From the NCBI GenBank assembly GCA_017630215.1, contig JAGBVR010000010.1, positions 62,001 through 126,000 of the forward strand: a DNA stretch of 64,000 nt, read 5' to 3'. This document shows positions 1 through 64,000 of the stretch, piece after piece. The position numbers and the translations under genes were made by a program. The notes beneath the pieces were generated by a model. The model saw only the letters and a list, made by a program, of their open reading frames with translations. It searched no databases and was not told the origin of the DNA. This DNA is from Bacteroidales bacterium (GTDB lineage Bacteria; Bacteroidota; Bacteroidia; Bacteroidales; UBA932). Every line of letters starts with the position of its first letter. Positions within the stretch are counted from its first letter, which is position 1.

Positions 1-360
1 CGGAATACCGTTATTGTAAAGTACAAGCTGGAAAATAGCAGGATCAAGGATGATATCCCTATGATTCGACAAGGCCAAAAACCTCTTTGACGGATCAATA
101 TTGGAAATTCCGTCATATGAAAAATTCCTGGCTGTATGCTCAAGTACCCAACGGACAAATTTGCTCATTACAAGTACTTGAAAATCATCTATCGTCTTTA
201 TGCTCTTAAGAAGATTCTTCAAAAATTCCGGTGATTCCTCCGGAAAAAACTGCTGAGATACACGCGAAAGCAAAGGGAACTCCGCCAATTTGCTAAGTGC
301 CTCCGCTGCTTCTGCATCCGTATACGGACTGATGCTCTCAAATTCTGACAAATCAATCAT
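1..360 (-). CDS. Acyltransferase, PlsC-like (3' part outside window)
   Basis: A leftward reading frame opens at the ATG complementary to 358-360 and stays open for 120 codons to the window edge, so only the N-terminal part is present. The protein contains NHRDIILDPA near residue 105. This resembles motif I of glycerolipid acyltransferases (NHxxxxD), although here the second Asp is six rather than five residues after the His. The family transfers an acyl group to a glycerophosphate or similar lipid at the inner membrane. It lies 83 nt downstream of queA on the same strand. Function is assigned from this single motif. Confidence 0.55.
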   Translation of the reverse strand, partial: MIDLSEFESISPYTDAEAAEALSKLAEFPLLSRVSQQFFPEESPEFLKNLLKSIKTIDDFQVLVMSKFVRWVLEHTARNFSYDGISNIDPSKRFLALSNHRDIILDPAIFQLVLYNNGIP

Positions 361-442
361 CGTTCAAAAGTGTAAGATTAGTACAATTTGCAAATTTAAA
401 ATCTTTTTGCAAAACTGCAAACTCCGACAAAGTCAATCCGGC

Positions 443-1651
443 TTATTTGCGGAACAAGACGGAACTGTCGCCATAGCTCAGGAAGCGGAAATCGTGCCCA
501 AGAGCATAATCATAAATCTTTTCCCAATTACCTCCCACAAACGCCGATATAAGAAGGAGAAGAGTGCTCTGCGGCTGGTGGAAATTTGTCACCAGCACGT
601 CCACGACACGGAAACGGAATCCTGGAACGATAATTATTCTGGTTCCAAGACTCAATTCCGACTTATTATTGTCTTTCAAGTACCGGATTATTGCAGTAAT
701 GGACTGCTCCAGAGAGTATTCATAATCCCTTGAATACGGATCCCACTGGTCTACATCTGAAGGATAGCCGGTCTCGATACAGCTTACACCTATATAATAT
801 AAGGACTCCAGTGTGCGTACTGAAGTCGTACCCACAGCCACAACCTTCCCTTTGTTTTCAAGCAGCCTTTCCAATAAGGAAAGAGTAACAACAAACGGTT
901 CACGATGCATTGTATGCTCGGAAACGAGAGAACTTTTCACCGGCAGGAATGTACCGGCTCCGACATGGAGGCAGACTGTATCAGTGATGATATTTTTCTT
1001 TCTGATAGACTCCAGGACAGCATCTGTAAAATGAAGTCCTGCTGTAGGAGCGGCAACTGAACCACGGAATCGGGCATATAGAGTCTGATAACGTTCCAGA
1101 TCGATCTGCTCGGTATCACGGTTCAAATATGGGGGAATAGGAATTGAGCCGCACACTTCAAGAACCTTGGAAAACGGTGCTTTATTGTCCCATCTAAATT
1201 CCACTATGGAAGTCTCGCCAACCCTCTCAATCAGGTCAGCTTTAAGATTCATAATATCAATTTCCCTTTCATTCAATGGATTATATAATGACAAGGTATC
1301 ATTCTTCCATCTCTTGACATTTCCGACAATGCATTTCCATCTGCATCTGTCTGTAGTAGCAAAGCTGCTGACATACTCTTCAGGCATTACCGGTTCAAGA
1401 CAGAAGATCTCTATATGTGCTCCTGTAGACCTCTGAAAATGGAGCCTGGCCGGAACGACCTTCGTATCATTGAAGATCATCAATGAATTTTCAGGTAACT
1501 GATCTGATATAAGGGAGAAAGATGATTCAGATACATTTTCATTCTTATATATCAAAAGCTTGGACAAGTCACGCTGGGGAAGAGGATATTTGGCGATTCG
1601 CCCATCTGGTAACGTATAGTTATAGTCTTCTATTCTAATTTCAGGAATCAT
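443..1651 (-). CDS. queA: S-adenosylmethionine:tRNA ribosyltransferase-isomerase
   Basis: QueA transfers and isomerises the ribosyl moiety of SAM onto preQ1-modified tRNA, giving epoxyqueuosine in the wobble position of GUN anticodons. The sequence shows the family opening (IRIEDYNYTLPDGRIAKYPL), the NDTKVVPARLHF segment, AAPTAGLHFT, LHVGAGTFLPV and the C-terminal VTNFHQPQSTLLLLISAF. Length is about 402 residues, typical of the Bacteroidetes form. I chose the ATG at 1651 because conserved sequence begins four residues later. In-frame ATGs at 1663 and 1687 are possible. A perfect palindrome lies upstream at 1719-1732. Confidence 0.93.
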   Translation of the reverse strand: MIPEIRIEDYNYTLPDGRIAKYPLPQRDLSKLLIYKNENVSESSFSLISDQLPENSLMIFNDTKVVPARLHFQRSTGAHIEIFCLEPVMPEEYVSSFATTDRCRWKCIVGNVKRWKNDTLSLYNPLNEREIDIMNLKADLIERVGETSIVEFRWDNKAPFSKVLEVCGSIPIPPYLNRDTEQIDLERYQTLYARFRGSVAAPTAGLHFTDAVLESIRKKNIITDTVCLHVGAGTFLPVKSSLVSEHTMHREPFVVTLSLLERLLENKGKVVAVGTTSVRTLESLYYIGVSCIETGYPSDVDQWDPYSRDYEYSLEQSITAIIRYLKDNNKSELSLGTRIIIVPGFRFRVVDVLVTNFHQPQSTLLLLISAFVGGNWEKIYDYALGHDFRFLSYGDSSVLFRK

Positions 1652-1687
1652 AGCGTACTGCATTATTTTCAGTGCAAATTTAGTCAT

Positions 1688-2154
1688 TTACTTATGAAAA
1701 ATGAAATTTCGGCAGTAAGTTACATATGTAACCAACAATAACATTACAGAATTACATCTCCTTATTACATATGTAATTAATATTAAAGTATATTCATATT
1801 GCTTGCGTTACTTTTGTCAATGTTACACTTATAGCATAATTTTCTCTTATAGTTAAATCTTATAGCCTACTAATGCGTTGATAATCTGATATTTAATTGC
1901 TTTTATATCAAGCTATACTATTGATTATATTTGTAAGTGATCGAGAATATGCCCTTTTTAGACTCAATTTCCCCATAATTCGCATTTATTATTAAAATAA
2001 CTCTCTAATACTCAGAATATAATACATGGTAACCTAAAGTATTTTATAATAGTTATCCATACGTTATTACAGGTGTATTTACAAATATTAACTAAAAAAT
2101 CATTTGTCTGTTACAAAAATTCTTGCTACATTTGTAACATAATAGTAAACAATA
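1688..2154. promoter_or_regulatory. AT-rich intergenic region with TTACATATGTAA palindromes
   Basis: About 470 nt without a gene between divergent queA and the XRE gene. It contains two perfect 14-bp palindromes, GTTACATATGTAAC (1719-1732) and ATTACATATGTAAT (1764-1777), sharing the core TTACATATGTAA. A looser inverted pair, GTTACAAA (2110-2117) and TTTGTAAC (2131-2138), overlaps the XRE promoter. The shared GTTACA/TGTAAC half-site suggests operator sites for a dimeric regulator, possibly the adjacent XRE protein. That assignment is inference. Confidence 0.5.
2103..2134 (+). promoter_or_regulatory. Bacteroidetes-type promoter of the XRE gene
   Basis: TTTG (2103-2106), a 20-base spacer and TACATTTG (2127-2134) match the Bacteroidetes sigma-ABfr consensus. 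The element sits 20 nt before the XRE start codon. The inverted pair GTTACAAA/TTTGTAAC spans the -7 element, which fits autorepression. Confidence 0.75.
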
Positions 2155-2595
2155 ATGAATAACAGGTTAAAGCAATTTCTCGCAGCAGAGAACATCACGC
2201 AGGCACAGTTTGCAGACAATCTCAATGTTGTCCGCGCAAGTGTATCTCATGTATTGTCTGGAAGAAATAATCCAGGATTCGATTTCATCAAGGCAATCAT
2301 GGCCAAATACCCTCGCCTGAATATCGAGTGGCTGATTTTTGGAAAAGGCAAGATGTATAGGGATATGGAGAGTGCAAAAGAAGAGGTTCAGCAAGATGAT
2401 CAGCTATTCCCTATTTCTGAGACAGAAACACCTCTGAGAATCCAGGAAATTGTACATGAGGACATTCTACCGAATCCTGAGCCAGCCACGAGTGAAATGA
2501 ATAGTTTAGATAGCTTGGGGCAATCCTTTAATAAACAGAGAAAAGTGCTGAAAATCCTTATACTTTTTGATGATGGAACTTTTCAGGAAATGTAG
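2155..2595 (+). CDS. XRE-family HTH transcriptional regulator
   Basis: A 146-residue protein with an N-terminal helix-turn-helix (residues ~5-60: RLKQFLAAENITQAQFADN, then VVRASVSHVLSGRNNPGFDF). An acidic, Pro-rich linker follows, then a short C-terminal segment (KQRKVLKILILFDDGTFQEM) of a kind seen in many Bacteroidales XRE proteins. It should bind DNA as a dimer. Candidate operators are the palindromes just upstream. The gene is monocistronic, bounded by its own promoter and a terminator at 2597-2626. Targets are unknown. Confidence 0.85.
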   Translation: MNNRLKQFLAAENITQAQFADNLNVVRASVSHVLSGRNNPGFDFIKAIMAKYPRLNIEWLIFGKGKMYRDMESAKEEVQQDDQLFPISETETPLRIQEIVHEDILPNPEPATSEMNSLDSLGQSFNKQRKVLKILILFDDGTFQEM

Positions 2596-2596
2596 A

Positions 2597-2626
2597 AAAG
2601 TACTGCTAAAGCGGTACTTTTTTATT
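2597..2626 (+). terminator. Rho-independent terminator after the XRE gene
   Basis: AAAGTAC (2597-2603) pairs with GTACTTT (2614-2620), extended by a T-G wobble and a GC/GC step around a TAAA loop. A T-rich run follows. Confidence 0.8.
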
Positions 2627-2633
2627 ATATTTG
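2626..2633 (+). promoter_or_regulatory. -7 element upstream of pyrD
   Basis: TATATTTG matches TAnnTTTG and lies 21 nt before the pyrD ATG, directly after the terminator of the preceding gene. No clear TTTG -33 box is seen at the usual distance. Confidence 0.55.
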
Positions 2634-2654
2634 TGTCTTTAAGAGCTATAACTT

Positions 2655-3695
2655 ATGTACAAACATTTCCTCAAACCAATTTTGTTCAGATTCAACCCTG
2701 AAACTGCGCATAACATCCTTTTTAAATGTCTTGCCGTCCTTAGGCATATCCCGTTTGCACAGTCAATAATAAGAGCTATATACAAGAAAGAGTCACCAGC
2801 CTTGGAAAAAGAGGTTTTCGGCATCAAGTTTCCTAATCCTGTCGGGTTAGCTGGAGGTCTTGATAAAAACGGTGAGTTCTACAATGATATGGCAAACTTC
2901 GGCTTCGGATTTGTCGAAATAGGTTCCCTCACTCCGCTTCCTCAAGATGGAAATCCTAAACCGAGATGCTTCAGAATACCTGGTGACAAGGCCATTATCA
3001 ATCGATTCGGCATTAATAACAAGGGCGTTAAGAATGCGGTAGAACATCTCAAGAAGGTACGTCCTGAAGTTATTGTAGCTGCTAATATTTCTAAGAATAC
3101 CACTAGCATAAACGAGGATGCAGCCAAGGATTATGAAAAATCCTTTGGATTGCTATATGATTTTGTGGACATGTTCGTAGTTAATGTTTCATGTCCTAAC
3201 GTCGTGGGACTCACTTCATTGCAAGATATATCGTTCCTTGGAGAAATTGTAGATAAACTTCTTGATCTCCGAATGTACTACGATAATTACAAGCCTGTCC
3301 TGCTGAAAGTTTCCCCAGATCTGGCTCATCAGCAGCTTGATGAAATAATTGACTACTGCCTTCGCTCCGGAATCGACGGTATCGTAGCAGGAAACACTAC
3401 CAGAAGCCGTGAAGGCATCACCAGCATAAGCAAGGAAAAGATCGAAGCTATCGGAAACGGAGGAATGTCCGGAGCACCGGTACACAAGAAGAATCTGGAA
3501 CTTGTCAGATATATTCACAGAAGATCTGAAGGAAAGCTTCCGATAATCGGCGTCGGAGGAATCATGTCTCCACAGCAAGCAAAGGCCATGCTTGATGCCG
3601 GTGCATCACTGGTGGAAATTTATTCGGGATTCATCTTCGAAGGTCCTGCATTGATCAAGAATATCATCAAATATCTGGAAAACGACGCAAAATGA
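2655..3695 (+). CDS. pyrD: Dihydroorotate dehydrogenase (quinone), class 2
   Basis: Oxidises dihydroorotate to orotate in pyrimidine synthesis, passing electrons through FMN to membrane quinone. At 346 residues it has the extra N-terminal helices that place class 2 enzymes on the membrane. Visible motifs are FPNPVGLAGGLDKNGEF (~59-75), VNVSCPN with the catalytic Ser (~residue 178), GIVAGNTT, and the FMN-phosphate loop IIGVGGI. Its stop overlaps the start of cinA (ATGA), so the two are probably cotranscribed. Confidence 0.95.
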   Translation: MYKHFLKPILFRFNPETAHNILFKCLAVLRHIPFAQSIIRAIYKKESPALEKEVFGIKFPNPVGLAGGLDKNGEFYNDMANFGFGFVEIGSLTPLPQDGNPKPRCFRIPGDKAIINRFGINNKGVKNAVEHLKKVRPEVIVAANISKNTTSINEDAAKDYEKSFGLLYDFVDMFVVNVSCPNVVGLTSLQDISFLGEIVDKLLDLRMYYDNYKPVLLKVSPDLAHQQLDEIIDYCLRSGIDGIVAGNTTRSREGITSISKEKIEAIGNGGMSGAPVHKKNLELVRYIHRRSEGKLPIIGVGGIMSPQQAKAMLDAGASLVEIYSGFIFEGPALIKNIIKYLENDAK

Positions 3696-4963
3696 TCAAG
3701 GCATCCATCTGTACAATTGGCGACGAAATCCTTATCGGACAGGTCATTGATACGAATTCCTCAAGTATCTCACTGGCTCTTAATGAGATAGGAGTAAAAG
3801 TTTCCAGAATGGTATCTATCGGGGATGAGCGCAACTGTATCATCGGAACGCTTGCCCGGGAGTTGAATGAGAACGACATCGTTATCGTTACCGGCGGTCT
3901 AGGACCGACAAAAGATGATATAACCAAGAACGCGCTTGCAGAACTTTCCGAGTCCACAGCATTCAAGATGGACGAAAGACAGTTGGAAATCATACATAAT
4001 CTATTGAGTGCAAGAGGATTGGATGTACTGGATATCAATATAGCCCAGGCATCTGTTCCTGATACCTGCGAAGTGATTCCTAACCGTCTCGGTACTGCCC
4101 CGATAATGGTTTTCAGATTCGATGAGAAAAGATTCGGTCACCCCGCTACCCTGTTTTCTTTGCCGGGAGTACCGTTTGAAGCCATAGGAGCACTTCCTGA
4201 CATTCTTGAAGACATAAAGTCACATCATTCATTATCAGATATTTACCACCGCACCGTGATGACATACGGCATAGCGGAATCTGCATTGGCAAAGATGATC
4301 GAAGAATGGGAGGACAATCTCCCTGAGGATATGCATCTGGCATACCTTCCAAATCCTCTTACTGGAGTCAGACTGAGATTGTCAATCTATGGAAGCCGAA
4401 AAGAGGATGCAGAAAGAAGAATTGATGCCGAAATTGCATCTTTGAAAGGCATTTTAGGCGATGCCATGTACTCAGAGATGGATGATACCCTCGAAGGATG
4501 TATCGGCCGTATATTGACTGAAAATGGCAAGACCCTTTCTGCAGCAGAATCCTGCACAGGAGGAACCATTTCCTCACTTATTACCTCCATTGCAGGCTCC
4601 TCTGCATATTTTCTCGGATCTGTCACATCATATGCCAATAGTGTAAAGACCGGAGTTTTAGGAGTAGCGGAGGAAATCATTTCCCGTTACGGTGCAGTAA
4701 GCAGCGAATGTGTAGCAGCCATGGCTGAAGGAGTCAGGAAACTTACCGGCAGCGATTACTCTGTGGCCACCTCTGGAATCGCCGGTCCCGGAGGTGGAAG
4801 TGACCATAAGCCTGTAGGTCTTGTATGGATAGGAGTAAGCTCTGAAAAGGGTACAGAGACCTTCTGCGCAGTCTTCAAAAGTAACCGAAAACGCAATATC
4901 GAGCGCTTTGCCTCGACTGCGCTCAACTATTTGAGGGTAAAAATTGTAAACGAGCTTAAATAA
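3692..4963 (+). CDS. cinA: CinA family protein (MoCF domain + nicotinamide-nucleotide amidase)
   Basis: A two-domain protein of 423 residues. The N-terminal MoCF-like domain (ICTIGDEILIGQVIDTNSS, then VTGGLGPTKDDITK) is related to molybdopterin-binding and, in some CinA proteins, ADP-ribose pyrophosphatase activity. The C-terminal PncC domain (from ~270: LSAAESCTGGTISSLI, then ATSGIAGPGGG) deamidates NMN to nicotinic acid mononucleotide in pyridine-nucleotide recycling. It starts on the last four bases of pyrD. Confidence 0.92.
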   Translation: MIKASICTIGDEILIGQVIDTNSSSISLALNEIGVKVSRMVSIGDERNCIIGTLARELNENDIVIVTGGLGPTKDDITKNALAELSESTAFKMDERQLEIIHNLLSARGLDVLDINIAQASVPDTCEVIPNRLGTAPIMVFRFDEKRFGHPATLFSLPGVPFEAIGALPDILEDIKSHHSLSDIYHRTVMTYGIAESALAKMIEEWEDNLPEDMHLAYLPNPLTGVRLRLSIYGSRKEDAERRIDAEIASLKGILGDAMYSEMDDTLEGCIGRILTENGKTLSAAESCTGGTISSLITSIAGSSAYFLGSVTSYANSVKTGVLGVAEEIISRYGAVSSECVAAMAEGVRKLTGSDYSVATSGIAGPGGGSDHKPVGLVWIGVSSEKGTETFCAVFKSNRKRNIERFASTALNYLRVKIVNELK

Positions 4964-4981
4964 CTTATAATCAGTCCACGA

Positions 4982-5015
4982 AACATTTTTGTTTAAGCTA
5001 ATAACATTTTTGTTT
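4982..5015 (+). repeat. Tandem copy of a 13-bp AT-rich word
   Basis: AACATTTTTGTTT occurs at 4982-4994 and again at 5003-5015, between cinA and the EamA gene. It may be part of the transporter's promoter region. No canonical promoter spacing is seen. Confidence 0.4.
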
Positions 5016-5098
5016 CATAAAATTTGTAAACAATAAGGCAGGCTTATATCAGGACATAACTAACTATCCGATAAAGCTTTAGATAAAAAGGGAGATAA

Positions 5099-6037
5099 AT
5101 GGAGGTAGCACACTCAAGATACATTAAAAAGAAGAAAAGGATTACCCTAAATGGCGTTTTCTATGCCATAATTTCATCATGCTCCTTCGGCTTCTCCCCT
5201 CTTTTCAGCCTCGGCCTGCTTGCTGCCGGTCTGAGTAATTTTGACGTTCTTTCATATCGTTGGGCTGTTGCTGCCATAGTACTTATGATTTATGCGGCAT
5301 CAAAGGGCAAGACACTTAAACTTGGATCATTTGATGAAGTATGGAAAGTCATCCTGCTGAGCCTTTTGCGTTCGATCACATCGATCACTCTCCTGATTGG
5401 ATATGCCAATATTGCCAGTGGAATTGCGTCCACTATAAACTTCATGTACCCGGTAGTCGTAGCACTTTGCATGATGCTCTTCTTTGGAGAAAGGAAATCA
5501 TTGGTCAATATCATATCTATCTTGATATCCATATTCGGAGTGTATCTTCTCGCATCAGGAGATGGTCTCAAAGTGGAAGGTGGAAATACTGCATTGGGAC
5601 TGGCCTGTTCTATAATATCCGCATTCTCATTTGCAGCCTATTATATTTTGATGAAACAGGTAAAGGCAGACAAGATAGAAGTAGTGAAATTCACCACTTG
5701 GATAATGATGCTGAGCGCCGTCTATTTCATCATATGCGGATTTGTTTTTGACGGCAGGATAACACCTGTATCAGACATCAGGCTCTGGGGACTGATCGCG
5801 GGACTTGGATTATGGTCGACTATGGTATCAAACTTCACCGGAGTAAAGGCTGTAAGAAGAATAGGACCGACTATGACATCGATCCTTGGCGCTCTTCAGC
5901 CTCTCACTGCTGTAGTATTGGGAGTTCTATTCCTCGATGAACATCTGGGAATACGTACAATTGCCGGTATCAGTATCATAATGGTGACCGTTACCTTTAT
6001 TGTTGCTCACCAGCAGACACGCAAGCACCATCATTGA
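5099..6037 (+). CDS. EamA/DMT-family transporter
   Basis: A 312-residue integral membrane protein with about ten hydrophobic segments in two homologous halves, as in drug/metabolite transporters. The second half shows LGALQPLTAVVLGVLFLDEH, typical of EamA repeats. The substrate is unknown. The ATG is preceded by AAAAGGGAG, an acceptable ribosome-binding site. The last 7 nt overlap the convergent M19 dipeptidase gene. Confidence 0.88.
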   Translation: MEVAHSRYIKKKKRITLNGVFYAIISSCSFGFSPLFSLGLLAAGLSNFDVLSYRWAVAAIVLMIYAASKGKTLKLGSFDEVWKVILLSLLRSITSITLLIGYANIASGIASTINFMYPVVVALCMMLFFGERKSLVNIISILISIFGVYLLASGDGLKVEGGNTALGLACSIISAFSFAAYYILMKQVKADKIEVVKFTTWIMMLSAVYFIICGFVFDGRITPVSDIRLWGLIAGLGLWSTMVSNFTGVKAVRRIGPTMTSILGALQPLTAVVLGVLFLDEHLGIRTIAGISIIMVTVTFIVAHQQTRKHHH

Positions 6038-7107
6038 CAAGCCTGCATCACACGGAAGAAATTTCCGGATGCCACCTTTTCAATATCAGATTCAGTATAC
6101 CCTCTTCTACGCATTTCGTCGAATACGAGAGAGAATTTAGAAATATCTTCCATTCCTTCAGGAGTGACCTCTATACCATCAAAATCAGAACCAAGTCCGA
6201 CATGGTCAATACCGACTAATTCGACAATATGATCTATATGATCCACAATCCTCCTGTATGACGGACGCTCAAGGGCATTCAATTCATCCTGAACGGCATT
6301 CCAGGCGGTTCTCTTCCGGGAATCTGCAGGATCAGCTATGAATTCATTCTCGATCGATTCTCCCCTTTCCATTATACCGGAATCATTCAAGATAGTCCTG
6401 AAGCCTGAATCAAGAAAGACAGGATAGAAATTGACCTGCACGACTCCCCCCGCCTCGGCAAGCTTCCTTATCATATCATCAGTAAGGTTGCGAGGATGAC
6501 CAGCCAATGCCCTGCAGCATGAATGCGTAGCCACAACAGGCTTGCTCGACAGACTTAACACATCGTAAAATGCATCATCAGAAATATGGGAAACATCGAT
6601 CAGCATTCCCAGACGATTCATCTGCGCCACAAGTTCCCTACCGAACGGACTCAATCCATTCCATCGCTTGGATTCTGGAGCACAGGAGTCACAGATCTGA
6701 TTATTACCTGAATGACATAGGGTGACATACCTGACACCTGCTTCATAAAACTTTCTGAGTTCATCCAGAGACTCACCTATAGCAGAACCATTCTCAAGGC
6801 CAATGAATATGGACAATAGTCCTTTTGCCTTATTCTCCATAGCTTGAGCTACGGATGTAGTGAATACAGCATAAGGATTGTTTTCTAATGAATTCTGTAC
6901 TCCATCCAGCATCCTGTAAGCATATGACCTCGCTCTATCCGGCTCATTATCCATAGAGGCCGGCACATAAAGAGCAAAGAATACACCATCGACACCGCCT
7001 CTTCTAAGCTTCGGAATATCCACATGAGCATATGAATTGTCAATGGAAATATCCCTCAGACGCAGAATCTGAGAAGGTGTATCACAGTGCGAGTCTAGAA
7101 CAAACAT
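6031..7107 (-). CDS. Membrane dipeptidase (peptidase M19 family)
   Basis: A 358-residue zinc dipeptidase of the renal-dipeptidase family. Metal ligands are visible: LDSHCDTP (HxD at the N-terminus), IGLENG (bridging Glu), DVSHISD, ATHSCCRALAGHPRN and VGLGSDFDG. The family cleaves dipeptides, including some with a C-terminal D-residue. No signal peptide is present, so it is probably cytoplasmic. It is the last gene of the valS-to-dipeptidase run and follows the RNA methyltransferase by 10 nt. Confidence 0.92.
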   Translation of the reverse strand: MFVLDSHCDTPSQILRLRDISIDNSYAHVDIPKLRRGGVDGVFFALYVPASMDNEPDRARSYAYRMLDGVQNSLENNPYAVFTTSVAQAMENKAKGLLSIFIGLENGSAIGESLDELRKFYEAGVRYVTLCHSGNNQICDSCAPESKRWNGLSPFGRELVAQMNRLGMLIDVSHISDDAFYDVLSLSSKPVVATHSCCRALAGHPRNLTDDMIRKLAEAGGVVQVNFYPVFLDSGFRTILNDSGIMERGESIENEFIADPADSRKRTAWNAVQDELNALERPSYRRIVDHIDHIVELVGIDHVGLGSDFDGIEVTPEGMEDISKFSLVFDEMRRRGYTESDIEKVASGNFFRVMQACQ

Positions 7108-7117
7108 CAGACAAAAA

Positions 7118-7864
7118 TTATTTTATAATACGCTGTCTTACAGCCTCATACATAAGGATAGCTGAAGCAACGGATACATTGAGGGAAGTAATCTCTCCTG
7201 CCATTGGAATTGCAGCCTTATCATCGGCCAGATCAAGCATAGCCTGAGAAATACCCTTACCCTCAGACCCCATGATAATAGCAACAGGACCCGTCATGTC
7301 CACATCGTATATAAGTCTGTCTGTCTTCTCAGTGGCAGCAACGAGTCTGAAACCACTCTGCTTCAGATAATATGCAGCTACACGAAGATTGGAAACCTTG
7401 CATGTGTCGATTCTCATCAGAGCACCCGCAGAGGCCTTTACAGCATCCGCGTTCATAGCAGCACCTCCCTTTGCAGGTACAATGATACCATGCCCTCCTG
7501 CACACTCAAGACTTCTGGCAATAGCTCCAAGATTCCTGACATCACTCACGCCGTCAAGAATCACAAGAAGAGGATTCTCGCTTCGTGCAAGAGCTGTATT
7601 CACAAGATCCTCAATATCAACATAATCGATCTGTGAAATATAAGCGAGTACTCCCTGGTGTGATCCACGCACAGCCCTGTTGAGTTTTTCACCGGGAACA
7701 AACTGGAAAGGGATGTCATTTTCCTTCAAAAGTTCCATCAATTCCCTGAACTGGGCACCTTCAAGACCCTGTTTCAAAAGAACCTTATCAAACTTTTTTC
7801 CTGCTTTCACTGCCTCCAGTACCGGATGCATTCCGAACAGATACTGCATTTTCTTTTCTTCCAT
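7118..7864 (-). CDS. rlmB: TrmH-family RNA 2'-O-methyltransferase, RlmB-like
   Basis: A SPOUT-fold methyltransferase of 248 residues. An N-terminal substrate-binding domain (LFGMHPVLEAVKAGKKFDKV) is followed by the knotted SAM domain with ILDGVSDVRNLGAIAR (~102), IIMGSEGKGIS (~197) and SLNVSVASAILMYEA (~224). RlmB methylates G2251 in the 23S rRNA peptidyl-transferase loop. Close paralogues act on other sites, so the exact target is inferred. It is spaced 2 nt from the upstream ABC-F gene. Confidence 0.88.
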   Translation of the reverse strand: MEEKKMQYLFGMHPVLEAVKAGKKFDKVLLKQGLEGAQFRELMELLKENDIPFQFVPGEKLNRAVRGSHQGVLAYISQIDYVDIEDLVNTALARSENPLLVILDGVSDVRNLGAIARSLECAGGHGIIVPAKGGAAMNADAVKASAGALMRIDTCKVSNLRVAAYYLKQSGFRLVAATEKTDRLIYDVDMTGPVAIIMGSEGKGISQAMLDLADDKAAIPMAGEITSLNVSVASAILMYEAVRQRIIK

Positions 7865-7866
7865 AT

Positions 7867-9804
7867 CTATTGTTCTAATTGTTCATTGAGTTTCTCCCAT
7901 TCTTCCATCTTGAAATCAAGCTCTCTCTTATTTTCAAGATATGCCCTGGTCAGTTCCATAATATCATCTCCTTCTCCGGGATTCGCCAAGACCGCCTCAA
8001 TCTCCGCCATCTTAGTCTCTATAGATTCTATCCCCTTCTCCAAGAATGAGATACGATTTCTTATCTTACGTTCTTCTTTAGATACAAACTTTTTAGCTTG
8101 ATACTCCTGCTTGGCTTCTTCCTTCTTCTGAACCACTTCAGCAGGTTTCTCTTCTGCCACCGGCTTGTTATGTCTTTCCAGCTCACTCAGGTTCTCGAGT
8201 TTCCTTCTTTCCAGGAACTCTTGAACACCTCCAAGATGCTCCTTGACTTTTCCGTCTCTGAACTCATAAAGCTTATCCACGAGTCCATCCAGAAAATCTC
8301 GGTCATGAGAAACTATAATAAGTGTTCCATCATAAGACTTCAAAGCCTGCTTGAGAATATCCTTTGAACGGATATCCATATGGTTCGTAGGCTCGTCAAG
8401 AGCCAGAAGATTATACGGCTTGAGAATCAGCTTTGCCATTGCCAGACGAGCTCTCTCTCCACCACTGAGAACAGCAACCTTCTTATCGATATCCTCTCCC
8501 TTGAACAGGAATGCACCAAGTATATCACGGAGCTTCAGCCGGATATCACCTACGGCAATTCTGTCCAATGTTCCAAAAACTGTATCTTCCTTATCGAGGA
8601 TATCTTCCTGATTCTGAGCATAATATCCGATGCTTACATTATATCCGATCCTCGACTCGCCAGCCATTGGATCCAGCTCATTCATTATCACTCGCATCAA
8701 GGTAGTCTTACCTTCACCGTTTCTTCCAACCAAGGCTACCTTCTCTCCCCTTCTCACTTCGATCTGTGCATCATCAAACACAACCTTGGCACCGTAACCG
8801 ACCCTCATATCGACGGCCTTGTATGCAATATCACCTGAACGCGGAGCCGGAGGGAACTTCACGGCAAGCGCCGATTTATCTTCCAGATCCACTTCTATCC
8901 TTTCAAGCTTCTCCAGCTGCTTCACACGCGACTGCACTTGATTGGACTTAGTCGGCTTGTATCTGAAACGCTCGATGAACTCTTCCGTCTTCTCGATCAT
9001 CCTCTGCTGATTTTCAAATGCAGCTCGCTGTTGCTCAAGACGTTCTTTCCTAAGTTCCAGATACTTGCTGTACGGAACCTTATAATCATGAATCCTGCCG
9101 AGCATGATTTCGACAGTCCTGTTGGTTACATTGTCCAGAAACTTTCTATCATGAGAAATCAGTACAAGAGAACCTCGATAGTCCTTCAGATAGCCTTCAA
9201 GCCATTCGATTGATTCGATATCCAGATGATTTGTAGGCTCATCGAGCAGAAGTACATCAGGTTTCGAAAGGAGGATCTTCGCAAGCTCGATACGCATGTT
9301 CCAGCCTTGACTGAAGGTTTCAGTATTGCGACTCAATTCATCATATTTGAATCCCAGTCCCATAAGAGTCCTTTCAGCCTGAACGCGCGGATTGTCTGAA
9401 CGGGTATATGCCAGGCGGTCATTCACCTCATTCATCCTTACTATCAGATCGTGGTACTCCTTAGACTCATAATCCTGTCTTTCAGACAGTTCCAACGAAA
9501 TCTTCTCCAGTTCATCCTCTAGAGCAAACATATCAGCAAATGCAGTCATAGCCTCATCTATGACAGTGCGGCCACGATGATGTTCCATAATCTGAGGAAG
9601 ATACCCTATCTTCACATCATTGGGAACAGCCACTTTTCCACTTGTCGGATTCTGGATACCGCAAACAAGTTTCAGAATGGTCGATTTTCCTGCGCCATTC
9701 TTTCCCACGAGGCCAATCTTGTCACTCTCACTGATATGAAAATTGATATCATTCAGCAGGACGAACCCTCCATATGCTACCGTAAGACTGTTAATTGATA
9801 TCAT
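7867..9804 (-). CDS. ABC-F family ATPase
   Basis: 645 residues with two ABC domains and no membrane segments. Walker A motifs are GLVGKNGAGKST (~32) and ALVGRNGEGKTT (~355). Walker B/D-loops are LLLDEPTNHLDIES and LALDEPTNHMDI, and the second signature is LSGGERARLAMAK. The first signature is atypical (FSQGWNMRIELAK). A charged linker joins the domains and a C-terminal coiled coil occupies ~545-640. Family members act at the ribosomal E site or in antibiotic resistance. Which subfamily this is cannot be settled here. Confidence 0.92.
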   Translation of the reverse strand: MISINSLTVAYGGFVLLNDINFHISESDKIGLVGKNGAGKSTILKLVCGIQNPTSGKVAVPNDVKIGYLPQIMEHHRGRTVIDEAMTAFADMFALEDELEKISLELSERQDYESKEYHDLIVRMNEVNDRLAYTRSDNPRVQAERTLMGLGFKYDELSRNTETFSQGWNMRIELAKILLSKPDVLLLDEPTNHLDIESIEWLEGYLKDYRGSLVLISHDRKFLDNVTNRTVEIMLGRIHDYKVPYSKYLELRKERLEQQRAAFENQQRMIEKTEEFIERFRYKPTKSNQVQSRVKQLEKLERIEVDLEDKSALAVKFPPAPRSGDIAYKAVDMRVGYGAKVVFDDAQIEVRRGEKVALVGRNGEGKTTLMRVIMNELDPMAGESRIGYNVSIGYYAQNQEDILDKEDTVFGTLDRIAVGDIRLKLRDILGAFLFKGEDIDKKVAVLSGGERARLAMAKLILKPYNLLALDEPTNHMDIRSKDILKQALKSYDGTLIIVSHDRDFLDGLVDKLYEFRDGKVKEHLGGVQEFLERRKLENLSELERHNKPVAEEKPAEVVQKKEEAKQEYQAKKFVSKEERKIRNRISFLEKGIESIETKMAEIEAVLANPGEGDDIMELTRAYLENKRELDFKMEEWEKLNEQLEQ

Positions 9805-9807
9805 AAT

Positions 9808-10572
9808 TTATTCTTCTTCAATATTTTGAGCTCTCCTGCGACATATCAGGATGCTGAATTCGTAAAGCAGATATAACGGCACTGAAACAACCAGTAATGA
9901 GAAAGGATCTCCTGAAGGAGTAATTACAGCTGCAAGAATCAATACAGCACAGACAGCATGTTTTCTATAAGACGAAAGACTTTCTCTCGTCAATAATCCC
10001 ATCGAAGACAATACCGCCACAACCGTTGGAAATTCAAATACAATCCCGAAAGTCAGCACCAGTGAAGTAAACAAGGAAATATAAGAAGTCAATGAAAATG
10101 TATTGGCAATCTCTGGACTGACCTGATACCCCGAGAAAAAATTCAGCATCAATGGGAAAACCAGCGCATACCCGACGGCGACTCCCAAATAAAAGAGAAC
10201 TGAAGCAAATGCAAAAGCCCCCTTGACAAGCTTCTTCTCACTATCATATAATGCCGGAGCAATAAAACGCCACAATTCATATACAATGACGGGAAATGTG
10301 ACAATCAACGCACAGATCAGTGTAATCCTTATATGTATAAGAAACTGAGCTGCAACCTCGATGTTCACCAAAGTCATCGTGAAATCTGCACCAAGAAGCT
10401 GGTATAGAAAGAAATCAGGCTTGGAAGGAGCCAGAATCAGACTATCAAAGAGAAAGTTCTTGAAAAAGAACAATACGACGACAGCTGTCGCAAACACTCC
10501 CAGAACTCTGAAAATGCATTTGCGCAGATCCTCCAAGTGATCCCAAAAGGTCATCTCCCCGGTTGACGCCAT
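9808..10572 (-). CDS. tatC: Sec-independent protein translocase TatC
   Basis: A 254-residue, six-TM polytopic protein and core receptor of the twin-arginine pathway exporting folded proteins. The N-terminal MTFWDHLEDLRKCI carries the conserved HLEDLR-type motif. VTFPVIVYELWRFIAPALY and VLILAAVITPSGDPFS are family signatures. It follows tatA with start and stop sharing a base, so they are translationally coupled. Confidence 0.95.
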   Translation of the reverse strand: MASTGEMTFWDHLEDLRKCIFRVLGVFATAVVVLFFFKNFLFDSLILAPSKPDFFLYQLLGADFTMTLVNIEVAAQFLIHIRITLICALIVTFPVIVYELWRFIAPALYDSEKKLVKGAFAFASVLFYLGVAVGYALVFPLMLNFFSGYQVSPEIANTFSLTSYISLFTSLVLTFGIVFEFPTVVAVLSSMGLLTRESLSSYRKHAVCAVLILAAVITPSGDPFSLLVVSVPLYLLYEFSILICRRRAQNIEEE

Positions 10573-10772
10573 TATTTTTCCGAATCAATATCCTTTTTGA
10601 TCTCGTTGACTTCGCTTTCGACTTCCTTCATTCCGTCCTTGAAGTTCTTCACACCTTTACCCAGGCCACGCATCAGTTCCGGAATCTTCTTTCCTCCAAA
10701 GAGCAGAAGTACTACGAGAGCGATAATTACGATTTCCCAGAAACCAAGATTAAATACAAGTGGAATAATCAT
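10572..10772 (-). CDS. tatA: Twin-arginine translocase subunit TatA
   Basis: A 66-residue protein with one N-terminal membrane helix (~7-25, [19 protein letters not shown]), the hinge [16 protein letters not shown] and a charged amphipathic tail, the standard TatA/E layout. It oligomerises to form the translocation pore with TatC, encoded immediately downstream. No tatB is seen. In many Bacteroidetes one TatA serves both roles. Confidence 0.93.
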
Positions 10773-10779
10773 ATCAGTT

Positions 10780-11187
10780 CTAATTTAAATTTTCTTCAAA
10801 TATTTTCACCAAATCATCGGGACACCTGACAGGTCTTCTAGTCTGTGAATTGATAAACCCGAGTACGACACCTCCCTCACATACAAGTTGTCCTGCCGGA
10901 TTAAATATCTCGGTCTTTATGACAAGCCTGGCTCTAGGTACCTCATCTATCATTGAGACTATCTTCAATGTTTCTCCAAGCTTGGCCGGAACTTTATATC
11001 TGCACTCTACCGAAACCACTGGAAGCATCACACCTGTCTCCTCTATTTTTTCAACAGGAAATCCCAGGTCCCTGAGCATCGCAACTCGTCCACACTCGAA
11101 ATACCTTATATAATTCGAGTGGTGGACGATACCCATCTGGTCAGTTTCATAGTACCTGACGTCGAGAAAATGCTCACTTTTTAGCAT
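10780..11187 (-). CDS. YbgC/FadM-type acyl-CoA thioesterase
   Basis: A 135-residue hot-dog-fold protein. The N-terminal [20 protein letters not shown] contains the catalytic Asp and the HxxY motif of 4-hydroxybenzoyl-CoA thioesterase-like enzymes. It hydrolyses acyl-CoA thioesters. The natural substrate is unknown. It sits between valS and tatA in one closely spaced leftward gene set. Confidence 0.88.
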
Positions 11188-11223
11188 AACAAAAATGTTA
11201 GCAGTACGAACTTTTATGTTTTA

Positions 11224-13869
11224 CTAATTGTTTTTCAATGCATTGAGAGAAGCGGTAATACTTTCAATCTTTGAAAGCGAATCAGCCTCTTTTTTACGCT
11301 CCACAGCCACAACTGCCTCTGGGGCATTGGCAACAAAACGCTCATTAGAGAGCTTTTTACGAACACTGTCAAGGAATTTCTGCTGGTATGCAAGCTCTGC
11401 TTCAAGCTTAGCGATCTCCTCTTCGACATTGATAAGACCTGTGAGAGGGATGAACATCTCGACTGTCCTTACCATGAATCTCTGAGCTGCCGACATGTCG
11501 CCTTCAGCCTCGGCCACCGCTACATTCGCAAGCTTCACAACTACCGGAAGAACCTCTGCAGGGAAAGCTCCCTTTATCTTGAGGTCGAGAGACTCTCTTG
11601 GAGAAAGGTTCTTGCTCTGACGGATGTTACGTACGCCTGCAACTGCCTCGCAAGCCATCTCAAATGCATTGATGAACTCAACATCGTATGGCTTTGCCTG
11701 TGGATAACGCTGGTTCATGATGGTCTCACCGGCTTTGCGCTCAGCCATGTTCTGCCAGAGTTCCTCTGTGATGAACGGCATGATAGGATGGATCATCTTG
11801 AGAAGAGCATCGAAGAAGCCAATTGTCGCATCATATGTATTCTTGTCGATTCCGGCACCGTATGCAGGCTTCACAGCCTCGAGATACCATGCGCAGAAAT
11901 CGTCCCAGAAGAGTTTATAGATAGCCATAAGGGCGTCTGAGATACGGAATTTGCTGAAATGATCCTCTACAGTCTCGATTACCTGACTGAGCTTATTCTC
12001 AAACCACTTCACCGCTACTGCTGAAGCTTCAGGCTGCTGAGCGGCCTGATCGACATTCCATCCTGTCACGAGGCGGAAGGCATTCCATACCTTATTATTG
12101 AAGTTACGTCCCTGCTCGATCTGCGACTCATCGTAAAGGATGTCGTTTCCTGCCGAGCTGCAAAGAAGCATGCCGAGACGTACGGCGTCAGCACCATATT
12201 TTGCGATAAGGTCGAGCGGATCCGGAGAGTTTCCGAGAGTCTTCGACATCTTGCGTCCGAGCTTGTCGCGTACGATACCTGTAAGATATACATTGCGGAA
12301 CGGAACATCGTTCATGAACTCGTTTCCTGCCATGATCATACGTGCCACCCAGAAGAAAAGGATATCCGGACCTGTCACGAGGTCGTTGGTAGGATAATAG
12401 TATGCAAGATCCTTGTTTGGCTCAGCCTCTGGGTGTCCGGCCTTGTTTGTGTCGAACACAGAGATCGGCCAGAGCCATGAAGAGAACCATGTATCGAGAA
12501 CATCCTCGTCCTGACGAAGGTCAGCGGCTGTGATATTTGCATCGATTGCCTGAGCCTTTGCTAAAGCGTCACTTTCGGTAGAAGCCACAACCACCTGGCC
12601 ATCTGGAAGATAATAAGCAGGGATTCGTTGTCCCCACCAGAGCTGACGAGAGATGCACCAGTCGCGTACGTTCTCCATCCAGTGACGGTATGTATTGCGG
12701 TATTTGTCTGGAATAAGCTTCACGGCACCGCTCTCAACCGACTCGAGGGCATCCTTTGCAAGAGCCTCCATCTTAAGGAACCACTGCATTGAAAGCCTTG
12801 GCTCGATTACTGCGTTTGTTCTCTCAGAGTATCCGATTGGTGATGTGTAGTCCTCCATTTTCTCAAGGTTTCCAGCCTCTTCGAGCATCTTCACAATCTT
12901 CTTGCGCGCGTCGAAACGATCCTCGCCAACAAGAATCTGCGCCTTCTCATTCAAACGTCCGTGATCATCGATAATATCGAGAACAGGAAGGTTGTGACGG
13001 TTACCGATCTCGTAGTCGTTCACGTCGTGTGCCGGTGTAACCTTAAGACAGCCGGTTCCGAAATCCATTGCAACGTAGCTGTCCTCAATAATCGGTATCT
13101 CCTTATTGATGAGAGGAATAAGAACCTTCTGTCCTTTGAGCCAATGGTAACGCTCGTCATCTGGATTGATACATACCGCAGCATCGGCCATGATTGTCTC
13201 AGGACGGGTTGTAGCGACGATAATATATTTATCTGTAGGGTTGCCGTTTCCGTCAGAAACGAAATATCTCAGATGGTAGAATTTGCTGACAGTATCTTTA
13301 TGCACCACTTCCTCGTCGCTCACAGCTGTAAGACCGACTGGATCCCAGTTAACCATTCTCACACCTCTATAAATATATCCCTTATTATAGAAATATACGA
13401 ATGTATTGATCACTGCTTCGCTGAGTTCCGGATCCATTGTGAACTTTGTCCTGTCCCAGTCACATGAAGCGCCGAGCTTACGGAGCTGTCCAAGGATTAT
13501 TCCTCCGTGCTTCTCCTTCCATTCCCAAGCATGCTCGAGAAACTGCTCACGAGTAAGATCTTCCTTTTTGATTCCCTCTGCAGCAAGCTTCTGTACTACC
13601 TTATTCTCTGTAGCGATAGATGCGTGGTCAGTACCCGGAACCCAGCAAGCGTTCTTGCCGTCCATTCTTGCCTTGCGGACAAGTACGTCATTCAATGTAT
13701 TGTTGAGAACATGACCCATGTGAAGAATACCGGTCACGTTAGGTGGTGGAATCACGATCGTATAAGGTTCTCTCTCATCAGGTTCAGAATGAAAAAACTT
13801 GTTTTCTAGCCAATAGGCATACCATTTATCCTCCGTCAAGGCAGGATCATACTTTGCTGGAAGTTCCAT
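11224..13869 (-). CDS. valS: Valyl-tRNA synthetase
   Basis: A class I aminoacyl-tRNA synthetase of 881 residues charging tRNA-Val. The HIGH-type signature appears as [13 protein letters not shown] and the KMSKS signature as [11 protein letters not shown]. The editing domain carries [13 protein letters not shown], and a C-terminal coiled coil (from ~820) matches ValS. I chose ATG at 13869 (MELPAKYDP). The longer frame to 13887 begins with TTG and is less likely. It is the first gene of the leftward operon; its likely -7 element is at 13940-13947. Confidence 0.96.
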
Positions 13870-13939
13870 ATATTTACTCTTAATCAATTATTAATCACAC
13901 CATTAGCACCATATTCCTCAGAACAAGCGCATAATCGTG

Positions 13940-13947
13940 CAAATATA
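13940..13947 (-). promoter_or_regulatory. -7 element for valS operon
   Basis: CAAATATA on the + strand reads TATATTTG leftward, matching TAnnTTTG, about 70 nt before the valS ATG. It lies 13 nt from the divergent -7 element of the DUF3467 gene, so the two promoters are packed back to back. Confidence 0.55.
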
Positions 13948-13960
13948 GCAAAAATTTCAG

Positions 13961-13968
13961 TATCTTTG
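13961..13968 (+). promoter_or_regulatory. -7 element for the DUF3467 gene
   Basis: TATCTTTG matches TAnnTTTG. It lies 57 nt before the chosen ATG at 14026. No clear -33 TTTG is present. Confidence 0.55.
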
Positions 13969-14025
13969 CATTGTTCACAGTGTGAATCCACATACCGAAT
14001 CATAATATTTTAAAACTTGATAATT

Positions 14026-14334
14026 ATGTCAAACGAAAAGGAATTCAAGATCGAGCTCAAGCCTGAAGTTGCAAAGGGCTCATATTCAAACCTCGCTATC
14101 ATCACTCATTCGCACAGCGAATTCATCATTGATTTCGCCACAATGCTTCCCGGTATTCCAAAGCCTGAAGTAGGCAACCGCATCATCATGACGCCGGAAC
14201 ATGCGAAGAGACTCTACCTCGCTCTCCAGGACAACATCAACAAATACGAGAACCAGCACGGACAGATTGCACTGGGAGGCGAACCTAAGGCTACATTCCC
14301 AATGGGCGGTTTCGGTGGCGGTGCTAAATCATAA
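14026..14334 (+). CDS. DUF3467 family protein
   Basis: A 102-residue protein. The conserved features are HSHSEFIIDFATMLPG and MTPEHAKRLYLALQDNI, as in DUF3467, a small widespread family of unknown function. The C-terminus is Gly-rich. I chose the ATG at 14026 over an in-frame TTG at 14017. The HAD phosphatase begins 3 nt after its stop. Confidence 0.85.
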   Translation: MSNEKEFKIELKPEVAKGSYSNLAIITHSHSEFIIDFATMLPGIPKPEVGNRIIMTPEHAKRLYLALQDNINKYENQHGQIALGGEPKATFPMGGFGGGAKS

Positions 14335-14337
14335 TCC

Positions 14338-14871
14338 ATGTCAATTAACGAAAAATATCTGAATATCAAAGCTTTTGCCTTTGATGTAGATGGGGTGCTT
14401 ACAGATGGTGGAATACTCGCAGATCTCAATGGAGAGCTATACAGAGTATTTGATTCCAAAGACGGTATGGCCATCAGAATGGCTGTAATGAAAGGTTTCC
14501 ACATGGCGATCATTACCGGAGGCCGTTCAGAAAGCATCAGAAAAAGATTCGCCAGCTGCGGGATCAAACCGGAAGATGTTTATTTAGGCTCACGTGCCAA
14601 GATGGAAGACTTCAAGGATTTCTGCTCACGTCACGGATTAAAACCTGAAGAGGTGATGTATTTCGGAGACGACCTGCCAGACATTCCGGTAATGCAGGCA
14701 TGCGGATGCGGAGTATGTCCGAGTGATGCCGTAGATGAAGTGAAGGCCATTGCGGATCACATCAGCACAAAGCCAGGTGGAAAGGGATGCGCAAGAGAAA
14801 CACTGCAAGCAGTGATGGAAGCTCAAGGCATCTGGCATCTGGATGTGTACGAATATAAGCGACATTTCTAA
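14338..14871 (+). CDS. KdsC-like HAD phosphatase
   Basis: A 177-residue single-domain HAD hydrolase. It has the catalytic DxD in FDVDGVLTDGG (~15-25), motif II ITGGRS (~60), and motif IV FGDDLPDIPVM (~103), with no cap domain. This matches 3-deoxy-D-manno-octulosonate 8-phosphate phosphatase, which makes Kdo for lipid A core. Tetrameric sugar-phosphate phosphatases such as the KDN-9-P enzyme look the same, so the substrate is an inference. Confidence 0.85.
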   Translation: MSINEKYLNIKAFAFDVDGVLTDGGILADLNGELYRVFDSKDGMAIRMAVMKGFHMAIITGGRSESIRKRFASCGIKPEDVYLGSRAKMEDFKDFCSRHGLKPEEVMYFGDDLPDIPVMQACGCGVCPSDAVDEVKAIADHISTKPGGKGCARETLQAVMEAQGIWHLDVYEYKRHF

Positions 14872-14957
14872 GAAAAGTCTTTAAATTTCACCACATACCA
14901 TAGCAATTTCACCCCATAATAGCTGCAATTGCTACGAATACAAGGGTTTTACTACAT

Positions 14958-14987
14958 TGCCGGCCGATAATTTCGGTCGGCATTTTT
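14958..14987 (+). terminator. Rho-independent terminator
   Basis: TGCCGGCCGA (14958-14967) pairs with TCGGTCGGCA (14973-14982) with one G-T wobble around a 5-nt loop, followed by TTTTTATT. It ends the DUF3467-phosphatase unit. Confidence 0.8.
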
Positions 14988-15121
14988 ATTGTCCTAGATT
15001 TGCCGGCCTCAGACAAAATACACAACAGACTGTTTGTCATTCTGCAAAGCCTGAAAGGAGATGCAAGATGCTCTGACTGGCCGAATGAGAAACGATTTGA
15101 AACTAAAAACGAGAAGTGGTT

Positions 15122-15958
15122 ATGAAATTTGAAAAAGCAAATGTACTGATTACCGGAGGAGCATCCGGCATCGGAAAGATAATGGGTCGCATGGCTCTGG
15201 GTAAAGGAGCATCCTGCCTTATCATATGGGACATAAATCCCCAAAGCATCTCTACTGCAGTCAAGGAACTCAGCCAATTCGGCAAGGTTAAGGGCTACAT
15301 CGTGGATGTCTCTAGAAATGAAGTTATTACAGAACAATATAACAAAGTTGTTAACGAGTGCGGAGCAGTAGATATCCTTATAAACTGCGCAGGAATCATA
15401 ACAAGCAACAAGACATTCGACCAGATGTCATCCGACGAAATGATCAGGACAATGAACATCAACACTCTTGCTCCAATGTTCGTGACTAGAGCCATGCTGC
15501 CGGGAATGATTCGCCGCAATCGCGGACATATCTGCAATATTGCATCAGCGGGAGGAATGCTTTCGAACCCGAAAATGTCTGTGTATGCAGCCAGCAAATG
15601 GGGAGCAATCGGCTGGTCTGACTCTGTAAGGATCGAACTTCAGGAAATGAAAAGCTCAGTGCACGTCACGACTATCGCACCTTATTATATTAATACAGGC
15701 ATGTTCGATGGAGTAAAGTCCCGGATCATCCCGATACTCAAGCCGGAATACGTGGCAAAGAGGATTATCAGAGCTATCGAGAGAAATAAATCTTTCCGAG
15801 GAATTCCTTTTGGATTTCATTTCATCCGTTTCTGGCAGTTCATTCTTCCGACAAGATTGTTTGACTGGTTCTTCGGTAAAGTGATGGGGATTTATCATGC
15901 AATGGATGATTTCACAGGTCGCAAGCAGATAAGCAATACATCCGGAAAGGCTTCGTGA
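15122..15958 (+). CDS. Short-chain dehydrogenase/reductase
   Basis: A Rossmann-fold SDR of 278 residues. The NAD(P)-binding motif is TGGASGIGK, followed by NCAG and the catalytic YAASK with an upstream Ser in NIASAGG. The C-terminal tail is rich in aromatic residues (FHFIRFWQFILP), as in membrane-associated retinol/fatty-alcohol type SDRs. The adjacent aldehyde dehydrogenase suggests the pair oxidises a long-chain alcohol and then the aldehyde. That is inference. The ATG at 15122 is preferred to GTG at 15116. Confidence 0.88.
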   Translation: MKFEKANVLITGGASGIGKIMGRMALGKGASCLIIWDINPQSISTAVKELSQFGKVKGYIVDVSRNEVITEQYNKVVNECGAVDILINCAGIITSNKTFDQMSSDEMIRTMNINTLAPMFVTRAMLPGMIRRNRGHICNIASAGGMLSNPKMSVYAASKWGAIGWSDSVRIELQEMKSSVHVTTIAPYYINTGMFDGVKSRIIPILKPEYVAKRIIRAIERNKSFRGIPFGFHFIRFWQFILPTRLFDWFFGKVMGIYHAMDDFTGRKQISNTSGKAS

Positions 15959-16034
15959 CACATTGTCATACATGGCGGCCGTGCAAATCAGGAAATCTTT
16001 TGCTAAAATCCCGAATAATGACGATAATTGCATC

Positions 16035-17426
16035 ATGGAAAACACATCTACAGAAAGAATAATCAACATAAATGCAGCTCAGAAAGAGTATTTCCGCAGC
16101 GGAGCCACATTGGATGTAAGCTTCAGAAAGGAAATGCTCAGAAAATTCCTCAAGGCTATGGAGAAATGGGAAGCCAGACTCTGCGATGCACTCTGGACTG
16201 ACCTCCACAAATCATATGAGGAAGCCTATTTGACTGAAATAAGCATAGTTACAGGTGAGATCAAGAACCACATAAAGCATATCGGCAAATGGTCGCGCAG
16301 AGAGAAGAAGCATAGTCCTCTGAAGCTTTTCCCTTCACGAAGCTATATTGTAAAGGAACCGCTCGGCAATACTCTCATTATTTCGCCTTGGAACTACCCC
16401 GTCCAGCTTCTGCTCAATCCTCTTGTTGGAGCAATATCAGCCGGATGCACGGCGGTCTTGAAACCATCTCCATATGTTCCGACCGTTTCCAAAACAATCG
16501 AAGAAATGATTAAGGAAACATTCGAGGAAAGGTATATTGCTGTTGTCCAGGGTAACAGGAATGTCAACACCGCACTTCTTGAGCTGCGTTGGGACTTGAT
16601 CTTTTTCACCGGAAGTCCCGCATTGGCTAAGACGGTAATGGCAGCAGCCGCGAAAACCTTGACTCCGGTAATATTGGAACTAGGAGGAAAGAGTCCTTGC
16701 ATAATTGACAAGAGTGCCGATATTGCATTGTCAGCCAAGAGGATAGCATGGGGAAAGACACTGAACAGCGGTCAGACATGTATTGCACCAGATTACCTTC
16801 TAATCCATAAAGATATCAAGGAATCATTTGTGAAAGCATTTACTGATGAAGTCACAAACCTTCATGGAAAAGACATTGCAGCCGACAGACATTATGTGAG
16901 AATGGTGAACGACAGGGCATTCGAAAGAGTGACAGGATATTTCAAGGACGGAAAGATTGTTTGCGGGGGGCGCTCTGATGCAGCCACAAGATTTATCGAA
17001 CCTACCCTGATGGATGAAGTTCCTCTTGACTCCCCTCTTATGACGGAAGAAATCTTTGGTCCCGTATTCCCTATGATCACACTGGACGACGAAGGTAATT
17101 CATTCAAGGACAAAGTTATAGAATTTGTCACCAGCCGTGAGAAGCCATTGGCATTCTACTACTTCGGCAAGGAAGCCGAAGGCTGGGAAATCATCCGCAG
17201 AACTTCTTCCGGCGGAGGATGCATAAACGATGTGATAATGCATATTGCCAACGAAAACGTACCGTTCGGCGGAGTCGGTAATTCGGGAATGGGAATGTAC
17301 CACGACAAGGAGAGTTTCGAAGCCTTCAGCCATAGACGGTCAATCATCGCGACAGGAACCTGGGTTGATCTTCCTTTCCGATATATGCCGTACAAGATGT
17401 TCGGATTGGTTAAAAAGATATTGTAA
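16035..17426 (+). CDS. Aldehyde dehydrogenase, class 3-like
   Basis: A 463-residue NAD(P)-dependent aldehyde dehydrogenase. It shows SPWNYPVQLLLNP, FTGSPALAKTVM, the general-base Glu in LELGGKSP and the catalytic Cys in SGQTCIAPDYLL. Length and the short C-terminal hydrophobic stretch fit the fatty-aldehyde (ALDH3) group. I chose ATG at 16035; a further ATG at 15972 would add 21 residues lacking family similarity. It follows the SDR in the same direction and probably the same transcript. Confidence 0.92.
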   Translation: MENTSTERIININAAQKEYFRSGATLDVSFRKEMLRKFLKAMEKWEARLCDALWTDLHKSYEEAYLTEISIVTGEIKNHIKHIGKWSRREKKHSPLKLFPSRSYIVKEPLGNTLIISPWNYPVQLLLNPLVGAISAGCTAVLKPSPYVPTVSKTIEEMIKETFEERYIAVVQGNRNVNTALLELRWDLIFFTGSPALAKTVMAAAAKTLTPVILELGGKSPCIIDKSADIALSAKRIAWGKTLNSGQTCIAPDYLLIHKDIKESFVKAFTDEVTNLHGKDIAADRHYVRMVNDRAFERVTGYFKDGKIVCGGRSDAATRFIEPTLMDEVPLDSPLMTEEIFGPVFPMITLDDEGNSFKDKVIEFVTSREKPLAFYYFGKEAEGWEIIRRTSSGGGCINDVIMHIANENVPFGGVGNSGMGMYHDKESFEAFSHRRSIIATGTWVDLPFRYMPYKMFGLVKKIL

Positions 17427-17431
17427 TTTAT

Positions 17432-17461
17432 AAAGCAGAGGATACTGGTCTTCTGCTTTTT
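17432..17461 (+). terminator. Rho-independent terminator after the aldehyde dehydrogenase
   Basis: AAAGCAGA (17432-17439) pairs with TCTGCTTT (17452-17459), followed by T-rich sequence. TATATTCG at 17465-17472 is a near match to a -7 element for the next gene. Confidence 0.65.
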
Positions 17462-17499
17462 GCTTATATTCGCGAAAGTAACTATAACTGACAGCAAAA

Positions 17500-18528
17500 A
17501 TGAAGAAGATTGCACTTTTACTATTTTTCATACTGACCGGCCTGAGTGCAGCTGCCCAGATGATGCCGGATTCGACAGTACAGTTCGTTGCATATTGGAA
17601 TATTGGCGACAAATATCTATATAGCTTTGAAACTATCGAGAAGGAGATCGATGCTGATGGAGATACCACCATCGTAAAACAGAGTTATGAGATAATTGAA
17701 TTCGAGGTTGTAGCCAAGACTGACGAATCATATCAGATCAAGATGACTACCATAGAAGAGGAGGACAGCGATCCTCAGTCAAAGCTGATCAGTAAAATAG
17801 CTAAAGAGTACGGAGCAGATATTCCAGTCCTTTTCAGTACGACTAATTTAGGCAGTCTGCAGTCGATCGACAATCTCCAGGAACTTTCCTCGTCATTTGC
17901 CCAGATGATAGAGCCATTGGCAAAAGCTGTACTTAAAGAACAGGGACTTGAACTCGAAGATCTGGAAGGATTTGATATGCAAGGATTTATGCGGGAATTA
18001 CTCAAGCAGGTTGCAGATCCATCCATTATCCAGAATTCTATCTTGGAATATATCGGAAGATTGTTCTTCTTCCATGGAGGCAGGCTGGAAATCGACCACA
18101 CATACAGCTTTGAAGAGCCATTGAACTTCATGATTCCGGGAATGAAGCAACTCACCGCAACAACTAACTTCTGGGCTGATGGAGAATTTACAGACGAATA
18201 CAGTTCCATCTGTCGCACTTACACATCTGCGAATGTCGGTAAAGAAACCGTGGCATCCGCTCTCAGCACATATTCGGATATGGCTTCAGAATTCATCGAA
18301 GATGCAGATTCTTCGCAAACTGACATAACGGAGATAATAACCAAAGGGGGTTCTGAGGTGGATATAAATATCAGTTGGGAACAGTACACGACCACAGAGA
18401 TTCATCTGAATACAGGCTGGCCTTTAAGACATTACCAGGACAAATATGTAAAGGCCGGAGAGCCGGGCAAAGATACAGCAAAAGAGAAAATCGAGAGTCT
18501 GTCTATAGAAATCATTCTACCAGAATAA
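17500..18528 (+). CDS. Secreted protein of unknown function
   Basis: 342 residues with a clear Sec signal peptide (MKKIALLLFFILTGLSAAAQ, cleavage near residue 20). The mature part is acidic, with repeated beta-like Thr/Glu-rich segments. No enzymatic motif is seen and I do not recognise the family. It stands alone between two terminators, so it is probably a monocistronic periplasmic or outer-membrane-associated protein. Confidence 0.8.
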   Translation: MKKIALLLFFILTGLSAAAQMMPDSTVQFVAYWNIGDKYLYSFETIEKEIDADGDTTIVKQSYEIIEFEVVAKTDESYQIKMTTIEEEDSDPQSKLISKIAKEYGADIPVLFSTTNLGSLQSIDNLQELSSSFAQMIEPLAKAVLKEQGLELEDLEGFDMQGFMRELLKQVADPSIIQNSILEYIGRLFFFHGGRLEIDHTYSFEEPLNFMIPGMKQLTATTNFWADGEFTDEYSSICRTYTSANVGKETVASALSTYSDMASEFIEDADSSQTDITEIITKGGSEVDINISWEQYTTTEIHLNTGWPLRHYQDKYVKAGEPGKDTAKEKIESLSIEIILPE

Positions 18529-18587
18529 AAAAGTTTGACATCAAACTTTTATCTGCCGGGGCATTGCGTTCCGGCAGATTTTTATTA
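18529..18587 (+). terminator. Double hairpin terminator
   Basis: Two consecutive hairpins. AAAAGTTTGA (18529-18538) pairs with TCAAACTTTT (18541-18550). ATCTGCCGG then pairs with CCGGCAGAT before TTTTATT. The first arm starts on the base after the stop codon of the secreted protein gene. Confidence 0.8.
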
Positions 18588-18595
18588 TACTTTTG
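18588..18595 (+). promoter_or_regulatory. -7 element for the small HTH-like gene
   Basis: TACTTTTG matches TAnnTTTG, directly after the double terminator and 25 nt before the ATG at 18621. Confidence 0.5.
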
Positions 18596-18620
18596 TGGCT
18601 TGGACCAAATCTTAAGCAAT

Positions 18621-18986
18621 ATGGAAATAGAGACCAAGCTACTATGCATTACAGCCGAAAGCAGGTCACGGCTGATGAGGAAAATCTGGGAAATGCCGGC
18701 ATCCGCAGGTGCACATTTAAGGCACAGAGAGTTGATTACCAGCGAATTGACCTTACTACAAAATGAATTATTCAGAGCAATTACGTCCTCTGAGATGTTG
18801 TCTGGCTGGTTGTGCAGGAAAATCGCAGAAGATGAAGGGATTCCTCAGGTAAGGAAGAATATCTGCATATTGGCCATTTACGGAATAGATGCCGGATGCA
18901 TTGCAGATCTGAATTGTGTCAACAGCGGATATGTAAGGATGTGCATCAAGAGTTTGAAGAAAGATTATCCGGAATTATTCAGATAA
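18621..18986 (+). CDS. Small protein with probable C-terminal HTH
   Basis: 121 residues, start ATG at 18621 (the open frame extends further upstream but crosses the terminator and promoter). The C-terminal 45 residues (NICILAIYGIDAGCIADLNC, then VNSGYVRMCIKSLKK) have the spacing of a LuxR/sigma-region-4-like helix-turn-helix, like the tail of Bacteroidales TPR-HTH regulators. The N-terminal part is helical and charged. Function unknown; a small DNA-binding regulator is an inference. Confidence 0.6.
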   Translation: MEIETKLLCITAESRSRLMRKIWEMPASAGAHLRHRELITSELTLLQNELFRAITSSEMLSGWLCRKIAEDEGIPQVRKNICILAIYGIDAGCIADLNCVNSGYVRMCIKSLKKDYPELFR

Positions 18987-18992
18987 ATATGC

Positions 18993-19000
18993 TAATTTTG
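18993..19000 (+). promoter_or_regulatory. -7 element for maf (near-leaderless)
   Basis: TAATTTTG matches TAnnTTTG and ends only 8 nt before the maf ATG, so the transcript would have almost no 5' leader. Confidence 0.5.
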
Positions 19001-19008
19001 CGGCCGTT

Positions 19009-19590
19009 ATGAATATCAATGGAAAACATATCATTTTAGGCAGCAATTCACCTAGAAGAAAAGAACTTCTGGCTGGCCTTGACATAGAATTCACTGTCGA
19101 TACAGGAAATAATTTTGAAGAAGTATATGATCCGGGGACTCAGCAGGAAAGGATTCCGGAAGTGCTGTCTGAAGGCAAGTCATACGGCTTCCACAGAGAG
19201 CTTGGAAAGGACGAGATTCTGATAACATCAGATACTTTGGTTCTTTGCGAAGGACGTGTGATGGGGAAGCCTCATTCACGCGAAGAGGCAGCTGACATGC
19301 TCAGACATCTTTCCGGGAAGGCTCATAAGGTAATCACTGCAGTAACTGTAAGAGACTCCGAGAGGCATCTGACTGTAAGCGACACAGCAGCCGTATACTT
19401 CAAGCAGCTGTCTGACAACGAAATAGATTATTACATAGATACCTACAAGCCATTTGACAAGGCTGGAGCTTACGGCATCCAGGAATGGATCGGGTACATC
19501 GGAATCGCAAAGATCGAAGGTTCCTATTTCACAATAATGGGCCTCCCTGTACATCTTGTATATGAACTTCTGAACAAATTCTCAATATGA
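19009..19590 (+). CDS. maf: Maf-family nucleoside triphosphate pyrophosphatase
   Basis: A 193-residue Maf/HAM1-superfamily enzyme that hydrolyses non-canonical or modified NTPs to NMP and pyrophosphate. Motifs are LGSNSPRRKELL (~10), the catalytic SDTLVLCEGRVMGKP (~65) and AGAYGIQEW (~152). Its stop overlaps the next gene's start (ATGA). Confidence 0.93.
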   Translation: MNINGKHIILGSNSPRRKELLAGLDIEFTVDTGNNFEEVYDPGTQQERIPEVLSEGKSYGFHRELGKDEILITSDTLVLCEGRVMGKPHSREEAADMLRHLSGKAHKVITAVTVRDSERHLTVSDTAAVYFKQLSDNEIDYYIDTYKPFDKAGAYGIQEWIGYIGIAKIEGSYFTIMGLPVHLVYELLNKFSI

Positions 19591-20246
19591 AGATAGATAT
19601 TCACAGCCACATCCTGCCCGGTATTGATGACGGTGCAAGGACATTGGAAGAGTCAGTCCAGCTTGTAAGCGAAATGGCGGGATGGGGATTCGAAAGGATA
19701 ACCTGTACTCCTCATATAACCAAGAAGTTCAGAAATACACAAGAAAGTATAAAGGAAAAGTTTGACATACTAACCAATGCATTGTCAGACAAAGGATTAG
19801 ATATAGAGCTCAGAATGTCTGCCGAGTACAGACTGAATCCGGAAACATGGCCTGAGATTCTGTCACAAGGTCAATTGATGCCGATAGAAGATCAATATAT
19901 CCTTATGGAATTCCCTATCAACGACCCTATGGAAATGGGAGATCTGATCCCCATGGAAGAATTCCGTAAGGTGCTCTCACTCGGACTTACTCCTGTACTT
20001 CCCCATCCGGAAAGATATTTCTACCTGGACCACGACAGCCTGCTCAGATATGTAGATGCAGGTGTCAAGATCCAATCCAATTATGGCTCACTTGCCGGAG
20101 TCTATGGGTCCGAAGTCCACGACAGGGCACAATCTCTGATCAACGAAGGCATCGTATCATTCCTCGCTTCTGATATGCACAACATGATATACATCAAGAC
20201 TATCAGTGACTGGCTACGCTCCGGAAACTCCCTTTGGGACATTTAA
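19587..20246 (+). CDS. PHP-domain tyrosine-protein phosphatase (CpsB/YwqE-like)
   Basis: 219 residues. Metal-binding motifs of the PHP fold are present: DIHSHILPGIDDGA (~4-17), CTPHITKKF, SAEYRL, LPHPERY and ASDMHN. Gram-positive CpsB/YwqE proteins dephosphorylate tyrosine kinases that control capsule export. Bacteroidetes homologues are probably similar, but no kinase or polysaccharide gene is nearby. Overlaps maf by 4 nt. Confidence 0.85.
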   Translation: MKIDIHSHILPGIDDGARTLEESVQLVSEMAGWGFERITCTPHITKKFRNTQESIKEKFDILTNALSDKGLDIELRMSAEYRLNPETWPEILSQGQLMPIEDQYILMEFPINDPMEMGDLIPMEEFRKVLSLGLTPVLPHPERYFYLDHDSLLRYVDAGVKIQSNYGSLAGVYGSEVHDRAQSLINEGIVSFLASDMHNMIYIKTISDWLRSGNSLWDI

Positions 20247-20465
20247 AAATGTCTTTTCATGAATGACTTGTAAGATTTCTTCCTAAAATCGTCGAAATCG
20301 CGGAGAAACGACTTCAGAATCTGCCGACGAAAAGACATGTTGCAGCCAGAAGCAGAGCATCAGATAAGCACTTAATAACCAGCACATTACATAATTGAGG
20401 GTAGGCAAAACTGACCTGCCCTCAATCATATATTTAACTATCTATCAACAACTTAAGTGCTGCTC
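20247..20465. other. Non-coding region with paired segments
   Basis: Leads into the tandem repeat. TTGAGGG (20395-20401) pairs with CCCTCAA (20419-20425). AGCACTTAA (20367-20375) pairs with TTAAGTGCT (20453-20461), enclosing that hairpin. This suggests structured RNA, or at least cruciform-prone DNA. Confidence 0.4.
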
Positions 20466-20856
20466 GGACTAGGGGTAGACAGAAGTCTCATTTTTTTGCA
20501 GGTTATCGCCTTATTAACAGGGCCTCATCAGAGGCCGTGGCCGGGTCCGGCATACGCGACAGCGGATGCGTAGGACGAAAAGGCCACCGGCTGAAGCGAC
20601 AGCGAAAGCCGCATGCCCCAGGGGGCTGGCCGAACGCAGTGAGGACTGGGGGTAGACAGAAGTCTCATTTTTTTGCAGGTTACCGCCTTATTAACAGGGC
20701 CTCATCAGAGGCCGTGGCCGGGTCCGGCATACGCGACAGCGGATGCGTAGGACGAAAAGGCCACCGGCTGAAGCGACAGCGAAAGCCGTATGCCCCACTG
20801 GGGCTGGCCGAACGCAGTGAGGACTGGGGGTAGACAGAAGTCTCATTTTTTTGCAT
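20466..20856. repeat. Tandem direct repeat, two 177/178-bp units plus a partial third
   Basis: Unit 1 is 20466-20642, unit 2 is 20643-20820, and a 36-bp partial third copy follows. The units are nearly identical and GC-rich. Each contains hairpins: GGCCTCATCAGAGGCC, GTGGCC with GGCCAC enclosing GTCC/GGAC, and CGGCT with AGCCG. No credible protein is encoded. The array may be a repeated structured RNA or a MITE-like element. Confidence 0.85.
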
Positions 20857-20879
20857 ACCTGCAAAAAAAATGAGACTTC
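20837..20879. repeat. Perfect inverted repeat closing the tandem array
   Basis: GAAGTCTCA followed by seven T (20837-20852) is mirrored by eight A and TGAGACTTC (20863-20879) around a short loop. The left arm is the word found at each repeat junction. The structure could terminate transcription in either direction. Confidence 0.75.
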
Positions 20880-21206
20880 GCCGCTCACGCGGGGACGCCT
20901 CATACTAACCACATAATTAATAACACTAAAACTAATAACCAATAAGTTGTGAGAGTTTCAGAACGACTCTCTGATCAACTCGATTGCAAAGGTACTGCTT
21001 TTTCAGACATTAGCAATAACCGTTCCATTGAAGTACGACGAACGGTAGAAATTACCTAACGAACAAAACATTAGAATTTTAACAATCCCTAAGTTACGCA
21101 TAGCATTAACTATCATTCTGCAAATTTAACACGCATCGAATCTACAGAATGAAAATTTCACAGCAATTTTACTTAACAATTATAACTTAATAAAATTACC
21201 GACGAA
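20880..21206. other. AT-rich intergenic region before glutaminase
   Basis: About 325 nt with no gene. CAAAGGTA at 20987-20994 reads TACCTTTG leftward, a good -7 element that would transcribe into the tandem repeat array. Nothing else was recognised. Confidence 0.4.
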
Positions 21207-22118
21207 CTAAAATATCGACTCCTGAGTAGCAGTCGTAAGTAGTTCAAGAGCCTTCATACCCATGATCGAATTGCCCTTGGAATTGAGTCTGGGACTCCAA
21301 ACCGCAACAGAGTAACGCATTGGATATATGGCAACTATGCCTCCTCCGACGCCACTCTTTCCAGGCAGACCGACAAGATAAGAAAACTCACCAGCCTCAT
21401 CATAGAAGCCACAGGTCTGCATCACGGCGTTAAGACGTTTTATTCTTGAGGTGGAAAGCTTGTATCCGGCATAGTCAAATGGTTGACGATTAGTAAACGC
21501 CATAAATGCCCTGGCAAGTTCCCGACAGCTCATCTCCACAGAACACATCTTGAAATAGAACATCAGCACTTGCTCGATATCATTCTCGATTGTACCGTGA
21601 TATTTAAGAAGATTTGCAATAGCAGCATTGAGATATCCACACTGTCTTTCAGACTGTGCCACCTCTTCATTGTAGTCTACTTCATCATTGCCGCAAAGAG
21701 ATCTGACAAAGCCAATAAATTCTCCTTCAGCATCATCCAGCTCCGACAGCAGAATATCAGCAACTACGATAGCACCGGCATTGATGAACGGATTTCTTGG
21801 AGTTCCTTTCTCTACTTCCAGCTGTACAAGCGAGTTAAAAGCTGTACCTGAAGGTTCTTTGCCGACTCTCTTCCACATATCCTCTCCTTTAAGGGACAGG
21901 CACATGGCAAGTGCAAAAACCTTTGTTATACTCTGAATGGAAAATCTGGTATCCGACTGCATGAAAGGAAACACTTCGCCAGAAACCGTTTCAAGGCACA
22001 TCCCGAACTGGTCCGGATCCACTTTAGCCAGAGCAGGAATATAATCCGCCTGACTTCCCTTCCCGGCAAACGGAAGAATCTCCTTATATATATCCTCTAA
22101 AATCTGCTGATAATCCAT
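21207..22118 (-). CDS. glsA: Glutaminase A
   Basis: 303 residues of the serine-dependent beta-lactamase-like glutaminase family (L-glutamine to glutamate and ammonia). The catalytic SxxK is in RFSIQSITKVFAL (~58-70). GTPRNPFINAGAIVV, GYLNAAIANLLKYHG and GLPGKSGVGGGI are family signatures. The ATG at 22118 is 18 nt from CGAATATA, a near match to a leftward -7 element. Confidence 0.95.
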   Translation of the reverse strand: MDYQQILEDIYKEILPFAGKGSQADYIPALAKVDPDQFGMCLETVSGEVFPFMQSDTRFSIQSITKVFALAMCLSLKGEDMWKRVGKEPSGTAFNSLVQLEVEKGTPRNPFINAGAIVVADILLSELDDAEGEFIGFVRSLCGNDEVDYNEEVAQSERQCGYLNAAIANLLKYHGTIENDIEQVLMFYFKMCSVEMSCRELARAFMAFTNRQPFDYAGYKLSTSRIKRLNAVMQTCGFYDEAGEFSYLVGLPGKSGVGGGIVAIYPMRYSVAVWSPRLNSKGNSIMGMKALELLTTATQESIF

Positions 22119-22166
22119 TGTGGTGAAAATTTGACACGAATATAGTGAAATTGTCTGAATACCGGA

Positions 22167-23531
22167 TCACTTGATGGAATTTATCCAACAGGAAATATCA
22201 TTCAGGACTTCCTCTGAAATCGTCTCTTCAATTGCCCCATATAGAAGACTGTTCTGCAATGTGCAATTCTGGAAAAGATGGTTCAGAGAGTCGTATTCCT
22301 TAATCTGGCTGAAAGCATTCTCGGGAAGATTCTCGCGGATTACAGGGATATTGTCCTTGCTGATAACCTGCATATCCAGAGTGCCGTTCAAGGCCAACAC
22401 AGGACAGGAAATCTTCTCGATATCCTCAGAAGGATCATAGCTAAGGAAATATGTAAACCATTCATTCCCAGAGGCAACCACTGCTTCAAGATTCGCATTG
22501 AGAGCCTTGGGAAGAACAATATCATTCGCAGCACATATGCCGGCAACATAATTGACGGGATTCTCTACAGTCACGCCATTGACCCTATCTGTATGAACCA
22601 CTTTCAGAGCCCTGCAATATTGAGCAGCAACAGCTTCAGAATAGCCACTGAGTCTGAGTGCCGCTTCATTCTGTCCAACAATCACATCAATACCTTTTGC
22701 CGCTGACCCGGCCAATGAAACAAGAAAATCCACTGCATTGTCAGCTCCTAGCATAAAGGCAATCGTACCGCCTTCACTATGACCAAGAACTCCGACCTTT
22801 CCGAACTTACCAAGTCCTCGGATATACGCAACACCAGCAGCCGCATCATTCTTATTAGTCTGAGTAGTAATACCTTCCAGAGAACCTGTCGATTTTCCTA
22901 CTCCCCTGTCATCATATCTCAATGAAGCAATTCCATTGAGAGCCAGATGATGAGCAATGACAGCAAAAGGCTTATGGCCAAACAGTTCCTCGTCACGATT
23001 CTGCTGCCCGCTTCCCGTCACCATCAGCACCACCGGAATAGTTCCGGCTGGATATCTGAAATGCATCATTGGATATGTCAACGTGCCGCTCAAGACCACT
23101 CCTTCTGCCGTATTTTCAAACGTAACCTCCTCTGTAAGATACGGATACGGAGGTTGCGGCGTCTGAGGACGATTGACCGGAATCTCTCCAGGCTGAAGAG
23201 AAAGGGACAATTTCATACCATTCTGCGAGAATGTACCTTCGATCTTTTCCTCTATGATCCGTACGCCAGTATAGCTTGCACCGATTGCCGATATTGAAAC
23301 TTCCAGACTGTCCGGCGTAGCCTTCTTCACTTCCATAGGTATCCCCTTTGCCCCTTGTTCCTTCACCTCGAGGAACCCCTTTCCTTCATTGGCCTGAATC
23401 TCGAAACCTATGGTCAATCCCTGCCCTCCGACCTCAAGTCTTCCCCACCACTTGCCGTCGATGATAGCATTCTGTGAATAGGATGCCAACGTAACCAGCA
23501 AAAATGCACATAGCAAAGTCATCTTCTTCAT
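22167..23531 (-). CDS. Secreted alpha/beta hydrolase
   Basis: 454 residues with an N-terminal signal peptide (MKKMTLLCAFLLVTLASYSQ). A beta-rich N-terminal domain (~21-130) precedes an alpha/beta hydrolase domain. It has oxyanion sequence VTGSGQQNRDE, the nucleophile elbow GHSEGG (~247), the acid in LNGTLDMQV and His in DSLNHLF. Serine-aminopeptidase-like (S33 clan) periplasmic hydrolases have this layout. The substrate is not predictable. It lies just before the accessory island begins. Confidence 0.88.
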   Translation of the reverse strand: MKKMTLLCAFLLVTLASYSQNAIIDGKWWGRLEVGGQGLTIGFEIQANEGKGFLEVKEQGAKGIPMEVKKATPDSLEVSISAIGASYTGVRIIEEKIEGTFSQNGMKLSLSLQPGEIPVNRPQTPQPPYPYLTEEVTFENTAEGVVLSGTLTYPMMHFRYPAGTIPVVLMVTGSGQQNRDEELFGHKPFAVIAHHLALNGIASLRYDDRGVGKSTGSLEGITTQTNKNDAAAGVAYIRGLGKFGKVGVLGHSEGGTIAFMLGADNAVDFLVSLAGSAAKGIDVIVGQNEAALRLSGYSEAVAAQYCRALKVVHTDRVNGVTVENPVNYVAGICAANDIVLPKALNANLEAVVASGNEWFTYFLSYDPSEDIEKISCPVLALNGTLDMQVISKDNIPVIRENLPENAFSQIKEYDSLNHLFQNCTLQNSLLYGAIEETISEEVLNDISCWINSIK

Positions 23532-23645
23532 GATATTGAATCTTTCTAACGCAATTAATAAAATCCACGCCAGGATAAGGGCGCTAAAAGGAGAAGCTTA
23601 CAAAAGCTTTGCAAACTCCCCTACCTGGAAGTCACTCACAGCAAG

Positions 23646-25325
23646 CTATTTCAGAAACTTGATTCGAGCGATAAATTTGTTCCTCATATCTATTCTCAGC
23701 CAATCACATAGATTCTTACATTTATGTCTTTGCATAACATTAAAGAAGTCTTCCAAATTAATGTCTTCAGAAAGGGGTAGGTCTTTTTCCAAAAAATCAC
23801 TGATTTTTTCATATGTTATAGTTTCCCATTCTCCACACGATTTTGGGATATGAGGTATATTATAATTCGGAGACAAAACGAAAAGGTGAACTTCTAAAAC
23901 TTTGATTTCCTTGCCAATATAACTTTTCCAGATTTCTTTTCCTTGAACTTCTACTTGTTTTTTATCTCTAAGATAAGGCTGTTTATTTCCTTTCGAATTT
24001 ATGGTTATCAATACTTTATCCTCTATATCTTTATGCACATCAAAAAGATTACTATTAACATATTGTTTCTGAAGTTCATCTTTAATCTCATCTAACTCGT
24101 GTTGATATTTCAACCAATGTGCATATTTCTGATACCTCTTAAGTTGCTTTCCTTCAGACTCACCTTTGACGCCGTTAATATCTGACTTGATTTTATTCTC
24201 AATGACAATTATATTCTTTTCATCTTTTATCAGAAGGTCAATTCTACCACCGTTCTCAGTTTCGTCATTATTGTTTTTAGGAATTGTGGCATCTATTTCG
24301 CGGAAAATCTCAAATTTATCATCTAGTGTTATATTGTAGCCCTTAAAGAATTTACACCATTCTGCCCTATATTTATCAATAAAATGCGCGAGTGCGTTAG
24401 AAAAACAGTTTTCATTATTCTCTATTCTACAGATATCGAAAATCGAAACATCCTTTTTCTTGGTATTATTATCGTCGCTTAGGGAAGAATCACTATTTAT
24501 TAGTGCTGAATCTGGTGACTCTATCCATAGTCCCTTTTGAGCAATCAGAGATGCGATTGCTTTTAAATCGTTATTTGACTTTTTAATCTTGTCCGCATCT
24601 TTTCCTTTCACTTCTTTATATGTATAATAACGTTTAAGTGAAGTGGAGGCAAATTTTGTTTCCATTTCCACGACATACAGTTTAGAACTATATAGACGAG
24701 ACACATCCTCTCCTACTTTTTTCCATATATATGTGGCCTCGTTGTTATTTTCAATGTTAGGCTTAAATTCTAAAGAATCATTCTTATTTTTTTCAATGCT
24801 TGATGCGAATTGAATGACTGACCGGGATTGGTTACTGAATGGTGCAAAACGAAGGAATATTCTTATATCTTTTTGGGGAACAAATAGCTTCTCTGCGTAA
24901 TATGAGATTAAAACATCCTGCTGAGCTGAACCTTTAAATATATTGTGAATTGGCACGCCGCCATATTTTATATCCTTCATTGGTTTAGACCTTCCTGCAT
25001 TAGAACGCACCTGGTCTTCTTCTGACTGCCGTATTCTTAGTTCTGGATTATATATATCTTCTAAACCAGTCGCATACCCGAGTACTTCCACCCATGGTCT
25101 TCCATCCTCATCTTGCCCAGCATATTTTATTAACAACATGGTGCCAATCTTCCCTTTATGGTCAGCAGAGAAATCTCCTGTAGCATTAAGATACATATAA
25201 TGATTTCCATCATCATCCGGAAACATATTGATAACCTCGTGACCAAGATTTGAAGACAGATAGCTGCCTGTATACATTCTATTGAGGACTATGCCTTTCT
25301 TTTCACTCATATTCTTAGATTTCAT
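23646..25325 (-). CDS. PD-(D/E)XK nuclease-domain protein
   Basis: 559 residues. The C-terminal half has the PD-(D/E)XK core GGRIDLLI followed by VIENKIKS (Asp and ExK pair, ~365-385) and a KQLKRYQKYA helix, as in the PDDEXK_4 group often found in defence loci. The first ~270 residues are an uncharacterised beta-rich domain. The codon set is AT-rich compared with the housekeeping genes to its left. It starts on the base next to the stop of the upstream gene. An alternative start is the sixth codon. Confidence 0.75.
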   Translation of the reverse strand: MKSKNMSEKKGIVLNRMYTGSYLSSNLGHEVINMFPDDDGNHYMYLNATGDFSADHKGKIGTMLLIKYAGQDEDGRPWVEVLGYATGLEDIYNPELRIRQSEEDQVRSNAGRSKPMKDIKYGGVPIHNIFKGSAQQDVLISYYAEKLFVPQKDIRIFLRFAPFSNQSRSVIQFASSIEKNKNDSLEFKPNIENNNEATYIWKKVGEDVSRLYSSKLYVVEMETKFASTSLKRYYTYKEVKGKDADKIKKSNNDLKAIASLIAQKGLWIESPDSALINSDSSLSDDNNTKKKDVSIFDICRIENNENCFSNALAHFIDKYRAEWCKFFKGYNITLDDKFEIFREIDATIPKNNNDETENGGRIDLLIKDEKNIIVIENKIKSDINGVKGESEGKQLKRYQKYAHWLKYQHELDEIKDELQKQYVNSNLFDVHKDIEDKVLITINSKGNKQPYLRDKKQVEVQGKEIWKSYIGKEIKVLEVHLFVLSPNYNIPHIPKSCGEWETITYEKISDFLEKDLPLSEDINLEDFFNVMQRHKCKNLCDWLRIDMRNKFIARIKFLK

Positions 25326-25700
25326 TTATAAGTCTACCAACTTTTCTTCTATCATTTTCTCAATATCCCCCACCCACGCATAAGAACACATTGAGCATAT
25401 TGCTCTTAACTTTTCTTCATCTTCCGGAGGACAGGTAAGGATTACAGTGAGATTACGTCTATCAATATGATAATCATCAATATAAACATCCTCATTTTTC
25501 CATGATCGAACGAGGATGTTCTCAACGTATTGTTTAGGATCATATAGGGAAGGATTTCCTTCAGGAATCTGGGTAACATTTTCAATGACTATGATCGCAT
25601 CTTTATCTTCTTTAGAAAAGTCCCTTATCCATCCTAAAGCATCACCTTTTTTCAGTCCTCGACAATCTTTTGGCACCAGCCATCGCCAATTCCCGTGCAC
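25326..25700 (-). pseudogene. C-terminal fragment of a P-loop-like ATPase
   Basis: A 124-codon frame opening with GTG. DAIIVIENVTQIPEG looks like a Walker B strand (DAIIVIEN) and LTVILTCPPEDEEKL like a sensor-1 region, but there is no Walker A. The frame is closed by a stop a few codons upstream of the GTG, so the N-terminal half appears to have been lost at a junction near 25700-25730. It ends exactly where the PD-(D/E)XK gene begins, suggesting they once formed an ATPase-nuclease pair. Confidence 0.5.
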
Positions 25701-25730
25701 AAAATTATGAAATTTGGCATATCAAAATGT

Positions 25731-25803
25731 AGCCCCGTTTCTCAGAATGGTCGCCCATAAAAAACTAAACCCTAATGTTTGATTTCTCAGGGACATCCGG
25801 GGC
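25731..25803. repeat. Imperfect inverted repeat at junction
   Basis: AGCCCCG (25731-25737) and CGGGGCT (25797-25803) bracket a ~60-nt loop in which TTTCTCAG occurs twice. It sits between the truncated ATPase frame and hepT, and may mark a deletion or insertion boundary. Confidence 0.4.
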
Positions 25804-25813
25804 TTTCGATTTC

Positions 25814-26161
25814 TTATTCAATTTCTGCGAGATATTTCTCTACTTGTTCTTTTAAAGGCTGAAGATCTTGCTCAATAACGTTCCAAACTTCTTCAGGATC
25901 CACTTGATAGTATCCATGAACCAGAAAGTGCCTCATTGCAACGATAACTTTCCAATTCGTGTCAGGATGAGCGTCTTTGAAATCTAAACTAAGCATATAG
26001 GATGCTTCGCCAATGATTTCAATATTCTTGACTATTGCAAAATACAAGATACTATCCTTCTTAAAGTCTTCGCGTTTAACATCCTTTGTAAATTCAAAGA
26101 CTTTGTCTATGGCCTGGAAAATATGCTCCAAACGTCCCTTATCCCTAACTTGCTCTCTCAT
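25814..26161 (-). CDS. hepT: HepT-like HEPN ribonuclease toxin
   Basis: 115 residues, all-helical DUF86/HEPN family. The catalytic RX4HXY motif is present as RHFLVHGYY (~87). HepT is an RNase toxin held inactive by AMPylation of the motif Tyr by MntA. The start overlaps the nucleotidyltransferase frame by 17 nt, the usual arrangement of this toxin-antitoxin pair. Confidence 0.9.
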   Translation of the reverse strand: MREQVRDKGRLEHIFQAIDKVFEFTKDVKREDFKKDSILYFAIVKNIEIIGEASYMLSLDFKDAHPDTNWKVIVAMRHFLVHGYYQVDPEEVWNVIEQDLQPLKEQVEKYLAEIE

Positions 26162-26441
26162 AAATCAAAATCTTATCGTTATTTGCCGTACGTTCTGCGA
26201 AAGATAACAACGTACCTTCAGTAATCAAATCAACATCAAATCCAAGAAGTTCACTCAATTCCAATGAAATCTTGGCGTGCCTCATCAGGCTGACTTTTGC
26301 CTCTTTATCAAAGACTACAAGTATATCAATATCGCTTCCGCTATGAGCTTCGCCCCTTGCATAAGAGCCGAAGACCCAAGCCTTCACAATCGGTTGGGTT
26401 GCAAAGTAGCGTACAATCTTGTCTGTGAGTCTCTTATCCAT
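26145..26441 (-). CDS. mntA: MntA-like minimal nucleotidyltransferase antitoxin
   Basis: 98 residues from the ATG at 26441. The nucleotidyltransferase motif GSYARGEAHSGSDIDILV gives GSX10DXD with the two metal-binding Asp, and FDVDLI supplies the third acidic residue. It AMPylates and neutralises HepT. The open frame runs further upstream but that part crosses the promoter at 26459-26490, so the shorter start is right. Confidence 0.9.
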   Translation of the reverse strand: MDKRLTDKIVRYFATQPIVKAWVFGSYARGEAHSGSDIDILVVFDKEAKVSLMRHAKISLELSELLGFDVDLITEGTLLSFAERTANNDKILIYERAS

Positions 26442-26458
26442 AGCAAAAGGCGTTTCTG

Positions 26459-26490
26459 CAAATATATAAGATTTTTCGTTGTATTGCAAA
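26459..26490 (-). promoter_or_regulatory. Promoter of mntA-hepT
   Basis: Read leftward: TTTG (26490-26487), 20 bases, TATATTTG (26466-26459), an exact Bacteroidetes consensus 17 nt before the mntA ATG. Confidence 0.8.
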
Positions 26491-26531
26491 GAATATGCGG
26501 AGCTATAACAACATCTCACACATAAGATTAT

Positions 26532-26559
26532 AAAAGTGTTGCACCCAAACAACACTTTT
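26532..26559. terminator. Hairpin between mntA promoter and GC-rich RNA region
   Basis: AAAAGTGTTG (26532-26541) pairs perfectly with CAACACTTTT (26550-26559) around an 8-nt loop. It may be a bidirectional transcription barrier. No gene ends here. Confidence 0.5.
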
Positions 26560-26619
26560 CAAGAAAATGCCGGACATGCGCAACACCTTATTAACATTCT
26601 CTACATCATCATTCTTATT

Positions 26620-27003
26620 ATCCCCGGCACTACGAGCGGCGACAGCCGCCAGGGGCGTCCGCGAGGTAGCGAAGCCACCGAGTGGCAACCGAGGGAGCCG
26701 CAGGCTCCCGAAGGGAAAGGAACAGCGACGTTGAACTTCTGCACTGCCGTTCGATTGAAATGCTGGAGTCTTTCAACGCACTGCGCGACTACCGGCCTGC
26801 ACTAAGCAGTAGAAACGTTCGAGGGCGGCGACTTGCACTGGGGACTCCGGCACTGAGGTCGCCGCCCATGCACCGGAGGACTGCCTTGAAGGCAAGTCTC
26901 TTGGCTTTTCTGTGAAAAGACGAGAGTCTTGCGGCGGTCCGTAGTAATAGATAGCACGCCTTTGATGACTTTCGCAGAAAGGCATCTAGGGCGAGACCGC
27001 TTT
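26620..27003 (+). ncRNA. Candidate structured RNA, short member (shares 3' domain with 49020-50567)
   Basis: GC-rich and without a credible protein, set between AT-rich genes. Hairpins include GCGGC/GCCGC near 26636, GGGAGCC/GGCTCCC (~26695) and a 10-bp stem GGGCGGCGAC/GTCGCCGCCC (~26823-26867). The last 134 nt (26870-27003) closely match 50432-50567, including the outer GCGGTC (26934-26939)/GACCGC (26995-27000) stem followed by TTTAT. The orientation is inferred from that terminal hairpin. Its 5' end is not defined. Confidence 0.6.
26870..27003 (+). repeat. Shared 3' RNA domain, copy 1
   Basis: Matches 50432-50567. Elements in order: GCAAG/CTTGC arm, GCGGTC/GACCGC outer stem, and the inner hairpin GATG-A-CTTT / AAAG-G-CATC with loop CGCAG. 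The purine-purine mismatch is swapped (A opposite G here, G opposite A in the other copy). Confidence 0.85.
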
Positions 27004-27093
27004 ATAGATAAACACTGATTTTTTTTAGCAAAGCATATAGAAATGAGACAAAAATCTTTTTTCGCAACAATTCTATTATTAGGGATATTTTTC

Positions 27094-27101
27094 TAAATTT
27101 G
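27094..27101 (+). promoter_or_regulatory. -7 element for the methyltransferase-helicase operon
   Basis: TAAATTTG matches TAnnTTTG, 90 nt after the shared RNA domain. It overlaps the TTG that opens the methyltransferase frame, so translation probably starts downstream of it. Confidence 0.5.
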
Positions 27102-27950
27102 AAAAATATTCATGTGCAAATAATTCGGACTTATTTTACTTTGGAAAGCAATATTACCAAATGCCAGCTTCCAGCTTGGCTTGATTCGTATATCTACACA
27201 TCTCTTGGGGCTAATTTCTGCAAGAGTAATTCTGACATGACTGTCATAGATTGGGACAAATCTGAGGTTCTAAATTATCTTGGAACATATTTCCCGCGGA
27301 GTTATAGTGAAGCTAGATCAATAATTTCTCGAGACATACTTAAACCCTTTCAAAGTCTAAATGAAATATCTATTCTTGATTTTGGTTGCGGAACAGGAGG
27401 AGAGCTTATTGGATTATTGTCTAATATTGATGATTTCCTTCCTAATGTTAAAACCGTAAACATTACTGCAATCGATGGGAATCATCATGCCTTACGCCTA
27501 TTTGAAAAAGTCTTAACCAAATTCAAGGAAAGAACACGTTTAACAATAAAGTGTCAAGTTGCTCCAATAATTATTGATGACTTCTATGATCTTTCCGTCC
27601 TCGATAGTGTTATCACTCAAAAGTTTGATCTGATAATTTCATTTAAGGCTATATGTGAATTTGTTACAAAGGATCAGTTCGAAGGCAAGAACCCATACCA
27701 ACATATCGTAGAAACATTCCTTCCACATCTTACAACAGAAGGTAGGTTTGTTATTGTAGACATTACCACCTACAATAATGTCTCGAATGAATGGCTACCT
27801 AAGATGATGGATAAGGGACTTCGAAACATTGAGTGCATAGTAGTTAGCCAAAATACTGGATACAATCAAGCATATGCTGTAAACCATAGTAAAACCAGGA
27901 CTTGCTCTGACATTAGCAAAGTCTGCTGGAGAATTGTGAAACAAAAATAA
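27099..27950 (+). CDS. SAM-dependent methyltransferase
   Basis: Up to 283 residues. SAM-binding motif I is ILDFGCGTGGEL (~92) and the acidic post-I position is in TAIDGNHHAL. LIISFKAICEFV fits motif IV of a class I methyltransferase. The only upstream start is a TTG inside the -7 element. The first in-frame ATG is at 27237, so the N-terminus is uncertain. The next gene starts 10 nt after its stop. Substrate unknown; the neighbouring helicase suggests nucleic-acid-related work. Confidence 0.75.
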   Translation: MKNIHVQIIRTYFTLESNITKCQLPAWLDSYIYTSLGANFCKSNSDMTVIDWDKSEVLNYLGTYFPRSYSEARSIISRDILKPFQSLNEISILDFGCGTGGELIGLLSNIDDFLPNVKTVNITAIDGNHHALRLFEKVLTKFKERTRLTIKCQVAPIIIDDFYDLSVLDSVITQKFDLIISFKAICEFVTKDQFEGKNPYQHIVETFLPHLTTEGRFVIVDITTYNNVSNEWLPKMMDKGLRNIECIVVSQNTGYNQAYAVNHSKTRTCSDISKVCWRIVKQK

Positions 27951-27960
27951 AGATTGATAT

Positions 27961-29106
27961 ATGGAAGACTTTTATGTTGACTATGCTGAAATGGACGAGC
28001 TCCAAAGAAAGTATATTAGAAAAAGGACTGATAAGCACCTAGTCATTACCGGCACTGCAGGTAGTGGAAAATCAGTTATTGCTTTGCATAAACTTCGCCA
28101 AGTGAGCCAAGAGGGATCTTATGCTATTATCGTCTACACCAAGAGCCTCAAGAAGTACTTTATTGATGGCATAGAAGCTATGCGCCGAGATAGGAGCAAT
28201 AATTATGGCGAGATACTCAATTTTGATTTTAATCAGATATTTTATTATCAAGAATGGAAAGACTGGTACAAAAATAATCCGGACAAAACTGTCAAACATT
28301 TAATAATCGACGAGTGTCAAGATTTCTCTACTGAGGAAATTGACCACATGCTTTCTTATGGTCAGGTGTGCTTTCTTTTCGGAGATGTAGACCAGACAAT
28401 AATGAACTTTAATGACAAAACCACCATGGATCCATATGACACAGCTAAACATTTAGGTGTTCGAGTTGATCCATTATTTCACAATTATAGATTGACTATT
28501 GAGAATGCGAAAGTTGTAGAACACGTTCCGCGCCCTAACCTATCACCAGATATTAGTGACTTATGCATTCGTCATGGAGAAAAACCACGACTAATCAAAG
28601 CTGCATCTATTGATGCACAGTTGGATCGCATAATTGAAATTATTAGAAATAGATCTCTAAGCAATGTTGGAATACTCATGCGTTACAATACAACATATAA
28701 CGCTAACAAACACTCTGGCAATGGAAAAAGATCAGTTGAGTATGTCAAAGAGTATTTTGAGAGCAAGGGCATCACAGTTGAATATAAGTACAACATCAAC
28801 CAAGACACCGATATGGATCTTGATTTTCATTCATCCAATCCTAAAATCCTAACATGGTGGTGTGCCAAGGGACTGCAATTTAAGGATGTTTTTATCATTG
28901 ACTGCAATACCGATTACGTATGTGGAGAGAATGAAAAAGAGAACCGTAGGTATGCTTCTGCTTGGTACGTAGCTCTGAGTCGTACAAGTGAACGTCTCTA
29001 TATCTCATACACGGGAAGCCTTTCAAAAAGATTTCCAGCGACCTCCTCAAACTTGTATGCTAATCCAGATATAGTTAATAACTTTGATGACGACTTACCA
29101 TTTTAA
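27961..29106 (+). CDS. Compact UvrD/Rep-type SF1 helicase
   Basis: 381 residues. Walker A is ITGTAGSGKSVIAL (~30), Walker B LIIDECQDFS (~115), motif III GDVDQTIM, and motifs V/VI are ITWWCAKGLQFKDVF-like and WYVALSRTSERLYI. It is about half the size of UvrD and lacks its large inserted subdomains. Such small helicases are frequent in anti-phage operons. Second gene of the cluster starting at 27.1 kb. Confidence 0.88.
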   Translation: MEDFYVDYAEMDELQRKYIRKRTDKHLVITGTAGSGKSVIALHKLRQVSQEGSYAIIVYTKSLKKYFIDGIEAMRRDRSNNYGEILNFDFNQIFYYQEWKDWYKNNPDKTVKHLIIDECQDFSTEEIDHMLSYGQVCFLFGDVDQTIMNFNDKTTMDPYDTAKHLGVRVDPLFHNYRLTIENAKVVEHVPRPNLSPDISDLCIRHGEKPRLIKAASIDAQLDRIIEIIRNRSLSNVGILMRYNTTYNANKHSGNGKRSVEYVKEYFESKGITVEYKYNINQDTDMDLDFHSSNPKILTWWCAKGLQFKDVFIIDCNTDYVCGENEKENRRYASAWYVALSRTSERLYISYTGSLSKRFPATSSNLYANPDIVNNFDDDLPF

Positions 29107-29118
29107 TTAGAAGCTATT

Positions 29119-31524
29119 ATGAAATATTATATTCCGACAACAAGTCTAAACATTGACAATATTCTTTCTACGGAATCTATCTCTCCATATAGCTTTTATG
29201 CTCAGAGAAAATTTGGTTCTAGAAATTTCGATAGAATACCCGGTCGTCAATTTGACCAGGCGCTACTATTATACTCGCAGCCACCATATTTTGAAATTAA
29301 TGATACTGAATATGAGCAGTATCCAATCATCCTTGAATTTGATGACGATATTCAGCTACAAACCGCTGTAGTAGACACTGCGTATAGCAACGAAGAACTT
29401 CAGATTGCTGCATGTTATCAAACATTATATTTAACACCTTGGAACACTCGCATTCTTTGTTTTAATAGGAAGGCATACGATAGTTCAAGGCTCATCATTG
29501 AGTCCAGCAGAAATTGCAAACTAGGATCTAAATTTGTATGGCAAGTCGTGAGCAGCAACTATCATTTGGATAAAATGATAGAATTAGTCAGCGAAGACTG
29601 TCCTGCCTCAGTGATTAACACCGATTATGCAATCAATACTGCCAAAGGTGCCACATGGGGTTTAATTATAGGGGCTCAAAGGTCAATTTCTCCATCTTCA
29701 GCTGCATTAAAGGCCATCTCTAATAGTATGAGAAATATTGTTTCAAATGCCATTAGCAACTCAGGAGTATGTGCACCCAACTTTTATGCGCAACTCATTG
29801 ACCTTGATAAGCAATATCGCACAATATCCGATGCCAAGGCAAACGAACTTTGGAATAAAGAATGTACAAACGAAATTCATCTTATATTAGAGAAATTCAA
29901 TGTACTACAGGAAGCTTATATAAAATTCATCAGGACTAATAATTTATCCATAGCCCCTGCTATACCTGCTGCAAACACAACCAAAGATCAATGGATTACA
30001 TATCGAGATAGACTTACGTCTTATACTGAGGCTTATATATATCAGAGCAACTTAGCGCATAGACAGCAGTACAACTTAGGTGATATCAACTTTATTGATA
30101 ACTCTTTGCATTTCACAAATGCTGAGCTAGTTAACTCTGTATTAGACTTGATTTGCAAAGGAGCAATATGTAAGGAGGATTTGAGAATAAATCGAGATAG
30201 CGTAGTAAAAAACGTTTTATCTGTCGCATCTGTGATTCTCAAGTCTAAAATTGGGGAGGCAGAATGGGCATCCACACTTCCAGAAAGACAGTACATAAAC
30301 GCCATCTTTAAAAATGTTTCTGACTTTGAGCCATTTAATCTCAACTCAATAGATAATATTGAATTACAATCGATTGCTGCATTCTTATTGAAGGGAGAAG
30401 ATTGGGACGCATTAGTGAGGTATGTTGAAGATAACGCAATGGCTGACCTTAGGTATGTAATGGCGCTTTGGGGAGCTCTTGAAGGATACTCTTCAATTCA
30501 CAAAAAATTAGTCACACCATTAGCAGATCCATCAACTATTGTTCAGGTATTATCAATATTTGGAATTCACGTTAACACAAATGAATTTCCAATTCAGCCA
30601 AGTCTGCCTTTACCTTCGCTACCATCTCATTATAAAACAAGCGATGGCAGTTCTACATCAGGAGAGGTTGTCGGAAGTAATAACGAAGTAAAGGAAGAAT
30701 CTATCATAGGAAACATTATCGGTGGCATGAAAAAACTTATTACCGGCAATACCAGTGACATAACACCAGATAACACAAAGGATGCTGCAGCACCATCTGA
30801 TCCACATTACTTAACTAAGTTATTTAGGTCAGAGCCTTTCATGGCACTGTCAGAGAAAGGACAAAAATGGTATATTGAACATGCCACTGAGCTATGCTAT
30901 GCCCACAAAGATCTATCCGATGATTTACATAATCAGTTATGTAACTTAAGAGACCTTTGTCCTATATCAGGTACAAAAACCAAATGGGACAAAGCGCTTA
31001 AATGTATCGAGCCAGCAAAAACTGCTAAAACAAAGAAAACCAAGTCTACCAAAAGCGCCAAAGCAAGAACAGAAAACTCTGACAACTTGTTATTTGCAGA
31101 ATCTGAGAATGAAGTAGTTGATTCAGAAGGAATTCCACCTGTCATACAGGAGACTGATATTGCTCAACAAGTTGACAATGTTGTTAACCATGAGATAAAT
31201 ATAATTACGACAGAAAATCGCTTTGTAAATCATAGTGATGTAGTAATTGAAATCATATTTTCTTATACAGAATCGTTGGGGAAAGAGATTCAAACCAAGA
31301 TTTTGAAATCTTATAAGGAAATTTGTAAAGGTTATGCTCCAGGCGGATTCTATACAAAGCGAGGAGATAATCACACAAACCGCGACACTATAGAACATTT
31401 CATCAGATATTGCACATCAAAGAAGAATCATTTCTGTGGAGTTACTTGGAATGAGCAAGTAGGAACCATTTTGAAGAAATTACAAGACAAGTTATTTGAA
31501 TTATATGGATGCACAAATAACTGA
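29119..31524 (+). CDS. Large protein of unknown function, operon core
   Basis: 801 residues; I do not recognise the family. The N-terminal ~170 residues (YIPTTSLNIDNILSTESISP opening) superficially recall the start of DarT-type ADP-ribosyltransferases, which also begin with a residence-type 'ILs..sIsP' line. No catalytic triad can be identified. The middle is helical, ~495-540 is low-complexity, and a Lys/Thr/Ser-rich linker (~640-665) precedes a C-terminal globular segment. It starts 12 nt after the helicase and overlaps the DUF1848 gene by 20 nt. Confidence 0.7.
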   Translation: MKYYIPTTSLNIDNILSTESISPYSFYAQRKFGSRNFDRIPGRQFDQALLLYSQPPYFEINDTEYEQYPIILEFDDDIQLQTAVVDTAYSNEELQIAACYQTLYLTPWNTRILCFNRKAYDSSRLIIESSRNCKLGSKFVWQVVSSNYHLDKMIELVSEDCPASVINTDYAINTAKGATWGLIIGAQRSISPSSAALKAISNSMRNIVSNAISNSGVCAPNFYAQLIDLDKQYRTISDAKANELWNKECTNEIHLILEKFNVLQEAYIKFIRTNNLSIAPAIPAANTTKDQWITYRDRLTSYTEAYIYQSNLAHRQQYNLGDINFIDNSLHFTNAELVNSVLDLICKGAICKEDLRINRDSVVKNVLSVASVILKSKIGEAEWASTLPERQYINAIFKNVSDFEPFNLNSIDNIELQSIAAFLLKGEDWDALVRYVEDNAMADLRYVMALWGALEGYSSIHKKLVTPLADPSTIVQVLSIFGIHVNTNEFPIQPSLPLPSLPSHYKTSDGSSTSGEVVGSNNEVKEESIIGNIIGGMKKLITGNTSDITPDNTKDAAAPSDPHYLTKLFRSEPFMALSEKGQKWYIEHATELCYAHKDLSDDLHNQLCNLRDLCPISGTKTKWDKALKCIEPAKTAKTKKTKSTKSAKARTENSDNLLFAESENEVVDSEGIPPVIQETDIAQQVDNVVNHEINIITTENRFVNHSDVVIEIIFSYTESLGKEIQTKILKSYKEICKGYAPGGFYTKRGDNHTNRDTIEHFIRYCTSKKNHFCGVTWNEQVGTILKKLQDKLFELYGCTNN

Positions 31525-32524
31525 GACATATCCAGTTATCATCTCGGCAAGTCGTTCGACTGATATACCTGCATTTTATGCCAAGTGGTTTATTAACCGC
31601 TTGGCTGCAGGTTATTGTGTATGGTACAATCCATTCAATCAAAAACCAATGCGAATATCCTTTGATAAAACAAAGGTTGTTGTTTTCTGGACTAAGAATC
31701 CAGAACCTCTGATTGAATATTTGCCAGAACTTGACAAAAGAGGGATTCGTTATTATTTCCAATTCACCCTTAATGACTACGAAGCAGAAGGATTTGAGCC
31801 GAATGTTCCTGCACTAGAACAAAGGATAGAAACCTTCAAGCGTCTATCTACATTGATAGGCAAGGAAAAGGTTATTTGGCGTTTTGATCCTCTTGTGCTA
31901 ACAGAAACCTTAACACCAAGAAAACTCTTGACTAAAATCTTCCATATCGGAAATAAGATCAAGGGATATACAGACAAGCTGGTTTTCAGCTTTATTGATG
32001 TTAGAGCATACAGAAAAGTGCAAAACAACCTAGTCAAGGAAACGCCTTTCTTCACCAAAGAGAACGTTGAAACAGCTGAACCAACAGGAAGGATGCAAGA
32101 TGAACTTGTTGAAGGTTTGGCAAAACTTAGAGATCATTGGAAGTCTGAAGGATGGGACATAGAACTCGCTACCTGCGGAGAAGAAGTTGACCTAGAGAAA
32201 TATAACATCCAGCACAACCGCTGCATTGATGGCGAATTGATAGAACGTATCTTTTCTGACGACAAAGAACTTGTTTACTACCTTAGAACAGGTAAGCTAC
32301 CGGAACCAGACTTATTTGGCGGAATTCCCGATCCACCAGCAGTAGGCAAAAATCTCAAAGATAAGGGTCAGAGAAAAGTCTGCGGATGTATGGTCAGTAA
32401 GGATATCGGTATGTATAACACATGCCGACATTTCTGCGTTTATTGTTATGCAAACACTAGCAAGGAACTTGTCCTCAAAAATAAGGACAAACACAATGAT
32501 GACTCTGAGAGCATCATTGAATAA
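31505..32524 (+). CDS. DUF1848 family protein, radical-SAM-like cysteine motif
   Basis: 339 residues from the ATG at 31505. The N-terminal SASRSTDIPAFYAKWF and VFWTKNPEP, and the C-terminal KDIGMYNTCRHFCVYCYAN, are DUF1848 hallmarks. The last contains CX3CX2C, the spacing of a radical-SAM [4Fe-4S] site, though at the C- rather than N-terminus. Chemistry is unknown. It is translationally coupled to the 801-residue protein. Confidence 0.85.
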   Translation: MDAQITETYPVIISASRSTDIPAFYAKWFINRLAAGYCVWYNPFNQKPMRISFDKTKVVVFWTKNPEPLIEYLPELDKRGIRYYFQFTLNDYEAEGFEPNVPALEQRIETFKRLSTLIGKEKVIWRFDPLVLTETLTPRKLLTKIFHIGNKIKGYTDKLVFSFIDVRAYRKVQNNLVKETPFFTKENVETAEPTGRMQDELVEGLAKLRDHWKSEGWDIELATCGEEVDLEKYNIQHNRCIDGELIERIFSDDKELVYYLRTGKLPEPDLFGGIPDPPAVGKNLKDKGQRKVCGCMVSKDIGMYNTCRHFCVYCYANTSKELVLKNKDKHNDDSESIIE

Positions 32525-32574
32525 ACGAGGATGTAATAACTTGTACACATAAACCTAACCACTACATTTATATT

Positions 32575-32673
32575 ATGACAACAATGTCCATACTTTTAAC
32601 CATTTATATAACAAGCGTTGTTTCTCTTCTACTCTTCATGGTAATTCAAAAGCTAGAGGAAAGTCAACCATGA
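32575..32673 (+). CDS. Very small membrane protein (32 aa)
   Basis: A single hydrophobic helix (SILLTIYITSVVSLLLFMV) followed by a short charged tail. Its stop overlaps the ATG of the next small gene (ATGA), which argues for real translation. Function unknown. Confidence 0.5.
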   Translation: MTTMSILLTIYITSVVSLLLFMVIQKLEESQP

Positions 32674-32840
32674 AGGTTAAGGAAAATCTAGGGATGACTA
32701 TCGCTGCACTAATTCTCGCCCCAATTTCCTGGATAATTGGAATCATAGTTGTTGCCACAGATAAGTCCAAAGCCCCTGAGCCAAAGCCGGTTCATAAAAA
32801 ACTTCGCGCTGCCCTTAAAAAGGATCGTGTTTTTATATGA
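32670..32840 (+). CDS. Small membrane protein (56 aa)
   Basis: One membrane helix (TIAALILAPISWIIGIIVVA) followed by a Lys/Pro-rich cytoplasmic tail. It is coupled to the preceding 32-aa frame by a 4-nt overlap. Both sit downstream of DUF1848 in the same direction. Function unknown. Confidence 0.5.
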   Translation: MKVKENLGMTIAALILAPISWIIGIIVVATDKSKAPEPKPVHKKLRAALKKDRVFI

Positions 32841-32850
32841 TGGTAAGATT

Positions 32851-33927
32851 ATGTCTATTGCAGAAGTGAATCGACTTACTCGCAAAAAATACAAATTAGA
32901 AGACATCTACGGAAAGAAATACGTTGCTGCATTAACAGAAGATGAAATATCCGAGTTTGATGATGACGATAGCGAATTATGGATAATGGACAAAGTACGC
33001 AAAGATGGCGACTTTGACATCGTTCACAAATTCGCTAAAGCCCGTATGTCAGGAAAATTAGATAACGTAAAAGATTTATTTGCAGAAGACGCATGTCTTG
33101 TTACATATGAGAGAGAAGTGTTTCATGGGGCAGATGAAATTCTTTCATTTTGAAAAAATCGGTTCGAATCATCCATAACACGAAATGTAAAGTTCAATTA
33201 TAGAATTGACATGTGCATGTTCTATAATGGTCCGGCTTTATATGAAAGACCTGAGCGTTATGCAAGCATGATTGTAACCTTTAAGATTAAAGGTGGAAAG
33301 ATTGAGCAAATGCTCTTAGCTCCAGAATACCTCTCAACTGAATACCAGTATTATGGAGGATTTAGGGAAGCGCCATATACCTTAGATTATTTCAAGCCAT
33401 TCCTGGGAGAACCACTAGAGTCTAGAAAATTCAGGGTTCCATGCCCAAACTGCGGAAGATTATCCGAAGATCTAGAATGGTATACATTCAACACAAAAGG
33501 CTGCGATTCCTACCATTGCTATGGAGGAACGGTCTCTATATGTCAACATTGTAAAAGGACTGTTGAGATTTTTCCTATAGAACAATTTGAGAACGATTCA
33601 ATAGATAAGTCTAATTACGAAGACAACGAGCAGAAGGATAAACAAGCTGAAATTAAACTTCCGAATATCAGTTACTTTAGTTTCGTATTTAGTACACCAC
33701 TTGCAGGAACAAAGTACCTTAATTCATTAGATGACTCCGAACCTCTTGACGGAGAAACAACAGACCCGTTCGACGATCATAATTTTATCAAAAATTCTTG
33801 GAGTCTCCTTGACTTTGCTAGAATCAAAGGCAAAATGCAATTGGCCACTATTAACAATCAAGAGGATGGGAAACCTTTTAAAGTTTGTGTGTTCACTTTG
33901 TCGCAACTCTCACAAAAAGGAAGTTAG
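32851..33927 (+). pseudogene. SnoaL-like protein gene interrupted by one in-frame TGA
   Basis: From the ATG at 32851 the frame is open for 100 codons, meets TGA at 33151-33153, then stays open in the same frame to 33927 (358 residues in total). The sequence around the stop reads GADEILSF-stop-KNRFESS. In SnoaL/NTF2-like domains a Trp usually occupies this place, so TGG to TGA is the simplest explanation. The C-terminal half has a zinc-ribbon-like pair (CPNCG and CQHCK). TGA ends several other genes here, so general recoding is excluded. Confidence 0.75.
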
Positions 33928-33964
33928 GAACATAAATTGAGCCTTGTCTCATCGGTGCTCAAAT

Positions 33965-34190
33965 GTTGTCAAATTGTTGTCAAATTTAGGTCTTGAATAA
34001 AAAGAAAATCTCCTAAATCATTGATTTATAATAACTTGGGAGATTTTTCGTGAGGTGCCTAGCGGTTTTTGAACCTTCAATATTAATAGGTATTGTTACC
34101 CTCAAATCAGCATTAGAAACGGATACAAGACACTTTTCGCAACTCTTAATCTGAGTAATACCTAAAAAATGTTGTCAAATGTTGTCAAGG
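33965..34190. other. Candidate attachment site 1 (arm repeats, core, arm repeats)
   Basis: GTTGTCAAATT is repeated twice at 11-bp spacing (33965-33986). GTTGTCAAAT/GTTGTCAAGG occurs at 10-bp spacing at 34171-34190. Between them is GAGGTGCCTAGCGG (34052-34065), which recurs at 35995-36008. Paired 10-11 bp direct repeats on both sides of a core are the layout of arm-type sites bound by tyrosine recombinases such as lambda and Tn916 Int. Confidence 0.6.
34005..34048 (+). terminator. Terminator hairpin inside attachment site 1
   Basis: AAAATCTCC (34005-34013) pairs with GGAGATTTT (34039-34047), with an inner TAAATC/GATTTA hairpin, followed by T-rich sequence. Confidence 0.65.
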
Positions 34191-34422
34191 GATTTTCATC
34201 ACATTTTAGATGACTAATTCCTTCTTCCCTTATTTTAGATTACCTTCTCCACGAACTTGAAGTACCCGTATGCCTTCAGGTTCTCGCTTGTTATAATCAG
34301 TCCAATTATAGGTTGAGGTTCCTCCGATGCATTCATAGCCTTATTCGGCAAGTTTACGAAATCACTCTATTACTTAGGTGATGCTTCTCATAAACAGTTG
34401 GTAATTTTGTGCATAGAATAGT

Positions 34423-34430
34423 TATATTTG
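34423..34430 (+). promoter_or_regulatory. -7 element for the WG-repeat gene
   Basis: TATATTTG matches TAnnTTTG and lies 19 nt before the ATG at 34450. The -33 region has TTGG rather than TTTG at the expected distance. Confidence 0.55.
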
Positions 34431-34449
34431 TACCTCAAACCACTACACT

Positions 34450-35829
34450 ATGAGTACAATCAATTTAAAAGTACTAACTGACCTAGATTGCGATGTTTAT
34501 GTAGATAACGAATTAATAACTACGGCAAAGCAAGGCTCTTTAACAATTATACCGTTATCAGAAGGCGATTTTTGGGTGCAGTTTATTGCATTATTTAATT
34601 CGGACTGCAAAATTGATAGAATACTTAATCTTGAACACCACATGGTTATTCAAGTCTCTTTTACTGAAATGCTTAACAACTATCCTGATTTACATAGGAA
34701 CGAAGATTTATTGTATAATGTAGAAGACAAGTGTTTTATCAGTAACATTACTGGCAATATAGTTAACATTAACAGAGACTTAACTTCAAAAATCAATCTT
34801 GCAATCGAGCGAGAAGCATACGTGTTCAAATATGGACGAAAATTATACCCTTGCAATTATGATGACTTCTTCAAGTTCGATAAAATTATATTTGGGCATA
34901 ATATAAAATGGCATCTTATTAAACGAGAAGGTTACGAGATAATTGATTCGTACGATTCTTTAGCGGCCTGTGATAAAGACAATATAGTAGAGGTTTATAA
35001 AAATGGCAGATTAGGATTTGTGAAAATCGAGGATGGAACAGAAGTTATTCCTTGTATCTACGAAAATTTATGCGACCATAATGACACGGATGGTTATATC
35101 GTCAAGAAGAACGGAAAATGGGGATTGATCGACATTGAAGGAAAAGAATTATCAGGTTTTATATATGACAATTTCGATGAAGATGCTGATGGGAATTGGC
35201 TAGGTCCAGATGCTGAAATTTATAGGTTCCGAGATGGTTTGGTTAAATTTAAACTAAATGATAGATGGGGAGTAATTGATAATAGAGGTAAGGAAATCAT
35301 ACCATTTGTTTATGATTTCATATACATAGGTCGTAGCATCATTGAGGTTCTTATTGGAAACAGGGATTGGAAAATAGGGAAATGGGGGTTATATAATCGA
35401 AATGGTATTGAACTGTCACCTTGTATATTTGATGCAGCCAAGTATGACGTAGAGCACAACCTAACAATAGTAACCCAAAAAGATGAACAGCATCCGCAAT
35501 GTTATCACCTACAAAAGTATGGTGTTTTTAATGCAAATGGAGAAGTTCTCCCTTGCATCTATGAGAGTATTCGAATCACAGAAACAGGAATGATATTAGC
35601 AACTATAAAAGAAGAGGAAAGATTTAGAACTGGATTATATAGGGATAACGGTTACGAAATCAAAGCGGCTGGTAAATATGACGTTCTCAAATTAAAAAAT
35701 GGACTTCTTAGGGTTGAAAACTGTGACGATGAAACATATGGATTATTAAGTGCATATGGAACAGAAATTCTGCCTTGCATATATGACTGGAAATCTTATT
35801 TAAAATTAGAAAATAACTACAACGAATAG
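34450..35829 (+). CDS. WG-repeat protein
   Basis: 459 residues. At least six repeats of the WG/MORN-like type are visible, for example NGKWGLIDIEGKEL, NDRWGVIDNRGKEIIPFVYD and KIGKWGLYNRNGIELSPCIFD, each with a G-hydrophobic-D-x-x-G turn and P-C/F-I-Y. No signal peptide. WG repeats form beta-rich solenoid or propeller-like surfaces. The function is unknown. It is the only gene between two copies of the 14-bp core, so it looks like cargo of a small integrated element. Confidence 0.85.
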   Translation: MSTINLKVLTDLDCDVYVDNELITTAKQGSLTIIPLSEGDFWVQFIALFNSDCKIDRILNLEHHMVIQVSFTEMLNNYPDLHRNEDLLYNVEDKCFISNITGNIVNINRDLTSKINLAIEREAYVFKYGRKLYPCNYDDFFKFDKIIFGHNIKWHLIKREGYEIIDSYDSLAACDKDNIVEVYKNGRLGFVKIEDGTEVIPCIYENLCDHNDTDGYIVKKNGKWGLIDIEGKELSGFIYDNFDEDADGNWLGPDAEIYRFRDGLVKFKLNDRWGVIDNRGKEIIPFVYDFIYIGRSIIEVLIGNRDWKIGKWGLYNRNGIELSPCIFDAAKYDVEHNLTIVTQKDEQHPQCYHLQKYGVFNANGEVLPCIYESIRITETGMILATIKEEERFRTGLYRDNGYEIKAAGKYDVLKLKNGLLRVENCDDETYGLLSAYGTEILPCIYDWKSYLKLENNYNE

Positions 35830-35927
35830 ATTATAAATCAGGTATATTCAGAAATATCAAATTTGAATACACTTCTTATCCATGTAATTTATTTATATAA
35901 TTGAGACATCTTACACGCCCGTAACTG

Positions 35928-36143
35928 TTGGCTACATTTTGGCTACAAATTACAAACAAAACGCCCTCCTAGGTATCTAGAAGGGCGTTTTTGAGAGGTG
36001 CCTAGCGGAGGTCTAAAGGCGTATATGTAGAAAAAGAATTTCCGACATTTATTGCATAATATATTGTTTTTCAAATAATTTCGGATTTAAGTATCCAACA
36101 TCAAAACTCACCAATCGTGAAAATGTAGTACCAATGTAGTACC
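35928..36143. other. Candidate attachment site 2, next to the integrase
   Basis: TTGGCTACATT/TTGGCTACAAA (35928-35949) lies left of the core GAGGTGCCTAGCGG (35995-36008). AATGTAGTACC repeated twice at 11 bp (36122-36143) lies right of it. The left repeats, reverse-complemented (AATGTAGCCAA), resemble the right ones, so both arms could bind the same integrase N-terminal domain. The integrase gene starts at 36195. Confidence 0.65.
35958..35993 (+). terminator. Terminator hairpin inside attachment site 2
   Basis: AAAACGCCCT (35958-35967) pairs with AGGGCGTTTT (35982-35991) followed by TT, immediately before the core sequence, mirroring the hairpin-core order in site 1. Confidence 0.75.
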
Positions 36144-36194
36144 AAGTCCGAAATTTTCACTATCTTTGTTGTACGAATTATAAAACAATATTTT

Positions 36195-37556
36195 ATGGCA
36201 GTTTCATTTATTCTGCGTACAACTAAGAAGACCGGATATGCACCGGTGTTTGCACGCATCCAGACCAGGAAGACAGGTCTGAATCTTAGATTATCCACCC
36301 ACGTTTCTGTTCCAATTCAGAAATGGAACTTGTCTCGAGATGGAGTGGCATTCAACAATTTCAAACAGTCGGAAGAAGGAGTCAAAATCTTTTCCAAGCT
36401 GGAGAAGATCGAAAGAGCTTTGAATTCTCTCCTTGAGCAAGATGTGATCATCACTGCTGAGCAGATGACTGGTATCATTGACAATATCGCCTTTGAAGAA
36501 GAACGTGAAGTTGAGAGGAAGAAAGCTGAGGAGGAGGCTCGTAAGATTGCAGAGGCGAACAGAATGACTTTGAATAAGTTCATTGCTATGTATATTGAGC
36601 AGATTTCTAATGGTGCCAGGCAGACTGAGAGGGGTCTGAATTTCGCGTTCAGTACTGTGAAATCTATCAAGAGTGCTTTGAATCAGTTTGCTTATTATCA
36701 GGAGCATTTAGGCAGGGAGATTGATTTCAATGACATTGATATGAACTTCTACCATGAGTATACTGCGTATCTTAAAGGAAAGAATTATTCCATCAATTCT
36801 ATTGGAAAGTGTATCAAGGAGTTGAAGACTATTCTGGCTACTGCTGAGGGTGAGGGATATCATAATAATCCAAAGTATAAGGATAAGAAGTTTAAGGGCA
36901 CTCGCGTTGAGGTAGATAATATCTATCTGACAAAGGAGGATCTGGAAAAGATAAAGAATGTGGATCTGAGTGAGTATGAGATTGGGCATGAGCATGTGAG
37001 GGATATTTTCATGGTGGGAGTATGGACTGCTCAGCGTGTTTCTGACTATAACAATATCTCAAGGGAGAATATAAAGACTTATGTGAGAGAGGTTATTGAG
37101 ACTGACGAGAATGGCGAGAAGAAGATTGTTAGTAAGGAGTTCACTCGCATTGAGATCAGGCAGCAGAAGACGGGTGCCAAGGTCGTGATTCCTTGTAGTT
37201 CTGAGCTGAAGGCGATCTTGGAGAAGTATGATTATAATCTGCCTCATTTGGAAGACCAGGTTATCAATAGATATATTAAGGATATTGGTAAGGACGCAGG
37301 GCTGACTGAGTTTGTGGAGATTGAGAAGACTCAGGGCGGTAAGGCGCAGATGAAGATGATTGAGAAGTATAAGCTTATTCATACGCATACTGCACGAAGG
37401 ACTGGAGCGACGTTGATGTATCTTTCGGGTATGGATATCTATGACATTATGAAGATCACCGGGCATTCTTCTCCGGCTATGCTTAAGAAGTATATTAAGG
37501 CTGATCAGTTGGAGGTTGCCAGCAAGATTGAGGATAAATATGATTATTTCAAGTAG
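36195..37556 (+). CDS. Tyrosine-type site-specific recombinase (integrase)
   Basis: 453 residues: an N-terminal arm-binding domain (~1-100, SFILRTTKKTGYAPVFARIQ opening), a SAM-like core-binding domain (~120-215) and a catalytic domain. Catalytic residues: Arg in WTAQRVSDY (~281), HTARRTG (H-x-x-R, ~401), His in TGHSSPAMLKKYI and the nucleophile Tyr in the same stretch. It would integrate and excise the element to its right through the adjacent site. Typical of Bacteroidales conjugative or mobilisable elements. Confidence 0.95.
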   Translation: MAVSFILRTTKKTGYAPVFARIQTRKTGLNLRLSTHVSVPIQKWNLSRDGVAFNNFKQSEEGVKIFSKLEKIERALNSLLEQDVIITAEQMTGIIDNIAFEEEREVERKKAEEEARKIAEANRMTLNKFIAMYIEQISNGARQTERGLNFAFSTVKSIKSALNQFAYYQEHLGREIDFNDIDMNFYHEYTAYLKGKNYSINSIGKCIKELKTILATAEGEGYHNNPKYKDKKFKGTRVEVDNIYLTKEDLEKIKNVDLSEYEIGHEHVRDIFMVGVWTAQRVSDYNNISRENIKTYVREVIETDENGEKKIVSKEFTRIEIRQQKTGAKVVIPCSSELKAILEKYDYNLPHLEDQVINRYIKDIGKDAGLTEFVEIEKTQGGKAQMKMIEKYKLIHTHTARRTGATLMYLSGMDIYDIMKITGHSSPAMLKKYIKADQLEVASKIEDKYDYFK

Positions 37557-38277
37557 TGCTATGCGTGAGGATAGGAATATTTTGGAGCTGGTTTCTAGGG
37601 CTCTGAATGAGGTAAATGCTGCCATTGGATCGGTTGTCGGTCCGGAGGCAGCATTTGCTTCTTTGGTTACATTGGAAGGCTTGTATCAAGATGTGTACGA
37701 GAAGATGCAGAGGGCGTATTATTTTGTTAGTGACGAGTGGGAAAGGATTGAGAAGAATAGTGCGAGGCTGTACGAGTTGTCGATGTTTATGAATGATTAT
37801 GATGCGTTCCGCAGGAATGTGATCATGTTTGATGATTGGAGGATCGACAATCAGTCGTATAGCGGAGATTGCGATGTGGCGATGGATCTTATGTTGCTTG
37901 TTGGAGAGTGGGATAGGAGATTTTCATATGTATTCAATTTCATTAGGAAGGACAATGACGAAGTTGGAGGAATGCCTTGTCTGAAAGGCTTGGCTTCGAG
38001 ATTGAGCGGGTTTATGTATGGGTATGATGATGAGGTTCTGAGCCGTGCTATTCTGCATAAGGACTTCCCTGCTTTGAAGGGTACTTGGACCGGTAGGAAG
38101 AATGAGGCGACGTATTTCGGTAAGCATTTCCATTTGTCGTGTGAGGAGATGAATATGTTGTTTGCTTTCGCGGGAAAGGACAGGAGGTCGATGAAGTTGC
38201 ATTATACCAGGAATGATGATGACAAGATTATCAGCAGTGATAGGATTGCTATGATTTTGTCGGATTATCGGATATGA
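37540..38277 (+). CDS. Integrase-linked hypothetical protein
   Basis: About 245 residues from the ATG at 37540, overlapping the integrase end by 17 nt (an alternative ATG is at 37561). Predominantly helical, with aromatic-rich segments such as KMQRAYYFVSDEWERIEKN. The C-terminal half (ATYFGKHFHLSCEEMNMLFA) resembles domains seen in RteC-like mobile-element regulators, but I am not sure of the family. Position argues for a role in the element's regulation or mobilisation. Confidence 0.6.
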   Translation: MIISSSAMREDRNILELVSRALNEVNAAIGSVVGPEAAFASLVTLEGLYQDVYEKMQRAYYFVSDEWERIEKNSARLYELSMFMNDYDAFRRNVIMFDDWRIDNQSYSGDCDVAMDLMLLVGEWDRRFSYVFNFIRKDNDEVGGMPCLKGLASRLSGFMYGYDDEVLSRAILHKDFPALKGTWTGRKNEATYFGKHFHLSCEEMNMLFAFAGKDRRSMKLHYTRNDDDKIISSDRIAMILSDYRI

Positions 38278-38289
38278 TTATATTTTCTT

Positions 38290-38375
38290 AGCGACTTTTC
38301 AGCGACATTTGATATCGAGGACGGCTTCTATCTGGGAGCCGTCTTTTTGTGTTCCAGCGACTTTCAGCGACATTG
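38290..38375. other. Third set of paired 10-11 bp repeats around a terminator
   Basis: AGCGACTTTTC/AGCGACATTTG at 11-bp spacing (38290-38311) and AGCGACTTTC/AGCGACATTG at 10-bp spacing (38356-38375) flank a hairpin (GACGGCT 38320-38326 with AGCCGTC 38337-38343, then TTTTT). The layout copies the two attachment modules at 34 and 36 kb, but the GAGGTGCCTAGCGG core is absent. It may be a site for a different recombinase. Confidence 0.5.
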
Positions 38376-38415
38376 TACGAACTTTCTGTTTGTTGGACGG
38401 GATAGTGCTAGATTC

Positions 38416-38423
38416 TAATTTTG
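38416..38423 (+). promoter_or_regulatory. -7 element for the excisionase-like gene
   Basis: TAATTTTG matches TAnnTTTG. A TTTG lies 23 bases upstream (38389-38392), slightly longer than usual. Confidence 0.45.
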
Positions 38424-38493
38424 CGGTGTCGGAAGTGGTTTTCGATAGGTAGTGTGCACCACCTTTTTGTCTTACTTAATTCATTAAAATCTT

Positions 38494-38796
38494 ATGGGAG
38501 AATTGGATGCTTTGACATCTTACATCACTGGCATCGTGAAGAGATGTGTGTCTGAAGTGTTCGCTGAAGAGGCTCCGAAGTTGATGGGGAAAGAGACTAA
38601 AAGGTACTACTCCATTGACGAGGTTTGCGAGAAGCTTGGAATCAGGAAGTCTGCTTTCCATGATAAGGCGAACAAAGGTCAGTTTATTATCGTTAAGGAC
38701 GGTCAATCGACTCTGGTTGATGCGGATGATCTGGATGAGAAGATCAGGACCGGGAAGGTAGGCAAATATGTTCATTTCAGAAGGCCTAGAAAATAG
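38494..38796 (+). CDS. Excisionase/HTH_17-like DNA-binding protein
   Basis: 100 residues. The segment RYYSIDEVCEKLGIRKSAFH and the following VDADDLDEKI strand match the winged-helix MerR/excisionase type that Bacteroidales mobile elements encode before a VirE-N/DUF3987 protein. Probably directs excision or regulates the element. The next gene begins 18 nt downstream. Confidence 0.75.
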   Translation: MGELDALTSYITGIVKRCVSEVFAEEAPKLMGKETKRYYSIDEVCEKLGIRKSAFHDKANKGQFIIVKDGQSTLVDADDLDEKIRTGKVGKYVHFRRPRK

Positions 38797-38814
38797 GTTT
38801 GGAGGTATTTGCAT

Positions 38815-41073
38815 ATGGGAAAGGCAGTATTGAATGGGGCCGAAAGTGGTTCCATCGGTGATACTCGTGTGAGTGTCTTCCGGAATGTTATGAGCAACGG
38901 CAGTAAGGATATGTCTGTTGAGGAGAGATGTATGGTATATTCTAGTTCCAGAGGTGAACCTCAAGAGATGAGTCTCCGGGAGTTTCTTGAACTTGGAGAG
39001 AAGTACAGGAATGTGATTGAGAGACTGAGGTCTTGCGAGGATAAGGAGATCAGGAACAAGATCAAAAGGACTGAGCTGCCTTGTGCGACGATTTCGGCCA
39101 GTTTTACATCCAGGGCTTCGAGCAAGGCTGTGGAGGAGAAGCTGAAGCGTTATAATTCGCTTATGGTGTTGGATTTTGATAATCTGGAGGATCCGGCTGC
39201 GGCGAAGGAGGAGCTGAGTCAGTTGCCGTTCTTTTGGTATATCGGGCTTTCCGTCGGTGGAAAGGGTTTGTTCGGGATCGTGCCGCTCGGCACGGATGAT
39301 TTCAAGGAGCATAAGGTCTATTTCAATGCTTTAAGAAAGGAACTGGAGATGTTTGGCTATGAGGTAGATAAGGCTTGCTGTGATGTCACGAGGTTAAGGG
39401 TTGTGAGTTCTGATCCTGATGCGTTTTTCAATGAGAATTGTGAATTGTTCTGTATCGACGAGCTGGAGGATGAAGGCGGCGAGATTTATTCGTCAGCCCC
39501 TGCTGCTGAGAGGCCTCAGGATAAGAGTTCCAGGATTGAGTTGTATGTGCAGGAATGGGAGAAGAGACGTGTGCCGTTGGATGATTATCAGGATTGGATG
39601 ACTGTGGGGATGGCGCTGGCCAGTGCCGGCAAGGAATGTAGGGAGTTCTTTCATCGTATATCGGTGTTTTCGTCGAAGTATGATCGGGAGGATACAGACA
39701 GGAAGTTTGATGGGTTTCTGGAGAATACGAGGAGTATCAGGATCGGAAGTTTCTTTTATAAGTGTCATGAGTATGGGGTGATTCCTGATTGTGTGCCGCA
39801 TTATGAGAGTGTTGGGTTTCCGGTGGAGGTTCTGCCGGGGAAGGTGCAGAGGATTGTGTTTGATACTCATAATTTTCAGAACTTCCCTATCGATTATATT
39901 GCTCCGTCGTTGCTGTTTGTGGCGTGTGCAGCTTGTGGAAATTCGACTGTGATTCAGATTATAAATGGGTGGTGTGAGAAGCCAATTCTTTATATGGCCA
40001 TCGTTGGTGATCGTGGTACGAATAAGACCAGTTGCTTTGAGTTTGCTTTGGGGCCGATCATGGGGAAGGATGATGAGGAGTATGATAAGTATGTGGATGC
40101 TAAAGCATTGTATGATATGGAAATGTGTAAGCCTTTGAAGGAGAGGAATGCACGGATTCAGGAGCCGGATTTCTGCCAGACTATTCTGAGTGACTTTACG
40201 CCTGAGGTTCTTGTGAGACAGCATAAGGCTAATCCTCGTGGGTTAATTGTGTATTTCGATGAGCTTATCGGTTTCATCTACAGTTTCAATAAGTATCGAA
40301 GCGGTAGTGATGAGCAGATGTGGACGCAGTTGTTTGCCGGTAGCGGTGTGACTGTGAATCGTGTGTCGTCGGATCCTGTGAAGATTGATAATACTTGTAT
40401 CAGTATTTTCGGTGGTGTTCAGCCTGGTATTCTGAAGTCGTTTGCGAAGGGTAAGGTGCAGAATGGGTTTATGGACAGGTGGATTTTTGCTTTTCCTGAT
40501 AAGGTTCCGTATCCGAAGCTGAAGGAGAATGAGATTGATGATAGTGTGAAGGAGTCGTGGAATCGTATAATTGAGAGGATTTTGTCTATCCCCTACGATG
40601 GGAAGCCGAATGTGCTGCGTTTCTCTCCGGAGGCGAAGGTGGCTTATTCGGATTGGTTCAATTCGTTGTCGGATCAGAAGAATTGTGGTGGCGATGCGTT
40701 TGCGGGGTTGGCGACGAAGATGGATAGGTATTGCGGGCGTTTGGCTTTGGGGCTGGAGGTTTTGGCTTATGGATGTGGCGAGTCGGAGCTGACGGAGGTG
40801 AGTTTGCGAAGTGTGAAGGGCGCGATTGCTTTGTGCTATTATTTCATCGGTTGCGGTTTGAAGGCTCAGAGGGAGTATCTGAGCAGTCCGGCTAGTGATC
40901 TGCCGGCAATACAGAGGCTGATCTATGATGAGCTTCCTCCAAGCTTCGAGACTAAGCAGGGTGTGGATATCGCTACTGGCTATGGGATGCCTGAGAGGAG
41001 CTTCAAGAGGTGGCTGGCCACGAGTTATTTCAAGAAGGTCAGTTATGGGTTTTATGAGAAGAGGTTCAGGTAG
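38815..41073 (+). CDS. VirE N-terminal / DUF3987 protein of mobile elements
   Basis: About 752 residues. The N-terminal VirE_N-like part (~75-215: TISASFTSRASSKAVEEKL, then LMVLDFDNL and VTRLRVVSSDP, resembling a primase-like fold) is followed by a PriCT-like helical segment (~225-310). The DUF3987 domain carries a degenerate P-loop (AIVGDRGTNKTS, ~393) and FDELIGF. Such proteins are common in Bacteroidales integrative elements and are presumed to act in element replication. Unusually G-rich codon use compared with the defence genes. Confidence 0.85.
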   Translation: MGKAVLNGAESGSIGDTRVSVFRNVMSNGSKDMSVEERCMVYSSSRGEPQEMSLREFLELGEKYRNVIERLRSCEDKEIRNKIKRTELPCATISASFTSRASSKAVEEKLKRYNSLMVLDFDNLEDPAAAKEELSQLPFFWYIGLSVGGKGLFGIVPLGTDDFKEHKVYFNALRKELEMFGYEVDKACCDVTRLRVVSSDPDAFFNENCELFCIDELEDEGGEIYSSAPAAERPQDKSSRIELYVQEWEKRRVPLDDYQDWMTVGMALASAGKECREFFHRISVFSSKYDREDTDRKFDGFLENTRSIRIGSFFYKCHEYGVIPDCVPHYESVGFPVEVLPGKVQRIVFDTHNFQNFPIDYIAPSLLFVACAACGNSTVIQIINGWCEKPILYMAIVGDRGTNKTSCFEFALGPIMGKDDEEYDKYVDAKALYDMEMCKPLKERNARIQEPDFCQTILSDFTPEVLVRQHKANPRGLIVYFDELIGFIYSFNKYRSGSDEQMWTQLFAGSGVTVNRVSSDPVKIDNTCISIFGGVQPGILKSFAKGKVQNGFMDRWIFAFPDKVPYPKLKENEIDDSVKESWNRIIERILSIPYDGKPNVLRFSPEAKVAYSDWFNSLSDQKNCGGDAFAGLATKMDRYCGRLALGLEVLAYGCGESELTEVSLRSVKGAIALCYYFIGCGLKAQREYLSSPASDLPAIQRLIYDELPPSFETKQGVDIATGYGMPERSFKRWLATSYFKKVSYGFYEKRFR

Positions 41074-41362
41074 GGTTATGTGTATATGTTAGTGGCATTC
41101 TTGGCATTGTTGGCACAGTTTGGAGGGAATGAGGGGTAAGTGTGCCGAGAATGCCAAGTGTGCCAAGGGGGTGGAAGAAAAGTCAAAACGCCACTCAACG
41201 AGCACAAACATAATCACAATCAGAACACATAACACATATTTTAGAACGGTATTTATTATTTTTAGTTCAAAAATGAGGAATTTTGGAACAACTTATGATA
41301 TTTTTCATACCTTTGCAGGAAAGAAACAAACATACAAACAAACAAAGACACACGCAAAGATT
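41074..41362. other. Intergenic region before ietA-like gene
   Basis: Contains three 9-bp near-repeats starting GGCA (GGCATTCTT, GGCATTGTT, GGCACAGTT at ~41096-41122) and a complementary run GTGTGCCGAGAATGCC (~41141) that can pair with them, then AT-rich sequence carrying the promoter at 41282-41315. Confidence 0.4.
41282..41315 (+). promoter_or_regulatory. Promoter of the AAA ATPase/subtilase pair
   Basis: TTTG (41282-41285), 22 bases, TACCTTTG (41308-41315), 47 nt before the ATG at 41363. Confidence 0.65.
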
Positions 41363-42448
41363 ATGAATACAGAAGTACTTCGCATTATAGAGGGAGGTTT
41401 AGCTAATGACAAACGTAAAATTTTGACATATTCTGCTAAGCTTGCCGAAAGACTGCAAAAAGAGAACGAAACAGCTTTAGCAAAATGCATTCGCCAGTTA
41501 ATTGACTCTAGTATACCCCAGAGCCAAGCTATTGCTGATGCAATGCGAGTGATTCCCTTAGACTCTGACAGCCGTCTTCAAATAGTCGAAGTAATTCCTG
41601 CAGACGGAGAAAGACAACCCATCGTATTAAGTCCTGTTGTTGAGAAGCAAGTTTCTGAGTTTATTGACATCATTAAACATAGCGCAGCTCTAGAATTAGC
41701 TGGTGTTGAAATCAAAAAAACGCTCCTCCTTTATGGACAACCAGGTTGCGGCAAAACAAGTATTGCCCATTATATAAGCGAAAAGACAGGGTTACCACTT
41801 ATAGTTGCTCGTCTTGACGGCATTGTGTCTTCACTTCTTGGTAGTACAGCAAAAAACATAAGGAAGATTTTTGACTATGCTCAAAGTGTCCCTTGCATAC
41901 TATTCCTTGACGAATTCGACGCTATAGCAAAGGCAAGAGATGACCAGCATGAATTAGGAGAACTGAAAAGAGTGATCAACACTCTTTTACAGAACATTGA
42001 CTCCATGCCATCAAGCTGCGTTTTGTTAGCAGCTACAAATCACCAAGAGATGTTAGACCCTGCGGTATGGAGAAGATTCGTACAGACTATTGAAGTAGGC
42101 ATGCCATCACAAGATGCAATCATGGAGATGAACGATGTTTTCACTGCCCCATTTACCTCAGACATGACAGAAGAGCAAAAGAGAAGTTTGGCAAAAACGC
42201 TTGATGGCTTGTCACCATCTGACATTAAGAACATTTTCGACAGAGCTAAAGTCAAGAGCGTAATAGACGGTGAGCAAACAATATCATTCCACAAACTTCT
42301 CACTGGTGCATATGAAACTATATGCAAAGAACAAACAGAAGAAGACTACGTTCGCTTTTTAAGCAATCACGGTCTCACACAAGCAACAATTAACAAACTT
42401 ACAGGTATAAGTCTAAGAAAAATAAAGACATACCTTTCATCGAAATAA
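41363..42448 (+). CDS. ietA: AAA ATPase, IetA-like
   Basis: 361 residues. A helical N-terminal ~110 residues precede one AAA domain: Walker A LYGQPGCGKTSIAHY (~126), Walker B ILFLDEFDAIAKA (~183), sensor 1 VLLAATNHQ and arginine finger VWRRFV. A C-terminal HTH-like segment (LTQATINKLTGISLRKIKTY) ends the protein. Paired with a subtilisin-like protease it matches the IetAS system, first known from plasmid incompatibility and later reported as anti-phage. The ATG at 41363 lies just after the promoter; the longer frame is not translated. Confidence 0.85.
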   Translation: MNTEVLRIIEGGLANDKRKILTYSAKLAERLQKENETALAKCIRQLIDSSIPQSQAIADAMRVIPLDSDSRLQIVEVIPADGERQPIVLSPVVEKQVSEFIDIIKHSAALELAGVEIKKTLLLYGQPGCGKTSIAHYISEKTGLPLIVARLDGIVSSLLGSTAKNIRKIFDYAQSVPCILFLDEFDAIAKARDDQHELGELKRVINTLLQNIDSMPSSCVLLAATNHQEMLDPAVWRRFVQTIEVGMPSQDAIMEMNDVFTAPFTSDMTEEQKRSLAKTLDGLSPSDIKNIFDRAKVKSVIDGEQTISFHKLLTGAYETICKEQTEEDYVRFLSNHGLTQATINKLTGISLRKIKTYLSSK

Positions 42449-42465
42449 TATAGGAGATTTAACAT

Positions 42466-44799
42466 ATGGAAAGAAATTTACCTATTCAGTTAGTTGAAAC
42501 ACGAGGAAAACAAGATATTTTCTTAAAGGAAGGATTTGGAAACGACGAGTTACCAGACTGGGCTACAGACGAATCTATAGAACGCAATGTAGGCATTATG
42601 CGCAGCACTCTTGCCGTTGTACAAGATATTTTTGATCAGAGGGACGCAAGACATGAGGATGGTCTTCCTGTACTTATTGTTGCGACATTGCATGACAAGG
42701 CTACTGCAAAATCATTTAGGCCAAATGCAAGAGCCCTGTTTGACAGCAAAAAGAAGAGAAATATTATTGGTGTTGGTGACCCCAAAAAGCTGATCATTAA
42801 AATTGACAGCAAAAAGGATCTGACACAAATGGCTTCAAATATTGACGAAGGAGATGCCCACGAGAATAGCAAGGTCAAAAGATGCGGAATTGCTGCGATT
42901 AATGACCTACAACTCTTTGCACCTTTTATCGAAGACGACATAGTCGAAGGTACCGTAAAAATCAGACTCATCGATTACCTTGATAGCAGGCTCAACGAAA
43001 CTTCAGAAGCTTTATTCTTTACCCGATGCAAAGCCAGTGGTATAGACATAAAAACGACATCATTCTCGAAAGAGTCGAGACTTTATTACGCTGACAAGAT
43101 AACATCCGAAAATGTTTCAGCTTTAGCTGTAATGGACTCAGTAATATCAGTGAAGAAGATGCCGTATTTCCAAATTGTAGCTTCCCCAGAGCCATACAAC
43201 ACTAAAATAGAAGTTAAGGAAATTGTTGAGGGAGAGGAGTATCCAATTGTCGGGGTTCTTGATTCCGGAGTTGAGCCTATTCCTCATTTAGAGAAATGGA
43301 CAATTACTGAAGACAACACAGCAGACTTTGCAGAAGAATATATTGACAAACGACATGGCACGGCCGTAGCTGGTATCATCAACTATGGCGACGATCTCCT
43401 TGGTGAGCCCGCAACAAAATGCAGTCCATCCAAACTCATCTCATGCATAGTAAACATCGACTCTGATGAACATCGTATAGGGGAACTTGAGATGGTCGAG
43501 CACATAAAATCCGCTATTGAAGCTCATCCTGAAGTCAAAGTATGGAATTTGTCGCAAGGATCATCAAATGAGATAGACGACAATTGTTTCTCTGACTTTG
43601 CAATTGAAATAGATAAGTTGCAGAAAAAGCATAATGTACTTATTTGTAAGTCTGCGGGAAACATAGACCCAAGAACTCCAGACAAAATAAGGATTAGTCA
43701 AGGTGCCGATTCAGTAAGAAGCTTGGTAGTTGGTTCCATTGCCAACTCTTATTTAGGAGAAGGAGACGCGCAACCATATCAGAGATCACCATTCTCTAAA
43801 ATTGGTCCTGGACCTAGCTTGATGACCAAACCTGATTTAGTGCACATCGGAGGTAACAGACTTAGCGGAGTACACTCTTTTTCAGAAGTCGGATTTGAAG
43901 GACGTGAGTGGCGAGGAACAAGCTTCTCAACCCCGCGAATAGCAGCAATGGCAGCAAATATCGCCCATAGACTAAATAGGGATTTTGATCCAACCTTGAT
44001 AAAAGCGTTGCTTATACACAATTCATTCTATCCTAATACAGAAGGAATGGACAGTCAGTCGCTGCTCAAAGAGTTAGGTCATGGAATGCCAACTGATATT
44101 GAAACAATACTGAATAATGATCCTAACGAATTTACAATGGTGTGGCATCCATCATTAAGCGAAGGGGATCTGCAGATTCAGGACATACCATTCCCTACAT
44201 CAATGATAGATGATGACGGGCTCTTCTACGGAGACATAACTGTTACGCTTGTCACAGACCCCGTATTAAAGAGTACCGAAGGAGCAGAATATTGCCAAAG
44301 CGATATAGAAGTCCTGTTGCAAACTTACGATGGAATAGACTACTATATGCTGAATGCAGTTGGAACACCAAAAACATACAGGAATGATGAGAGACTTCGA
44401 AACCCACAAAACGTCCTTGCCAAAAGCTTATACGGCGCAGGATCATTCAAAAGTGCCAAGCGAGAAGAAAGGACATTAATTGAAGCGGCTCAAAAATTCC
44501 AGCCTGTCAAGAAATATCACATCAATCTTGAAAAGATGACGAAAGCAAATCGAATAAAGCACCTCAAAGGAGACAAGAAATGGTGCCTCAGAATCAACAG
44601 TCTATACAGAGATGCGACAATGAAAGACAGGGACTATGACGGAGTAATTGAAACAGCCAAAGCAACTGTAATTATCACCATCAGAGACACTAGGAATCAA
44701 GGCAAAGCATATGATGAATGCTACGCAAGTCTCGACCAACACAATTTTGTTCACTCAAACATAATGTTAAGACAGCATGTAGAAGTAAACAACCAATAA
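42466..44799 (+). CDS. ietS: Subtilisin-like serine protease (S8), IetS-like
   Basis: 777 residues with no signal peptide, so it acts in the cytoplasm. The S8 triad is complete: Asp in VGVLDSGVEP (~265), His in KRHGTAVAGI (~301) and Ser in RGTSFSTPRIAAM (~486). The N-terminal ~255 residues and C-terminal ~240 residues are uncharacterised. It follows the AAA ATPase by 17 nt. The partner pair fits IetAS, in which the ATPase is thought to control the protease. Confidence 0.88.
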   Translation: MERNLPIQLVETRGKQDIFLKEGFGNDELPDWATDESIERNVGIMRSTLAVVQDIFDQRDARHEDGLPVLIVATLHDKATAKSFRPNARALFDSKKKRNIIGVGDPKKLIIKIDSKKDLTQMASNIDEGDAHENSKVKRCGIAAINDLQLFAPFIEDDIVEGTVKIRLIDYLDSRLNETSEALFFTRCKASGIDIKTTSFSKESRLYYADKITSENVSALAVMDSVISVKKMPYFQIVASPEPYNTKIEVKEIVEGEEYPIVGVLDSGVEPIPHLEKWTITEDNTADFAEEYIDKRHGTAVAGIINYGDDLLGEPATKCSPSKLISCIVNIDSDEHRIGELEMVEHIKSAIEAHPEVKVWNLSQGSSNEIDDNCFSDFAIEIDKLQKKHNVLICKSAGNIDPRTPDKIRISQGADSVRSLVVGSIANSYLGEGDAQPYQRSPFSKIGPGPSLMTKPDLVHIGGNRLSGVHSFSEVGFEGREWRGTSFSTPRIAAMAANIAHRLNRDFDPTLIKALLIHNSFYPNTEGMDSQSLLKELGHGMPTDIETILNNDPNEFTMVWHPSLSEGDLQIQDIPFPTSMIDDDGLFYGDITVTLVTDPVLKSTEGAEYCQSDIEVLLQTYDGIDYYMLNAVGTPKTYRNDERLRNPQNVLAKSLYGAGSFKSAKREERTLIEAAQKFQPVKKYHINLEKMTKANRIKHLKGDKKWCLRINSLYRDATMKDRDYDGVIETAKATVIITIRDTRNQGKAYDECYASLDQHNFVHSNIMLRQHVEVNNQ

Positions 44800-44804
44800 A
44801 AACA

Positions 44805-44834
44805 CCCGCCACTCTGAGGAATCAGGGTGGCGGG
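44805..44834 (-). terminator. Terminator of the leftward phage-like gene block
   Basis: CCCGCCAC (44805-44812) pairs with GTGGCGGG (44827-44834), extended by a wobble and CTGA/TCAG around a GGAA loop. Read leftward the stem is followed by TGTTTTTATT, so it ends transcription from the right. Confidence 0.75.
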
Positions 44835-44879
44835 GTTCGTTATGGGGCCAGCTGGGAGGCTGGCTGTGGTGAGGGAGGA

Positions 44880-45587
44880 TTACTCGCCCTCTACAGGGGC
44901 GTCTTCGTCGAGTCTGACCATGGTGAGCATCTCGCCGGATTTTTCGCCGGTTTTGGTGTTGACGAAGAAGTACTTCATGAAGATCTTTGGAGCGGCGGCG
45001 TTAGGGGCGCCGTGCTTGTTGTCGTAGTCTTCTTTGATGTCGTACTCCTCTGTTACTGCCTCGAGGACTCCACCGATCTGAACGGCTTTGCTGTAGGCGC
45101 GTGTCACACCGTTTGACTGAGGTGCTGAGGCCTGAATGATGAGCTTCAGATCCTGAACATTCTCAGGTTCGCTCTCGAGCTCGAAGGTGAATTTAGTTGG
45201 AGTGAGGGTTACTACGGCCTCTGTCGGAGCCTCTACGCCCTGAAGTGCTGGTGGGTTTGCGAGAGCTTCGCCACCACATGCTACAATCCAGTAGTTGAGG
45301 CGTGAGTAGAGGTTGGCTCCGGAGATCTTAGCGGATGTTCCGAGAACTGACTTTCCTGCCTGGGTCTGAGCCAGGGCATTCCATGCGAGGATCTGGGCGT
45401 TGGTTAGGTTCTTCCAGCTCTGCGAGAGCTGCTTGAAGATTGATTTCACTGCTGCCTGGGCACTTGTGCGGACTGATCCGCCGTAACCACGATTGCGGAT
45501 GTACTTACGACCGCGCACCTTGGCTGCGGTTACACCCTTTGCTGAGCCTGACATTTCGTCGAAGGCGATTGAAGGAACGTACTTCAT
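44880..45587 (-). CDS. DUF6266-like protein 1
   Basis: 235 residues from the ATG at 45587 (MKYVPSIAF). The N-terminal half has the family pattern SIAFDEMSGSAKGVTAAKVR, then QAAVKSIFKQLSQSWKNL and QILAWNALAQ. The C-terminal half is a beta-sandwich-like domain (LTPTKFTFELE, MKYFFVNTKTGEKSG). The same architecture occurs in the genes at 47086-48144 and 48299-48997. The family is frequent in Bacteroidetes and of unknown function; a virion or surface role has not been shown. Confidence 0.7.
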   Translation of the reverse strand: MKYVPSIAFDEMSGSAKGVTAAKVRGRKYIRNRGYGGSVRTSAQAAVKSIFKQLSQSWKNLTNAQILAWNALAQTQAGKSVLGTSAKISGANLYSRLNYWIVACGGEALANPPALQGVEAPTEAVVTLTPTKFTFELESEPENVQDLKLIIQASAPQSNGVTRAYSKAVQIGGVLEAVTEEYDIKEDYDNKHGAPNAAAPKIFMKYFFVNTKTGEKSGEMLTMVRLDEDAPVEGE

Positions 45588-45591
45588 AGTT

Positions 45592-46062
45592 TTAAGGTTT
45601 AAGGAATTTAACAATATATAGTATCGCGAACACTATCAATATGATGAGGATTCCGAGGAACCAGCCACCCATCTTCATCTTGAAGGACTGCCAGCCGGTC
45701 AACTCTTTCTCCACTTCTACGGTCTCATACACGACCACGTCTTTGAAAATCACGCTGTCACGATAGACAATCTTGGTCTGAACTTCTACGGGCTGCTGGA
45801 TAGGTTTGGTCTCAAGAGAATGAGAAAGCAATCCATCAGACACAGACGCAGAGCTCATGGCATAGTCGTTCTCGAGAACAGATACAGTATCAGCAGTAAC
45901 GATCTTCTCTACAATCTTGGGAACTTCGAGAAAGACCGTGTCTGTCTGAAACACCGTCTCGATACGGGTTTCAGTGATGATCTTCTCTGACGGTGCAGCC
46001 TGGCGGGCAGTCGCACAGGCTACACACAAGGCAGAGAAAAGAACGAGGATGAAGTTTTTCAT
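45592..46062 (-). CDS. Lipoprotein with C-terminal membrane helix, spanin-like
   Basis: 156 residues. Signal sequence ending in a lipobox-like LCVAC (Cys16), an extended Val/Thr/Glu-rich middle, and a strong C-terminal helix GWFLGILIILIVFAILYIV. An outer-membrane lipid anchor plus an inner-membrane helix joined by a periplasmic rod is the topology of unimolecular phage spanins. The gene is next to a holin-like protein. The assignment is topological only. Confidence 0.55.
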   Translation of the reverse strand: MKNFILVLFSALCVACATARQAAPSEKIITETRIETVFQTDTVFLEVPKIVEKIVTADTVSVLENDYAMSSASVSDGLLSHSLETKPIQQPVEVQTKIVYRDSVIFKDVVVYETVEVEKELTGWQSFKMKMGGWFLGILIILIVFAILYIVKFLKP

Positions 46063-46071
46063 AGGTTGGTT

Positions 46072-46329
46072 TTATTCGTGTCGGTCTGCTTTCTTGAGCA
46101 GCTCTGCTTCAAACTTGTGGAACTTGATGTCATAGGATGCCTTCACACCGAGGATCGCACCGCAGAGAACCAGGAGTTCGCTCACAATCGAGATTGCTGA
46201 ATATGTGATCTCTCCAAGCGGCTCAATCCAGAACAGGCACACCATCGCAATCAGGACTCCGCAGCTGAAACTCGCCACCGCAAGACCGCCCTGCAGACGT
46301 GTGATTTCTATGTGGGACATCTTTGGCAT
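46072..46329 (-). CDS. Holin-like small membrane protein
   Basis: 85 residues with two membrane helices (GGLAVASFSCGVLIAMVCLF and AISIVSELLVLCGAILGV) and a charged C-terminus, the class II holin layout. It is spaced 9 nt from the spanin-like gene. No endolysin is present nearby, so lysis function is inference. Confidence 0.5.
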   Translation of the reverse strand: MPKMSHIEITRLQGGLAVASFSCGVLIAMVCLFWIEPLGEITYSAISIVSELLVLCGAILGVKASYDIKFHKFEAELLKKADRHE

Positions 46330-46336
46330 AAGGCAA

Positions 46337-47074
46337 TTACTGTTTATCTCTTACTGCGAAGAAGTAAATGAACGGCTCATATCCTGTAGCGGAATTGCTT
46401 GCCTCCGGCTTCGGTATGGTAATCACTCCGTTCTCAAGACGACCAAGGTAAGTTCCGCCTCCCGGCACATCAGCCTGATGTGGGAAACCGCTGATGTAGA
46501 TATCGATATTAACGTCTGTCGGGAATCCCTCAAGAGTAATCACGAAATCCTCCTTCATGTAGTTGTAGCCATTGTCCGAGAACTGAGCAGTAAGGAAACA
46601 CCAGCCCTCTTCAACAACGCAACACACGTTACTCTCGTACATGTCGTAATTGGCATACACGAAGTTCAGCTTTGTTGTAGGAGACTTCTCAATAGCTGAC
46701 CTCTTACCCTTCTGAACATAGAGAGTCGCAAGGATGATATCCACACTCTCCAGTTCATCATATATCGGCAGTTTCTCAATGCAGATTGTGTTCTTATTCT
46801 TGATCCAGGTTGTCAGAACAGTACCAACGCCATAGTTCTTCCTGTAATAATCATCTGGCCACATGAGTTTCACACTGTGCATGAAGCAAGAAGAATTGGA
46901 ACTCTTGCCGAAAGAAAGATCCGGAACATAAATCTCCAGAACAGAAGCATTACGATACGCCTCATTCTTTGGATCAAAAGTGATCTTCGCATTCAGAACC
47001 ACCACCTTCTCAGACTGATAGTCCTTTATTTCAATGGCTCCACAGCCAAAGTTATTTCCTGTCGCTATAATCAT
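46337..47074 (-). CDS. Hypothetical protein of the phage-like block
   Basis: 245 residues, no signal peptide, mainly beta-strand, with many Cys and Tyr residues (for example SSNSSCFMHSVKLMWPDDYY). I do not recognise it. It lies 11 nt after the second DUF6266-like gene and 7 nt before the holin-like gene, so it belongs to the same transcript and may be a structural or adhesin protein. Confidence 0.6.
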   Translation of the reverse strand: MIIATGNNFGCGAIEIKDYQSEKVVVLNAKITFDPKNEAYRNASVLEIYVPDLSFGKSSNSSCFMHSVKLMWPDDYYRKNYGVGTVLTTWIKNKNTICIEKLPIYDELESVDIILATLYVQKGKRSAIEKSPTTKLNFVYANYDMYESNVCCVVEEGWCFLTAQFSDNGYNYMKEDFVITLEGFPTDVNIDIYISGFPHQADVPGGGTYLGRLENGVITIPKPEASNSATGYEPFIYFFAVRDKQ

Positions 47075-47085
47075 AATTCCAACTG

Positions 47086-48144
47086 TTATCTGTCAACAAA
47101 TACTCCTGTAGTGTGAACCTCGGAAGGTTTCTCGTAATGACCTCCACGATGCTTGAACGAAATCTCATAGTTACCAATCCACTTCATCACATCGACGCAA
47201 TAAGTCTGAGGTGTATAATTGTTCTCAGCAGTACCACGTGCCAGAATCATAGTCTTTCCCTCAATGAAGTTCTTAGGTTCCTTTGCCAAGAAGAATGTCG
47301 AACATGCGACATTATCCTCGCCATAAAGAATCGCATCAACTGAACAGATTGCAGATCCAGGAGACAACTCAAAGTCAAGACCTTCTCCATACGATTCCTC
47401 AGTCACATCGTCCTGAGTAAATCTTGCACGCGGAACATAAGCCTCATTGTAAGCTGTAGAACCCTCCTTGCAGATTGCTGAAATCCACATACTTTCTCCA
47501 GTAAAGCCTGTCTCAGTATCAAGCCACCAGCACTCGAGATAGTATTTCATACCAGCTTGCGGAGCCACACCGATAGTCTCTGTGAAAAGCTTTGTGATAT
47601 TCGCCTCGCCCCAGTCGTCAATAATACCCGGAGCCACGATAACAGTCTTACTCCAACCGCTTGTGGTTCCAGGACTCTGAGCTGGAGACATCTTCACAAC
47701 AAGACGATAAGTATCTGACGGCACTTCAAGACCTGTAAACACGATCATATCAGGAGAGATCCACAAATCCTCATACAGAACCTCAGGAACATCTGCCATA
47801 TACACCGGAGCCTCTTCAAGCGGAGGCATGCCGACCATTGCACGATTGGAGTTTATACGGACAAATGCATTGTGGGCAGTCAGGCTTGCTGCCTGGCCGA
47901 ATGTGGAGATTCCCTTAAGATGACCAGCCAAGACCTCCCACTGGTTAATTTGGGAATCGGAGAGCTGTCGGAATGTGCGGGAGATCTTGGATAGTCGGTT
48001 TCTTGAGACCGCCTGAGCAGGCGTAACTATCTTGGAATGCTGGGCACGTGAGGAAAGGATATTGCGGCCCTTGACATTGCGGGCGGTGACATCCTTCGCT
48101 GTGCCGGCGAAGTCATTGAAGGCTATTGAGGGTTTTACGATCAT
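47086..48144 (-). CDS. DUF6266-like protein 2
   Basis: 352 residues from the ATG at 48144 (MIVKPSIAF). Shares with protein 1 the N-terminal line SIAFNDFAGTAKDVTARNVK and the Q-x-n-W-x-x-LA repeat (INQWEVLAGHLKG), then carries two successive beta-rich segments instead of one. First gene of the leftward phage-like block. Function unknown. Confidence 0.7.
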   Translation of the reverse strand: MIVKPSIAFNDFAGTAKDVTARNVKGRNILSSRAQHSKIVTPAQAVSRNRLSKISRTFRQLSDSQINQWEVLAGHLKGISTFGQAASLTAHNAFVRINSNRAMVGMPPLEEAPVYMADVPEVLYEDLWISPDMIVFTGLEVPSDTYRLVVKMSPAQSPGTTSGWSKTVIVAPGIIDDWGEANITKLFTETIGVAPQAGMKYYLECWWLDTETGFTGESMWISAICKEGSTAYNEAYVPRARFTQDDVTEESYGEGLDFELSPGSAICSVDAILYGEDNVACSTFFLAKEPKNFIEGKTMILARGTAENNYTPQTYCVDVMKWIGNYEISFKHRGGHYEKPSEVHTTGVFVDR

Positions 48145-48298
48145 AAGGCTACGGTGCAGCCCCCTCAATTCCAAAGGCAAAGATAAGGATTTATTTAATA
48201 TGTTGTGCAATAATGTTTTAAGATTTTATAACTAAAGTTTAGCTTTATGTAAAACATAAAGAATTTTGACGAACTTTGCATCTCCTAACCTTAAGACT

Positions 48299-48997
48299 AT
48301 GCCGAAATATATCCCCAATTCCAGGTTTACTGATTGCTATGCATCAGTGGGCAACATCACATTCTATCACAGGGACGGAGAGTGTTTCTTCCGCACCAAG
48401 GCGAAGCCTGTGTTTCCCGGTACCGCCGGGCAGCAGGTGCAGCTGTCCATCCATCAGAGAGGACTCCAGGAGTGGAGGAACCTGGGACACGAGGAACAGC
48501 TGGAGTGGAATGCCCTGGCCAGAAGCGTCAGATCCAAACGACCACCATTCAATACCTCAACCCACATCAGTGGATATAACCTCTTCATGTCCGCCTATCA
48601 CGGCCTCGCCTGTATAGGCGACGAACGCATCCCGGAACCTCAACCCATTCCGGACTTTCCTGTTATACACCTCACCCTTGTCTCTGCTACAGTCACCAAC
48701 GAAACCGACCTGCAGATATCCTTCCGGATCACCGGAGACACAATCCCCTTGAGCATGAGAATCATCGGTAAACTCCAGCTCACTGCCCCAGGATACAGTC
48801 CACATCGAGGCAAGTTCAGGAACCACGTCGGCACCATAGGCAATGATGGCCATGTGACAATCATCATGCATGAATATAAAACCGTCTCCGGCCTTGACCT
48901 TCGGGAGTACCAGATACACATGCGGTACTTCATCATCGACGCCCATAGCGGGCACAGATCGAAGGAATGGAGCCTGTCAGAAGGAGTATGTATATAG
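48299..48997 (+). CDS. DUF6266-like protein 3
   Basis: 232 residues from the ATG at 48299, divergent from protein 2. The N-terminal half follows the family plan (YASVGNITFYHRDGECFFR, then GLQEWRNLGHEEQLEWNALA and SGYNLFMSAYHGL). The C-terminal half is beta-rich and His/Ile-rich. It is the gene immediately upstream of the large RNA region on the same strand. Confidence 0.7.
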   Translation: MPKYIPNSRFTDCYASVGNITFYHRDGECFFRTKAKPVFPGTAGQQVQLSIHQRGLQEWRNLGHEEQLEWNALARSVRSKRPPFNTSTHISGYNLFMSAYHGLACIGDERIPEPQPIPDFPVIHLTLVSATVTNETDLQISFRITGDTIPLSMRIIGKLQLTAPGYSPHRGKFRNHVGTIGNDGHVTIIMHEYKTVSGLDLREYQIHMRYFIIDAHSGHRSKEWSLSEGVCI

Positions 48998-49019
48998 GGC
49001 ATACATATATATTATAAGT

Positions 49020-50567
49020 CTTAAGCTCAGAGGTAATTCAGAGGGACCTCGAAGGAAGTCCGGCCAGGACTTCCGCACATGGGCATTTGTATAACTCCCG
49101 GCACCACCTGCAGGCGGAAGATGACGGTGCAGAAGCAGACACGCCGAAGCGGGAGATTCATCCTTGGCCTATGGTGTTTGGGGACGGTTTTCGCGTCTGC
49201 GTGAGCAGAGGCGGAAACCGGCCACAAATGCCATAGGGGGCAAGCCCGTGAGGGCGCGGCAGGAGCCGGACGCACTGAGGTTCGAGCGGGAGGTAAGGGT
49301 CTCTCCGGCTCTGGCACATACGCTGACTAAGAACCACTAACGCCACAACCTACAGGCGTGCTTTGGCGAGTCTGTGGGATTTATGGAGAGGAGCGTATGC
49401 GGAACGGAATAAATCACACAGTCTCGCCTGTCTTGGCTGCGCCGAGATGTGAGCTGACGCGATAGCGGCTGCTGACAGCTCGGAGGAAAGCAGGCAAGAC
49501 ATCTGCCCGCCCTCGGAAGATTTGGAAGACTTGGAGCAAAGCGGAAAGGCTTTCAAGTCTGGAGAGGGAAAAGCGGGCAGTATTAAACTCATCGGCAGAG
49601 CCGATACCTTGCCTACGGAAGGCTTTTATGACTGACTGAGCTTGCGAAGGAAGTGATAAAAGACTGGAGAAGGCCCGCGGCTGCGCCGCTAAGGCTGGCA
49701 ATTCCTTTTCGGACTTTCGGCCGTCATCAGAGTTACTGCCACTACTCTACTCCCTGACATTCGCAAAAGAGACAACCTTGACATCCCCACGCCGAAAGTC
49801 CTGAGCCTCCCGACGGACTTGGAGGCCGTTAGTCCCTGAGGGAGGCTCATTATTGCCAGCCGCCTCGACTGAGCGGGCAAAAGAGATGTGTAACTTGTTG
49901 GCACTAAGGGAGATAGTTAACATAATCCATATTGTGTAATCTGACGCTTGCAGGTCGTTCCTACGTGCTCTAACCCTTCTTAAATTGAGGCCTTGGGGCG
50001 AGTGATGACGGTGGAAGTCTGTTACACAATAAACCCTTGGATTATGTTAATCTCTCGGGCCACGAAGGATGAGGGTCCACTCCGGACGGCGGTAGCGAAG
50101 GCGATCATTCTTCCCCTGTGGGGATAAGAGGGGCATAGACCAGCTGGAGTCTTATGACTTTGGAGCGGAGCGGAAAAGGCTTAAGTCTCCAGACCGCTGT
50201 TTGTTTAACCGAGCGAAGCGAGTTATGGATGGTTGCCTTCTTGACAAACTCGCTTTGGCAAGAGGGCAAGTGCCGCTTAACTTTGATGAGGGTGGGTTCA
50301 ACGTGAGGAGGTTTGCTACGAGGGCGTTGGCCTGTGGGGAGAGAGTCAGGTATCCAACGATTTTCCCAAAATCGTTGATAAGATACCTGATGACCGGGGA
50401 TGGAATCGTGGCAAACCGGGAGCCGGTCGAAGCACCCGGAGGAGCGCCTTGAAGGCAAGTCTCTTGGATTTTCGAAGAAAAGACGAGAGTCTTGCGGCGG
50501 TCCGGAGTTAATAGATAGCTCGCCGATGATGGCTTTTGAAGAAAGACATCTTGGGCGAGACCGCTTT
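49020..50567 (+). ncRNA. Candidate giant structured non-coding RNA (~1.55 kb)
   Basis: No plausible protein in any frame, GC-rich against AT-rich flanks, and dense in long complementary segments. Examples: GGAAGTCC 49054-49061 with 49067-49074; CCTATGG 49168-49174 with 49231-49237, enclosing CGGTTT/AAACCG and TCTGC-GTGA-GCAGA; 49365-49384 with 49409-49428 (20 positions); TTAACATAATCCA 49917-49929 with 50038-50050, continued by ATTGTGTAA/TTACACAAT; CAGGTATC plus CAACGATTTT with their complements at 50368-50389. It ends with GCGGTC/GACCGC and TTTTAT. The size and style recall GOLLD, ROOL and OLE RNAs, but I cannot match it to a known class. The 5' end is uncertain. Confidence 0.75.
50432..50567 (+). 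repeat. Shared 3' RNA domain, copy 2
   Basis: Counterpart of 26870-27003. CTCGCC (50519-50524) pairs with GGCGAG (50554-50559), and GATG-G-CTTT / AAAG-A-CATC form the inner hairpin with loop TGAAG. Outer stem GCGGTC 50497-50502 with GACCGC 50559-50564. The terminal T-run also contains the antisense stop codon of the acyltransferase gene. Confidence 0.85.
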
Positions 50568-51532
50568 TATATAATCCCTATCAGTTTGGCAATTCGTTTT
50601 CCTGAAAAGAGTTTTATTATCCAGTTTAACAGCGCACAAACAGATAATAATATTACACTATCAAATGGATATGGTATCGCTTTGTACCCAATAGATTGCT
50701 CTAGTATCCGTAAAAATAGAATGTGCGACAGGTAAATCCCGAATGAGTATTCTCCGATTAGAGTCAGTATCCTGGAACGTGGCTGAAATGTATTGCTTTG
50801 TAGTAATGTATATAGAATCAGAACGAATATGGAGCTGGATAATAATGATGATAATTTGAGTTGAGAGCCATAATTGCCCGCATCAAGTTTCGCCCATATA
50901 TATCCTTCTATCATCTGTAGCACAATTGACACTGCATAAACAATAGTGAGAGTTGGCAAATTATATTTTTTGTTGATAATCTTGTTTCCCAAAAGCAACC
51001 CAAGGTAATAAAAGGTAAACCAACCGAGGCAAAGATCTGACCAGAGCAGGTACAGATATTTATTCGTATGTATCCCGAAAGAATAACCGTAATATTTAAA
51101 CAACAATACGGATACTGGGGCAATCAGCCATCCTAGATAACGGTACCTTGATTTTGCAAGTTTGAACAGAAACGGGGTCAGCAGGACAAACTGGGCATAT
51201 ACGAATATATAGTATAGTGTACCGCATGCATTGGCAGAAACAAGGTTCTTTGCCAGTGCGATAAGACCTGAAGATGAGATATCAGGGAGGCTATATATAA
51301 CTGTCCAGACTATATATGGCACAGCGATACGAGACAGGCGTCGGCGATAGAATGCCGACCAGTCCTCATTACTCTCTCTTGTGAGATATCCGGAAAGAAA
51401 GAGGAAAGTCGCAACCGGAAAATTGATGAGAGGCCTTAAGAATATCTGCCAGTTTCCTGGTGGCATAGTATGAACCATCACCACAGCTATGATAGCCATA
51501 GCTCTGAATGTCTGTATCCGCTGGTCTTTCAT
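50567..51532 (-). CDS. Acyltransferase 3-family membrane protein
   Basis: 321 residues with about ten membrane helices. QTFRAMAIIAVVMVHT supplies the family's conserved Arg and His near the N-terminus, and FLSGYL and RRLSRIAVPYIVW are further acyltransferase-3 motifs. Such enzymes O-acetylate or acylate polysaccharides and glycolipids. It starts 15 nt after the methyltransferase stop. Its last codon lies at the very end of the structured RNA on the opposite strand. Confidence 0.88.
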   Translation of the reverse strand: MKDQRIQTFRAMAIIAVVMVHTMPPGNWQIFLRPLINFPVATFLFLSGYLTRESNEDWSAFYRRRLSRIAVPYIVWTVIYSLPDISSSGLIALAKNLVSANACGTLYYIFVYAQFVLLTPFLFKLAKSRYRYLGWLIAPVSVLLFKYYGYSFGIHTNKYLYLLWSDLCLGWFTFYYLGLLLGNKIINKKYNLPTLTIVYAVSIVLQMIEGYIWAKLDAGNYGSQLKLSSLLSSSIFVLILYTLLQSNTFQPRSRILTLIGEYSFGIYLSHILFLRILEQSIGYKAIPYPFDSVILLSVCALLNWIIKLFSGKRIAKLIGII

Positions 51533-51547
51533 ACGACACCTGTTTTC

Positions 51548-52339
51548 TTATATTTCACCTGAAAGTATGTAGAAGCAGGAGGTGGACATATGATTGCGTA
51601 GCCACTTGCTTTTAACGAATATCTTGGGAAGTTTTCGAGGAGAGAGGTTGAATTTCGCTTTGTAGTGAGGATTGACTAGCCACAGAGTCCTATCAATTAT
51701 CCTACAGTTTGTTTTTGTGCATAAATCTTCAAAGTTCTCTATGCTCATTCCGGAGCGTCTGATACTTATCAATTCGTTGATGCGAGCTTCAGATTCTCCC
51801 ATGATATCCAGATACTTTTGGTATAAACTGCGAGGAAGAAGATGGATGAAGGGAAGCCGGCACAGAGGATGTCTGCATATCTGCTGGTGGCCGCCGAAAG
51901 GCATGGCCCAGGCTGGAAATGCAATCATCATTACTCCATCGCGCTTGAGCAACATCTTTGCTTGATTCAGGGATGTAGCTTTGTGTTCCGGTTCGATGTG
52001 CTCTATCACATCGTGCATTATGATCAGATCATATTTTGCAATGTAGGCGGTCAGATCCATCTTAAGGAAATCACTGCATATGAATGTTCCCTCAAGTACG
52101 CAGTCTGCAAAGAATTTTCTGGCGTTGTCTATCTTGCCGGCAGAGATGTCTATTCCGTATACCTGACACCCTTTTTCTGCAAAAGGAACCAGGTTACCTC
52201 CTTCTCCACATCCAATCTCAAGAACAAGGCTTCCAGGACTCAAGTCTTTATATGACCTGATGTATTCGGACAGGTATTCTTTTGATGTCCTAGCTAGCTC
52301 ATCGAAATATTGCCGTCTGTTGTTATATCTGTTTGTCAT
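51548..52339 (-). CDS. Class I SAM-dependent methyltransferase
   Basis: 263 residues. SAM motif I LVLEIGCGEGGNLVPFA (~39), acidic post-I VYGIDISAGKID, motif IV DLIIMHDVIEHIEP. Similar to UbiG-like or glycan-associated methyltransferases. Pairing with a membrane acyltransferase suggests modification of a glycan or lipid, though the substrate is not determined. Confidence 0.85.
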   Translation of the reverse strand: MTNRYNNRRQYFDELARTSKEYLSEYIRSYKDLSPGSLVLEIGCGEGGNLVPFAEKGCQVYGIDISAGKIDNARKFFADCVLEGTFICSDFLKMDLTAYIAKYDLIIMHDVIEHIEPEHKATSLNQAKMLLKRDGVMMIAFPAWAMPFGGHQQICRHPLCRLPFIHLLPRSLYQKYLDIMGESEARINELISIRRSGMSIENFEDLCTKTNCRIIDRTLWLVNPHYKAKFNLSPRKLPKIFVKSKWLRNHMSTSCFYILSGEI

Positions 52340-52445
52340 AGGATATGCTTTAAGATTATAGACAACAGATATCTCTTATACTGCGTCATATTCGGAAGAT
52401 TTTCATCTGCAGAAAATTTGTATGATTTACGACGCAGTCTTTTAT

Positions 52446-52453
52446 TATTTTTG
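52446..52453 (+). promoter_or_regulatory. -7 element for the sigma-barrel gene
   Basis: TATTTTTG matches TAnnTTTG, 14 nt before the ATG at 52468. Upstream CTGCGTC (52381-52387) and GACGCAG (52431-52437) are exact inverse complements and could form a regulatory hairpin or operator. Confidence 0.5.
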
Positions 52454-52467
52454 TGTCTATAAATAAT

Positions 52468-53937
52468 ATGGGCAGAGTAGACCAGCATATCTTTGAGGAC
52501 ATTTACAGACAGTACTCCGGAAAGCTTTATGGAGTATGCCTCCATTATGTGCAGGATAAAGAGACTGCCAATGATCTGCTGCACGATTCGTTCATCATCA
52601 TATTTTCCTCCCTTGATCAGGTAAAGGATATGTCCAAGCTGGAGTCTTGGATGAAAACTATTGTCAAGAATATCGCCCTGAATCATCTTCGCAGCAGGAA
52701 CAGGGTTCAGAACATCAGTATTGATGAGATTTCCGAACCTGTATATGAGACGGAGATTGAGGAAAACCCGCATCCAGAGATTACGTTTGATCAGATTCTG
52801 CCATTAGTGGACACCCTTCCTGAGAGGTATGGAAAGGTATTCAGGTTATCTGTATTGGAAGGGTTGTCGCATGATGAAATCGGAGTTCTGCTGGGTATCA
52901 GAGCCCATTCATCATCGTCAAATCTGAGCAGAGCAAAGGCACTGCTTCGCAAGGCCATTATGAAGCATTATGGTATTGTACTGATGATCTGCTCCCTTAT
53001 TCTCATTTCTATTCCGCTATTCATCGGAAACAAGAACGAAGATCCTAAGGCAATAACATTGACAAAAGATGTGAGAAAGATAGATGATGCCAAAAGCGAG
53101 ATTAGAATTCCTGTGGAATTGCCTAGTCCTGCGGGATTTATGATGGAATCACGAATGGCAGCAAATGAGCCTGTCATCACTGACACATCGATTACCGATA
53201 CTTCTGTTGTTGTAAAGCAACATCTTGCTGATACGATCAAGACAGAAATGCCTAAGAAGGAAGTTCGAGACAAGTCACACGAGGAAAGGCCATACCTGTT
53301 CGTTGAGCCGGGGACACGAAACAAGAGAGGTAAGGGGTCTGTCCTGTTCGCTGTTTCAGGAGGAGGAAGTTCTACAAGCGATGCCTTCTCGATTACTGCG
53401 ACATATCCTGGCGGAGATTATACCGCGTCACCTGATATTGTAGAAAAGAAGACTGAATATATCCACTCAATGCCAGTAACCCTCTCTGCCACTTTCAGGT
53501 GGAATTTCAACAGAAAGTGGGCTGTAAACACCGGACTTAGATACACTTATCTATCCACAAGGATATATGAAAAGACCATAAAGAATTCTTTTGGCATCGG
53601 TGACATGAATAGAAAGCAGCAGATTCATTATATCGGTATTCCGCTCAATGCTTCGTATTCATTCTGGTGCTCTCCAAAATGGAATGCTTATGTGTCAGCG
53701 GGTGCAGTTATGGAGTTCCCTGTGGCAGCAAGTATAGATGGCGTGAAGATGAATGCACCATTTATGTGGGCTGCTGAAGCAGGACTTGGTATGCAGTATG
53801 ACATTACGGATCACCTCGGAATATATGTAGACTGCAATATACAGTACTTCTTCAATACGGGTAGTGAAATCAGGAATGCGTGGACTGACAGGCCTTTGGG
53901 AGTAAGCATCCCGATAGGCATAAGATATACGTGGTAA
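52468..53937 (+). CDS. ECF sigma factor fused to a membrane helix and outer-membrane beta-barrel
   Basis: 489 residues in one uninterrupted frame. Residues ~1-165 are an ECF sigma factor: region 2 (FEDIYRQYSGKLYGVCLHYV, DLLHDSFIIIFSS, ESWMKTIVKNIALNHLRSR) and region 4 (LPERYGKVFRLSVLEGLSHD, then a helix-turn-helix). A single membrane helix follows (IVLMICSLILISIPLFIG, ~172-189), then a Thr/Pro/charged periplasmic linker (~190-310). The final ~170 residues form amphipathic strands ending in an aromatic (GIRYTW), as in outer-membrane barrels. As read, it would span both membranes and place a sigma factor in the cytoplasm. Confidence 0.85.
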   Translation: MGRVDQHIFEDIYRQYSGKLYGVCLHYVQDKETANDLLHDSFIIIFSSLDQVKDMSKLESWMKTIVKNIALNHLRSRNRVQNISIDEISEPVYETEIEENPHPEITFDQILPLVDTLPERYGKVFRLSVLEGLSHDEIGVLLGIRAHSSSSNLSRAKALLRKAIMKHYGIVLMICSLILISIPLFIGNKNEDPKAITLTKDVRKIDDAKSEIRIPVELPSPAGFMMESRMAANEPVITDTSITDTSVVVKQHLADTIKTEMPKKEVRDKSHEERPYLFVEPGTRNKRGKGSVLFAVSGGGSSTSDAFSITATYPGGDYTASPDIVEKKTEYIHSMPVTLSATFRWNFNRKWAVNTGLRYTYLSTRIYEKTIKNSFGIGDMNRKQQIHYIGIPLNASYSFWCSPKWNAYVSAGAVMEFPVAASIDGVKMNAPFMWAAEAGLGMQYDITDHLGIYVDCNIQYFFNTGSEIRNAWTDRPLGVSIPIGIRYTW

Positions 53938-53984
53938 CGCAGTGTTTCGGGTTTTCTGTGTCTATTTAGATAAAAGAATGAATT

Positions 53985-55241
53985 ATGAGACACTTGACTT
54001 TTATTTCAATGGCAGCTTTAGCCATAGCATCTTTCTGTTCGTGTGAGTCAGAAAGTCTTGATACTTTGAATAAGGAGAGCGGAGAGTTCACCGAGATTCC
54101 GATGATGATCACAAAGTCGGATAGTGAAATGATAGAGGCTGGTAATGAATTCGCCTTTGATCTGTTTGAAGCAATCAGCAATGATGAGAAGCATAGTAAC
54201 CAGGATATCGTAATATCCCCGCTTAGTCTCAGTTTCCTGTTGGGAGCTCTTGACAACGGTGCAGGAGGTCGGACGAGAGAGCAGATATGCGAAGTGCTGG
54301 GTTATGATGGTGCTGAACTTTCAGCAGTCAATTCTTTTTCAAGGAAAATTATGCAAGGTTGCGGGATGGTCGACAACAAGGTAAAAGTAAAGATCGCTAA
54401 TGCTGTGGTTGTTAACAAGCGGTTCAGCCTTACTGAGTCATTCACAGACAGTCTCAGCACATATTACGATGCTCTCGTAGAAAGTATGGATTTCGAGGTT
54501 CCTGCAACTTTGGAATATATAAATGCCTGGAGTAAAGAGATGTCGGAAGGGTTGATTCCTGAGATTCTTGAGGAGAATGAGTTTGAGGACAAGGCAGCAC
54601 TGTATGCTATGAACAGCATTTATTTCAAAGGAGGATGGGCATCAGAGTTCAAGTCTGAAAATACAGCAGAAGAGATATTCCATTCCTTGGAAGGTGACAC
54701 AAAAGTGCAGATGATGCGCAGGATTGGAGAGTATTCATACGGATACGGTGACGGATACTCTACAATAAGGCTTCCGTATGGTAATGGCAGTTATGCAATG
54801 TATATAATGCTTCCTGATGTGGTAATGCCTGCAGAAGATATGGTAAAAATGATTGACAGGAACTCCTTCGATGTTGCTGGAATGGTTTCGGGTACCGTAG
54901 ATGTCAGACTCCCGAAGTTTACGATTGAGTCAAAATTTGATCTTGTAGATATAATGAAGGGGCTTGGTATGACTGACGCCTTTGAAGCTGGCGTGGCAGA
55001 TTTCAGCAATATGATAGAAAACAGTCCGATTGGAGAATTGTCTCTTGGCAATCTTCTTCAGAAAAGCAAGATCATTGTCAATGAAGAAGGCAGTGAGGCA
55101 AGTTCGGTCAGCATAGGAGAAATTTTAGTAACTTCGCCGACACCTTCTACCCCTGTGCTCTTCCAAGCAGACCGTCCATTTATGTACCTGATCAAGGAGG
55201 AGACAACTGGAGCAATTTATTTTATTGGAATGAAGATATGA
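53985..55241 (+). CDS. Serpin-family protease inhibitor, lipoprotein
   Basis: 418 residues. Signal peptide with lipobox FCSC (Cys20). Serpin core motifs are VISPLSLSFLLGALDNGAGG, NAVVVNKRF and MNSIYFKGGWASEF. The reactive-centre hinge is VNEEGSEASSVSIG, followed by a loop near LVTSPTPSTP and FQADRPFMYLI. Serpins trap serine or cysteine proteases by suicide inhibition. A surface-anchored copy would protect against host or competitor proteases. The next gene overlaps its end by 4 nt. Confidence 0.93.
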   Translation: MRHLTFISMAALAIASFCSCESESLDTLNKESGEFTEIPMMITKSDSEMIEAGNEFAFDLFEAISNDEKHSNQDIVISPLSLSFLLGALDNGAGGRTREQICEVLGYDGAELSAVNSFSRKIMQGCGMVDNKVKVKIANAVVVNKRFSLTESFTDSLSTYYDALVESMDFEVPATLEYINAWSKEMSEGLIPEILEENEFEDKAALYAMNSIYFKGGWASEFKSENTAEEIFHSLEGDTKVQMMRRIGEYSYGYGDGYSTIRLPYGNGSYAMYIMLPDVVMPAEDMVKMIDRNSFDVAGMVSGTVDVRLPKFTIESKFDLVDIMKGLGMTDAFEAGVADFSNMIENSPIGELSLGNLLQKSKIIVNEEGSEASSVSIGEILVTSPTPSTPVLFQADRPFMYLIKEETTGAIYFIGMKI

Positions 55242-55606
55242 GAAGAATCTTGATAATCATAGCTGCCGTCATCTGCCTATGCGGATGCGAAAAAGAAAGT
55301 CATCATTGGTTATACGGATACTGGTATGGAGAGTATGATGAGTATATGATAAGTATGGAGTTCTCCGCAGACGGGTCGGAATGTACAGTCACAACTGCTT
55401 TCACCAACGGCAATCTGGGTATGAATAAGGTGAACTACTTTGTATACGTGAATGAGCAGAATCAGAGTTTCTTCATGAATGAGGGGCCAGTCTGGTCTTC
55501 TAAGCTTGATTACAGCGGCTATCTTTCTGATGGCAAGATAATAATATCAATATGGCCAGAGCGTGATGGTTCCAGCATTGAATTGAAGAAAATGAAGTTG
55601 GAGTAA
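55238..55606 (+). CDS. Small lipoprotein
   Basis: 122 residues with lipobox LCGC (Cys17). The mature part is beta-rich with Tyr/Trp clusters (HHWLYGYWYGEYDEYM), resembling lipocalin-like or DUF-type single-domain lipoproteins. Translationally coupled to the serpin. Function unknown. Confidence 0.75.
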   Translation: MRRILIIIAAVICLCGCEKESHHWLYGYWYGEYDEYMISMEFSADGSECTVTTAFTNGNLGMNKVNYFVYVNEQNQSFFMNEGPVWSSKLDYSGYLSDGKIIISIWPERDGSSIELKKMKLE

Positions 55607-55626
55607 GCATTATACAGTCTGATAGA

Positions 55627-55671
55627 AATCTCGTCTGTTTCCTGAATGAGGAGGCAGACGGGATTATTTTG
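55627..55671 (+). terminator. Terminator after the serpin operon
   Basis: AATCTCGTCTG (55627-55637) pairs with CAGACGGGATT (55655-55665), followed by ATTTTG. Confidence 0.7.
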
Positions 55672-55681
55672 TAAATATCAT

Positions 55682-55689
55682 TATCTTTG
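55682..55689 (+). promoter_or_regulatory. -7 element for the TPR-HTH regulator
   Basis: TATCTTTG matches TAnnTTTG and lies 20 nt before the ATG at 55710. Confidence 0.5.
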
Positions 55690-55709
55690 TGAGACTAACG
55701 GATTTGGGA

Positions 55710-57353
55710 ATGAGAATGAGACTTCTGCTGCTGATTATCACGGCAATCACGATAGTTTCCTGCAATGGTGCGAGGAAGAGCGAGATCTTCAGGGTGCTGG
55801 AGGATGTGGACTCGTATATTGAGGCGAGGCCGGACAGTGCTTTGGCGGTGCTGGAGGGCATTGATGTGGAGGATCTGGGGAGCAGAGAGGAGAAGGCGAA
55901 GTATGCGCTTCTGATGTCGATGGCTCTGGATAAGAACTACATTGACAGGACTGATTTCGAGGTGCTGCAGCCGGCTATCGATTATTATGAGGATCACGGC
56001 ACTGCGACCGATAAGCTGAGGACTTTTTATTATCAGGGAAGGATTTATTATAATAGAGGAGAACCCGAGGAGGCGATGGAGTGCTATGTCAAGTCTTTGG
56101 ATCTTGGAGCTGGTTCGAATAATTTAGCGGCTAAAGCACTAAACTACAATGCTCAAAGTCTTCTGTATTACGACTATTTTAATTGGGAGAAAATCGTTGA
56201 ATGCAGTTTAGCTGCTGCAGAATGTTATAAGTCATTGGACAATACAGACAATTATGTCCGTATGCTTTGCAGGGCAGCAGAAGGATTCTCATTATTAGGA
56301 GATAAAGAATCCTTAAATAAATATCTCGGAGAGTGTAAAAATCTTTTAGGCAACATCAGCGACATGAGCAAATCATATTATTATGGAGTCTATATGACTC
56401 ATAATTGTGACGCACTTTCCAAAGAAGACACCTATGCTATCATTAATGAGTATCTCAATCTAACACCGGATAAAGATGTAAATTGGATAACGGTAGCTGA
56501 TGCTTATTTGGATATTGGGGACGTAGCTTCTGCTAAAGACGCGTTAAATAATTTTCCACAAAGCAAGGGCCTGATGCAAAAGTATTATGCTATGCTGACT
56601 CAGATTTACAAAGCAGAAGGTTCATATAAAGAGGCATTGGAAACATATGAGCAATATAACAAAATAACTGACTCATTAGATTTCGTAGCCCTCAAGCAAG
56701 ACACCCAATTCATTGAGGAGCGTCACCAGCTGGAACTGAAAGCCCTCCAGGAGAAGGAAGCAAAGATCAGAACAGCTCTTATCTGCATCATCGTCCTTTT
56801 CGTTGCTCTGATAGCAATATACCTCATCCGCAAGCAACTTCAGATCCGAACAGCAGAGAAGAAGCAGCTGGAGATCGAGAAGAAGAGGTATGAACAACTC
56901 TATGCAGATGCCATTGTTGAACGTGATGCATTGACTAAGATGATCGAGGACTCAAGCGTGAAGGATGAGACAAAGACAGTCATCAGAGAGAGGCTTGAAG
57001 TACTGAACAAAGTGATCATTTCTCACATCACAGACACAAGTTCTGCTAACAAGAAGGCATTCCAGGAACTGGAGGCTCTTGTGGCCGATAGGGATTCATT
57101 CATCGAATCGACTAGACTGACCATTGAGGGTAATAATCCGGAATTCATTGCAGCTCTCAAGAAGCAAGACCTGACAGATGAGGAGATCAACATCTGCTGT
57201 CTGTATGTGATCGGTCTGAAAGGAAAGGATATCAAGGCCTATACCAGCCAGCCGAGACACTATAATCAGAGTGCTGACATCAGGCATAAGTTAGGACTGA
57301 CGGAGAATGACACGAATCTATCGATTTTCCTGAGGGAGATGCTTGAAAAATAG
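55710..57353 (+). CDS. Membrane-anchored TPR/HTH regulator
   Basis: 547 residues. N-terminal signal/lipobox (IVSCNG, Cys18), about seven TPR-like helical repeats (~30-325, for example RTFYYQGRIYYNRGEPEEAM), a membrane helix (RTALICIIVLFVALIAIYLI, ~358-377), a long coiled coil, and a C-terminal HTH-like segment (EEINICCLYVIGLKGKDIKA). This is the plan of Bacteroidetes sensors in which periplasmic TPRs report to a cytoplasmic DNA-binding tail. Likely controls the envelope genes downstream; that is inference. Confidence 0.82.
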   Translation: MRMRLLLLIITAITIVSCNGARKSEIFRVLEDVDSYIEARPDSALAVLEGIDVEDLGSREEKAKYALLMSMALDKNYIDRTDFEVLQPAIDYYEDHGTATDKLRTFYYQGRIYYNRGEPEEAMECYVKSLDLGAGSNNLAAKALNYNAQSLLYYDYFNWEKIVECSLAAAECYKSLDNTDNYVRMLCRAAEGFSLLGDKESLNKYLGECKNLLGNISDMSKSYYYGVYMTHNCDALSKEDTYAIINEYLNLTPDKDVNWITVADAYLDIGDVASAKDALNNFPQSKGLMQKYYAMLTQIYKAEGSYKEALETYEQYNKITDSLDFVALKQDTQFIEERHQLELKALQEKEAKIRTALICIIVLFVALIAIYLIRKQLQIRTAEKKQLEIEKKRYEQLYADAIVERDALTKMIEDSSVKDETKTVIRERLEVLNKVIISHITDTSSANKKAFQELEALVADRDSFIESTRLTIEGNNPEFIAALKKQDLTDEEINICCLYVIGLKGKDIKAYTSQPRHYNQSADIRHKLGLTENDTNLSIFLREMLEK

Positions 57354-57412
57354 GTTTGCAAAACTTTTGATCAGGACTGCAAAAGAATTATTTTCAATCC
57401 ACATTGATAATC

Positions 57413-57447
57413 AACGACTTACGAGGTAAAATTCGTAGGTCGTTTTT
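57413..57447 (+). terminator. Terminator after the TPR-HTH gene
   Basis: AACGAC and ACGA (57413-57424) pair with TCGT and GTCGTT (57433-57444), followed by TTT. The end of the T-run overlaps the -33 box of the next promoter. Confidence 0.75.
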
Positions 57448-57477
57448 GCTGTGCAAAACTTTTGGCGGGTAACTTTG
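57445..57477 (+). promoter_or_regulatory. Promoter of the 66-aa gene
   Basis: TTTG (57445-57448), 21 bases, TAACTTTG (57470-57477), 28 nt before the ATG. Confidence 0.75.
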
Positions 57478-57505
57478 TGGTAGGAAAACGAACAAAACAT
57501 TAACA

Positions 57506-57706
57506 ATGGACTTGAAAAACAACATACACATTGACAGTATCAAGCAGCTTGAGCACATCAAGCAAAGTCGTAGCGAGTTTATTGAGAATCTGCTGGCTGC
57601 TTTCGAGAGGGATCATCCGGAGTTCATAGAGCATCTGAAGCAGTGCGGGCTTGATGAGGAGGAGATTCGGTTTTGCTGTATGGAGGTGCTGGGGGTTAAG
57701 GAATAG
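57506..57706 (+). CDS. Small HTH-fragment protein (66 aa)
   Basis: EFIENLLAAFERDHPEFIEH followed by LDEEEIRFCCMEVLGVKE aligns with the segment of the preceding TPR-HTH protein that leads into its HTH (DSFIESTRLTIEGNNPEFIA, DEEINICCLYVIGLKGKD), but it stops before the recognition helix. It has its own strong promoter. Its last 120 nt recur at 60206-60325. It may be a truncated relic or a small modulator that pairs with the regulator. Confidence 0.55.
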   Translation: MDLKNNIHIDSIKQLEHIKQSRSEFIENLLAAFERDHPEFIEHLKQCGLDEEEIRFCCMEVLGVKE

Positions 57707-57784
57707 TGGATAGATAAATTATATAAAATACAACAATTTGTAATATTACTCTTTCATTGGTAACATCACCAAAATCTTAATCTT

Positions 57785-58945
57785 ATGAGGTACTACAGAA
57801 GTATTAGAGTTATCACCGCATGTATCGCGGTACTTACTTTATTTTCCTGCAAATCAGAAGTAATTCATGACAAGGTCATCACAGTAAATCTGTCGGAAGT
57901 AAACAAGAAACGGGTGGTCAATCTTTCGGATTGGGTGTTGGAGCCTGAATTCATTGCCCTTGACAGCAGTTGCGAGGATGCATATACTGAGGGTGGAAAT
58001 TGTTGTGTATCCGACAATTACATCGGGCTATACGGCTCCAGTCAGGTATATAAGCTGTATGACAGGAAGACAGGTAAATATCTACGTAATATCGGAAGGA
58101 TTGGTAAGAAGTCCGGAGAATATACCAATGTTTACCGCTCCGAGATTAATGAGGAGAATTCTATGGTGTATATCCTTCCTTGGACTGCAAAGGAGTTATT
58201 ATGTTATGACCTCAATACAGGAGATCTGATTGAAGCACGTCAATTGAAATATAATGTTCCGAAGGGAGCGTTTGTAATTGATCCTGAGACAGATGAACTG
58301 ACAATAGCTACACTACCTTTCGAAGGTGAGAATGAAACAGTTGTTTGGAAGCAGGATAAGGAGGACAATGTTCTTTGGGAGGTTTCGGCTGGCGTTCTTT
58401 CCCTTGTCCCGGATTACAGCCACGAAATAGTTGGCGCTTTCAATACTGAAGATTTTGATTTATCAATAAGCACCTGGGGTGGCAGAGTGGATTCTCTTTA
58501 TGTTGTCAAAGATGGATTCCTCAAGCCGATCTTCACGATGAATTTCCTTAAGGACAATCAAAAGGCTGCCACGAGCAGACTGCCGAATCACACATACATA
58601 TTGCTTCCTGATCATATAATCACTTCGGTCAGTATGCCTGTTCGAAGGGCAAGCGGATATTATAGTTATGGCAAGCCTGTTTTTGTGGTTACAGAACGTG
58701 AAACTGAACATTCATACGTGGCTGATTTTACAGATGATATATTAGGCAGGAAGTTGGAATATCTGCCTTTTACGCAAGGATATTATCTGAGAGTGTTTTC
58801 TGCTGAGGATTTTATCAAGACAGGAAAGGCTGCCCTTTCCAAAGGGAAACTTTCAGGGGCATCAAAAGCGAGGATTTCGGAGATCCTGAAGGCTATCACT
58901 CCTGAAAGCAATGATGTAATTCTTTTAGCTCCATTGAAACGATAA
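57785..58945 (+). CDS. 6-bladed beta-propeller lipoprotein (BF3164-like)
   Basis: 386 residues with lipobox LFSC (Cys22). Repeated beta-blade lines (YDRKTGKYLRNIGRIGKKSG, YILPWTAKELLCYDL, FVIDPETDELTIA) match the Bacteroidetes 6-bladed-propeller lipoprotein family. Probably outer-membrane-anchored and ligand-binding; function unknown. The next gene begins 1 nt after its stop. Confidence 0.85.
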   Translation: MRYYRSIRVITACIAVLTLFSCKSEVIHDKVITVNLSEVNKKRVVNLSDWVLEPEFIALDSSCEDAYTEGGNCCVSDNYIGLYGSSQVYKLYDRKTGKYLRNIGRIGKKSGEYTNVYRSEINEENSMVYILPWTAKELLCYDLNTGDLIEARQLKYNVPKGAFVIDPETDELTIATLPFEGENETVVWKQDKEDNVLWEVSAGVLSLVPDYSHEIVGAFNTEDFDLSISTWGGRVDSLYVVKDGFLKPIFTMNFLKDNQKAATSRLPNHTYILLPDHIITSVSMPVRRASGYYSYGKPVFVVTERETEHSYVADFTDDILGRKLEYLPFTQGYYLRVFSAEDFIKTGKAALSKGKLSGASKARISEILKAITPESNDVILLAPLKR

Positions 58946-58946
58946 T

Positions 58947-60176
58947 ATGAAAGGCATAAATTATATTCTTATTATAATCTGCATTTTGGTAATCTCTTGC
59001 AGACAGGAGGTTGCTCCTGTTACAATTCTGGATGCAAAGGACGGAAATTTCACATATTCCGCAGAAGGTTCCACCAGGCTGATAATTATGGATGTTCCTA
59101 TCGGCTCTGGAAAGAGCTCATTGATTTTCGATACCGGTGGTCTTGGCTTGCTTTTAGACAGCCTCACTGCCGCTCAATGTCTCAATATGAAGAAACTGGA
59201 TCGCGAGGGTAAATCCACACAAAGCAGCGTGTATTTCCCTGCTGCATCGAGGGATTTTTACGGCACGACCTATTTCCATCCTATTGACATTCCTTTCTAT
59301 GGAGGAACTCTTCATTATGACTGGTTCATGGTGTTCGATGGGTTGAAGGATGAGTTTGAATACGACGGAATATTCTCGATTCCTCAGGATGATACCCGCA
59401 TATGGAACTTTGACTTCGAGAACCTTACCATATCAGTTTCCGATGCACTGTCGGTCAGTCAGAGAGACAGCTGCGACTTTGTATGCAATATAGAGAGGCG
59501 TGGGGAAAAGATATATCTGACTGATTTTCCGATAAGTTTTTCCAGCGAAGATAAGCTTTCAATGAAACAGGAACTGCTTCTCGATACTGGCTGCAGTTCC
59601 GCCCTTGCATTCAATTTCAACGAAGGGGAACTTGATGAGGAACGGCAGTTCTTGGAGGATAATGCCTTGCTTAACTATAAGACATATGTTGGAGACCATA
59701 CTTTCGTCATATACTCTCCTGACGTAATCAATGATACTTTGATGGTTACTTTCAGGCAGAAGGACCAAAGGGCAGCAGATTTTCCTCATTTTATAGGTCT
59801 GGAATTGTTGGCAAAATTCGATATTGCCATTGATCTTGCTGATGGAAAGGCTTATTTCAAAAGAAACGGTACAGGCAACTGGGCTGAATATCTAAATGAG
59901 AATTCGTCGTTTGAAAGGAAGGCACTCAGTCTTATCCCGGATGACGATTTCAAGACTGCATTCGTAAAATCAATCGGCAAGGAGTCCCCTGCATACATAG
60001 GAGGATTGAGACAATATGATGTCATCGAGAAATTTGACGGAGGCAATTTCTCTGCATTCAATACCAAATACGCAAAGATGAGACAGAGAGGCGAAGGTGA
60101 TACACTGACTTTCAACGTCGACCGCTTTGGAGAGAAAAAGAAGATCCGGTTCTATTGGAGTATTTCGGAGCAATAA
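58947..60176 (+). CDS. Retropepsin-like aspartyl protease with PDZ domain, lipoprotein
   Basis: 409 residues with lipobox VISC (Cys17). Two aspartyl-protease-type motifs are visible, LIFDTGGLGLLL (~60) and ELLLDTGCSSALAF (~215), suggesting an internal two-lobed retropepsin arrangement. A C-terminal PDZ-like domain (~325-405: GKESPAYIGGLRQYDVIEKF) follows. The group is common in Bacteroidetes lipoproteins. Catalysis and substrate are unproven. It is coupled to the propeller gene. Confidence 0.82.
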   Translation: MKGINYILIIICILVISCRQEVAPVTILDAKDGNFTYSAEGSTRLIIMDVPIGSGKSSLIFDTGGLGLLLDSLTAAQCLNMKKLDREGKSTQSSVYFPAASRDFYGTTYFHPIDIPFYGGTLHYDWFMVFDGLKDEFEYDGIFSIPQDDTRIWNFDFENLTISVSDALSVSQRDSCDFVCNIERRGEKIYLTDFPISFSSEDKLSMKQELLLDTGCSSALAFNFNEGELDEERQFLEDNALLNYKTYVGDHTFVIYSPDVINDTLMVTFRQKDQRAADFPHFIGLELLAKFDIAIDLADGKAYFKRNGTGNWAEYLNENSSFERKALSLIPDDDFKTAFVKSIGKESPAYIGGLRQYDVIEKFDGGNFSAFNTKYAKMRQRGEGDTLTFNVDRFGEKKKIRFYWSISEQ

Positions 60177-60205
60177 ATGATTGTCTTTGAAAGTTTTCGC
60201 ATGGC

Positions 60206-60325
60206 AATCTGCTGGCAGCTTTCGAGAGGGATCACCCGGAGTTCATAGAGCATCTGAAGGAGTGCGGGCTTGATGAGGAGGAGATTCGGTTTTGCTGTCT
60301 GGAGGTGTTGGGGGTGAAGGAATAG
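60206..60325 (+). pseudogene. Decayed second copy of the HTH-fragment gene
   Basis: 120 nt nearly identical to 57587-57706, preserving the frame (LLAAFERDHPEFIEHLKECG, then the LDEEEIRFCC line and a TAG stop) but without a start codon or promoter. A recent segmental duplication downstream of the aspartyl-protease gene. Confidence 0.8.
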
Positions 60326-60376
60326 TAGTATTTCAGAGGATTTACGTCTTAAATGTAGAAACATATAACATCCATA

Positions 60377-61051
60377 ATGATGAAAAAACTTATTGTATTA
60401 TTTTCAATTCTCACAGTAGCAATCAGTTGCAACAAGCCTGATGCAAACGACACCCGTTTCTTTGAAGAAAACCTCAAGGCAACAATGGATCAGATCAATA
60501 TGGAGATAACTTTGAATGGAGTAACTCATTTCTATATTGGATCTCAACTTAATGATATTCTTTCCGGTGAGGAAACCGTATATGCAGAGATGTTTACTGA
60601 AATATCCGATGATAAGTGGTACTCAAATCTTCTGAATATTAGTTTTGAGACCGGAGGAAAACTTCTGTTTGACGAAGGAGCCGACTGGAAAGCCGGACAT
60701 TACCAGTCGTTCCGGTTTCTTGGCGAGAACACATGGTTTCTCTCTTATGAGAACGGAAATCTGAGTTATGAGGTTAATCTCAAATTGGAGCAGAATGACG
60801 CTGACATTTTTGAAGTCACCCTCTCCGGTAACGGTGAGTACGTCAGAAATAATGTTGTAACCGAATTTGAGGTTCAGGATGTCAATGTCAAGAGGCAGTT
60901 TGTGGATAACGTCTTGGTGAGAACAACTTCGACTGGAGTCATTAAGGGTGATTTCTATGATCCGGAAGACAATGATATTGCAAGAGCGTTCTGCGAACTC
61001 CATCTGGGTTCAGTACCGGAATATATAACCGGATATAATCTGACAGAATAA
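60377..61051 (+). CDS. Lipoprotein of unknown function
   Basis: 224 residues with lipobox AISC (Cys18). The mature domain is beta-rich and acidic, with no recognised motif. Its stop is 1 nt before the TonB-dependent receptor start, so it may be an accessory surface lipoprotein of that receptor. Confidence 0.75.
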   Translation: MMKKLIVLFSILTVAISCNKPDANDTRFFEENLKATMDQINMEITLNGVTHFYIGSQLNDILSGEETVYAEMFTEISDDKWYSNLLNISFETGGKLLFDEGADWKAGHYQSFRFLGENTWFLSYENGNLSYEVNLKLEQNDADIFEVTLSGNGEYVRNNVVTEFEVQDVNVKRQFVDNVLVRTTSTGVIKGDFYDPEDNDIARAFCELHLGSVPEYITGYNLTE

Positions 61052-61052
61052 A

Positions 61053-63212
61053 ATGACAGGAAGATTCATAATTGTATTGGTGGGTTTACTATCGGTTGCG
61101 ACGGTATCAGCAGCCCAGGAGAGTCCGGAGAGGATAGATACTCTTACTGCAGCGACTGTGACATCAGCCATCGACAGGAACATCAACTTCACGCAGACAG
61201 GTTTAACCAAGATTGACGGATCCGCTTTCAGAAGAGGGTTTGCCGTCTTCAGTTCCCCGGATGTGCTGAAGACTCTTCAGACACTTACAGGAGTATCTTC
61301 CGGAACTGAAATGCTTTCCAACCTCTATGTTCACGGTGGTGACGGAAGTGATAATCTGTTCCTTCTGGATGGCGTTCCATTGTATCAGATATGCCACCTC
61401 GGAGGTATATTCTCGTCGTTCAATACGGATGTGGTAAAGGGAATCGATTTTTATAAGAGCGGTTTTCCGGCTCGTTATGGAGGAAGGACTTCGTCTGTTG
61501 TGGATGTTGCTACAAAGGATGGCGATTTCAAGGAATATCACGGTACTGTCGGTGTCGGACTTCTTGATGGCAGGCTCCAGTTTGAGGGTCCGATCATCAA
61601 GGACAGGACTTCGTTCAATGTGGCTATGCGAAGATCCTGGATAGATGTGATTTCAGCTCCTGCCTGTGCGATTGTGAATGCTATGAATAAGGATACTGGA
61701 GATAAGCAGTACTTCGGTTATAGTTTCACAGACTTGAATGCGAGGGTTACACATATATTGAATCCCGGGAGCCGTCTTACCGCTAATTTCTATTGGGGAA
61801 ATGACGGTCTGAGGATTACACAGGAGACTGAAGGCCACAATCAGGACGGCAGTCTTAGTGATATTGACATTGAAGATACAAGGTTTTCTTGGGGCAATCT
61901 GCTCGGATCACTGAACTGGCAGAAGGAGTTTTCAGACAAGTTAGATATGAGACTTCTTGGGTTTTATTCAGGAAGCCGGTCAGACATAAGGATGAACACG
62001 ACTATGGAGTATTACAGGGCTGATTATACGGATATATTCAGGCAGGATACGCATAATCGCAACAGGGTGAACGACGGAGGTATCAGTGCAGATTTAAACT
62101 GGTATCCACATCATAGCCATCATATTCGATTTGGTGGAACTTATATCCTGCATTCTTATAGTCCGAGCCATTCATATAGCCAATATGATACTGATAGCGG
62201 AGTGGTACTGACGGATATAAGCAAGAAGGATGATATTCATAGTTTCGGCAACGAGATGGGTATTTATGCAGAGGATGAGATGAGTCTGACGAGGTGGATG
62301 AAGGTGAATCTGGGATTGAGGTATAGTCTTTATGAGGCTGAGGGAAAGATCTGGAACTATTTTGAGCCACGTGCTGCTTTGAAGTTCCAGGTGTCTCCAA
62401 ATGTAGGAATCAAGGCTTCATATTCAGAGATGAGTCAGTTCTCTCATTTAGTGGCGGCTACTTATATCGATCTGCCGACAAACAGCTGGCTTCCTTCGAC
62501 TTCAAAAGTGGCTCCTATGCGTTCAAGACAGGTGGCTGGAGGTATTTACAGCAGACTGCCTCATAATATGCATCTAAATGTGGAAGGATGGTATAAGACG
62601 ATGAGCAATCTTATCGAGTACAAGGGTATGAATTCATTCTTCCCTCCGTTGACGGATTGGGAGGATGATTTCAAGACCGGTATCGGCAAGTCGTATGGTC
62701 TGGAGGCGGATTTCGGATATGATACGGAGAAGACAAGTGTGAGCGTGTTCTATACATTGTCTTGGAACTGGAGAAAGTATGATGACATCTGGCCGGACTG
62801 GTATCTTGACAGGAACGATAACAGGCACAAGATCACTGTCGTTGCGAACCATAGGTTCACTGAGAGGTTTGAGATGTATGCTTCGTGGAACTATCATACC
62901 GGCAATAGGATGACTGTGGCTTCGCAGTATCTTCCTGCTGAGGAGGGTGCCTGGAACGGGCGGTTCCTGTATGAGAGTCCGAACAATGCAAAGATGCCGG
63001 ATTATCACAGGCTTGATGTGGGATTCAATTTCTACAGGAAGACCAAGAGGGGCAATATGAATGTATGGAACCTGAGTGTCTATAATGCTTATTGCAGAAT
63101 CAATCCTTTGTATGCGTCGGTTATTAAGGATAAGTCAAAGTTGGAATTCGAGGGCCTTGGAATCGGTATAATTCCGATTGTTCCTACATTCAGTTACACT
63201 TTCAGATTTTAG
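61053..63212 (+). CDS. TonB-dependent outer-membrane receptor
   Basis: 719 residues. Signal peptide (MTGRFIIVLVGLLSVATVSA). The plug domain carries VLKTLQTLTGVSSG, LYVHGGDGSDNLFLLDGVPL and GGRTSSVVDVATKDG. It is followed by a 22-strand-type barrel ending in YTFRF with a C-terminal Phe. The carboxypeptidase-like N-terminal extension of SusC proteins is missing. Pairing with a DUF4249 lipoprotein is common in Bacteroidetes. Substrate unknown. Confidence 0.92.
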   Translation: MTGRFIIVLVGLLSVATVSAAQESPERIDTLTAATVTSAIDRNINFTQTGLTKIDGSAFRRGFAVFSSPDVLKTLQTLTGVSSGTEMLSNLYVHGGDGSDNLFLLDGVPLYQICHLGGIFSSFNTDVVKGIDFYKSGFPARYGGRTSSVVDVATKDGDFKEYHGTVGVGLLDGRLQFEGPIIKDRTSFNVAMRRSWIDVISAPACAIVNAMNKDTGDKQYFGYSFTDLNARVTHILNPGSRLTANFYWGNDGLRITQETEGHNQDGSLSDIDIEDTRFSWGNLLGSLNWQKEFSDKLDMRLLGFYSGSRSDIRMNTTMEYYRADYTDIFRQDTHNRNRVNDGGISADLNWYPHHSHHIRFGGTYILHSYSPSHSYSQYDTDSGVVLTDISKKDDIHSFGNEMGIYAEDEMSLTRWMKVNLGLRYSLYEAEGKIWNYFEPRAALKFQVSPNVGIKASYSEMSQFSHLVAATYIDLPTNSWLPSTSKVAPMRSRQVAGGIYSRLPHNMHLNVEGWYKTMSNLIEYKGMNSFFPPLTDWEDDFKTGIGKSYGLEADFGYDTEKTSVSVFYTLSWNWRKYDDIWPDWYLDRNDNRHKITVVANHRFTERFEMYASWNYHTGNRMTVASQYLPAEEGAWNGRFLYESPNNAKMPDYHRLDVGFNFYRKTKRGNMNVWNLSVYNAYCRINPLYASVIKDKSKLEFEGLGIGIIPIVPTFSYTFRF

Positions 63213-63218
63213 AAGGAT

Positions 63219-64000
63219 ATGAAGAGATTTGTTTTTGCGTTGATTATGTCGGCTCTTGCTCTGCAGGGCTGCGAGACGAGGTTCGAGCTGAAAGGTATGT
63301 CAGAGAATCCGAAGATATATGTTTATGGCATTGCCGGGATGTCAGATACGACTTCTTTCAGAGTGTGCAAAACTGTTCCTGTTTCTGGTATGAGTGATCC
63401 TTCTGCTTCCAGAGAGGTGTCTTCGATTGAGCTGACTGTGGATGGAAAGGCTGTTACCTTGACGAAGGCTGATGCTGATACTCCTGGTGTTCCGAAGGGT
63501 TATTGGTGGACTGCTGAGGATATTCCTGGAGGGTCTGAGGTTGTGTTGAGAGCTTCTGCTGATGGGGCGGAAGATGTATCATCGGTTTTCCATATGCCTG
63601 AAGAGATGCCTGCATTCGAGGTTATCTATACTTCTGCTCCAGCGTTCAAGTTCACATTTGAGGATGACGGCAGCACCGAAGATTGTTATGCGATAATGGT
63701 GTATGGTGAGTGTACGAGAGTGAAGGATGGCGAGACAACTGTTTATGTTCGTGCGTGTGATCCGTATGAACCTGACGAGGATTTCGGAATGGAGACAAGG
63801 AAGGATTATCTTGACGTCGATATAAATAACGGAACTGCGAGACTGTGGTCTGATGCGGAGTTTAATGGTCAGGAGGTAAGTCTCAGTCTTGAGGTGTGGA
63901 CGTATTTTGATGGCATACATAATTCAAAATATGATGAGGTCAGGGAGAGATATAAGGCGGTGATATACCGTTTGAGTCCGGAGTTCTTTAAGTATGCAGA
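63219..64000 (+). CDS. DUF4249-family lipoprotein (3' end outside window)
   Basis: Starts with ATG at 63219, 6 nt after the receptor stop, and remains open to the window edge (260 codons). Signal peptide with lipobox ALQGC (Cys18). VSSIELTVDGKAVTLTKAD, GYWWTAEDIPGGSEV and CYAIMVYGECTRVKDGE match the DUF4249 beta-sandwich lipoproteins that accompany TonB-dependent receptors. Confidence 0.8.
   Translation, partial: MKRFVFALIMSALALQGCETRFELKGMSENPKIYVYGIAGMSDTTSFRVCKTVPVSGMSDPSASREVSSIELTVDGKAVTLTKADADTPGVPKGYWWTAEDIPGGSEVVLRASADGAEDVSSVFHMPEEMPAFEVIYTSAPAFKFTFEDDGSTEDCYAIMVYGECTRVKDGETTVYVRACDPYEPDEDFGMETRKDYLDVDINNGTARLWSDAEFNGQEVSLSLEVWTYFDGIHNSKYDEVRERYKAVIYRLSPEFFKYA

Follow-up and report, generated by a model that had tools for sequence, protein, structure and literature searches.

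The window analyzed here is a stretch of 64,000 nucleotides from a Bacteroidales genome. The host of this copy is an uncultured gut bacterium. The window contains a structured element, whose core extends over positions 49060–50055 on the plus strand (z about −8.5), with covariation in its own similarity group and, in a held-out test, in a sister group. The core is about 1 kb long in the window, and about 1.0–1.4 kb long in the aligned stretches of the sister group. On its 3′ side lie a 3′ module (50042–50573, plus strand) and a gene with an acyltransferase domain (PF01757; 50567–51532, minus strand), which is a possible cargo gene. On the other side, protein A (232 aa; 48299–48997, plus strand) is accompanied by five genes on the minus strand, designated as B (47086–48142), C (46337–47074), D (46072–46329), E (45592–46062), and F (44880–45584). 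A to F, including protein C, constitute a conserved operon, in which A, B, and F are paralogues. Protein D is a small membrane protein, and protein E is lipoprotein-like with a C-terminal membrane helix; they resemble a holin and a spanin, respectively, by eye only. The original prediction described the genes beside the element as phage-like, and they are indeed of unknown and partly phage-like kind.

Relatives of the element were found from many Bacteroidales genomes, as the original prediction required of a conserved structure. Of 101 genomes, its own and those of relatives, 14 matched the window copy as a query; the match is complete in its own genome and partial in the other 13. With the sister-group copy L027 as a query, 70 of 200 genomes of the same genus matched at E ≤ 1e-3, with short pieces and solo modules counted as well. 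When named genomes were scanned with the protein A alignment, 165 related stretches were obtained, and 79 loci were kept. Their titles are Bacteroidales, Bacteroidia, or other Bacteroidetes, save three loci of two MAGs (Bacillota, Oscillospiraceae). Many protein A loci are from ruminant or horse guts, and one is titled Candidatus Cryptobacteroides. Of the 80 protein A loci, 53 match the window copy or L027 by BLAST. The closest relative, L105, shows 96% identity over 1426 nt. The similarity group of the window includes L105–L112, L117, L124, L143, and L161, and the sister group includes L026, L027, L032, and others; this grouping reflects similarity only, without a tree.

Protein A has no Pfam match, and is predicted to consist of a helical N-terminal part and an Ig/FN3-like beta-sandwich. 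Its AlphaFold model (pLDDT 88.8) includes the Ig/FN3-like domain, for which Foldseek gives only generic matches, and a function as a replication enzyme was rejected on this ground. Among the 53 element-bearing loci, protein A adjoins the element in 47. In 36 loci the element diverges from A, and in 11 (L105–L115, as in the window) it lies behind A in the same orientation; in the other 6 it comes after F. An invertible gene, with A flipped in the window, was also considered; the flip is common to L105–L115, and thus it looks fixed rather than phase-variable.

Other neighbors differ among loci. A tyrosine recombinase gene adjoins A in several loci. A tRNA gene is located shortly upstream of A in the loci that have the element behind F (L126, L162, L163, L175, and L182) and also in about ten A loci with no detected element, at a distance of some 200–480 nt in some loci. 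Integration by a tRNA-specific integrase was considered from these tRNA and recombinase genes, yet no convincing flanking repeat was found at the ends of the element; a 12-nt direct repeat is present in L164, a locus with no detected element. The genes on the 3′ side vary, and a few are restriction or defense genes (a type IIG enzyme in L119, and genes in L137 and L115); 3 of the 10 3′-side proteins tested match a defense model.

The element itself has no credible coding frame, in agreement with the original prediction. The longest wholly internal ORFs in the window copy encode 117 and 96 aa, both on the minus strand. Long ORFs of GC-rich relatives are antisense and overlap covarying stems, and from this we infer, for the loci compared, that the element is not a protein-coding gene on either strand. 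The region had been described as GC-rich in an AT-rich island. This is half right, because the GC content is 0.52–0.57 inside and 0.37–0.46 downstream, but also 0.47–0.53 in the 1.5 kb upstream. The 3′ third (50042–50573) of the proposed region is a module that also recurs separately.

The predicted fold of the plus strand at 49060–50055 is stable with either parameter set. The energy is −215.9 kcal/mol with DNA parameters (z = −8.54) and −420.8 with RNA parameters (z = −8.36), and none of the 20 dinucleotide shuffles folded as well with DNA or RNA parameters. The long-range bipartite helix (49917–49939 with 50022–50050) noted earlier is present in both minimum-energy folds, with 24 pairs for DNA and 23 for RNA. 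The second long helix (49365–49384 with 49409–49428) is present in the DNA fold with 18 pairs, including a T.T mismatch of AGTCT/AGTCT, but the RNA fold has none of its pairs, and it is missing from some close relatives (L108 and L110). The loops of GTGA, one of which had been proposed to cap a hairpin, were found.

In the Rfam search, the whole window showed no family at the gathering score. At E ≤ 10, four implausible matches were obtained, two of them to microRNA families (best E 0.014) and one each to an IRES and a fragment of a plastid intron. In the 13 relative loci searched, only four tRNAs and two riboswitches reached the gathering score, all outside the element; L027 showed weak matches to microRNA models, with the best E of 0.00095 below the gathering score of the family. 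The covariance models of GOLLD, ROOL, OLE, and HEARO matched neither the window nor the relatives. A group II intron, a riboswitch, or another Rfam class was thus rejected. BLAST against plasmid and phage records gave no match, and no earlier description of the element was found in searches of the open-access literature.

The conservation of the structure was analyzed separately in the two groups, because the 5′ half of the window copy aligns unreliably with the sister group. RNAalifold predicted 108 pairs for the 15 rows of the window group, and 39 of these show double-sided changes; the bipartite helix does not appear in this fold because its 3′ arm is missing from several rows. The fold of the sister group (23 rows, the window excluded) has 157 pairs, which are preserved in 96.7% of 3463 cells; shuffling of the partners lowers this to 85.4% on average. 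Compensatory types are observed at 59 pairs, whereas 100 shuffles gave 31 on average and never more than 36, and sliding gave no more than 16. To limit circularity, the structure was also derived from 12 rows and scored on the other 11. In this held-out test, 93.1% of cells are paired versus 42.5% and 37.9% when slid by +1 and −1, and 47 of 211 pairs are compensatory versus 7 each when slid in either direction. The conserved structure is nearly certainly real, and the covariation anticipated by the original prediction is present in both groups.

The pairs also point to the plus strand. In the sister group, G.T (G.U in RNA) occupies 144 cells and A.C 20; in another count, G.U versus A.C is 182 versus 13 on the plus strand and 83 versus 25 on the minus strand. 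This indication is biased, since folding rewards G.T. The same observations, with their bias, favor the reading that the region is a new class of giant structured non-coding RNA, similar in function to GOLLD or ROOL and expressed from a degenerate prophage, in which the dif-like stem described below is a coincidence or a fossil. The z-score with RNA parameters is in accord with it, and the size and the tRNA genes near some loci resemble GOLLD and ROOL as they are described in PMC12286853. The element has in common with both a large ornate fold and the nearness of some copies to tRNAs or phage-like genes. However, G.U accounts for only 4% of cells in the sister group, and the present element differs from GOLLD and ROOL in having no Rfam match, DNA-type loops, and a dif-like stem. 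We regard this RNA reading as unlikely.

The terminal loops are the main reason for preferring DNA over RNA, because they follow the rule of GNA and GNNA, which are reported as loops of stable DNA mini-hairpins (PMC4686876), rather than that of GNRA and UNCG. Among perfect hairpins of at least 6 bp on the plus strand of 51 element sequences, 48 of 108 triloops are GNA, and 36 of 62 tetraloops are GNNA, of which 11 are GNRA; UNCG is observed once. The same count on the minus strand gives two GNA and no GNNA. Two contigs are counted twice (L096/L143 and L098/L124) and the rows are related, and these numbers are therefore descriptions and not independent trials. One aligned hairpin has C-GNA-G in all 34 ungapped rows, and another has C-GNNA-G with a pyrimidine in the third place in 22 of 30 rows (eight commonest loops). 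Of the aligned loops listed, 6 of 15 are mainly GNA or GNNA and 9 are not. In the window group, one hairpin alternates among GTGA, GTA, and GTTA with compensated changes in the stem. The 16S and 23S rRNAs of E. coli were used as a small control with hairpins of at least 4 bp; GNA is found in 1 of 9 triloops, and the 18 tetraloops include three GNNA, all of them GNRA, and three UNCG. By the same script, 39 elements have 350 triloops with 111 GNA, and 280 tetraloops with 70 GNNA, of which 19 are GNRA, and three UNCG. Six modules, the one at 26556–27011 and five others, when pooled, show GNA in 14 of 33 triloops and GNNA in 5 of 11 tetraloops. The RNA-type terminal loops expected of a giant non-coding RNA are thus not the prevailing type in these sequences. 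The proposal of a giant non-coding RNA stands for a large, strongly covarying structure of the plus strand with relatives, while its function as RNA is doubtful given the DNA-type loops and the dif-like stem. It is likely that the element works as single-stranded DNA rather than RNA.

The bipartite helix consists of two inverted dif-like sites. Site 1 (49915–49942, minus strand) has the XerC-like arm AGATTACACAA, a 6-nt spacer TATGGA, and the XerD arm TTATGTTAACT, which is the same 11 nt as in the genome's own dif-like site (C7:55180). Site 2 (50019–50052, plus strand) has the XerC-like arm CTGTTACACAA, a 12-nt spacer TAAACCCTTGGA, and the XerD arm TTATGTTAATC. In the predicted single-strand fold, site 2 pairs with site 1 into one duplex with a bulged center. 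A script search, which required identical last four XerC letters in both arms, revealed 43 distinct hairpins in 43 loci, one per locus and without arrays; a few of the contigs are possibly duplicated, and L178 is doubtful. The spacer of site 1 is 6 nt in these hairpins, and that of site 2 is 11 nt in 32, 12 nt in 7, and 10 nt in 4. The XerD arms are 53–123 nt apart, and the XerC arms end with ACAA in 38, ATAA in 3, and AAAA in 2. The stem is nearly invariant, with covariation at 3 of 19 pairs, and its support is therefore its sequence. We are confident that this is a folded Xer-type site.

The arms correspond to the dif of the host. The 18-mer CAATTTATATTATGTTAA was found, mostly once, in 43 of 51 genomes of the genus of the window, beside XerC arms such as TTGTTACACAA or TTGTTATACAA. 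For the comparison between element and host, 28 genomes were searched, 8 of which gave no match, and it concerns only the last four letters of the XerC arm; G244 and G260, whose matches to the dif pattern look spurious, and hosts with no exact element site were left out. Of the 16 hosts in which a clear dif and one or more element sites were found, 15 have ACAA in the element and in dif alike, the exception being G252 with AAAA in the element. G248 has a candidate dif of the ATAA type, and the three element sites found there have ATAA arms. ACAA-type dif is present outside the genus as well (G240, G245, and G246). In other families, the site YATAA N6 TTATGTTAA was found in 12 of 16 genomes, often in the context of CTATAATTTATATTATGTTAAATAG; single matches of this type are not safe, because the reversed control of the YATAA/TATAA-type dif pattern matched 8 of the same 16 genomes. 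The arms thus resemble the host dif and differ where dif differs, which speaks against the RNA reading. A stem that appears to track a DNA-binding site of its host is hard to explain for RNA, with the contrast coming from one ATAA host.

The closest known system is attP(+) of CTXφ. It has inverted sites with spacers of 6/7 nt and 12 nt, about 90 bp apart, which anneal in the (+) single-stranded DNA, and XerC exchanges one pair of strands with dif, as described in PMC3089051. The present sites are similar in being inverted and dif-like, with one short and one long spacer, and able to pair in single-stranded DNA in mimicry of dif. CTXφ attP(+) is, in contrast, a hairpin of about 150 nt of a known filamentous phage (inovirus), whereas the present hairpin lies inside a structure of about 1–1.4 kb, beside unknown genes, intact and away from dif. 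When compared with the TTT start of dif, the site 2 spacer agrees at all three bases in 6 of the 43 hairpins and at two bases in another 9; 24 hairpins agree at one base, and 4 at none. By the CTXφ rule, dif fits only some copies, and it fits the window copy poorly, whose spacer starts with TAA and shares one base. The element is 57 kb away from the dif-like site of its own genome. Eight stretches around dif sites, seven of them containing the site, had no BLAST match to A–F or the element. At the chromosomal loci both Xer arms are intact, although integration through them should leave one split, and no replication, relaxase, or other gene producing single-stranded DNA was recognized. Because of the intact arms, the distant dif, the poor fit of the spacer, and the lack of a recognized enzyme for single-stranded DNA, we propose by analogy that the element works like a folded attP, and do not claim it as a proven member of the CTXφ type.

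Parts of the 3′ module recur without the rest of the element at L022–L025, L028, and L034, and in the window as a solo structured module at 26556–27011 (plus strand), of which 26873–27011 is 87% identical to 50436–50574. In L022 and L034, the shared part begins at GATTATGTTAAT, the XerD arm, and no paired dif-like partner was found at these two loci. Solo modules are located beside accessory genes in L022 and L024; at L022, two genes are enclosed by a pair of modules that share the same junction. Such an arrangement would be expected from a chromosomal recombination platform, in which an integron-like site is worked by XerC and XerD of the host, and cassettes of solo modules and accessory genes are exchanged as cargo. 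The varied 3′ neighbors with some restriction or defense genes are consistent with it, and so are the contigs that end within 150 nt of the hairpin (12 of 38 rows picked by hand; 9 of 34 after merging duplicates). But differing insertion sites could alone explain the differing neighbors, contig breaks have other causes, and the solo XerD arms of L022 and L034 lack a partner. Integron attC is also a folded single strand that serves as a site for a tyrosine recombinase, with cargo genes nearby, and it needs IntI (PMC4792948). The present element differs from attC in its Xer-type arms, and cassette arrays with a folded site each were not found; each of the 43 loci with a hairpin has a single one. 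The platform is, in our estimation, quite improbable.

Another reading is an integrated single-stranded DNA virus or satellite of a new family, in which A–F would be virion and lysis genes. A phage lysozyme gene follows F in L150 (its cluster is present in 7 loci, with one member tested), and an M15 peptidase gene is present in L125, where no element was detected (cluster in 4 loci, one member tested). Single-stranded DNA phages of Bacteroidetes are described as using dif and Xer (PMC9719478, PMC3091885). The dif-integrating proviruses BMV microviruses and PhiCjT23 share with the present element the Bacteroidetes hosts, the relation to Xer/dif, and single-stranded DNA, which is only proposed here; BMV4-6 are reported to have a second dif-like sequence (PMC3091885). 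These proviruses have capsid and replication genes, whereas no capsid, replication, or packaging gene was recognized among the proteins tested here, and the Ig-like fold of protein A has no informative match. The A-type protein was found in one locus of the viral collection (IMG/VR) in comparison with 165 stretches in genomes. In the same collection, the 3′ arm was found on three contigs with an identical single match and no partner arm, and a search with another pattern gave a single contig, the one that the protein A scan had revealed. A virus or satellite is rather unlikely on this balance.

We prefer to read the region as serving the control and attachment of an undescribed mobile element of Bacteroidales, which exploits Xer, and as acting in the form of folded single-stranded DNA; this seems reasonably probable. 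The plus strand would become single-stranded in replication, transfer, or packaging, and the fold may protect and mark it. The paired arms would offer a dif-like duplex to XerC and XerD of the host, which may exchange one pair of strands with a target, by analogy with CTXφ. Solo modules and varied 3′ neighbors could be the products of such exchanges.

A bolder proposal is a new mobile element or virus of Bacteroidales with a single-stranded DNA stage and a kilobase-scale conserved DNA fold that contains a folded dif matched to the host, possibly a living relative of the ancestor of integron cassettes; we consider it evenly balanced. Such a fold would be, to our knowledge, the largest conserved single-stranded DNA structure. 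If the folded-DNA reading is right, it shows kilobase-scale folds under natural selection in DNA rather than RNA, and suggests that the grammar of the loops can separate DNA folds from RNA folds in comparative genomics. A viral origin of integrons has been proposed (PMC4792948), and it would become testable with an element that carries, in the chromosome, a folded Xer site matched to the host beside varied cargo. It would also mean that a widespread, unnamed mobile element is present in gut Bacteroidales.

A pairing of AGTCT with AGTCT around a central T.T mismatch is present at window positions 49365-49428 and in several stems of the relatives. By eye, the AGTCT/AGTCT pairing recurs in solo modules as well as in several of the element's stems, and this recurrent pairing could be a protein-binding motif. 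In the sister group of elements, repeated, iteron-like TGTCCAC/GTGGACA motifs are located close to the 3' end (9286-9340 in locus L027 and 5399-5460 in locus L026). One copy of the element, in locus L069, has two SAM-I/IV riboswitches on its 3' side (4125-4223 and 3056-3156).

The window contains a second structured module at 26556-27011, smaller than the main element. The solo module is adjoined by a HepT-like/nucleotidyltransferase toxin-antitoxin pair (25814-26552, minus strand). Downstream of the module, positions 27099-32524 encode a methyltransferase, a helicase, an 801-aa protein with no Pfam match, and a DUF1848 protein (PADLOC RTasDUF1848). The genes at 36195-44799, immediately preceding the A-F operon, constitute a mobile or defence cluster, and include a tyrosine recombinase, a DUF3987/BT4734-like primase-helicase, a protein with matches to phage ATPase families, and a subtilase.

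The genome of the window has two dif-like sites, G000:C6:124781 and G000:C7:55180, whose spacers are TTTATG and TTTATA. The XerC arm of dif varies across Bacteroidales genomes: it is ACAA-type in the genus of the window and some others, and ATAA-type elsewhere. The site for chromosome dimer resolution thus seems to have shifted among Bacteroidales.
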